Shown: positions 1-24,098 of the stretch, in pieces | Position numbering within the stretch: position 1 is the stretch's first letter | Layout: the number at the start of each line of letters is the position of its first letter | Virus record (IMG/VR): IMGVR_UViG_3300032156_001162 | Span: 1 to 24,098 of that record | Direction: 5' to 3' (one strand) | Length of the DNA stretch: 24,098 nucleotides | DNA from: a virus | Program-made: the position numbers and the translations under genes | Notes under the pieces: generated by a model | What the model was told of the DNA's origin: nothing | The model's database searches: none | Seen by the model: only the letters and a program-made list of their open reading frames with translations

Positions 1-127
1 CGGAGCTGGCGGCGGTGACGTCGTCGATGGAGGGCCGGCTGGGGGCCGCTGGGTACGATGCTGAGGCGGCTTTGCAGCGGTTGGCGGACGTGGGGGAGGT
101 GGTGCGCGCGGGGGATCCCGCTCAGCA
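1..127. repeat. Terminal direct overlap (circular genome signature)
   Basis: These 127 bases are repeated exactly at 23972-24098. The integrase reading frame runs off the right end and continues in the same frame at the left end, so this is the overlap of a circular assembly rather than a biological terminal repeat. An exact overlap of 127 matches a common assembler word size, which favours an assembly origin. The unique circle is then about 23,971 bp. A true short terminal repeat is the alternative but is less likely because it would cut the integrase gene. Confidence 0.9.
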
Positions 128-317
128 GCGGAGGGTGCTGCGGTCGGTTTTCGAGAGGGTTGAGTTGAGCGTGGTAAGCGGGGGGGTGGCGAGGGTGGTG
201 CCTCGGCCATGGTTCCGGGTGTTATTCCGAGACCTGGCCGAGGTTTGGTGCGTCGAGCGCGCCTGGAGGGGTCCGGGCGCTGACAGCGTGCCAAGGCTGC
301 GGGCGGTGATCGGGTAG
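3..317 (+). CDS. Serine integrase, C-terminal part (continues from 22774-24098)
   Basis: This is the last 104 codons of the large serine recombinase that begins at 22774 and crosses the circle junction. Joined, the gene is 1,515 bases and encodes 504 residues. This part holds the end of the C-terminal region, with the Arg/Val-rich segment RRVLRSVFERVELSV that is common near the end of resolvase-type integrases. The TAG stop at 315-317 is followed by a strong hairpin at about 345-384. The ATG at 15 is internal and not a start. Confidence 0.9.
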   Translation, partial: ELAAVTSSMEGRLGAAGYDAEAALQRLADVGEVVRAGDPAQQRRVLRSVFERVELSVVSGGVARVVPRPWFRVLFRDLAEVWCVERAWRGPGADSVPRLRAVIG

Positions 318-344
318 GGTGGGGGCTGTGCGCCTGACCGTAGC

Positions 345-384
345 GAGGGCCAGCAGCATTATTGTTGATCTTTGCTGGCCCTCG
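345..384. terminator. GC-stem hairpin with AT-rich loop, after integrase
   Basis: The stem CGAGGGCCAGCA pairs perfectly with TGCTGGCCCTCG around an AT-rich loop containing ATTATTGTTGAT. It lies about 30 bases after the integrase stop, so it probably ends rightward transcription. It has no T tract after the stem, unlike a classical intrinsic terminator. Three other hairpins in the genome share the loop style with different stems. Confidence 0.55.
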
Positions 385-419
385 CGGTGGGCCGGGTGTG
401 TGCGGGTTCTTTCTTCGGT

Positions 420-519
420 TGGTGACAGGATCCGCTACCAGGTGGGGGACCTGTGTCGCCACGGTTGGTGACAGGATTGGCGACAGGTTTGACGGCCGGC
501 CGAGCTGCACCTGACACCA
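420..519. repeat. Two 42-bp inverted repeats (TGGYGACAG-N24-CTGWCRCCA type)
   Basis: Units lie at 420-461 and 478-519, each exactly 42 bp from the first T to the last A. Unit 1 begins TGGTGACAG and ends GTGTCGCCA; unit 2 begins TGGCGACAG and ends CTGACACCA. An extra left half-site lies at 466-474. The starts are 58 bp apart. They belong to the dispersed family found at gene boundaries throughout the genome and are inferred to be protein-binding sites. Confidence 0.7.
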
Positions 520-561
520 CATCGCAGGCATGGCGAGCTAGCCATGCCTGCGCGCACCGAA

Positions 562-604
562 GCGCGCGCCCGCATTTTTCATTTTTGATTATTGCGGGCG
601 CGCG
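562..604. terminator. GC-stem hairpin with T-rich loop, convergent region
   Basis: The arm GCGCGCGCCCGCA pairs with TGCGGGCGCGCGC, 13 base pairs, around a T-rich loop. It lies between the convergent integrase and the accessory block, so it could stop transcription from either side. It has the same plan as the hairpins near 345, 5310 and 10172. Confidence 0.5.
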
Positions 605-704
605 CGTAGGTGCGAAGAAAATTCTTCCGGCGGGTGGGTGGCCGGCTGATGCTGGGGGGGGGTGCGTGCCGGAGGCGGCGGCGCTGCCTCCTCCGGCGTG
701 GGTG

Positions 705-1127
705 CTACCAGCGGCGCTGGCGCTCTTGGTGGTGGTAGTACAGGCCAGAGATGCGAGCGGAGTCTGTGAGAGCGGCGGCGGTCTCCTCTAGTTGGTCGAG
801 CTCAAGCCGGAGTTTCTTGGCCTGGGCCGTGATCTCTTCGCGCCGCGTGTGGCGTTCGATGCTGGCGAGTGCTGCCGCGACGTTGTCGGGGTCGCTGCCG
901 ATGTACTCGCGCTTTCGGGTGCCCTGCCAGGTGGGGTGGATCAGGTACAGGTACTTGGCCTTTCTCCAGTAGGCGCTGGCGGGGGTGGTGCCCTGCTGGC
1001 TCAGGTCCTGGGCTGCGGCCTCTAAGCCGTCGATCTCGACACACAGGGTGTCGAGGCGGTTAGCTGCGGCGGCCAGGGATGCGTTGACGTCGGCGCGCTG
1101 TTTCTCGGTGGTCGTCTGGTTTGCCAT
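705..1127 (-). CDS. Hypothetical coiled-coil protein, 140 aa
   Basis: The protein has two predicted helical, Ala/Leu/Glu-rich flanks (about 10-45 and 90-125) around a compact middle with YLIHPTWQGTRKREYIG, which may bind nucleic acid but matches no family I recognise. The start ATG at 1127 is preceded by AGAGGAG on the coding strand. It overlaps the end of the upstream gene by 68 bases. It is the last gene of the leftward accessory block, and the convergent hairpin region lies beyond its stop. The function is unknown. Confidence 0.75.
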   Translation of the reverse strand: MANQTTTEKQRADVNASLAAAANRLDTLCVEIDGLEAAAQDLSQQGTTPASAYWRKAKYLYLIHPTWQGTRKREYIGSDPDNVAAALASIERHTRREEITAQAKKLRLELDQLEETAAALTDSARISGLYYHHQERQRRW

Positions 1128-1296
1128 GGCTGGTTTTCTCCTCTCTAGGTCCTGAGACCTGCATCGTGAGCTTGCCGTCGATGTGTTGTAGGATGACGAT
1201 TCGGTTTTCTCTGAGGGCTGTCTCGATGTAGCCGTTGTTGTCTGTGACGTCTCCGCTGAGCCACAGTGGGCGGCTTAGTCCTCGGCGTGTTCTCAT
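1060..1296 (-). CDS. Hypothetical small protein, 78 aa
   Basis: The start ATG at 1296 has a good AGGAGG site, and its first bases overlap the stop of the upstream gene (ATGA). The N-terminal part, with GDVTDNNGYIETALREN and IVILQHIDGKLTMQV, looks like a small beta-alpha fold. The C-terminal 25 residues are Arg-rich and overlap the next gene, so they may be weakly constrained. No family is recognised. The tight translational coupling argues that it is real. Confidence 0.6.
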   Translation of the reverse strand: MRTRRGLSRPLWLSGDVTDNNGYIETALRENRIVILQHIDGKLTMQVSGPREEKTSHGKPDDHRETARRRQRIPGRRS

Positions 1297-1484
1297 GGTT
1301 GGGCCTCCTGGTTTGGTTGGTCTGGCTCTAGTCCTGCCAGGCGTGGCTGTAGTTGTCGCAGTAAACCGTGGTTGTCGCCAGCACACCGGCACTCGCAGAT
1401 CGGGCCGCGCGCTGCTACGCATCGAGGGTGACAGGCGTGAGTCTCTAGCAGGGTTCTTATGTAGCCTGTGGATTGACGTCTCAT
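1293..1484 (-). CDS. Cys-rich mini-protein, putative zinc binder, 63 aa
   Basis: Start and stop both overlap neighbours by ATGA junctions (1481-1484 and 1293-1296), which strongly supports this short frame. The centre contains CHPRC followed by ICECRCAGDNHG, a CxCxC...HG cluster typical of small zinc-binding proteins. The C-terminus is Gln/Pro-rich and likely disordered. It sits among several other small zinc-type proteins in this block. The exact role is unknown; DNA or protein binding is inferred only from the metal-ligand pattern. Confidence 0.65.
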   Translation of the reverse strand: MRRQSTGYIRTLLETHACHPRCVAARGPICECRCAGDNHGLLRQLQPRLAGLEPDQPNQEAQP

Positions 1485-2080
1485 TGTTGGGCCTGCTGTT
1501 CTAGGATCTCTCCTGTTTCGGGGTCCACCGGTGGCGGCGTGCCGTTGTCTGGCGGCTGCCACGTGGCCTCCTGGATGCGGCTGTAGTACGTCATCGTTTG
1601 CCACGCCTGGATGTGGATCAGGATCGCCAGGCTCATCGCGCGCGCGTGCTCCCACGATAGGAGGGTGACCACCTTCGCCTGGGGGCTGCCGGTCTTGGGT
1701 TTGATGGCGCCGGCTGTGCCTGCGGGTTCACCTGGCCCGTTGGTGATGGTGAGCCGGATGGGGTTGGCGGTGCCCTCGACGAGCTCAAGGCTCATGGTGC
1801 GCGCGTCCATGTCGGCGCCTTTCTTGGTGCCTTTGTACTCGGTCTGGCCGTGCCACCAGGGGTTGGCGACGGGGCGGTGCAGGATGTCGAAGGCCAGCAG
1901 CGCCGCTCGCTGGTGGTCCATGTAGTGGGTGACTGAGACGGCTGCGCCCTTGCCCTTCTGGTACTCGGTTAAGCTGAATGCGACCTTGCCGAGTTTGAGA
2001 GCGTCCTCGACGGTGAGTATCCTCGTCTTTGTGACTAGGCGGTAGATGCGGTATTGGCGCGGCTTATAGGTGGCTGTCAT
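1481..2080 (-). CDS. Hypothetical protein, 199 aa
   Basis: This is the largest of the unknown proteins in the distal accessory block. The start ATG at 2080 has an AGGAGG site and overlaps the upstream gene by 17 bases. The sequence begins with a basic, Tyr-rich segment and has a predicted alpha/beta core with HYMDHQRAALLAFDILHRP and a later helix SWEHARAMSLAILIHIQAW. It ends in a Pro-rich tail. In many accessory blocks such proteins are DNA-metabolism accessories, but no motif here proves that. I do not recognise the family. Confidence 0.75.
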   Translation of the reverse strand: MTATYKPRQYRIYRLVTKTRILTVEDALKLGKVAFSLTEYQKGKGAAVSVTHYMDHQRAALLAFDILHRPVANPWWHGQTEYKGTKKGADMDARTMSLELVEGTANPIRLTITNGPGEPAGTAGAIKPKTGSPQAKVVTLLSWEHARAMSLAILIHIQAWQTMTYYSRIQEATWQPPDNGTPPPVDPETGEILEQQAQQ

Positions 2081-2321
2081 TGGTCTCCTCCTGTTCTGTG
2101 CGCTGGCGCGCTCTCGCGGTCATCCAGCGCTTGATGTCTTCTAGTTCCATGCAGACGATGCGGCCTTCCTGGGCGGGGGCGGGTCGGTCGTGGTCGTCGT
2201 GTTCGTCTTGGGCGTGTAGGCGGTCGATCTCGCGGTCCCAGGAGTGTTCGTCGTTCTCGTCGCGGTCCCATCGGTTGAAGTCGTCGATGGGTTGTTGGTA
2301 GGCTTGCCATGCGGTGGTCAT
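2064..2321 (-). CDS. Hypothetical acidic protein, 85 aa
   Basis: A strongly acidic, Asp/Glu/His-rich small protein with DRDENDEHSWDREIDRL in the first half and a helical end with MELEDIKRWMTARAR. Small acidic phage proteins are sometimes DNA mimics or inhibitors of host proteins; that is only a possibility here. The start ATG at 2321 overlaps the upstream stop by ATGA and has a GGAGA site. The C-terminal end overlaps the next gene by 17 bases. Confidence 0.7.
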   Translation of the reverse strand: MTTAWQAYQQPIDDFNRWDRDENDEHSWDREIDRLHAQDEHDDHDRPAPAQEGRIVCMELEDIKRWMTARARQRTEQEETNDSHL

Positions 2322-2563
2322 GATCTTGTCTCCTTTTCGTTGTCGGCGTCAAGCGGTTCGTGCTTGTAGTCTCTGACGATCGCGTATGCCTCGCTGAGTT
2401 GGCGCGCGGCGGTCTGGCAGAAAGTGGCGGCGAGCATGAGCATCACGCGGTCGATGGGGGCTGCTGCCTGGTCTGCGAGGTTGTTGACCATCTGGCGGCT
2501 GTCGGCGGCGTCCGCTTTGGCTATGAGGATTTGGTCGGTGGCGGTGTTGGCGGTTGTTGGCAT
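2318..2563 (-). CDS. Hypothetical helical protein, 81 aa
   Basis: The start ATG at 2563 follows a clear AAAGGAG site. The protein is almost entirely predicted alpha-helix, Ala-rich, with ADAADSRQMVNNLADQAAA and MLAATFCQTAARQLSEAYA, so it could form a small helical bundle or dimer. It lies directly after a SWIM zinc-finger gene and before an acidic protein, in one leftward operon. No family is recognised. Confidence 0.7.
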   Translation of the reverse strand: MPTTANTATDQILIAKADAADSRQMVNNLADQAAAPIDRVMLMLAATFCQTAARQLSEAYAIVRDYKHEPLDADNEKETRS

Positions 2564-2566
2564 GTG

Positions 2567-2896
2567 CTATCTCCTTTCGTCGGGTGCGTCGGGGGGTTCG
2601 GGTTCGTCGTTGAGCCGGCAGAACATCTCGACGGCAAGTCGGTGTTTGCACAGGCGGCCACGGTTGCGGCGGTTGTCGGGGCAAGCGCAGGTTTTGGCGG
2701 TGCGGTCTACCAGGTAGGCGACGTGCTCTCTGTGTTCTGAGGGCACCAGCCAGAGCCGTGAGGTTCGGCTGGCGGGCCTGGGCGGGTCGTATCGCACGAT
2801 GGCGGCGGCGCTGTTGAGCGTGTCGGCGAGCTCCGGACGGCGTGCGGTGCCGGTGACTACCAGTCGGCGCAAGTCCAGCTGCGGGGTTGTGCTCAT
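2567..2896 (-). CDS. SWIM zinc-finger protein, shorter paralogue, 109 aa
   Basis: The start ATG at 2896 has a GGAGACA site. The C-terminal half carries CACPDN followed by LCKHRLAVEMF, the CxC-xn-CxH pattern of SWIM zinc fingers, which bind DNA or protein partners. The N-terminal part (RLVVTGTARRPELADTLN and SRLWLVPSEHREHVAYLVD) is clearly related to the upstream 147-residue protein, so the two are tandem duplicates. SWIM domains accompany helicases, transposases and recombination proteins; the role of this stand-alone version is unknown. Confidence 0.8.
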   Translation of the reverse strand: MSTTPQLDLRRLVVTGTARRPELADTLNSAAAIVRYDPPRPASRTSRLWLVPSEHREHVAYLVDRTAKTCACPDNRRNRGRLCKHRLAVEMFCRLNDEPEPPDAPDERR

Positions 2897-2910
2897 TTTT
2901 CGTGTCTCCT

Positions 2911-3354
2911 TTACCACATGAGCGCCAGATAAGGGCACTGCGCGGCCTCGATGCTGAGCGATTGGCGATGCCAGTCCAGGCCAGGGGCCGGGCCTGGATC
3001 CTGCGCTGGCTGCGGGTCGGGCTCGGAGCACAGGCGGCAGATGATCTCCACCGCGAGCCGATGTTTGCACATTCCGGCGGGCGCGCCTCGGGGGGGCCTG
3101 TCGGTGCCATTGGCTCGCCAATTTGCGTGCTGCCTGTAGTCTGGGCACGTGCAGGTGCCGTTGAGCCTGTCTACCAGGTAGAGGACGCGCTCTCGCTGGC
3201 ACGACGGCACGTGCCACAGGCGGCTGTCTCGGTTGACCTTGTGCGGCGGGTCGGTTCGCAGGATGTCGGCGGCGCGTTCTAGCCTGGATGCCAGGGCCGG
3301 TTTTCTGGCGGTGCCTTCCTGTACCAGGGCGGCGATGGTCTGCGGGCTACTCAT
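2911..3354 (-). CDS. SWIM zinc-finger protein, longer paralogue, 147 aa
   Basis: This is the longer of two tandem SWIM proteins. It begins with ALVQEGTARKPALASRLERA, has SRLWHVPSCQRERVLYLVD, and then CTCPDYRQ and GMCKHRLAVEI as the CxC and CxH zinc ligands. A longer loop separates the ligand pairs than in the neighbour, and there is an extra 35-residue Pro-rich tail. The start overlaps the upstream gene by 8 bases and uses a GAGGAG site. Duplication and divergence inside one operon suggest two binding specificities or a heterodimer; this is inference. Confidence 0.8.
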   Translation of the reverse strand: MSSPQTIAALVQEGTARKPALASRLERAADILRTDPPHKVNRDSRLWHVPSCQRERVLYLVDRLNGTCTCPDYRQHANWRANGTDRPPRGAPAGMCKHRLAVEIICRLCSEPDPQPAQDPGPAPGLDWHRQSLSIEAAQCPYLALMW

Positions 3355-3562
3355 TTTTTGTCTCCTCTTCGTTGTTGTGCCTGCGCCTCGGCGGTTGAGC
3401 CGCCACGGCCAGGGCTGCCAGGTGCCAATCGTAGGGGCGCGCTGTCCTCACGGCCGCGCGGATCGCTGCGCCGGTGCCACCATCGCGGCGGGCTGCTCTT
3501 GCCACCAGGGGCGCGAGGGCCGCGCCTGTGCCTGTCGTCCAGGGGTCGAAGCGACCGAACAT
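3347..3562 (-). CDS. Hypothetical small protein, 71 aa
   Basis: The start ATG at 3562 has an AAAGGTGG site. The protein is Ala-rich with an N-terminal MFGRFDPWTTGTGAALAPL and a charged tail ending NNEEETKNE. It is short and lacks a recognisable motif. Its stop overlaps the start of the longer SWIM gene, which fits translational coupling. About 100 bases separate it from the SLOG-like gene upstream. Confidence 0.6.
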   Translation of the reverse strand: MFGRFDPWTTGTGAALAPLVARAARRDGGTGAAIRAAVRTARPYDWHLAALAVAAQPPRRRHNNEEETKNE

Positions 3563-3664
3563 TGCGAACCACCTTTCTTACTTGGCGCCACCATGGGCGC
3601 AGATGACCAGGGCCATAAGAGACCACGAAAGCGAGCGGGCCCACTGGGCACGCGAGCGACGGCG

Positions 3665-4423
3665 CTAGAAGAGACGCGCCTGGAGGGGCGGCGCGGGAAC
3701 CCAGCGCCACGACGGCGACCAGAGACCACAGCAGGAACAGGGCGACCAGGAGCCACCGGCGGCGAGAAGAGGCGGCGGGCCAGCAAAGGCGGCCAGCACG
3801 AGCACAGGCAAACCGAAGCCAGCAGCGAGGCGGCACGACAGGAGAGAGCCACGCGAGAGCGGCGACGCGAGAAAGCAGACCAGAGAGCCGCGCCCGCCAC
3901 CGAGACCGCAACCGGACGCCACGGCGGACACCAGACAGGCGGACCGGCGCGCGAGCCGCACCCGAGCCGGCAGGGACGGAGGACCCCCCGCCGACCACAC
4001 GACGGAGGCGCCAGCAGCGACGGCGGCGAGGACGGAGGGCACCGAAGAGACCGGCGCGACCGCACCCGCGCCGCCAGGGCCGAAGACGGCAAAGACGCGC
4101 AGCAGCAGGAAGACGGCGGCAGCAGGCCGACCGGAGAGCCACGCGAGCGCCGCCGACAGCACCGCCTGATCAGCGCCGACGGAGCAGCCGACAGCGACGG
4201 AGAGGCCAGAGCCGAGGAGAGAGCGGACCACCGGGCCGACGCGCGCGCCGAGCGCACCGGAGAGAGAGCGAGAGCCGACAAGAGCCACGACACCGGACGG
4301 AAGAGGCAGAGCAGCCACGGACGGAACCCCCCAAGTGTTGAAAGCGGCAAAGGCCACCGCGAGCCACCCCCCCCGGGGCCCCGACGCCTTTGACACCTGG
4401 GGAAACCCCACCGGGGGGAACAA
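3665..4423 (-). CDS. SLOG-like Rossmann-fold protein (DprA/YspA-like nucleotide binder)
   Basis: Near residues 45-90 the sequence has VVALVGSRSLSG, then SLLGSGLSVAVG followed by CSVGADQAVL. This is the GSRs...G(A)xGAD signature of the SLOG superfamily, which also contains DprA/Smf and binds nucleotides or nucleic acid. A later segment with AAGFGLPVLVLAAF fits the final Rossmann strand. The first codon of the frame is TTG and its ribosome site is poor; a GTG start within the first 25 codons is equally possible. The coding strand is extremely pyrimidine-rich, unlike its neighbours, so it may have a different origin. The ligand is unknown. Confidence 0.6.
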   Translation of the reverse strand: MFPPVGFPQVSKASGPRGGWLAVAFAAFNTWGVPSVAALPLPSGVVALVGSRSLSGALGARVGPVVRSLLGSGLSVAVGCSVGADQAVLSAALAWLSGRPAAAVFLLLRVFAVFGPGGAGAVAPVSSVPSVLAAVAAGASVVWSAGGPPSLPARVRLARRSACLVSAVASGCGLGGGRGSLVCFLASPLSRGSLLSCRLAAGFGLPVLVLAAFAGPPPLLAAGGSWSPCSCCGLWSPSWRWVPAPPLQARLF

Positions 4424-4565
4424 CCTTTTTTTGCGCCCCGGAAATGAGAGAAGGGCGCAAGGGCGTTTTTTAGCCCCCGCTTTTTAGGGGGGCTGGCCCC
4501 TTGCGCCCTGAACGCCGGGGCGCAGACTTTGTTGTTCCCCCCCGGGTCTTGGGGTTTTCCCCAGG
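4396..4565. repeat. Nested imperfect palindrome of about 170 bp
   Basis: The outer arms are 4396-4441 and 4515-4565. The left arm reads CCTGGGGAAA...AACAACC...GCGCCCCGG and the right arm is its imperfect reverse complement. Inside are AAGGGCGCAAGGG (4451-4463) against CCCCTTGCGCCCT (4497-4509), and AGCCCCC (4472-4478) against GGGGGCT (4488-4494). The left outer arm overlaps the start of the SLOG-like frame. It could be a strong transcription barrier, a control structure at that gene's start, or a cruciform; no classical T tract follows the inner hairpin. Confidence 0.7.
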
Positions 4566-4948
4566 TTTTGATCAGATGTTGCGGGCCGTAGGCCCGCTCC
4601 ATAGCTAGAGATGTGAGACGAAGTGGCGATGGTGTGCGGTGATCGAGCTTGGTGGTGGAAGCCGGCATCGTAAGATCGTTTGACGGACCGCACCGTTGTC
4701 GAGGGACGGAGTGTGCTTGGTGGTGGAGCCGCGACTGAGATGTTTGAGGAAGTGGCCTGGGTGTGGGGCGAGCGGGCTTGGCGTGTGTGGGCGCTGTCGG
4801 TTTCTTTTTTGGAGAACGAGTGGGGGGTGACTGGCTGCGGGCGCGAAGCAGGCGGCTTTGTCGCCTGCTGATCTGGCTGCGCGTAGTGCAGCCAGCGCGC
4901 CCGCATTGCGGTGCATGGAGAGTGGCCGTTGGTGGGTGTTGTCTTTGT

Positions 4949-5055
4949 CGGCTGCTCAACATAAAGCTTTTATGTTGAGGCTCGCGGAGGGAAGCCGAAG
5001 GCCTTTTCGCACTAATAGCGTTAGTGCGAAGAGCCGGAGCGAGCCGGAGCAGCCG
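4949..5055. repeat. Structured element, copy A (branched, cruciform-like)
   Basis: Outer stem P1 pairs 4949-4957 with 5047-5055, nine perfect pairs. Inside are hairpin P2 (AACATAAA/TTTATGTT, 4958-4976), stem P3 (GGCTCGC/GCGAGCC, 4979-4985 with 5039-5045) and hairpin P4 (5006-5015 with 5021-5030). Copy B at 13650-13760 has the same plan with compensating changes in P1 and P4. The single-stranded stretch GGAGGGAAGCCG is conserved. The element ends exactly at P1. Which strand is active is not known; all neighbouring genes run left. Confidence 0.75.
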
Positions 5056-5063
5056 ACGGGCGA

Positions 5064-5201
5064 TGGTGACGGGATCCGGCGGAGATCTCGGCTGCGGGTA
5101 GCCATGGGGTTTGGTGACGGGGTTTTGGTGCACCAAGCGGCGTGAGTCACCATGGGGCGTGGTGACAGGTGCAGCTCGACCTGGCGGGGTGGGCGTCGCC
5201 A
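5064..5201. repeat. Array of three inverted repeats with exact 48-bp period
   Basis: Units start at 5064, 5112 and 5160, each 48 bp apart, and are 41, 41 and 42 bp long. All begin TGGTGAC; the right ends are GTAGCCA (degenerate), AGTCACCA and CGTCGCCA. The first unit contains GGATCC and AGATCT. The array lies just right of structured element A. Even helical spacing suggests cooperative binding of one protein. Confidence 0.65.
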
Positions 5202-5202
5202 G

Positions 5203-5221
5203 TTGACATATCGTTTATAGT
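5203..5221. promoter_or_regulatory. AT-rich promoter-like pocket
   Basis: TTGACATATCG followed by TTTATAGT is a rare AT-rich island between an inverted-repeat array and the next repeat. It could drive the leftward accessory block (TATAAA on the minus strand) or be a rightward promoter, but neither direction has both hexamers at a normal spacing. Weakly supported. Confidence 0.25.
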
Positions 5222-5257
5222 GTGAAGGTTTTCAGCAGCCGTTTCGGCAGGTTTTGT

Positions 5258-5298
5258 TGGTGACAGCGAGGGGGCGGAGGGGAACGATCTTGTCACCG
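5258..5298. repeat. 41-bp inverted repeat
   Basis: Begins TGGTGACAG and ends TTGTCACCG. Its right part, GGAGGGGAACGATCTT, recurs as GGAGGGAACGATCTT at about 5377-5390, on the other side of the hairpin at 5310-5351. A degenerate copy (5390-5428, TGGCGGCTA...CTGTCGCCA) may cover the stop of the tail gene. Confidence 0.5.
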
Positions 5299-5307
5299 GC
5301 GAGTGCG

Positions 5308-5352
5308 GCGGGCCGTGTATTATTGTTGATTATTGGCCCGCCGCACGGTGTG
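5308..5352. terminator. GC-stem hairpin with AT-rich loop, after tail gene
   Basis: The arm TGCGGCGGGCC pairs with GGCCCGCCGCA around a 20-base loop with TATTATTGTTGATTATT. It lies about 45 bases beyond the stop of the leftward tail gene, so it may end the structural transcript. There is no T tract. Confidence 0.55.
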
Positions 5353-5395
5353 TGGGCGCCACTGTGCCAGGGACCGGAGGGAACGATCTTGGCGG

Positions 5396-7537
5396 CTACC
5401 TGGCGGAGAGCTGCACTCGCTGTCGCCAGACGAGTTGAGGCTTGGTGGTGTCGAAGGTCTCTTCAATGCCTCTGACGCGGTAGACCTGTGACGTCACGCC
5501 GGCCCTGGCGTCGGTGATGGTGACGGCGTCCAGTAGCTGGAGGCCGAGGTTTGGTAGGGTCTCGATCTGGCCCCTGGTCTTGGTGGCGTCGTGCTTGCGT
5601 AGCTGAGCCACGGCTCGGGCGTCACACTCGGCGTTGGTGTCATAGGCGTAGTCGAAGATTTTCTGGAGGCGGTGTCCGACCAGGTTGATCTCGGTGTAGT
5701 CTACTTCGTCTCCAAAGACGGGGATGGCGTAGGCGTCCATGGTGGAGAACACTTCGATGTGGTTGTAGCCTGGGGTGCGGACTCCGTACCTGCCGGCGAT
5801 GATGACGTGGTTGGTGGCGCCGCCGTAGGTGTAGTCGCTGGCCTCGGCTGCGGCGAGTTGCTTGATGTAGGGGGTGGAGCCCTCCCAGTACACGAAGTCG
5901 GGTACTTTGGAGAGGACCTTGAGGACGGCGCCTCGGAGGTCCTCGCCTGGCAGGATGTTGATTGCCGGCTCGAGGGTGCCGATGACGGTGGAGGCCTCGC
6001 CTGCGCTGGCGAGCTCGAAGCCGGCGAGTGCGAACAAGCGTTCTGCTATGGTCCAGACTGAGGCTTCGCCGTCGGTCCATAGGTACTGCCTCTGAGCCGC
6101 CATCGATGCTAGGAGTCCCCAGCCTCCGATGAGGTAGAGTACCAGGTAGGATTTGCCCTCGAAGTCGGCGACGTACTCCCAATCTTCGATCCAGAAGGTG
6201 GGCCAGTCTGCGTACTGGTTGCCGGTGGTGGTGTGGTAGCCTCGGCGGAGCTCGAGCATGGAGCCGCGCTTGACGGCGATGTAGGTTCCGGAGCCGAGGG
6301 TGTTGAGGGCGCCGTCCTGGTTGTCGAGCCATATCTCGCCTTCCATGTCGGCGGTGACGTTCTGGCCGTAGTCTTCGGATACGCCGGCGCCTTTCCAGCC
6401 GGACCACCTGTCGAGGATCCTGTACTTGAGGAGCCTGGCTCCGAGGTCGACGGTGCCGTCGCCGGCGGCCTTGGCTCGGTAGGCGCGGTTGGAGTGGGAG
6501 GCGTAGACGTAGCCGTCTCCGGCGGCGCGGTAGTCGGTGACGCTGCCGTAGGTGCCTGCGAGTGCGAGGAAGGGCGAGGGGTCGGTCCACGTGGTTTCGA
6601 GGAAGGTTGCTCCGTAGATGCCTTGCATGCGTAGGAGCCTGGAATACTCCTCGCCTTCGAGGTAGGCGGAGAACACGGCGCGGAACATATCGACGTAGGT
6701 GAGGGACGGCCAGGCGGTGGCGAAGGCGGTGCCGGTGTCGGTTCTTTCGAGCAGGACCGGGTTGGCCCAGGTGTCTAGGGTGACGTCTACTCCGGTGCCG
6801 AAGGCGATGGCGTAGAGGGTCCACACCCAGGCGAGGCCGGCGCTGAGGCCGACACCGAAAAACGTGTAGGCGTCAACGTACGCTCCGTAAAGCATGTTGT
6901 AGTCGCCGGTCTTGTGGCAGGTGAGGCCTCGGATTTGCTGACAGGCGGTCTTGCCCCAGGCGGTGGCGGCGCCCCAGGCTCCGGCGGTCTGTTTGCGGTA
7001 GTAGAGGTGACAGGTGGCGTTGACGGCGGTGTCCCTGGTGGAGTAGAAGACGATGGCGTCTGTGCCGGTGCGGTGGGCGGCGGTGATGCTCTCTAGTTGG
7101 TAGGTGCCGGTGGCGGTGTGGACCGTGGTCGTGGCTCCCCAGGTAGCGCCGTAGTTGGCGCTCTCACGGCAGTAGAGGAGGAGGTTGGTGGCGGAGATGT
7201 AGAACCACCAGACCTTTGCTCCGGAGGTGCAGAGGGCCATCTGATTCATGGTCGAGCATGTGCCCATGCCTGCGGTCCAGGCGGTCCACTGGGCGGGGGT
7301 GGTGGGTGAAGTGATGCGCTGGTATTCGGCGGCGCCGGCGTTGCTGCGGACCCTGACGATGGAGTTGTCGGTGCAGATGATCATGGCGTGCGGGTAGTCT
7401 GCGGTGGCGTCGGTGTAGAGCTCGGCCCAGGTGAGGCGCTGGTGTGGTCCTAGCTTGTCTGAGACCAGGACCTGGAAGATGGGTTTGGTCCTGGCCTTCT
7501 TCTGAGCGACTAGTAGGGCTGCGCCGATGTCTAGCAT
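5396..7537 (-). CDS. Large tail / tail-tip protein, 713 aa
   Basis: The ATG at 7537 is chosen because GGAGG lies five bases upstream; the frame stays open to an ATG at 7627, but that part lies in a repeat. The first half has recurring Trp/Tyr-rich blades (for example TWAELYTD, TYVDMFRAVFS, GYVYASHSNRAYRA) like a beta-propeller or other all-beta repeat. The second half has EDWEYVADFEGKSYLVLYLI and later RLQKIFDYAYDT and VYRVRGIEETFDTT, the style of phage tail-tip or hub proteins that carry host-binding domains. It is the last gene of the structural operon. The role in adsorption is inferred from position and size. Confidence 0.7.
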   Translation of the reverse strand: MLDIGAALLVAQKKARTKPIFQVLVSDKLGPHQRLTWAELYTDATADYPHAMIICTDNSIVRVRSNAGAAEYQRITSPTTPAQWTAWTAGMGTCSTMNQMALCTSGAKVWWFYISATNLLLYCRESANYGATWGATTTVHTATGTYQLESITAAHRTGTDAIVFYSTRDTAVNATCHLYYRKQTAGAWGAATAWGKTACQQIRGLTCHKTGDYNMLYGAYVDAYTFFGVGLSAGLAWVWTLYAIAFGTGVDVTLDTWANPVLLERTDTGTAFATAWPSLTYVDMFRAVFSAYLEGEEYSRLLRMQGIYGATFLETTWTDPSPFLALAGTYGSVTDYRAAGDGYVYASHSNRAYRAKAAGDGTVDLGARLLKYRILDRWSGWKGAGVSEDYGQNVTADMEGEIWLDNQDGALNTLGSGTYIAVKRGSMLELRRGYHTTTGNQYADWPTFWIEDWEYVADFEGKSYLVLYLIGGWGLLASMAAQRQYLWTDGEASVWTIAERLFALAGFELASAGEASTVIGTLEPAINILPGEDLRGAVLKVLSKVPDFVYWEGSTPYIKQLAAAEASDYTYGGATNHVIIAGRYGVRTPGYNHIEVFSTMDAYAIPVFGDEVDYTEINLVGHRLQKIFDYAYDTNAECDARAVAQLRKHDATKTRGQIETLPNLGLQLLDAVTITDARAGVTSQVYRVRGIEETFDTTKPQLVWRQRVQLSAR

Positions 7538-7549
7538 GGGAGCCTCCGG

Positions 7550-7601
7550 TGGTGACAGGTCGTGCTCGAGCGGATCCCGATCTGAGGGTGGGCTGTCGCC
7601 A
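7550..7601. repeat. 52-bp inverted repeat, long class
   Basis: Begins TGGTGACAG and ends CTGTCGCCA. It shares the internal 20-mer CTCGAGCGGATCCCGATCTG with the 52-bp unit at the end of the portal gene (18294-18345). It lies 12 bases upstream of the tail-protein start codon and just outside its ribosome site, so it could influence that gene. Confidence 0.75.
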
Positions 7602-7608
7602 CTGGGTG

Positions 7609-7742
7609 TGGTGACAGAGTTATCCACATATCCACAGAGCTTTGGGGGGGTGTGGTGCTGTGGGCACCACCAGTGGTGCCCTGGGCACCAGCAGTGGTGC
7701 TGTGGGCACCACTAATAAAGACAATGAAGAAAGACAATGAAG
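7609..7742. other. Candidate replication origin: DnaA boxes, iterons, AT-rich 13-mers
   Basis: At 7620-7628 is TTATCCACA, a perfect consensus DnaA box, followed at once by TATCCACAG. Then three near-identical palindromic units, GTGGTGC-N(4-5)-GCACCA, start at 7652, 7673 and 7694, an exact 21-bp period. They are followed by AATAAAG and two perfect tandem copies of AAAGACAATGAAG (7717-7729, 7730-7742), the only purine- and AT-rich stretch nearby. DnaA boxes plus iterons plus AT-rich 13-mers is the classical origin layout. The likely initiator is the gene at 20998-21822, which itself contains one iteron. Confidence 0.7.
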
Positions 7743-7766
7743 AAGGAGAGATAAGAGTACATGGTT

Positions 7767-7808
7767 TGGTGACAGGGTGCAGCTGCCGGCAGTTCGCTGC
7801 GGACACCA
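7767..7808. repeat. 42-bp inverted repeat
   Basis: Begins TGGTGACAG and ends CGGACACCA, 7 of 9 matches to the consensus right arm. It adjoins the AT-rich end of the candidate origin and has an internal palindromic CAGCTGCCGGCAG. Confidence 0.6.
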
Positions 7809-7841
7809 CGCGGTGAGGGTGGAGGGGGGGCGAGAAGGCCG

Positions 7842-7931
7842 TGGTGACAGGGAGATCTCGGCGGCGACGTCCAGGAGACACCATTGGTGTGGTGTCACGG
7901 AGATGTGACCCGGGTGGAGTTTGTGTCACCA
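7842..7931. repeat. Two 42-bp inverted repeats with 48-bp period
   Basis: Units at 7842-7883 (TGGTGACAG...GAGACACCA) and 7890-7931 (TGGTGTCAC...GTGTCACCA). Both are 42 bp and their starts are 48 bp apart, the same period as the array at 5064-5201. Confidence 0.6.
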
Positions 7932-8010
7932 GTCCTCGAGATCGGCGTGGAAGTGGAGGTCTGTCTCGAGGCGGGTCTGTAGGGCGGTGGCCTCCCATGG
8001 GTCTAGTGCC

Positions 8011-10092
8011 TCACTCGTTAGTCTCGTTGAAGGGAAAGGGCGGCATCAGGGCGGGTCCTGGGCCGGCGTAGATGAAGGCGTCCAGCAGGTTCGCGCCTGG
8101 GCAGAGAGTGTAGACCAGGCGGCCGTGCGGGATGACGTAGAGGGGGCGGTATTGGTCCCACGCGCCGGCGCAGAACTCAGGGAGGACGCGCCAGATCAGG
8201 CGTCTGAGGGTGATTAGCTGCGCGGGGGTGGGGCGTTGCTTGTCGTAGTGGCCGAGGACGCAGACGCCTACTGCCTCGGCGTTGGTTGACTCCTTGCCGC
8301 TGTGTGGAAGTCTCCACATGAGGCGGCCTGTCCAGAAGAGGCGGCCGTCGAAGCCGACGACGAAGTGGTAGGGGATGGTGGCGGCTCCCTTGCTGACGTG
8401 GTAGCGGGCTATGGAGAGCGCCGTCTGCGTGGCGAGCTGCGATCCTGAGTGGTGCAGTACCACGAGGCGAATGAGGGAGAACGGGCGCCAGAGCTTGGCG
8501 AGCTCGGGCATGTTGGAGAAGGACTCTATCTCGTTGCGGAGGTCCACCATGTCGGTGATGCCGTGCGGGGTGAAGGCGGTCACCAGGTCGTAGGGCCTGG
8601 GCGGGGGCCAGGGCGCGGGTGTGGGTGTGGGCGTTGGTATGGGAGCGGGCTCGGGCTCCGGCGCTGGCTCCGGCTGCGGGGCTGGCTGTCCGGTGACGCG
8701 CTGGAAGTACACGAGTACCGGATGATGGCCCTTGAAGCGTTCGTCCAGGTCCGACCCGTAGAGCCCGAGGCCGCTGACCTTCTCGCTGTTGCCGACGATC
8801 TCCACGGCGTAGGCTCCCCAGGGTGCAAACATGGGCATCGATGCGGCCCACTGGCGCGCTCCGTCCGGCTCGTAGGCGTCTGCCTTTGGTGCGCCAAAGG
8901 TGTCACCGGTGGACCAAGAGAAGCGGGCCTGGACGGCTGCGCCGGGCGGGAGCACTGCGTAGAGGACCATCTTGTCGGAGTCTGGCTGCACCTCCACTTT
9001 GGTGACGGTCCAGCGTGGCTCCGCTGGTTTGGGAGCCGCCGTGATCGTGACGGCGGCTTTCATGGTGTCGGTGAGTCGGTCCCAGTCGACGGGTGTTGGC
9101 GGGGTGGGCGCGGGTGTGGGTGTGGGTGTGGGTGGCGGTGTGGGTGCCGGCTGTGGCTGTGAGGCGTCGGCGATGCAGGCTGCCTCGACTGCGTACACGA
9201 CGGGCCTGTGACTCTCGGGGTTGGAACCGTTAGCGTGGCAGAAGGCAAACCAGCCGGTGCCTGGGTCTCCGCCGATCCAGAGGGCGATGCCCTTGACTTG
9301 GGGGTAGAGGTCGCCTAGCAAGCGGAGGTAGGCGACGGTCTCCTGGCCGCGGACTGTGTTCTGGTCTGCGGCCTGTCCGGAGCCGATGCCGTAGCTGCCC
9401 TCGACGATGTAGACGGGCTTGCGTTGGAGGTACTTCATGTATTCGAGGAAGCGCAGACCGTGGGCGGGGTCTTTGTACTGGCCTGGTGCCATGCCATAGG
9501 TGTGGACGAAGTGCACGTCGAGTGCACTGAGGGCGGCGGCGCAGGGGGAGCTGGCAAACTTGCCGTCGCGTCCGTGGTAGTAGTAGACGGCCTCGGGGTC
9601 GTTGGGGTAGCGGACGTCTCGGTTGCCGACGGTGAGATGCGGACCGCCGATCCTGATGCCTGGGAGGTCTCGCTTGGCGATGGAGATGAATAGCAGGAGC
9701 GCTTCGTTGTACCGCTCGATGTCGTCCTCGGTGTCACCGAAGCCCTCCCACTGGGCCCAGGATGGCATGTTGGGTTCGTTGAAGGGTTTGAGCATGAGGT
9801 ACTTGAGGGGGATGCCGGCGTCGATGCAGCGGCGTGCGAGTAGGACGGACTGATCGGCGTGGGCGCCCCAGGCTGCGTCGCCTCCGCCTCCTTTGGGGGG
9901 TGAGTAGTACCGGCGGAGCACGAGCGGTGGTCGGCCTGCGAGCTCCCAGGCGTCGCGTAGGGTTTCGATCTGTGACTCTACGACGCGCTCCATGGCGAGC
10001 AGCAAGCTGAGGGGTGACCACCTGCGGATCATATCGAGGTCTGCGGGGGTGATCGGGCACTCGTTGTGGAAGTGGAGTCCTGGTCTGAGCAT
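8011..10092 (-). CDS. Two-domain lysin: glycoside-hydrolase-like plus N-acetylmuramoyl-L-alanine amidase, 693 aa
   Basis: The ATG at 10092 has a CAGGAGGG site. Residues 1-300 resemble a TIM-barrel glycosidase: LKPFNEPN gives a candidate acid/base Glu106 in an NEP motif, and PVYIVEGSYG a candidate nucleophile near 231. A PTPTPAP linker (about 311-332), an all-beta middle domain and a second PEPAPEPEP linker (about 467-500) follow. The C-terminus is an Amidase_2/PGRP-type domain with VVLHHSGS, YHFVVGFDG and a final TLCPG, which supply zinc ligands and cut the bond between muramic acid and L-alanine. No signal peptide is seen. It may be an endolysin or a virion-borne wall enzyme; its size and place just before the tail gene favour a virion role. 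Confidence 0.8.
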   Translation of the reverse strand: MLRPGLHFHNECPITPADLDMIRRWSPLSLLLAMERVVESQIETLRDAWELAGRPPLVLRRYYSPPKGGGGDAAWGAHADQSVLLARRCIDAGIPLKYLMLKPFNEPNMPSWAQWEGFGDTEDDIERYNEALLLFISIAKRDLPGIRIGGPHLTVGNRDVRYPNDPEAVYYYHGRDGKFASSPCAAALSALDVHFVHTYGMAPGQYKDPAHGLRFLEYMKYLQRKPVYIVEGSYGIGSGQAADQNTVRGQETVAYLRLLGDLYPQVKGIALWIGGDPGTGWFAFCHANGSNPESHRPVVYAVEAACIADASQPQPAPTPPPTPTPTPAPTPPTPVDWDRLTDTMKAAVTITAAPKPAEPRWTVTKVEVQPDSDKMVLYAVLPPGAAVQARFSWSTGDTFGAPKADAYEPDGARQWAASMPMFAPWGAYAVEIVGNSEKVSGLGLYGSDLDERFKGHHPVLVYFQRVTGQPAPQPEPAPEPEPAPIPTPTPTPAPWPPPRPYDLVTAFTPHGITDMVDLRNEIESFSNMPELAKLWRPFSLIRLVVLHHSGSQLATQTALSIARYHVSKGAATIPYHFVVGFDGRLFWTGRLMWRLPHSGKESTNAEAVGVCVLGHYDKQRPTPAQLITLRRLIWRVLPEFCAGAWDQYRPLYVIPHGRLVYTLCPGANLLDAFIYAGPGPALMPPFPFNETNE

Positions 10093-10110
10093 GGTCCCTC
10101 CTGTGTTGGT

Positions 10111-10152
10111 TGGCGACAGGATCCGGCCACGTGGGCGGGACGTCTGTCGCCA
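10111..10152. repeat. 42-bp inverted repeat, perfect arms
   Basis: TGGCGACAG and CTGTCGCCA are perfectly complementary; relative to the consensus both arms carry the matching change (T to C, A to G), as expected if symmetry matters. It contains GGATCC. It lies upstream of the lysin start. Confidence 0.75.
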
Positions 10153-10169
10153 TGGGTGAGCCTCCCAGC

Positions 10170-10213
10170 GCGGCGGGCCTTGTATCATTTTGGGTTATTG
10201 GCCCGCCGCGCGG
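10170..10213. terminator. GC-stem hairpin with AT-rich loop
   Basis: GCGCGGCGGGCC pairs with GGCCCGCCGCGC, 12 pairs, around a 20-base loop with TATCATTTTGGGTTATT. It is flanked on both sides by 42-bp inverted repeats. It lies downstream of the tiny membrane-protein gene and upstream of the lysin, so it probably limits read-through into the lysin. Confidence 0.55.
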
Positions 10214-10299
10214 TGGTGACAGGTCAGCGGATGATCAGCGGATCCGCTGTCGCCAGTTGGCGTCAGCATCGATGGTGGCCACCGCGATCGGTGTCACCA
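10214..10299. repeat. Two adjacent 42-bp inverted repeats
   Basis: Units at 10214-10255 (TGGTGACAG...CTGTCGCCA) and 10258-10299 (TGGCGTCAG...GTGTCACCA), two bases apart. The second covers the stop codon of the 51-residue gene at 10294. The first has an inner AGCGGATCCGCT palindrome. Confidence 0.65.
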
Positions 10300-10449
10300 A
10301 AGGCAGGAGCCGGCGCCCTCGATGATGCAGAGGTGGCCGACGATGACGGCGGCGAGTCCTACGGCCAGGGTGAGGACCAGGCCGATGCAGATGCCGGTGA
10401 CGAAGCCGGTCGAGGCTTGGCGGCGGTAGTCGTCGGTGAGGTGTCTCAT
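10294..10449 (-). CDS. Single-pass membrane protein, 51 aa
   Basis: The start ATG at 10449 overlaps the upstream stop by ATGA and has GGAGG nine bases before it. After a charged N-terminus MRHLTDDYRRQ there is one long hydrophobic segment (about residues 14-42). It lies in the lysis-gene neighbourhood, so a holin- or spanin-like role is possible, but its size and single segment do not prove it. An ATG at 10500 is further upstream but has no matching context. Confidence 0.6.
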   Translation of the reverse strand: MRHLTDDYRRQASTGFVTGICIGLVLTLAVGLAAVIVGHLCIIEGAGSCLW

Positions 10450-10625
10450 GGTGTGGTCCTCCGGGGTTTGGTGAGTCGGTTGTAGGCGTCGTGGAAGCAT
10501 TTATGGGAGCAGAAGGTGATTTGGCGGGTGCCGGTGAGGGTGGTTGCGGTGAGGGTGATAGCTCCCTCTCGGTGTGGGGGATCGACGTCTTTGTTGCAGA
10601 CGGTGCAGTGGGTGGGTTGGTTCAC
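10446..10625 (-). CDS. Four-Cys mini zinc-ribbon protein, 59 aa
   Basis: Starts with GTG at 10625, overlapping the HNH stop (GTGA), with AAAGGAG upstream. The sequence has CTVC near residue 7 and CSHKC near residue 40, so four Cys could hold one zinc, as in small TRASH/MYM-like ribbons. It sits between HNH and a membrane protein. The role is unknown; a partner of the HNH nuclease is possible. Confidence 0.65.
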   Translation of the reverse strand: MNQPTHCTVCNKDVDPPHREGAITLTATTLTGTRQITFCSHKCFHDAYNRLTKPRRTTP

Positions 10626-10924
10626 GGTGTGTCTCCTTTCGTGTCGAAGAGGGTTGGTTGGGCGCGGTACTGGGGTCCGTACCTGCTTTGGTGGGCCGCG
10701 GCGATCATGTGGCAGCGCTGGCAGAGGGCGCGCAGATTGGAGGGCGCGTTGTTGCGGGGGTTGCCGTCGCGGTGGTGGACGGTGAGAGTGTAGCCTGCCT
10801 TGGGGTCGTTGGGGTGCCTGCAGTCCGGGTTCTCGCAGCACCAGCCGGCGCGTATCTTGGCGGCGCGAGCGATGGCGGGCCACTCCGGGGGGTAGTCGGT
10901 GAAGGTCTTAGTCGCAGAACACAT
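10622..10924 (-). CDS. HNH endonuclease, 100 aa
   Basis: The core reads LTVHHRDGNPRNNAPSNLRA followed by LCQRCHM, the HNH beta-beta-alpha metal motif (His-His/Asn/His); CCENPDC and CQRC supply a structural zinc. The size is typical of stand-alone phage HNH proteins. Those beside a large terminase often act with it in DNA packaging by cutting or nicking concatemers. The start ATG at 10924 has AGGAG and overlaps the upstream gene by 17 bases. A homing nuclease is the alternative. Confidence 0.88.
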   Translation of the reverse strand: MCSATKTFTDYPPEWPAIARAAKIRAGWCCENPDCRHPNDPKAGYTLTVHHRDGNPRNNAPSNLRALCQRCHMIAAAHQSRYGPQYRAQPTLFDTKGDTP

Positions 10925-11396
10925 GGTCTCCTACCTTGGTGCAGTTGTTGAGCCAGGCGGGAAGTCCGTCGGGCCAGAAGGCGGGGTTGTCGTAGTGGGT
11001 ACAGTTGGCGAGATCGGCCGGCGGTGTCCAGACGCCATAGTAGACGGCGGCCGCGGTGGTCCATAGGTTGGCCCATGCCTGGGGGTCGGTGATGCGGAGG
11101 CGGCGGGTCCACTTGGGGTAGCGGGCATCGAGGCAGCGGTCGATGCAACCGGGGTCGTTGGGGAACGCACCTATCGATTCGCACTCGAGGACGCAGAGCC
11201 TGAAGCCGTGGGCTGGTGCGAAGATGTCCGGGTTCCAGGGGACGAACTGGTTTGGTTGGAAGAGGGTTTGCTCTACCAGGTCCCGGCCGCCTCGGTTGAT
11301 GGCGACCTGTGCCACCATGGCCTGTCCGAGGGGTGGCTGGCTGCGGGCTTCCATCAGGATTGTCAAGGCCAGTAGGGCGATGTGCCACGTCTCCAT
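10908..11396 (-). CDS. SleB-like cell-wall hydrolase, 162 aa
   Basis: Matches the cell-wall hydrolase 2 (SleB) fold: a hydrophobic helix ending in MEARS (candidate catalytic Glu16), VAQVAINRG, QPNQFVPW, a central WTTAAAVYYGV helix, CTHYDNPAFWP and a terminal VGDHVFCD. This family cuts glycan strands in peptidoglycan, usually as a lytic transglycosylase. The protein also has several Cys, perhaps disulphides outside the cell. Start ATG at 11396 with AGGAGG. Lying between terminase and HNH, it may be a second lysin next to the amidase, or a virion-associated enzyme. Confidence 0.75.
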   Translation of the reverse strand: METWHIALLALTILMEARSQPPLGQAMVAQVAINRGGRDLVEQTLFQPNQFVPWNPDIFAPAHGFRLCVLECESIGAFPNDPGCIDRCLDARYPKWTRRLRITDPQAWANLWTTAAAVYYGVWTPPADLANCTHYDNPAFWPDGLPAWLNNCTKVGDHVFCD

Positions 11397-11408
11397 GTGC
11401 GCCTCCTG

Positions 11409-12917
11409 TCAGAACCTGGCCTGGTCGATGGCGTCTAGCGGGTCGGGGGCGCGGATGATGAGCGATGGGAGCGGGACGGCCCACTGGACTTTATCGAGCT
11501 CGGCGACCAGGGCGGCGGATAGGAGTCTGTCGTCGTGGATGGTCGCGCTGGGGACACCCCAGCTCATGCGTTTCTCCTCTCCCTCGGTGACTTCGTAGCG
11601 GCACTCTTCGACCTGGGTCCAGAACTCGCGCCAGTCTGCGGAGCCGTCGTCTCGGTAGTGTTTGAAGCGGCCTGTCTCCACCACGGTGAGGAAGTCCCAA
11701 CCCAGGTCACTCTTGCGCTTTGGTGGCGAGAACTGGAAGGGGGTGACTCGGCTCCCGAAGGCGTGCTTTGCGCCGAGGAACGCTACCAGGCCAGCGCCTA
11801 CGCCCGAGGCGTCGGCCACGATGTGTCGTGGGTTCCAGAGCTCGAAGTAGGCGCGGAGTTGACCGTACAGCCTGGTGTGCTTGGTGCCGACGTCCGAGAA
11901 CACGTCCACGAGGTGGTAGGAGGGGGCGGCCAGGAGGGGGTCTCTGACGGTGGCGAGATCGATGCGGAAGATGGAGGCGACGGTGAGGTCTTTCGTCGGC
12001 TTGGCCTCTCGGAGATCGTCACCGGTCATCTCCTCGTCTGAGCCGGCAACGTCGAGGGTGGCGGCGTAGATGGCGCCTTCGGTGGGGGCGGCCTGGCGGG
12101 GGTGAGTGCCTTGCATGAGCGCCTGTCTGCGGTCGTCGAACATGCGGCCCTCGGAGTCGATCTCCTCGAGAAAGTATTGGGTTTTGATCATGGGGTGGTG
12201 GCGTCCCTTGCGGGCGATCTCTGCGGTGACGTGCTCTCCGTAGGCTGGTACTTCGGCGGCTACGTCCTGCCAGGGGACGTAGAACACGCGCTGCTGGCCG
12301 TCGGTGGCCTCAAGTGCGAGTAGGTTCCTGCTGATCTTGGCGAGCATGGTGCGGGACGTCCAGACGGTGCCATAGTAGACCTTGGTGGCGTTGGTGGAGG
12401 CGGTCATGGGGGTGAAGTCTACTTCCCATTTCTCCTCGTTGACGTCCTGGGCCTCGTCGCACTCGAGGAGGAGTGACGCGGTGGCTCCTACGACCTGGGA
12501 GGCGGGGTCGGCGCTGAGGAAGATGACGCAGGCTTTGCCGAGGAAAGTTATGTAGCCCTCGCGGGTCTTGACGTGTCCCTTGTTCCATGGGTTGTCGAGG
12601 ACGTCTTGCAGGCGCATCTTGGAGTTGATGAGCTGTGGCTTGTAGGTGGGGGCGGCCTTGACGATCTGGCCGCCCTTGCGTTGGAAGATGTTGAGCAAGT
12701 AGGCCTCGAGCTGCGCGCTGAGCTCGTTCTTGCCTGCCTGCCTGGAAAAGACGATGGCGAAGGAGAGACCTTTGCCGTGCAGGATGGAATCGAGGATGGC
12801 GTCTGCGGGTGCGAGCTGGTAGTTGCGGAGGGGGCGCTTGACCACCAGTCGGGAGAACCATCGGATGTTTGACAGGATGCGGGTTGCTAGGTGCTGAACG
12901 GGTCGCGTGAGCACCAT
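11409..12917 (-). CDS. terL: Terminase large subunit, 502 aa
   Basis: The N-terminal ATPase has a Walker A-like SRQAGKNE (residues 58-65), a Walker B LLLECDEAQDV (about 149-159) and a coupling segment VYYGTVW. The C-terminal nuclease has the acidic trio in LDVAGSDE (about 289), VADASGVG (about 368) and HDDRLLSA (about 462). It pumps DNA into the capsid through the portal and cuts it. The start ATG at 12917 has no good ribosome site, perhaps because an inverted repeat (12928-12970) sits there; translation may depend on coupling or on another start. Confidence 0.93.
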   Translation of the reverse strand: MVLTRPVQHLATRILSNIRWFSRLVVKRPLRNYQLAPADAILDSILHGKGLSFAIVFSRQAGKNELSAQLEAYLLNIFQRKGGQIVKAAPTYKPQLINSKMRLQDVLDNPWNKGHVKTREGYITFLGKACVIFLSADPASQVVGATASLLLECDEAQDVNEEKWEVDFTPMTASTNATKVYYGTVWTSRTMLAKISRNLLALEATDGQQRVFYVPWQDVAAEVPAYGEHVTAEIARKGRHHPMIKTQYFLEEIDSEGRMFDDRRQALMQGTHPRQAAPTEGAIYAATLDVAGSDEEMTGDDLREAKPTKDLTVASIFRIDLATVRDPLLAAPSYHLVDVFSDVGTKHTRLYGQLRAYFELWNPRHIVADASGVGAGLVAFLGAKHAFGSRVTPFQFSPPKRKSDLGWDFLTVVETGRFKHYRDDGSADWREFWTQVEECRYEVTEGEEKRMSWGVPSATIHDDRLLSAALVAELDKVQWAVPLPSLIIRAPDPLDAIDQARF

Positions 12918-12927
12918 GGCGTGGTGT

Positions 12928-12970
12928 TGGTGACAGGATGATCACTGGCAGCCGGCAGTGACTGTCACCA
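12928..12970. repeat. 43-bp inverted repeat with perfect arms
   Basis: TGGTGACAG and CTGTCACCA are perfectly complementary, and an inner TCACTG/CAGTGA pair is nested inside. It fills the whole gap between the adaptor stop (12971) and the terminase start (12917). Confidence 0.75.
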
Positions 12971-13618
12971 CTATATCTCCTCTCTGGTGTCGGGGCGCTT
13001 CCAGCCTTCGGTGCGCTTGTCTAGTTTGAGGGTCTCGGTGGCCTTGAGCTGGCGGAGTTTCTCGGCGAAGTGGGCCATGCGGTCTTTGCCCCACGCTTCC
13101 CAGTGCTTGGGGGTGTCGGTGGAGATGCCGGCCTGGACGACTGAGGAGCGGGCTTTCTCGAGGGCGGCGTAGGCCCCGGCTCCGAAGGTCACGATCTCCT
13201 CGTCCTCGGGTGCGACGCTGGTAACGGCGGTGGAGCCTGCCAGGTCGTGGATGGTCTGCGGTGTGGTGTAGTACACGCGGATGACTTCGGCGATGGCGGG
13301 GACGTTGCCGTCGAGGATGCGGAGGGTGCTGCCCCAGTGCTCGAAGCGCCTCCACTCGGGCGGGTCCTCGGGGTTGGCGGCGGTGTAGGGGTGCCAGACG
13401 CGCACGACTCGAATGAGGCTGGTGAGGGTGGTTAGAGACTGTTCGCGGGTGGCGGCGGCGACGGTGATCGTGCCGGTGATCTGCTGGGGTCTGACGTGGC
13501 TGTAGTCTGAGAGGGCGCGCTGGATGGCACGGTCGATCTCGGCGGTGGTCCACGTGTCGGCTGCGGCGTCGTCGAGGTCGGCTTGGACCAGGAGTCGGAG
13601 TGCTAGAAGCTCGCTCAT
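12971..13618 (-). CDS. Head-tail adaptor / connector protein, 215 aa
   Basis: The N-terminal pattern (VQADLDDAAADTWTTAEI followed by DRAIQRALSDYS) is the usual opening of head-tail connector proteins that dock onto the portal: a helix, a WT-x-x-E-ID turn and a second helix. The middle part is beta-rich and the end is helical (ALEKARSSVV, HFAEKLRQLKATET). It lies directly upstream of the terminase. No classical ribosome site stands out; the gap before it holds structured element B. The connector function is inferred from pattern and position. Confidence 0.7.
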   Translation of the reverse strand: MSELLALRLLVQADLDDAAADTWTTAEIDRAIQRALSDYSHVRPQQITGTITVAAATREQSLTTLTSLIRVVRVWHPYTAANPEDPPEWRRFEHWGSTLRILDGNVPAIAEVIRVYYTTPQTIHDLAGSTAVTSVAPEDEEIVTFGAGAYAALEKARSSVVQAGISTDTPKHWEAWGKDRMAHFAEKLRQLKATETLKLDKRTEGWKRPDTREEI

Positions 13619-13649
13619 GCTGTGTGCTCCTTGGCTGGTGGGTGAGGTA

Positions 13650-13760
13650 GCGCCCTGCTTAACATAAAAGGTTTATGTTGAGGCTCGCGGAGGGAAGCCG
13701 GAGGCCTTTTCGCACTATGGGCCATAGTGTGAAGAGCCGACGCGAGCCGTAGCAGGGCGC
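13650..13760. repeat. Structured element, copy B
   Basis: Outer stem GCGCCCTGCT (13650-13659) with AGCAGGGCGC (13751-13760), ten perfect pairs; hairpin AACATAAA/TTTATGTT (13661-13679); stem GGCTCGC/GCGAGCC (13682-13688 with 13742-13748); and hairpin 13709-13720 with 13722-13733, 12 pairs including one G-U. The inner 88 bases align without gaps to copy A (4958-5045), while P1 and the P4 tip differ by compensating changes. It occupies the gap between two virion genes. It may act as an RNA in the leftward transcript, a processing site, or a DNA cruciform. Confidence 0.78.
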
Positions 13761-13772
13761 GGCGGTGGGCGG

Positions 13773-14042
13773 TCATCGGTAGGCTACCGTGACCTTGGGA
13801 GCGGTGCCGGTGATGGTGGCGTAGAGGCCGACGCCAAAGGCGACGTCGAGGCGGGCGGTGGTGGAGAGGCCGGCTGCGGCTGCCAGGGCGATGATGCTGT
13901 CACCTGCGGTGGCTACTTCGTCTCCGAGGACGATGGTTGCGGCGTCGGAGCCTCCGGTGAGGGTGACGGTGTGGATGACGCCAGGGCCGGTCTTGATGAG
14001 GGCGCTGGCTGCCAGGTAGCTGTACTGGTAGATCTCGGGCAT
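13773..14042 (-). CDS. Small virion-type beta protein, 89 aa
   Basis: The sequence is beta-strand-rich with VIHTVTLTGGSDAATIVLGD and a repeating Ala/Thr pattern, like many small decoration or tail-fibre accessory proteins. The start ATG at 14042 has AGGAGG upstream. It lies between a baseplate-type protein and the adaptor. The exact function is not known. Confidence 0.65.
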   Translation of the reverse strand: MPEIYQYSYLAASALIKTGPGVIHTVTLTGGSDAATIVLGDEVATAGDSIIALAAAAGLSTTARLDVAFGVGLYATITGTAPKVTVAYR

Positions 14043-14052
14043 GGGGTTCCTC

Positions 14053-14916
14053 CTAGGTTGGTCGTGGTATCACTGCGGCGAAGTCGAGCAGGACGTTGAG
14101 CACGCCGCTCTCGCGGTAGCACTGGCAGTAGGGCTCGAGGTAGTTTGATGGGAGGTTGGTGCTGTGTGTGCAGGCTAGGGCGCCGTCGACGTGCAGGGTA
14201 AGTGCGGTGGAATTGATGGTGAGGGCGAGTTTGTGCCAGGTTGAGGGGTCGACGGGAATGGCGCTGGGTGTGGAGCTTTGTGCGCCTGCGCTGTCTCTCG
14301 ACCATATGATCCAGTTGGGGCTGACGGCGGAGGAATAGCCGGCTTGGCAGAGGTTGCTGGTGCCGATCTCGATGGCCCCGATCATGGCTTGGCCGGTTCC
14401 CAGTCTGTCTGGGACCATCCTGGCTAGCATTATGGTCTCGTACTGAGGGGCCATGCGTATGGTGGAGAATCCGCCGGCGCCGCTGCCGAGAAAGAGTCGT
14501 GCGTATGCTCCGGCTGTGTTTGGTACTGTGAGGTAGTAGACGCCGCCGTGCGAGGAGTCTGTGAGGGTGCCGGTGCCTCCCCCGGCGGTGGTGAGGGTGA
14601 GGCGGGGGTCGAGGGTGTCTCCCTGGAAGTCCTCGGACCAGCCTCGCATGATGTCGGTGAGCGTGAGAGTCGGTCCCCATTCGTCGGTGATCAGGGGTGG
14701 TGCGGGTGGGCTGCCGAAGGTGGAGAGCACGAGGCCTTGTGAGGCTTCTGCGAAGAAGGCGACGGCACAGGGGGTGCCTTCGATCATGTGGTCGGGTGGC
14801 ACCTGTTGGGAGACAGGGATGCCGAGGATGGTCCTGGACATCGAGCCGGCGAGTAGGACGGCGGCGGTGTGTGTGGCGGCGTCGTAGGCCCTGACTAGCC
14901 CTCGGTGAAGCTCCAT
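14053..14916 (-). CDS. Baseplate/tail protein with gpV-like N-terminus and lectin-like fold, 287 aa
   Basis: Residues 1-75 resemble the OB-type start of phage baseplate V proteins (GLVRAYDAATHTAAVLLAGS and GTPCAVAFFAEASQG). After a linker, residues about 92-285 look like a concanavalin/LamG-type sandwich: WSEDFQGDTLDPRLTL, a central WIIWSRDSAG, and WHKLALTINSTALTLHVDG, the typical strand that carries the ligand face. Such folds bind glycans, so it may recognise the host surface. The start ATG is at 14916. Its stop is 11 bases before the next gene. Confidence 0.7.
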   Translation of the reverse strand: MELHRGLVRAYDAATHTAAVLLAGSMSRTILGIPVSQQVPPDHMIEGTPCAVAFFAEASQGLVLSTFGSPPAPPLITDEWGPTLTLTDIMRGWSEDFQGDTLDPRLTLTTAGGGTGTLTDSSHGGVYYLTVPNTAGAYARLFLGSGAGGFSTIRMAPQYETIMLARMVPDRLGTGQAMIGAIEIGTSNLCQAGYSSAVSPNWIIWSRDSAGAQSSTPSAIPVDPSTWHKLALTINSTALTLHVDGALACTHSTNLPSNYLEPYCQCYRESGVLNVLLDFAAVIPRPT

Positions 14917-14933
14917 GCCGCTCCGGTGGTAGG

Positions 14934-15012
14934 GAGCGGGGAGAGCGCGTTCCCCCGAAGCCGCTCTCTCTCCCCGCTCGTAGCCAGTGCGCGGGGTGGT
15001 GAGGCCCGCGCA
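14934..15012. terminator. Two tandem hairpins between virion genes
   Basis: Hairpin 1 pairs GAGCGGGGAGAGCG (14934-14947) with CGCTCTCTCTCCCCGCTC (14962-14979), with a small bulge. Hairpin 2 pairs TGCGCGGG (14988-14995) with CCCGCGCA (15005-15012). They lie just after the stop of the 124-residue virion protein and may tune or cut the transcript. Confidence 0.5.
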
Positions 15013-15023
15013 GAGGTCTCAGA

Positions 15024-15398
15024 CTAGCCCTGGTCTCCTGCGAGATACCAGATAACGACGTCGCCCGCAGCGGTGGGGGCGGTGCCTCCGGTGAAGTTCC
15101 AGTCGATCTCGACTTCGCTGCCGGCGGCGATCACGACGGGGGCCTCGGTGCCTCCCATGTGGACGGATTTCCAGGTGCCGGGCGTCAGTGCCGTTGCGGC
15201 GGCGATGGCAGTGATGACGTCGGTGCCGTCGTCCTGGATGTCGATGTCGAAGCCGGTTGGCGTGCCGGTGAAGACTGTGGCGCAGAGGGAGACGCCGACG
15301 ATGGTCATTGCCTCGAGTGCCGAGAAGTCCACGACGCTTGAGGTGGCGGCGATGGGCGCCACGTGGAAGCTGAGGGTTCTCATGACTTCGTTAGCCAT
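15024..15398 (-). CDS. Small virion protein, 124 aa
   Basis: Beta-rich throughout, with MTIVGVSLCATVFTGTPTGF followed by DIDIQDDGTDV, TWKSVHMGG and SEVEIDWNFTGG. It resembles head-decoration or tail-accessory proteins in composition, but no family is certain. The start ATG at 15398 has AAAGGAG; a second ATG at 15383 is possible. It lies four bases after the membrane protein upstream and before a tandem hairpin. Confidence 0.65.
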   Translation of the reverse strand: MANEVMRTLSFHVAPIAATSSVVDFSALEAMTIVGVSLCATVFTGTPTGFDIDIQDDGTDVITAIAAATALTPGTWKSVHMGGTEAPVVIAAGSEVEIDWNFTGGTAPTAAGDVVIWYLAGDQG

Positions 15399-15402
15399 GG
15401 TG

Positions 15403-15741
15403 TCACTCTCCTTTCCCGGTGACGGTCTTGACGGCGTGTGCGGCTCCGTGGGTGGCTTGCGATGCGAAGTAGGCCACGAACCCGACCTGGAGTCCTGTCG
15501 CCAGTGTGTCGATCTCGCAGGTGCCTCCCCAGGAGACGAAGGTGATCGAGATGTTGAGGATGCGGCCTGTGCAGCCGACGATCCAGGGGGCCGCGCCCAG
15601 GATCACACAGCCTACGAGCCAGGCGAAGCGCTTCTGCTCCCAGCCGAGTTCGTCCCAGCGTTTGCGGAGGCCTGGGATCAGCTCGAGGAGGAGCGCCAGG
15701 ACGGTTGATAGGATGGCTGCTATCCACGCTGCTGTGACCAT
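15403..15741 (-). CDS. Three-segment membrane protein, holin-like, 112 aa
   Basis: Hydrophobic segments lie at about 4-24, 39-57 and 80-100 and there is a charged end ending KTVTGKGE. The stretch LLELIPGLRKRWDELGWEQK between segments 1 and 2 is characteristic of a small membrane-protein group in phage structural operons that is often labelled holin or unknown. A holin would let the lysins reach the wall, but its place next to the capsid gene, away from the lysins, makes this unsure. Start ATG at 15741 with AGGAGG. Confidence 0.6.
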   Translation of the reverse strand: MVTAAWIAAILSTVLALLLELIPGLRKRWDELGWEQKRFAWLVGCVILGAAPWIVGCTGRILNISITFVSWGGTCEIDTLATGLQVGFVAYFASQATHGAAHAVKTVTGKGE

Positions 15742-15758
15742 GTAAGCCTCCTGTCATT

Positions 15759-15856
15759 TGGTGCAGCGGGCCACGCTCAAGTTGATGGCCATGTGTGGTC
15801 GCTGTCACCATTGTTGGTGACTGGGGCCCCGCGAGCTGGCGGGACCTGTGTCACCA
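15759..15856. repeat. 52-bp and 42-bp inverted repeats before the capsid stop
   Basis: The unit 15759-15810 starts TGGTGCAGC and ends CTGTCACCA (52 bp). The unit 15815-15856 starts TGGTGACTG and ends GTGTCACCA (42 bp) and stops one base before the capsid stop codon (15857-15859). Both size classes occur here side by side. Confidence 0.65.
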
Positions 15857-17896
15857 CTACGCGACGTTGGACTTGTGGAGCGGACGGTAGTCCGCGACAC
15901 CTACGGCGACGAAGAAGCGGCACTTGATTCGCATCTCGTCGTTGGTGAACATGGAGCCCACGGTCTGATCGTCGGCTAGGAATAGCTCGGGCTCGCGCCC
16001 GTACCTGTACCCGATGCAGATGCCGGGGCAATCGTTGGGGTCGCACACCGCGGCCCAGTTGTTGGGGTCGGTCCACTCTGGCACGACCACGACTCGGCCG
16101 CTGCCTGCCCTGGGCTCGAGGTAGTGGTACGTCGCTTCGACGGACCACGGCTGCTCGAAGATGCTGAGGGCCGTCCTCTCAAGCTCGATGGGCACCAGGC
16201 AGAACTGCGGGCGGATGGCAAGCGGGGCGCTGGACGTGGGCTCCGTCTGCTGGTACACGGCCTGAATGACGGCGTCCCAGGCTGCGGCGCTGAGGGCCGT
16301 GGTGAGGAGGTTGACGTGGTTGGTGGCGTCGAACACGTGGTAGTTGTCGGTCATGAGAGGGCCTGTGCCCGAGTCGGAGGTGAAGAGGGCGGAGACCAGG
16401 GCCGAGAGTGTGCGCCAGGCTGCGTTGCCGAGCTCCCTCGGGATGCGCTTGACGGATCCCACGTCGTCGCGGTCCATCATCTCGAGGGTGATGCCGATGT
16501 AGCCGCCCTTCTTGAGGAAGGTGCCTGTCTCCTCGTTGTCCGACCAGTCCAGCTCGGTGTAGGCGCCGCCTTCGGCCACGGTGGGCAAGGCTCCGATGCC
16601 TCCGCTCTTCATCCAGGTGATCGTGTTGAGGTTGCCGAAGTCCTCCTCGTGGGCGATGGAAGCCCACCACCTGGGCCGCACGTTGTACGCCTGCAACAGG
16701 ACCTTGTTGAGGGCGTTCTTGACCACGGAGGTCATCGATGCCGTGGTGACGTTGGCGAGCTTGACTCTCTCGGGGTAGAAGCGCCCGTAGAAGTCGTGAT
16801 CTCCCGTCATCATGAGGTAGAGCTCGCGGATGCCCGACAGCCTGGGGATGTCGGACTGAGCGTCCGGGATGGGCAGGCCCATGAGACGGTCGAAGGCGAA
16901 CTGTACGCGGTCCATGCTGCTGAGCATGCCAGAGGCGCGGGCGCCGTCGATGGCCTGGCCGGCGCCGGTGATGACCTTATCTTCCAGCATGCCGGCTAGC
17001 ATGGTTCGGTAGCGCTTGATCTCGGCGTCGAGGGTGTCTGGTGCAAAGGCGCGGCCTGCGAACTGCGCTCTGATGGCGTCCTTCATCGGTTGCGGCAGGT
17101 CGCACCAGGTGAGAGCACCGTCTAGCACGGTCTGACATTGGGAGCGCAGCAGGTCTTGAGCCTGCTGTGCCGCCGCGTCCATGGCGGCTGCGGTGTTGAT
17201 GGCCGCGCTTGTGGAGTCGGCTTGCGCGGCGTGTCCGAGTTGGACGTCCTGTGTGACTCGTGTCTCCTCGGCCCTGGGGGGCGTCGAGGCGGGCGGCGAG
17301 TCTGGCGGCTGTGCCCCTGGATTGGTGGTGGTTTCGTCCTTCATGGTACTTCCCCCTTTCATGGAGTTGAGGACGCGATCGAACGCCCCGCCTGCGGCGG
17401 GGTCGAACACAACATCAACGGACTGCACTCTGCGGATCTCGGTCGCGACTCTGGTGGAGCCGTCCATGTAGTAGCCGGCGTAGAGGTCCGCTGACAGTCC
17501 CACATTTGGCACAGGCAATCCCTCCTCTCGGTCTGAGATGATCTGGTCGAGTAGGTACTCGAGCCAGTCTGCGGCTGGTGTGCGGTTGAGGGCCAGGCGG
17601 CCGGTGAGTGCGCCCGAGGGTGTGACGGCTTGGTCCCAGGCGACGTCGGTGATCACCCCCGCGAGGTCCTTGATGCTCGGGTTGGCGTCCTGGAAGAAGC
17701 CTGGCTGCACGTGGTCGACGAAGCAGGCGGCCCCTTGGAAGCGGGCGGCTGCTGTCTGTAGCACCGATGGCGGGAAGTGCCACCGGTGGAGGGTGGGTCC
17801 GGCCTTGATGATGGTGATGGCGTAGTTGGGCTTGGCCGTGAGGTTGGACGCGAAGGTGAGTTGGATTCGCTTCTCTTGCGGCTCTGTGGCGCTCAT
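15857..17896 (-). CDS. Prohead protease-major capsid protein fusion, 679 aa
   Basis: Residues 1-180 look like a capsid maturation protease: FVDHVQPG (His62), GLSADLYAGYY (Ser135) and VQSVDVVFDPAAGGAFDRVL, the final strand typical of prohead proteases. A Thr/Pro-rich linker (about 180-225) and a helical delta-like region follow. From about 340 the sequence resembles gpT-type major capsid proteins, with YTELDWSDNEETGTFLKKGG, DRDDVGSVKRIPRELGNAAW and HVFDATNHVNL. Protease and capsid are usually separate genes; the fusion may cut itself. The start ATG at 17896 overlaps the upstream stop (ATGA). Confidence 0.82.
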   Translation of the reverse strand: MSATEPQEKRIQLTFASNLTAKPNYAITIIKAGPTLHRWHFPPSVLQTAAARFQGAACFVDHVQPGFFQDANPSIKDLAGVITDVAWDQAVTPSGALTGRLALNRTPAADWLEYLLDQIISDREEGLPVPNVGLSADLYAGYYMDGSTRVATEIRRVQSVDVVFDPAAGGAFDRVLNSMKGGSTMKDETTTNPGAQPPDSPPASTPPRAEETRVTQDVQLGHAAQADSTSAAINTAAAMDAAAQQAQDLLRSQCQTVLDGALTWCDLPQPMKDAIRAQFAGRAFAPDTLDAEIKRYRTMLAGMLEDKVITGAGQAIDGARASGMLSSMDRVQFAFDRLMGLPIPDAQSDIPRLSGIRELYLMMTGDHDFYGRFYPERVKLANVTTASMTSVVKNALNKVLLQAYNVRPRWWASIAHEEDFGNLNTITWMKSGGIGALPTVAEGGAYTELDWSDNEETGTFLKKGGYIGITLEMMDRDDVGSVKRIPRELGNAAWRTLSALVSALFTSDSGTGPLMTDNYHVFDATNHVNLLTTALSAAAWDAVIQAVYQQTEPTSSAPLAIRPQFCLVPIELERTALSIFEQPWSVEATYHYLEPRAGSGRVVVVPEWTDPNNWAAVCDPNDCPGICIGYRYGREPELFLADDQTVGSMFTNDEMRIKCRFFVAVGVADYRPLHKSNVA

Positions 17897-18252
17897 TGCG
17901 ACTCACCTTTGGTCCACGTCCTCTTGAAGCCGGTCGGCCCCTCGATGATGACCACCTGGTCGTCGTAGACCTTGAAGCTGAGGATGTTGGCGGCGTCGAT
18001 GCCGAGGGCGGCGCAGGCGTCGTCTATGAGCTTGGCGTCTCGGTACTTGTTGTGGGTGGGGTCGAAGCCGGCGGTGAGTTGGGGGAGGGTGAGATCGTCG
18101 GATGCGGAGGGGCCGACGTAGTTGTCGCCTTCACCGAGCGCGGGTTCGAAGGCGGCGGGGGTGAGGGGGTCGCGTTGGGCGTGTGTCTTGGCGTGGGCCT
18201 TGAGTCCGCTCCTGCTCTTGTAGGGCTTTCCGCAGATGGTGCAGTCTGGCAT
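17893..18252 (-). CDS. C2H2 zinc-finger protein in the head operon, 119 aa
   Basis: Residues 4-24 have CTICGKPYKSRSGLKAH followed by AKTH, a C-x2-C-x12-H-x3-H finger like the eukaryotic type and rare in bacteria and phages. After a disordered acidic linker, residues about 68-119 form an alpha/beta end with AKLIDDACAALGIDAANIL and VVIIEGPTGFKRTW. It lies between portal and protease-capsid with an AAGGAGG site at the start. It may bind the portal, DNA or the capsid; the function is not known. Confidence 0.75.
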   Translation of the reverse strand: MPDCTICGKPYKSRSGLKAHAKTHAQRDPLTPAAFEPALGEGDNYVGPSASDDLTLPQLTAGFDPTHNKYRDAKLIDDACAALGIDAANILSFKVYDDQVVIIEGPTGFKRTWTKGESQ

Positions 18253-18290
18253 GGTCTCCTCCTTGGCCGCTTGAAAAATCGGCCGGGTTG

Positions 18291-19709
18291 CTATGGTGAC
18301 AGTTTCTTCTCGAGCGGATCCCGATCTGGCGGGGCGCTGTCACCATCGCCAGCGCCCCCCTCAATGGGGTTATCGGTGGGTTGGACTCCGGCCTCTTTGA
18401 GGTCACGCATCATGGCTTCCACGTCGATGATCTCACCTGCGAACTTGTAGGCAAGCTCGATGGCTTTGCGGTCGGTGATCCAGCCTAGACTCTTGAGCTG
18501 GCGCAGGTATTCGACAATGGTCTTGGCTGCTCGAGCGACCTGGAAGCTGTCTTGCTCGCGGAGGGCCGAGACGGTGTAGTTGAGTTGAAGGCCGCGGGGC
18601 GCGCCGGGTTCTGTGGCGCGGGGGTAGTGGAGTCTGCCGAGGATGTGGGCGCGGTGTGCTGCCTTCTCTACGACGTCCACGATCATGTCACAGAAGAACT
18701 TTTGTCGGTGTTCGTAGTGGCGCATGGTGGGGCTGGTCATCTCGGCGGCGGTGGCCCTGGTGGCGCTCTCGGCCTCTGCTAGGTAGTGCAAGGGGACGCC
18801 GGCGCCTGCTGCGATCATGAGCCTGAGTGCCTTGCCGTCGGCCTCTACGTCCTCGGCGTGGATCTCTGGCTGGACGGGGGTCCAGTCTTCGTTCTCGTCG
18901 GTGACGATGACGGAGCCTGGGGATGGCGGCTCGGTGTACTGAGCCTGTTTGGCTAGGATGTCTGCGGTCTGTGCGCCTTGGAGTTTGACGTGCCAGAGAA
19001 AAGCGTTCTTGTAGCGGTTGACTCGTACTCGGTCCTCTAGCCATTCGCGATACCTGCGGAGCCAGGGCAAGAGGGGCGTCAAGTCTGACTGGCCTCGGAT
19101 GCAGCCGACGGGTCTGTTGATGGCGTAGTGCAGGATGGCGGGTTGTGTGGCGTCGTCCTTCACGGCGTCCCAGGCGTCCCACCACTTTCCGTTGATGGGG
19201 TCGTCGTCTCTGAGCTCGTGGTAGCGGAGCTCTTTCTCTAGGTCCTCGGGGTCTGTCTCGATGCGGTCTATCTTGACGGCGTTGATGGCTCGGAAGTAGC
19301 TGAGGCCGTCGGCGGGGTTGGTGTAGAGGATGATGAAGAGGTCGCCGGCGCGGGTCAATTCCTCGCACCAGGTGTAAAGGCGGAGGTGTAGCTTGTTGAG
19401 GCGGTGGGTCCAGAGGTCGGAGACGAAGCGGTCCACGGCGGGGGCCTTGGAGGTGACCTGGACGCCGGCGCCGACTACGTAGTCGGTGGTCAGGCTGACG
19501 ATGCGGAAGGCGAGGGGGTTTGTGCGCCACGCCTCAAGTGCATCGTCGAGGTCCGTCTTTAGCTCCCACCACTTTTTGTCCTGGGGCCCTGCGGCTCCGC
19601 CGACTTGGCGCCACCACTTGTCGTCGATGACCTTGACGGCGTTCTGGATGCGCTGCTCTATGAGTGAGCCGAAGAGTCGGTCTGCGATGCGGTCCCTGAT
19701 GGCGGTCAT
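18291..19709 (-). CDS. Portal protein, 472 aa
   Basis: Typical portal segments include DYVVGAGVQVTSKAP near 80, GCIRGQSDLTPLLPWL with REWLEDRVRVNRYKN (about 203-235), and GVPLHYLAEAESATRATA with TSPTMRHYEHRQ (about 305-335), the conserved clip/stem region. It forms the ring at one capsid vertex through which the terminase moves DNA. The start ATG at 19709 overlaps the upstream gene by four bases. The last 17 or so residues (DRDPLEKKLSP) are encoded by a 52-bp dispersed repeat, so this end was probably acquired. Confidence 0.88.
   Translation of the reverse strand: MTAIRDRIADRLFGSLIEQRIQNAVKVIDDKWWRQVGGAAGPQDKKWWELKTDLDDALEAWRTNPLAFRIVSLTTDYVVGAGVQVTSKAPAVDRFVSDLWTHRLNKLHLRLYTWCEELTRAGDLFIILYTNPADGLSYFRAINAVKIDRIETDPEDLEKELRYHELRDDDPINGKWWDAWDAVKDDATQPAILHYAINRPVGCIRGQSDLTPLLPWLRRYREWLEDRVRVNRYKNAFLWHVKLQGAQTADILAKQAQYTEPPSPGSVIVTDENEDWTPVQPEIHAEDVEADGKALRLMIAAGAGVPLHYLAEAESATRATAAEMTSPTMRHYEHRQKFFCDMIVDVVEKAAHRAHILGRLHYPRATEPGAPRGLQLNYTVSALREQDSFQVARAAKTIVEYLRQLKSLGWITDRKAIELAYKFAGEIIDVEAMMRDLKEAGVQPTDNPIEGGAGDGDSAPPDRDPLEKKLSP
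18294..18345. repeat. 52-bp inverted repeat inside the portal 3' end
   Basis: TGGTGACAG and CTGTCACCA are perfect complements 52 bp apart, ending directly beside the portal stop codon (18291-18293). It shares CTCGAGCGGATCCCGATCTG with the unit at 7550-7601. Both copies translate in one frame to a similar DRDPLE-containing peptide, though only the portal copy is coding. Confidence 0.78.
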
Positions 19710-20074
19710 AGGTCGATCCCCAGTTCTTCGGCTAGTTCGTCGAGGGCTTGGGACATGGCCTCATCGATGGCGTTGTCTGGCGCGCCTTCGCGGAGGAGCT
19801 TGGCTCTGGTCTCGAGAAGCCGGCGGAGCTGGCCGGTGGCCCTGCCGCAGAGCTGGATGATGTCCTCGGGTTTGAGCTCGGATTGCAGGACGCGGCGGAT
19901 CAGCACGCGCAGCATGCCTATTTCCTCGTTGAGCGAGAGCTCGGAGATGGCGAGCCTGCCGATCTCGAGGACTTCTTCGTCGGTGAAGGTGCGCGCGTAG
20001 AAGCCTCCCTGCAGGGCGTTGGTGTTGAGGGGTTGGGCGCCGCTGGCCTTCTTAGGCGTCTTGGTCTTGGCCAT
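19706..20074 (-). CDS. Putative terminase small subunit or portal-adjacent factor, 122 aa
   Basis: Begins with basic MAKTKTPKKASGAQPLNTN followed by ALQGGFYARTFTDEE, a variant of the GxxxxNxxAxxxGFYS opening found in small helical phage proteins upstream of packaging genes. Helices follow: LNEEIGMLRVLIRRVLQSEL and a charged end. Small terminase subunits recognise phage DNA and start packaging. It lies directly before the portal, though far from the large subunit. The assignment rests on position and pattern. Confidence 0.5.
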   Translation of the reverse strand: MAKTKTPKKASGAQPLNTNALQGGFYARTFTDEEVLEIGRLAISELSLNEEIGMLRVLIRRVLQSELKPEDIIQLCGRATGQLRRLLETRAKLLREGAPDNAIDEAMSQALDELAEELGIDL

Positions 20075-20204
20075 CGAGTATGTCCACCATGGTCTCGATC
20101 TCGTAGGGGTTGGGGATGGCGGCCACCAGGACTCGGAACGCCCAGTAGTAGACCGTGGCGAGGATGGAGGGGATGCGGCGGCGGGCTGCGGTGTCAGTGG
20201 TCAC
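20052..20204 (-). CDS. Hypothetical small membrane-associated protein, 50 aa
   Basis: GTG start at 20204 with GGGAGG eight bases upstream; the start overlaps the end of the previous gene and the stop overlaps the next start by about 23 bases, so it is a tight fit in the operon. The protein TTDTAARRRIPSILATVYYW followed by AFRVLVAAIPNPYEIE has a short amphipathic or membrane-touching helix. No family is known. It could be a mere leader for the next gene. Confidence 0.5.
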   Translation of the reverse strand: MTTDTAARRRIPSILATVYYWAFRVLVAAIPNPYEIETMVDILDGQDQDA

Positions 20205-20502
20205 GACGGACCTCCCTTCGGAGTATGAGGGCTGCTATAAGGCCGGTGGCGGTGAGTCCCAGGAGGGACACGATCAGGACGGCAACGGAGAGGCGGTGGA
20301 TCAGGTTGTCTGGCGGCGAGAACATGTAGACGGCGAGCCATAGCAGGTTGAGGCAGGAGACGAAGGCGGTCAGCAACGAAAGGGCGGTGCGGGCGGTGGT
20401 GGCTCGGTGAATCTGCGTTGCGAAGTACCAGCAGGCGGCGGCGCTGAGCACGGTGATCGTGGTCATGGAGGCGATGATCACGGCGCTGGACGGATTGTGC
20501 AT
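20194..20502 (-). CDS. Three-segment membrane protein, 102 aa
   Basis: Hydrophobic segments lie at about 6-28, 41-62 and 71-93, with a basic end ILRREVRRDH. The start ATG at 20502 has AGGAG. It is the first gene after a gap that separates the early genes from the virion block and may be a holin or an exclusion protein. No family motif is visible. Confidence 0.65.
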   Translation of the reverse strand: MHNPSSAVIIASMTTITVLSAAACWYFATQIHRATTARTALSLLTAFVSCLNLLWLAVYMFSPPDNLIHRLSVAVLIVSLLGLTATGLIAALILRREVRRDH

Positions 20503-20599
20503 GGCGCACTCCTATGCTCCCTGGGCGGTCGTGGGGGCCGCCGATGGGCTTATGGTGGCAAAGGCGTGTTGTGCTATGTAAGTTGTGAGTTTGGACGGA

Positions 20600-21001
20600 C
20601 TAGGTGTCACTGAGCCACCTGTAGTGTGCTGTTGGGACGGGTTCTCGGGGGCATAGTGTGTCGGCGAGTCCGAAAGTGGTCATGGGTAGGCGGGTGTCGT
20701 TGATGATGGAGAGGCCGGCGAGGTTGCCACAGGTGCCGTCGGGTTTGGTGGTCCAGGCCGGGCCCAGGATGCGGGCGGGTAGTTGGAGCAAGAGGTAGAC
20801 AGGGTCGCGTCCGGTGGCGTCGCGGTAGCGGGGGATGGTGTCGGTGAGTAGTAGCTCGTAGAGGTCGTGGACCAGCTGGGGGGTGGCGAGTTTGGCGCGT
20901 GAGCCTAGGTCTCCGAGGGCGGTGTGCCAGTCGTACCAACGGTATTCTCGGGGTGGGTCAGCGGCGTGGAAGGTGGGGAGGGTCAGTTGGTCGGCGGTCA
21001 T
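20600..21001 (-). CDS. Hypothetical protein downstream of the initiator, 133 aa
   Basis: Starts with an ATGA overlap at the initiator stop (20998-21001), so it is translationally coupled. The sequence has YRWYDWHTALGDLGSRAKLA, helical HDLYELLLTDTIPRYRD and a mixed end with TFGLADTLCPREP. It may be a replication accessory such as a helicase loader, because of its position, but no P-loop or other motif is present. Confidence 0.7.
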   Translation of the reverse strand: MTADQLTLPTFHAADPPREYRWYDWHTALGDLGSRAKLATPQLVHDLYELLLTDTIPRYRDATGRDPVYLLLQLPARILGPAWTTKPDGTCGNLAGLSIINDTRLPMTTFGLADTLCPREPVPTAHYRWLSDT

Positions 21002-21822
21002 TTGCTGAGCCTCCTGGCGGTGTAGGTGATGTCGTCGATGGGGGAACCGTCGATGGTGATGCTGAGCTCGTGGGCGGCGCGGGTGAGTAGTTGGGAGAAC
21101 GAGTGTTCTAGAGAGATGGCTATGAGGGGGTTGGGAGCCTCGATGGTGAGCGTGCGGGTGGTTGGGTCGTAGGCGGTGGGCGTGGTGCGGCTGAGGTAGG
21201 TGTCATAGTTGGCGGGTGTGATCTGGCTCTGGCAGTGGCTGAGGATGGTTCTCCACCGCTCTTCGAGTTGTCGGAGGCCTGCGTAGTCGGTGGTGGTGCT
21301 GTGGGCACCAGGGGTGACGCGGTTGGCTTTGGCGGCGTGGGTGTCGGGGTCGATGCCGCACTTGTGGAGCAGGGCGGCGTGCATGGTTTGGAGCCTGGCG
21401 GGTAGGGCCTGGACCTGCTCGGGTGTCAAGAGCGGTGGGTCCTTGAGGACGTGGAACGTATACCTTTTGTCGTCCGGGCCGCGCGGGTCGATGGCGATCA
21501 GCCCGTGCTCTTCGAGGAGTTCTACCGCGCCCTTTCTCCTGAAACGGTGGCCGGGGGTCTGTGCCCAGCGGCCTTTGATGAGGTTGCGGTTGCCCTTGGC
21601 GGCTATGTCTGCCAGCAGGGAGATGGAAGGCCAGCAGGAGTCTCGGCGTCCGTAGCAAAAGGTGATCAGGGTTTGCCAGGTGCACCACGCGATGGGGCCG
21701 AGGATGGGGAGCCAGAAGTGTTGGGAGTAGTTCCATGCGACGTGATAGCCGTGCAGGGTGGGTTCGAGGGTGATCTCGCGGCAGTCGATCTCGTCTGGTG
21801 GTGGCTCAGGTCGCTGAGTCAT
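20998..21822 (-). CDS. Replication initiator with winged-helix and DnaA-N-like domains, 274 aa
   Basis: Residues about 35-125 look like a winged-helix replication domain (SISLLADIAAKGNRNLIKGR, RKGAVELLEEHGLIAIDPRG). Residues about 185-270 resemble DnaA domain I and its plasmid relatives: LEERWRTILSHCQSQITPAN with YDTYLSRTTP, then TLTIEAPNPLIAI. Such proteins bind origin repeats and bring in host DnaB. At 21293-21310, between the two domains, the DNA holds an 18-bp match to the origin iteron of 7652 and 7694, so the protein may bind its own gene. The start ATG at 21822 overlaps the Cro-like gene by 17 bases. Confidence 0.75.
   Translation of the reverse strand: MTQRPEPPPDEIDCREITLEPTLHGYHVAWNYSQHFWLPILGPIAWCTWQTLITFCYGRRDSCWPSISLLADIAAKGNRNLIKGRWAQTPGHRFRRKGAVELLEEHGLIAIDPRGPDDKRYTFHVLKDPPLLTPEQVQALPARLQTMHAALLHKCGIDPDTHAAKANRVTPGAHSTTTDYAGLRQLEERWRTILSHCQSQITPANYDTYLSRTTPTAYDPTTRTLTIEAPNPLIAISLEHSFSQLLTRAAHELSITIDGSPIDDITYTARRLSK
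21293..21310. repeat. Origin iteron copy inside the initiator gene
   Basis: GTGGTGCTGTGGGCACCA is identical to the iteron units starting at 7652 and 7694 in the candidate origin. It lies in the codons linking the two initiator domains (about residue 173). An 18-bp match 13.6 kb away is unlikely by chance and suggests a site for the initiator itself. Confidence 0.7.
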
Positions 21823-22027
21823 TGCGCCACACAGCCTCGGGTACTGAGAGCCGGTCTCGGCATCTCTGTCGGAACTCGGCGGTGAGGGGCGTCCTGCCCG
21901 TGACGACGCGAGAGAAGTATTCGGGGGTGTAGCCGAGCTGGGTCGCTACCCAGGCATGCTTGAGTCCTCTGGTTTGGAGCCATTGCCGGAAGGGGGTTTG
22001 CGGGGGAGGCGGGTTTCCTGGTGGCAT
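21806..22027 (-). CDS. Cro-like helix-turn-helix protein, 73 aa
   Basis: The sequence FRQWLQTRGLKHAWVATQLG and YTPEYFSRVVTGRTPLT is an XRE/Cro-type helix-turn-helix. The start ATG at 22027 has AGGAGAGG upstream. It is the first clear gene of the leftward early transcript and faces the repressor gene, so it most likely turns the switch to lytic growth and damps its own promoter. The exact operator is not proven. Confidence 0.78.
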   Translation of the reverse strand: MPPGNPPPPQTPFRQWLQTRGLKHAWVATQLGYTPEYFSRVVTGRTPLTAEFRQRCRDRLSVPEAVWRNDSAT

Positions 22028-22131
22028 GGTGTGGTCCTCTCCTGGTCTAGCAGGATTTCGGCGAGCACGGTGACGAACTGGTAGAGGTGGTCGGTTTGCT
22101 GTGTTCTGATGTGGGTGGTTTTCGTGATCAT
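21946..22131 (-). CDS. Possible leader mini-protein, 61 aa
   Basis: An ATG at 22131 lies about 10 bases after the predicted leftward transcription start and opens a frame with RTQQTDHLYQFVTVLAEILL. It overlaps the Cro-like gene by 82 bases in another frame and has no ribosome site, so it would be leaderless. The part before the overlap looks helical. Kept only as a possibility. Confidence 0.25.
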   Translation of the reverse strand: MITKTTHIRTQQTDHLYQFVTVLAEILLDQERTTPCHQETRLPRKPPSGNGSKPEDSSMPG

Positions 22132-22132
22132 G

Positions 22133-22146
22133 CCAACACCGGTTGG
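22133..22146. promoter_or_regulatory. Imperfect palindrome, candidate switch operator
   Basis: CCAACACCGGTTGG is a near-palindrome lying just beyond the -10 box of the leftward promoter, where a bound repressor would block initiation. Which of the two helix-turn-helix proteins binds it is unknown. Confidence 0.4.
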
Positions 22147-22147
22147 T

Positions 22148-22176
22148 ATTATAACAGCAATCGTGGACGTTGTCAA
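22148..22176 (-). promoter_or_regulatory. Leftward early promoter, perfect consensus
   Basis: On the minus strand TTGACA (22171-22176) and TATAAT (22148-22153) are separated by exactly 17 bases, the full sigma-70 consensus. It should drive the Cro-like, initiator and downstream genes. Its -35 box overlaps that of the rightward promoter. Confidence 0.88.
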
Positions 22177-22198
22177 ATGTTGATATCTGCTGTAGACT
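22170..22198 (+). promoter_or_regulatory. Rightward repressor promoter
   Basis: TTGTCA (22170-22175) and TAGACT (22193-22198) with a 17-base spacer, about 50 bases before the repressor ATG. It is weaker than the leftward promoter. The two -35 boxes share five bases, so polymerase cannot bind both at once. Confidence 0.7.
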
Positions 22199-22251
22199 GG
22201 GTGACGTTGGAGCGGCCGGCGTCGCTGTGGCGGAAGAAGGGGGGTGAGGGG

Positions 22252-22668
22252 ATGACTGTGCAAGAAGAGATCAGCCGGCTGGCTCAGGATTGTCACGATC
22301 TCTCGGAGTTCTTGGCGAAGGCGTGTGCGCTGAAGGGGAAGGGGGTGACCCGGGCCAGTGTGGAGGCTGGTCTGTCGAGGAACACGATGAACAGCTATGT
22401 GGAGGGGGTTCGGAGGCCGTCGAGTGCGTCGGCGTATCGGGTGGGGCGGTACTTCGGTGTGCCCGAGAGCGACATTCTGAGGCTGGCTGGTCTGCCAACG
22501 TCTGCTGTGAGGTGGGAGCAAGTCGAGGGGTTGGGGGAGGCTGTGCGGGTGCTGGTCTCGTGCATGGACGAGGGAGAGCTGAGGGAGTGGCTGCAGTACG
22601 GCGAGATGGTGCTATTGCGCCGTGAGCGGCGGATGATGGAGGAGTCGCGTGGCGAAGTGGAGGGGTAG
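22252..22668 (+). CDS. Phage repressor, helix-turn-helix, 138 aa
   Basis: The ATG at 22252 is chosen because GGGGGTGAGGGG lies just upstream; the longer frame from 22087 would run through both promoters. The N-terminal helix-turn-helix is VTRASVEAGLSRNTMNSYVE followed by GVRRPSSASAYRVGRYFGVP, an XRE-type lambda-CI-like fold. The helical C-terminus (about 85-130) may dimerise. There is no LexA-like protease, so induction may not be RecA-driven in the usual way. It heads the rightward lysogeny operon. Confidence 0.8.
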   Translation: MTVQEEISRLAQDCHDLSEFLAKACALKGKGVTRASVEAGLSRNTMNSYVEGVRRPSSASAYRVGRYFGVPESDILRLAGLPTSAVRWEQVEGLGEAVRVLVSCMDEGELREWLQYGEMVLLRRERRMMEESRGEVEG

Positions 22669-22789
22669 CTACACCGAGAGGTTTCTCGAGGAGCATGAGG
22701 ATGCCTTTCGGTGGTTGATGGTGTTGATCGGGATAGGGTTGGTGGTTAGGTTTCTGCTGGAGGCGGTTGGGCTGTGGCCCTGGCCTTGA
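22649..22789 (+). CDS. Tiny membrane protein between repressor and integrase, 46 aa
   Basis: GTG start at 22649 with GGAGGAG just before it. The sequence AKWRGSYTERFLEEHEDAF then RWLMVLIGIGLVVRFLLEAV is a charged N-terminus followed by one membrane segment. It overlaps the repressor end by 20 bases and the integrase start by 16, which suggests a real, coupled gene. It may be a superinfection or toxin-like factor expressed in lysogens; this is inference. Confidence 0.55.
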   Translation: MAKWRGSYTERFLEEHEDAFRWLMVLIGIGLVVRFLLEAVGLWPWP

Positions 22790-24098
22790 TCTACGTCCGC
22801 CGGTCGATGGTGCGTTACCAGGAGGACCGCGCGAGTCCGGAGCGGCAGCTGGCGAACTGTGTGGCGGTGTGCGAAGAGAAGGGGTGGTCCTACGAGGTCT
22901 ACGAGGACGCGGAGGGTCACCGGTCGGGGCGGTCGGAGAGGCATCGCCCAGGTTGGCACCAGCTGAAGGCGCAGTTGGGTCGTGGTGGTGTGGTAGCGGT
23001 GGTGGTGAACTCCCTGGATAGGGCGTCGCGGTCTCCGAGGGACTTTTTTGTCTTTCTGGACTCGCTGCAGAAGCACAACGTCGAGCTGGTGAGCGTGCAT
23101 GAGCAGTTCGACACGACCAATGCCATTGGCAAGGCGTTTCTGGCGATCCTGATGGTGGTGGCGTCGTTGGAGTCTGACCTGGCGAGTGAGCGGGTGATGG
23201 ATAGCGTGCGGCACCGGCGGGAGCGGGGGGTGCACGTTGGGATCGCGCCGTTCGGGTACGATCGCGAGGGCGGGCTGCTGGTGCGGAACGGGGATGCGGG
23301 GGTGGTGGAGTTGATGGCGGAGATGTACGCCACGGGCGAGTATAGCTACGTGGAGGTGGCGGCGGACTTGAACAGGAGGGGGTATCGGTTCCGCGATCGG
23401 TACGGTGGAAAGCGTTTTTCGGAGGTGTCGGTGCGTAGCGTGTTGCAGAATGCCTGGCTGTACGCGGGGCGGCTGCCGGTGGGTCGCGAGCGTGGTTACG
23501 CGTATGGCCAGCTGTACGACGGTGGCCATGAGGCAGTGATCGGGGTGGCGCTGGCGGAGCGGGTGTTGGCGGCGAGGCGCTCCAGGAGGCGCGGGGGGGG
23601 CGGGATGGCGCGGGTCTATCTGCTGACGGGGCTGGGTCACTGCTACGAGTGCGGTGGCCGGCTGTGGGGCATGGGTAGGGGCAGGCGTGGGCGGTACTTC
23701 TATCGCCACTCGGAGGGGAGTTGTCAGTCGCGCAAGGGCAGTTGGGATGCTATGGGTGTGGAAGCGGAGGCTCTGGGTTTGCTGGACGGGTTGAGTCTGC
23801 CCAGGGAGATCGAGGGGATGGTGAGGGAGCGGGTGAGGCAGCGAGCGGAGGCGGAGCCTGGAAACGCGGAGTTGGTGGAGGGGTTGGAGCGGGAGCGGCA
23901 GAAGCTGGTGCGATTGAGGGAGCTGCGGATAGAGGGGGAGATTGGGCGTGAGGAGTACCACTCGCGTAAGGCGGAGCTGGCGGCGGTGACGTCGTCGATG
24001 GAGGGCCGGCTGGGGGCCGCTGGGTACGATGCTGAGGCGGCTTTGCAGCGGTTGGCGGACGTGGGGGAGGTGGTGCGCGCGGGGGATCCCGCTCAGCA
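22774..24098 (+). CDS. int: Large serine recombinase (integrase), N-terminal 442 codons; ends at 317
   Basis: GTG start at 22774 after GGAGG. The catalytic domain begins ALALIYVRRSMVRYQEDRAS, with nucleophile Ser11, and has VNSLDRASRSPRDFF and ASLESDLASERV. Next comes the recombinase domain (FGYDREGG, AADLNRRGYRFRD, VRSVLQNAWLYAG) and a zinc ribbon HCYECGG...GSCQS, then a coiled coil before the C-terminus, which lies at 3-317. It moves the phage in and out of the chromosome between attP and attB; excision needs a separate direction factor, not identified here. The total of 504 residues is normal for the family. Confidence 0.92.
   Translation, partial: MALALIYVRRSMVRYQEDRASPERQLANCVAVCEEKGWSYEVYEDAEGHRSGRSERHRPGWHQLKAQLGRGGVVAVVVNSLDRASRSPRDFFVFLDSLQKHNVELVSVHEQFDTTNAIGKAFLAILMVVASLESDLASERVMDSVRHRRERGVHVGIAPFGYDREGGLLVRNGDAGVVELMAEMYATGEYSYVEVAADLNRRGYRFRDRYGGKRFSEVSVRSVLQNAWLYAGRLPVGRERGYAYGQLYDGGHEAVIGVALAERVLAARRSRRRGGGGMARVYLLTGLGHCYECGGRLWGMGRGRRGRYFYRHSEGSCQSRKGSWDAMGVEAEALGLLDGLSLPREIEGMVRERVRQRAEAEPGNAELVEGLERERQKLVRLRELRIEGEIGREEYHSRKAELAAVTSSMEGRLGAAGYDAEAALQRLADVGEVVRAGDPAQ
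23972..24098. repeat. Terminal direct overlap, right copy
   Basis: Identical to 1-127. It lies inside the integrase gene and keeps its frame, so it marks the join of the circle. Confidence 0.9.

Follow-up and report, generated by a model that had tools for sequence, protein, structure and literature searches.

A covarying five-helix non-coding element, possibly mobile, in the intergenic slots of small phages

We analysed a 24,098-nt stretch of viral DNA (the window), which has a 127-bp direct repeat at both ends and so may represent a circular genome of about 24.0 kb. The window encodes a serine integrase (from 22774 on the + strand through the end), a portal, a capsid protein, an SU10-type adaptor, an amidase and a terminase, the last recognized through an annotated terminase with 32% identity. 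The structural genes lie on the − strand. Two copies of a branched element occupy non-coding DNA: copy A between a tail gene (stop at 5396) and an early-module open reading frame (ORF) whose upstream end is at 4423, and copy B between two − strand genes, one at 14042–13773 and the adaptor gene at 13618–12971. The features are as follows.

4930–4938, + strand: TGGTGGGTG, shortly 5′ of copy A P1
4947–5057, + strand: copy A, whole element (five-helix fold; orthologous copy in the related phage L006)
4947–4956/5048–5057, + strand: copy A, P1
4957–4965/4969–4977, + strand: copy A, P2
4979–4986/5038–5045, + strand: copy A, P3
4987–4993, + strand: copy A, joint GAGGGAA from P3 to P3b, unpaired except for a possible 2-bp GG/CC step
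4994–4996/5000–5002, + strand: copy A, P3b
5003–5015/5021–5033, + strand: copy A, P4
13619–13776: slot-B insert of 158 nt containing copy B, between the − strand genes 14042–13773 and 13618–12971
13650–13760, + strand: copy B, whole element
13650–13659/13751–13760, + strand: copy B, P1
13660–13668/13672–13680, + strand: copy B, P2
13682–13689/13741–13748, + strand: copy B, P3
13690–13696, + strand: copy B, the corresponding joint from P3 to P3b
13697–13699/13703–13705, + strand: copy B, P3b
13706–13718/13724–13736, + strand: copy B, P4

The original prediction placed two copies of one branched element at these positions, and both a covariance model and BLAST recover them there. With the covariance model, exactly two sites in the window score strongly (118 and 116 bits); the next best reaches 17.7 bits, and there is no third copy. 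The inner 88 bases were said to align without gaps; the BLAST alignment is ungapped over an even longer stretch of 101 nt (4952–5052 versus 13655–13755, 86% identity). The predicted common branched plan is indeed shared, but it has a fifth helix: the small GCC/GGC hairpin at 4994–5002 (P3b) had been overlooked or merged in the four-helix plan. Likewise, one P4 pair is swapped on both sides between the copies as claimed, while the number of swapped P1 pairs is four instead of three. The swap quoted as an example, from G-C at 4951:5053 to C-G at 13654:13756, is correct, and the joint GGAGGGAAGCCG is identical in A and B.

Searching 2.9 million viral contigs with sequence patterns and with protein anchors yielded four further full copies in related uncultured phages (L006, L007, L008 and record G007, the last comprising L015/L040), together with one 3′ fragment in L008. 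The L006 copy (13701–13590) is orthologous to copy A and has the same flanks, and in L005 the stretch around copy B (13640–13770) is identical at 131 of 131 positions. Copy number is low, at one or two per phage. The element was not found in relatives L009, L010 and L011 or in more distant relatives, and the covariance model returned nothing from 71 loci (nearly all from a second terminase search, and mostly belonging to more distant relatives) or from 15 whole records. A DNA similarity search of phage, plasmid and E. coli collections found none. Pattern matches in L012, L016, L017, L018 and L043 arose by chance and are not copies. A candidate seventh copy (L008 18023–17923) was reduced to the 3′ fragment mentioned above, its 5′ part being abiEii coding sequence; the fragment is fused to a truncated abiEii gene.

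We compared the folding of the A and B stretches (116–117 nt) with that of dinucleotide shuffles and obtained z-scores of −6.1 and −7.1 on the + strand and −8.1 and −6.5 on the − strand; a single-stranded DNA model likewise places the element well below the shuffles (z about −8). Over the six full copies, the structure has 44 pairs in five helices, with 95.5% standard pair cells, and RNAalifold arrived unprompted at a nearly identical fold. Two-sided changes occur in 14 of the 44 pairs (six in P1, two in P2, two in P3, one in P3b and three in P4). None of the covariation measures was reached in any of 500 shuffles, and controls with slid partners gave at most two two-sided pairs. Across the same six copies the multibranch joints are conserved (identity 0.83–1.00; mean pairwise identity 0.90 for GAGGGAA and 0.87 for CCGR), and the hairpin tips are near random (0.36–0.42). 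Loss of the pairs in additional copies, which the original prediction had counted against itself, was not seen; the further copies retain them. With 14 two-sided changes, conserved joints and unconstrained hairpin tips in six copies, the data support well its central claim that the secondary structure is under selection. Covarying stems together with conserved joints are what is expected of a structured RNA, and a folded single strand of DNA would look alike.

One reading of this signature, usual for functional RNAs, is that the element is a structured phage RNA, either a small RNA or an intercistronic cis-acting element of the late mRNA (acting in processing, stability or antitermination), which ordinary recombination among phages has duplicated and moved around together with intergenic cassettes. 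We hold this to be a serious possibility, though short of probable. It gains from P3 of the L008 and G007 copies, where G.A/A.G stands in place of a T-A/C-G step. The surrounding sequence is CGAG/CGAG, in which tandem G.A pairs are known to be stable, and such pairs are of a kind common in RNA. An Rfam search argues the other way: with gathering and permissive thresholds it returned nothing credible (best 24 bits versus a threshold of 72), and in Rfam, at least, the earlier failure to recognize a known family holds.

The closing helix P1 keeps its pairing while its sequence is free, with two-sided changes in six of its nine pairs. Copy B and the L008 copy even differ in P1 length, by a matched 3 bp in both arms (GCGCC-CTGCT versus GCGCC-TCC-CTGCT). 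Template switching turns imperfect palindromes into perfect ones (PMC7202029, PMC3820800), and a functionless palindromic repeat could have its arms kept complementary by such quasipalindrome correction during replication; the matched change would arise more easily if one arm were copied than from two separate indels. We consider this explanation of the whole element unlikely, as it does not account for joints far more conserved than hairpin tips or for a five-helix plan kept at unrelated slots. The same correction may nevertheless help to hold P1 perfect.

The two strands are distinguishable. Read on the + strand, the non-Watson-Crick stem cells are seven G.T (from about five events) and two A.C (both in doubtful pairs), and the + strand folds better than the − strand in all six copies. 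The asymmetry of stem changes rests on about five events; together with the better folding, we counted it as support for a folded + strand.

The element's genomic distribution shows filled and empty slots. The slot-B insert leaves both neighbouring genes intact, and its left part provides the AAGGAG ribosome-binding site of the adaptor gene starting at 13618. Slot B is filled in the window and in L005. It holds no insert in L006, L042 and L024, where the genes overlap by ATGA, in L041, which has a comparable junction, or in L007 and L008, where the genes abut; L006 lacks the insert although its terminase DNA is 92% identical to that of the window. Conversely, L007 and L008 alone have the element in the slot between adaptor and terminase genes; in the window, L006, L024, L041 and L042 that slot lacks it. 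A third slot, upstream of the early-module ORF, is filled in the window and L006, and the G007 copy lies near the same ORF. The element is dispersed, a property that the original prediction missed. Empty slots in close relatives and a truncated copy demonstrate insertion, or gain and loss, and the element is therefore not simply a conserved two-copy RNA gene. Many relatives lack it and most orthologous slots are without it, which also argues against an RNA needed by all these phages. Recombination does occur in the clade, as the structured-RNA reading requires: the identity between L005 and the window, slot-B insert included, ends near 14.6 kb, so that L005 is a recombination mosaic with the window.

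We also considered whether the copies' own divergence records movement. The L007 and L008 copies, which share one slot, are 71% alike, compared with 84–90% for their genes. This discordance is weakened as an argument for movement by a tree of the copies, in which vertical descent inside that slot is not rejected (p-AU 0.26) because the tree is too short. The case for movement therefore rests on the filled and empty slots.

TCAT is present at both edges of the slot-B insert (13615–13618 and 13773–13776), as a target duplication would be, and the other slots show no evident duplication of this kind. TCAT is also required if two overlapping genes are to stay intact, and selection could have kept it. 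The sequence TGGTGGGTG precedes copy B (13636–13644) as it does copy A, and it precedes the G007 copy as TGGTGGGGT; TGGTGGG occurs five times on the + strand of the window, with two of these at the element's 5′ flanks. TGGTGGGTG may be part of the element or its target.

All copies in or behind the structural operon have one orientation, in which the better-folding strand is antisense to the genes. The shared reading direction of the copies inside the operon, and their position following a stop codon, would suit a structured RNA. The antisense placement of the better strand with respect to the late genes speaks against one, as does the lack of a promoter-like site nearby: a scan restricted to sigma-70-like promoters found none near A or B.

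Taken as a whole, the data show a non-coding element of about 110 nt (about 150 nt with flanks) with a five-helix branched fold in a clade of small temperate phages. Our leading but tentative reading is that it is a non-autonomous, fold-dependent element that moves between intergenic slots and persists as a folded + strand, probably of single-stranded DNA. Selection on a folded strand is what is left because a MITE with fixed ends is unlikely and quasipalindrome correction leaves the conserved joints unexplained. A classical transposase reading fixed terminal repeats is disfavoured because P1 varies widely yet stays paired. We infer that single-stranded DNA handled by a host enzyme is somewhat more likely than an RNA function, with RNA close behind, because the better strand is antisense to its neighbours and no promoter-like site was found.

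In the proposed mechanism, the element would be recognized as the folded + strand of DNA, which could become accessible at the replication fork, or when the phage enters a cell, excises or recombines. Movement would then occur in trans, by a host enzyme from outside the phage, as HUH (IS200/REP-type) enzymes act on hairpins. Neither a Y1/HUH transposase (PF01797) nor a reverse transcriptase (PF00078) was found in the six phage records. We counted against the mechanism this lack of a mobilizer in the phage records, the low copy number and the absence of a target rule beyond the possible TCAT; the conserved core, moreover, is equally expected from a functional RNA.

Several known systems offer comparisons. 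REPs and REPINs are short, intergenic, palindromic and dispersed, and are thought to be moved in trans after recognition as single-stranded hairpins (PMC8266576, PMC3116915). The element shares the first four properties, but it is much larger, has five helices and is present in one or two copies per phage rather than the hundreds typical of REPs. No GTAG or similar motif stands directly 5′ of a 20- to 50-nt hairpin; GTAG does occur in five of the six copies, but 3′ of the P3 3′ arm and overlapping P1. The RAYT (TnpA-REP, Y1) gene is likewise absent from the six phage records. Mitochondrial double-hairpin and repetitive hairpin-forming elements are mobile hairpin cassettes found across intergenic slots (PMC2800124, PMC4478555), over which the element is similarly scattered. 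Unlike them, it is branched and resides in bacterial phages, and whereas the sponge mitochondrial elements have conserved stem sequence and variable loops, here the stems covary and the joints are conserved.

The element resembles MITEs in being short, non-coding, non-autonomous and located at sites that are empty elsewhere, but where MITEs end in inverted repeats whose conserved sequence a transposase recognizes, it has a terminal helix that keeps only its pairing. The PeSL cassettes of T4-type phages are mobile intergenic stem-loops that carry regulatory signals for the next gene, including an early promoter. The element is comparable as a putatively mobile intergenic stem-loop cassette in phage genomes, with no counterpart to the early promoter among sigma-70-like sites, the one promoter type covered by the scan. 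A derivative of a retron, group II intron or DGR would call for the reverse transcriptase that these records lack. The element operates like dispersed elements that are read as hairpins, yet it fails the REP and MITE features tested; a new, unnamed family among hairpin-forming dispersed elements is its best classification. It is possible, though we would not call it probable, that this is a new branched nucleic-acid family with a functional multibranch core and a sequence-free closing helix, either spreading between phage genomes by its fold or acting as a mobile cassette that carries an RNA function of the phage.

A further alternative is that the element is a dispersed repeat of the host chromosome that phages picked up passively, as other palindromes in the slots appear to have been. 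L010 (3504–3890) and L042 (10193–10360) carry TTCGACAAGCTCAGGATGC-type palindromes, which belong to other repeat families, in the same intergenic slots, suggesting that the slots accept many cassettes. In addition, G007 looks like a prophage whose host has PEP-CTERM/GEVED proteins, and the G007 element sits between a tRNA and the phage genes. Two exact patterns had no match in 84,980 species genomes, a search in which diverged copies are missed and the host is perhaps unsampled. We regard a host origin as unlikely.

The element is a compact natural case in which the fold, rather than the sequence, appears to be kept while its place in phage genomes changes. If mobile, it is an element read by its fold and without fixed ends; if an RNA, it is an undescribed phage RNA. 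A covariance model built on the six copies can be used directly to find others, and the bases to mutate are those of the conserved joints. More generally, many of the clade's intergenic slots contain palindromic cassettes overlooked by annotation.

Other repeats are present in the window. Dispersed repeats of the TGGTGACAGG...CCTGTCACCA type occupy many slots (417–513, 7550–7601, 10108–10158, 12929–12969, 15812–15862 and 18294–18345), and GGTGACA occurs 13 times on the + strand, compared with about 1.5 expected from composition. These repeats are possibly an operator, a stoperator or another family of palindromic cassettes. Four hairpins (347–381, 553–614, 5302–5350 and 10167–10215) have variable G+C-rich stems and similar AT-rich loops (ATTATTGTTGATTATT); in these too, pairing seems to be kept while the sequence is free.

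The early module is inverted as a whole in G007 (L040 4687–11849) relative to the window (about 493–5186) and L006; inverted repeats of 28 nt (493–520 and 5159–5186) border it in the window. The region 3358–5136 is GC-rich and has long overlapping open frames on both strands. The frame 4423–3665 (− strand) has a G007 homologue (about 49%) and no Pfam match; by eye, its product reads like a Rossmann/SLOG-type protein. The G007 contig (L040 1–3500) carries PEP-CTERM/GEVED genes and a tRNA-Arg(TCT) beside the phage end, and G007 additionally has two C5 methyltransferase-like genes, an HNH gene and an HhH-GPD glycosylase.

Follow-up and report, generated by a model that had tools for sequence, protein, structure and literature searches.

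A probable iteron and DnaA-box replication origin, set apart from its initiator gene, in a small temperate phage

The 24,098-base virus record analysed here is referred to throughout as the window. Its ends share an exact repeat of 127 bp (1–127 and 23972–24098); the record is thus circular or terminally redundant, and its 23,971 bp either form a complete circle or were joined into one during assembly. The minus strand carries the structural genes, and on the plus strand a serine recombinase gene spans the circle junction, with a repressor-like gene adjoining it; the phage is small, temperate and integrating. Searches of genome contigs with the tail and initiator alignments returned no relative and hence no host assignment. 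The locus of interest occupies the 470-bp gap between the lysin gene (8011–10188, minus strand; Amidase_2), which lies upstream of it, and the tail gene (5396–7537, minus strand), which lies downstream and whose ATG start at 7537 was taken from alignment with relatives. A longer version of the tail reading frame reaching 7627 is probably spurious.

Elsewhere in the window, elements of roughly 45–55 bp, constant in their outer arms (TGGTGACA/TGTCACCA) but variable in their inner stems, recur at many gene junctions (419–520, 5159–5266, 7549–7617, 7766–7850, 10213–10263, 12927–12971, 15802–15857 and 18293–18346). For several, folding of the gene strand predicts strong hairpins (z −2.3 to −4.4), the arms also occur in related phages, and the one at 7549–7617 overlaps the edge of the locus described below. 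There are also two dispersed repeat pairs, both mostly intergenic: one of 101 bp (4952–5052 and 13655–13755) and one of 49 bp (5302–5350 and 10167–10215), each with 86% identity. An open reading frame of low complexity at 3665–4423 (minus strand) shows a weak DprA/SMF-like match (PF02481, E 0.018, below the cut-off) and an atypical base composition (AT skew +0.65), perhaps reflecting a recent acquisition, and a 119-aa protein whose gene sits between those for capsid and portal (17893–18252, minus strand) has an N-terminal C2H2 zinc finger barely above the Pfam cut-off.

The lysin-tail gap contains a closely packed series of elements. On the plus strand lies a perfect DnaA box, TTATCCACA (7620–7628), which alone of all sequences in the window's 24 kb fits TTWTNCACA (0.13 matches expected) and has counterparts in three related contigs; it is followed on the same strand by ATATCCACA (7628–7636). 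Beside the boxes stand three iterons with palindromic 7-bp arms: GTGGTGCTGTGGGCACCAC at 7652–7670, the variant copy GTGGTGCCCTGGGCACCAG at 7673–7691 (84%), and GTGGTGCTGTGGGCACCAC once more, letter for letter, at 7694–7712. The middle copy agrees with the other two at 16 of 19 positions, yet is itself the better palindrome. Two exact plus-strand copies of the 13-mer AAAGACAATGAAG, at 7717–7729 and 7730–7742, complete the series. The initial annotation had described a perfect DnaA box, three palindromic iterons at an exact 21-bp period and two perfect 13-mer repeats, in this arrangement within 135 bp; all are found in place, and their arrangement goes beyond chance as judged from shuffled sequences and expected counts. 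The second box that it reported does overlap the first, by one base, and carries one mismatch. The 21-bp array is the top tandem repeat of the window (score 101, the next being 67), and its period match of 34 of 40 columns exceeds that of all 300 of 300 dinucleotide shuffles in which any period of 18–23 was allowed (shuffle maximum, 28). Direct repeats at a helical period and a DnaA box beside the array, both traits of iteron origins, are thus found together at this place.

A third such trait, an easily opened AT-rich region adjoining the array, is seen in the energetics of the duplex. When stability was computed from nearest-neighbour stacking energies over 50-bp stretches, the least stable 50 bp of the window fell at 7712–7761, a patch that is purine-rich on the plus strand; its value of −1.17 compares with −1.27 for the next-weakest stretch, and it is less stable than the best of 300 dinucleotide shuffles. 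In all four genomes considered (the window and the fetched sequence of three related contigs) the AT-rich patch beside the iterons is the least stable 50 bp, which constitutes strong evidence for a DNA-unwinding element.

Relatives of the phage were gathered by means of the tail gene, the identity of the tail protein to that of the window being 93% in L038, 77% in L039, 67% in L040, about 64% in L042 and L041 (one species) and 68% in L050 (a fragment). In the lysin-tail gap of L038, L040 and L042, the arrangement recurs in the same order even as the sequence itself has diverged: an AT-rich repeat patch is followed by palindromic iterons, three or four in number, and these by one to three sites resembling DnaA boxes. 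L040 has two perfect boxes in this place, and every box of L042 has at least one mismatch. Since iteron copy number differs among the four origins, MAFFT misplaces the iterons, and the four-origin alignment was set aside in favour of one with the iterons in register. Across the resulting 14 iteron copies from four genomes, the period is 21 bp without exception and the outer letters TGGTG and CAYCA are invariant, with a variable center. The same gap in L039 and L050 contains other sequence and no array; in the L039 contig, a fragment only, no initiator with a DnaA_N domain was found. A wider search with an iteron 16-mer matched 22 contigs, a count that by our own estimate fits chance for so large a collection, and among these the array was present in the two relatives only. 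The additions from a looser search for 21-bp pairs look like protein-coding repeats only, and distant blastn comparison of the origin with phages gave only AT-rich chance matches. As a separate observation, L042, the phage contig of genome G003, carries directly after its tail gene (12414–16298, minus strand) two apparent C5 cytosine methyltransferases, an HNH-like nuclease and a HhH-GPD glycosylase-like protein; with the protein identities read from the sequences alone, this block is probably a restriction or defence cassette, and its skew is weaker than that of its flanks.

The candidate initiator is encoded at 20998–21822 on the minus strand, as a protein of 274 aa with a probable N-terminal helix-turn-helix (HTH) region and a C-terminal DnaA domain I. 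It matches the Pfam domain DnaA_N (PF11638; 27 bits, above the cut-off of 24.6) and phrog_26369, a family annotated as replication initiation protein. AlphaFold models residues 181–270 well and the remainder poorly, and in Foldseek this well-modelled part matches domain I of Bacillus subtilis DnaA (4tps) with a TM-score of 0.92 over the target; the C-terminal DnaA domain I that marks pBS72-type initiators is accordingly present. The N-terminal part aligns with HTH-bearing relatives, and the HTH_36 model itself gives no match in this region of low AlphaFold confidence. As the N-terminal model is of low confidence, binding of the iterons by this protein is something that we infer. By tblastn, the initiator is akin to those of Brevibacillus phages (27%, 3e-7) and homologous to a protein from a Paenibacillus plasmid, with 93% of the phage protein covered (1e-10), and through these two sets of relatives it is linked to about 40 plasmid proteins of Bacillales, that of pBS72 included; the direct pairwise comparison with the pBS72 protein gives 4e-9. 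Judged on these matches, the protein belongs with the pBS72-like initiators that combine an HTH with DnaA domain I, a membership that covers the protein and not the replicon layout. This kinship matters because the pBS72-based derivative pNDH33 is a working theta plasmid whose replication is thought to be DnaA-dependent and DNA polymerase I-independent (PMC5615212). In Escherichia coli, domain I of DnaA mediates self-interaction and DnaB binding (PMC5448010), roles which suggest what the fused domain may do in the phage initiator.

An indirect tie between the array and this protein comes from a position matrix built from the 14 origin iterons. In the window it returns four strong sites, namely the three iterons of the array and a fourth copy, missing from the initial annotation, that lies within the initiator coding sequence, where the linker joining the HTH region to DnaA domain I is encoded (21293–21311, 18/19; match span, 21291–21311). 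The latter scores 28.1 bits, and the next site of the window, an unrelated one, 12.6. Both in the window and in G001, the only strong site away from the origin thus falls within the initiator gene; the sister G003 is without it. Between the window and G001, the intragenic iteron is conserved at 19 of 21 positions, and 43% of gene windows are equally conserved; its conservation, being unexceptional, was therefore set aside as evidence of selection.

The initial annotation had looked to a GC-skew peak as a mark of the origin. None was found: the skew is positive throughout, with no turn at 7.6 kb, and so lacks the change of sign that characterizes a bidirectional origin. At four-fold degenerate sites, G outnumbers C on the plus strand both in plus-strand genes (229 vs 51) and in minus-strand genes (2015 vs 429), such that the bias tracks the strand and not the genes. 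In G003 the bias likewise lies on one strand, but with the opposite polarity relative to the origin. Given this single sign and the flip of polarity in a relative, the skew neither supports nor refutes the origin. The same reversed polarity argues against reading the one-sign skew as unidirectional replication. A one-sign bias with lineage-dependent polarity would be expected if these genomes existed mostly as integrated prophages copied passively by host forks. This one-strand skew is very strong, at about 0.65 over four-fold sites for plus- and minus-strand genes alike; seen in both the window and L042, it may also be a mark of the orientation of the prophage in the host chromosome.

The reading of the locus as an origin, as initially proposed, draws support from the order and spacing conserved in relatives, the strand-opening energy, the iteron in the initiator gene and the homology of the initiator to those of theta plasmids; the same independent computed evidence speaks for the accompanying proposals that host DnaA is used and that the 20998–21822 product is the phage initiator. 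On computational grounds, this small temperate phage very probably replicates from the region 7620–7761. In such an origin, the initiator would bind all three palindromic iterons along the same side of the helix, 21 bp amounting to two turns, and host DnaA would occupy the two boxes beside them. The two proteins might then jointly melt the AT-rich 13-mer patch, with the C-terminal DnaA-domain-I module helping to load the host replicative helicase or coupling the initiator to host DnaA, following which theta replication would begin with host enzymes.

Palindromic arms of 7 bp in an intergenic region would also suit a dimeric regulator, and repressor-like genes are indeed present at 21806–22027 and 22087–22668; one may hence consider the palindromes as operators of a repressor- or Cro-like regulator over the late tail gene, with the AT-rich patch as its promoter. 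However, no iteron-like site lies between these two divergent regulator genes, where operators are expected, no match to a sigma-70-type promoter occurs within 7400–8200, and such a reading leaves the DnaA boxes and 13-mers unexplained; the sole outside copy of the iteron lies in the initiator gene. We consider it improbable. The boxes and the unwinding patch are equally left unaccounted for if the array is taken as the partition site of a plasmid-like prophage. Iteron arrays can also be centromeres, and the Brevibacillus phage Jenst, related by its initiator, encodes ParM; but among the genes scanned none could be recognised as coding for ParA, ParM or a centromere-binding protein, and the phage carries a serine recombinase, making a centromere highly unlikely. 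Hardly more can be said for taking the array, placed as it is between lysin and tail genes, to be a structured RNA or a transcription terminator. The minus-strand transcript of the iterons does fold well (−43.2 kcal/mol, z −5.2), but this is a consequence of the palindromes; neither a terminator-like match nor an Rfam family was found there, and a terminator needs neither exact 21-bp phasing nor DnaA boxes.

With the locus read as an origin, its most peculiar aspect is its position: the full array lies about 10–13 kb from the initiator gene, in which a single iteron is found, and the usual though non-defining placement of pBS72-type origins, in or next to the initiator gene, is not seen. It is reasonable to suppose that an ancestral origin in or at the initiator gene later moved to the late cluster, leaving one iteron behind. 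A bolder conjecture, to which we would give a rather low probability, is that the phage split an ancestral origin-in-gene system, with the array and its DnaA boxes now in the late-gene cluster and the intragenic iteron acting as a possible distant control site that, by looping or pairing of initiator-bound iterons, ties initiator expression to origin use, DnaA domain I of the initiator directly recruiting the host helicase or host DnaA.

The locus and gene provide a delimited candidate origin-initiator pair for an uncultured group of GC-rich phages and connect this group with the initiators bearing DnaA domain I that plasmids and phages of Bacillales encode. The four natural variants, with differing iteron letters on a common layout, allow direct tests of the specificity of the initiator and of what the borrowed DnaA domain I does, and so compact a pair could serve as a laboratory-vector replicon in GC-rich hosts.

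Among known systems, the pBS72-type theta replicons of Bacillales plasmids share with the phage a homologous initiator, probably of the same two-domain build (HTH and DnaA_N), and the proximity of iterons and a DnaA box. Their array, in contrast, stands just downstream of the initiator gene and is AT-rich (ATTAAAATTTAAT) and irregularly spaced, whereas in the phage GC-rich copies follow one another at exactly 21 bp, remote from the gene. Arrays just downstream of the initiator gene are found in the Paenibacillus, pBS72, B. licheniformis and FADO relatives, accompanied by DnaA boxes in the last three. The Brevibacillus phage Jenst, whose initiator JENST_4 has HTH_36 and DnaA_N, possesses iterons, a pair of perfect DnaA boxes and a stretch of AT-rich sequence containing AATAAATACAAT; there, the whole set lies within the linker of the initiator gene, while the linker in the window holds the single iteron only. 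The motif AATAAATACAAT also stands beside iterons in a P. rhizovicinus plasmid and in L040, and was considered as a universal unwinding motif, but most other members of the family are without it in that position.

A parallel might also be drawn with lambda ori, where iterons adjoin an AT-rich tract and lie inside the initiator gene (PMC7466680). The single intragenic copy of the phage is likewise in its initiator gene, but the lambda origin lies entirely within gene O. Lambda ori also requires the phage protein P as helicase loader and is not known to have DnaA boxes in such an arrangement. The order of DnaA boxes, iterons and a 13-mer unwinding element is that of RK2 oriV (PMC4980987). The phage origin mirrors this order, with the difference that RK2 has five 17-bp iterons and four DnaA boxes. 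In RK2, too, the initiator gene is distant from oriV, and its TrfA is a different initiator from that of the phage. The phage system is unusual in the separation of its origin from the initiator gene and in its lone intragenic iteron; very probably it is a well-conserved representative of an origin type known from plasmids and phages, set apart mainly by that distance.
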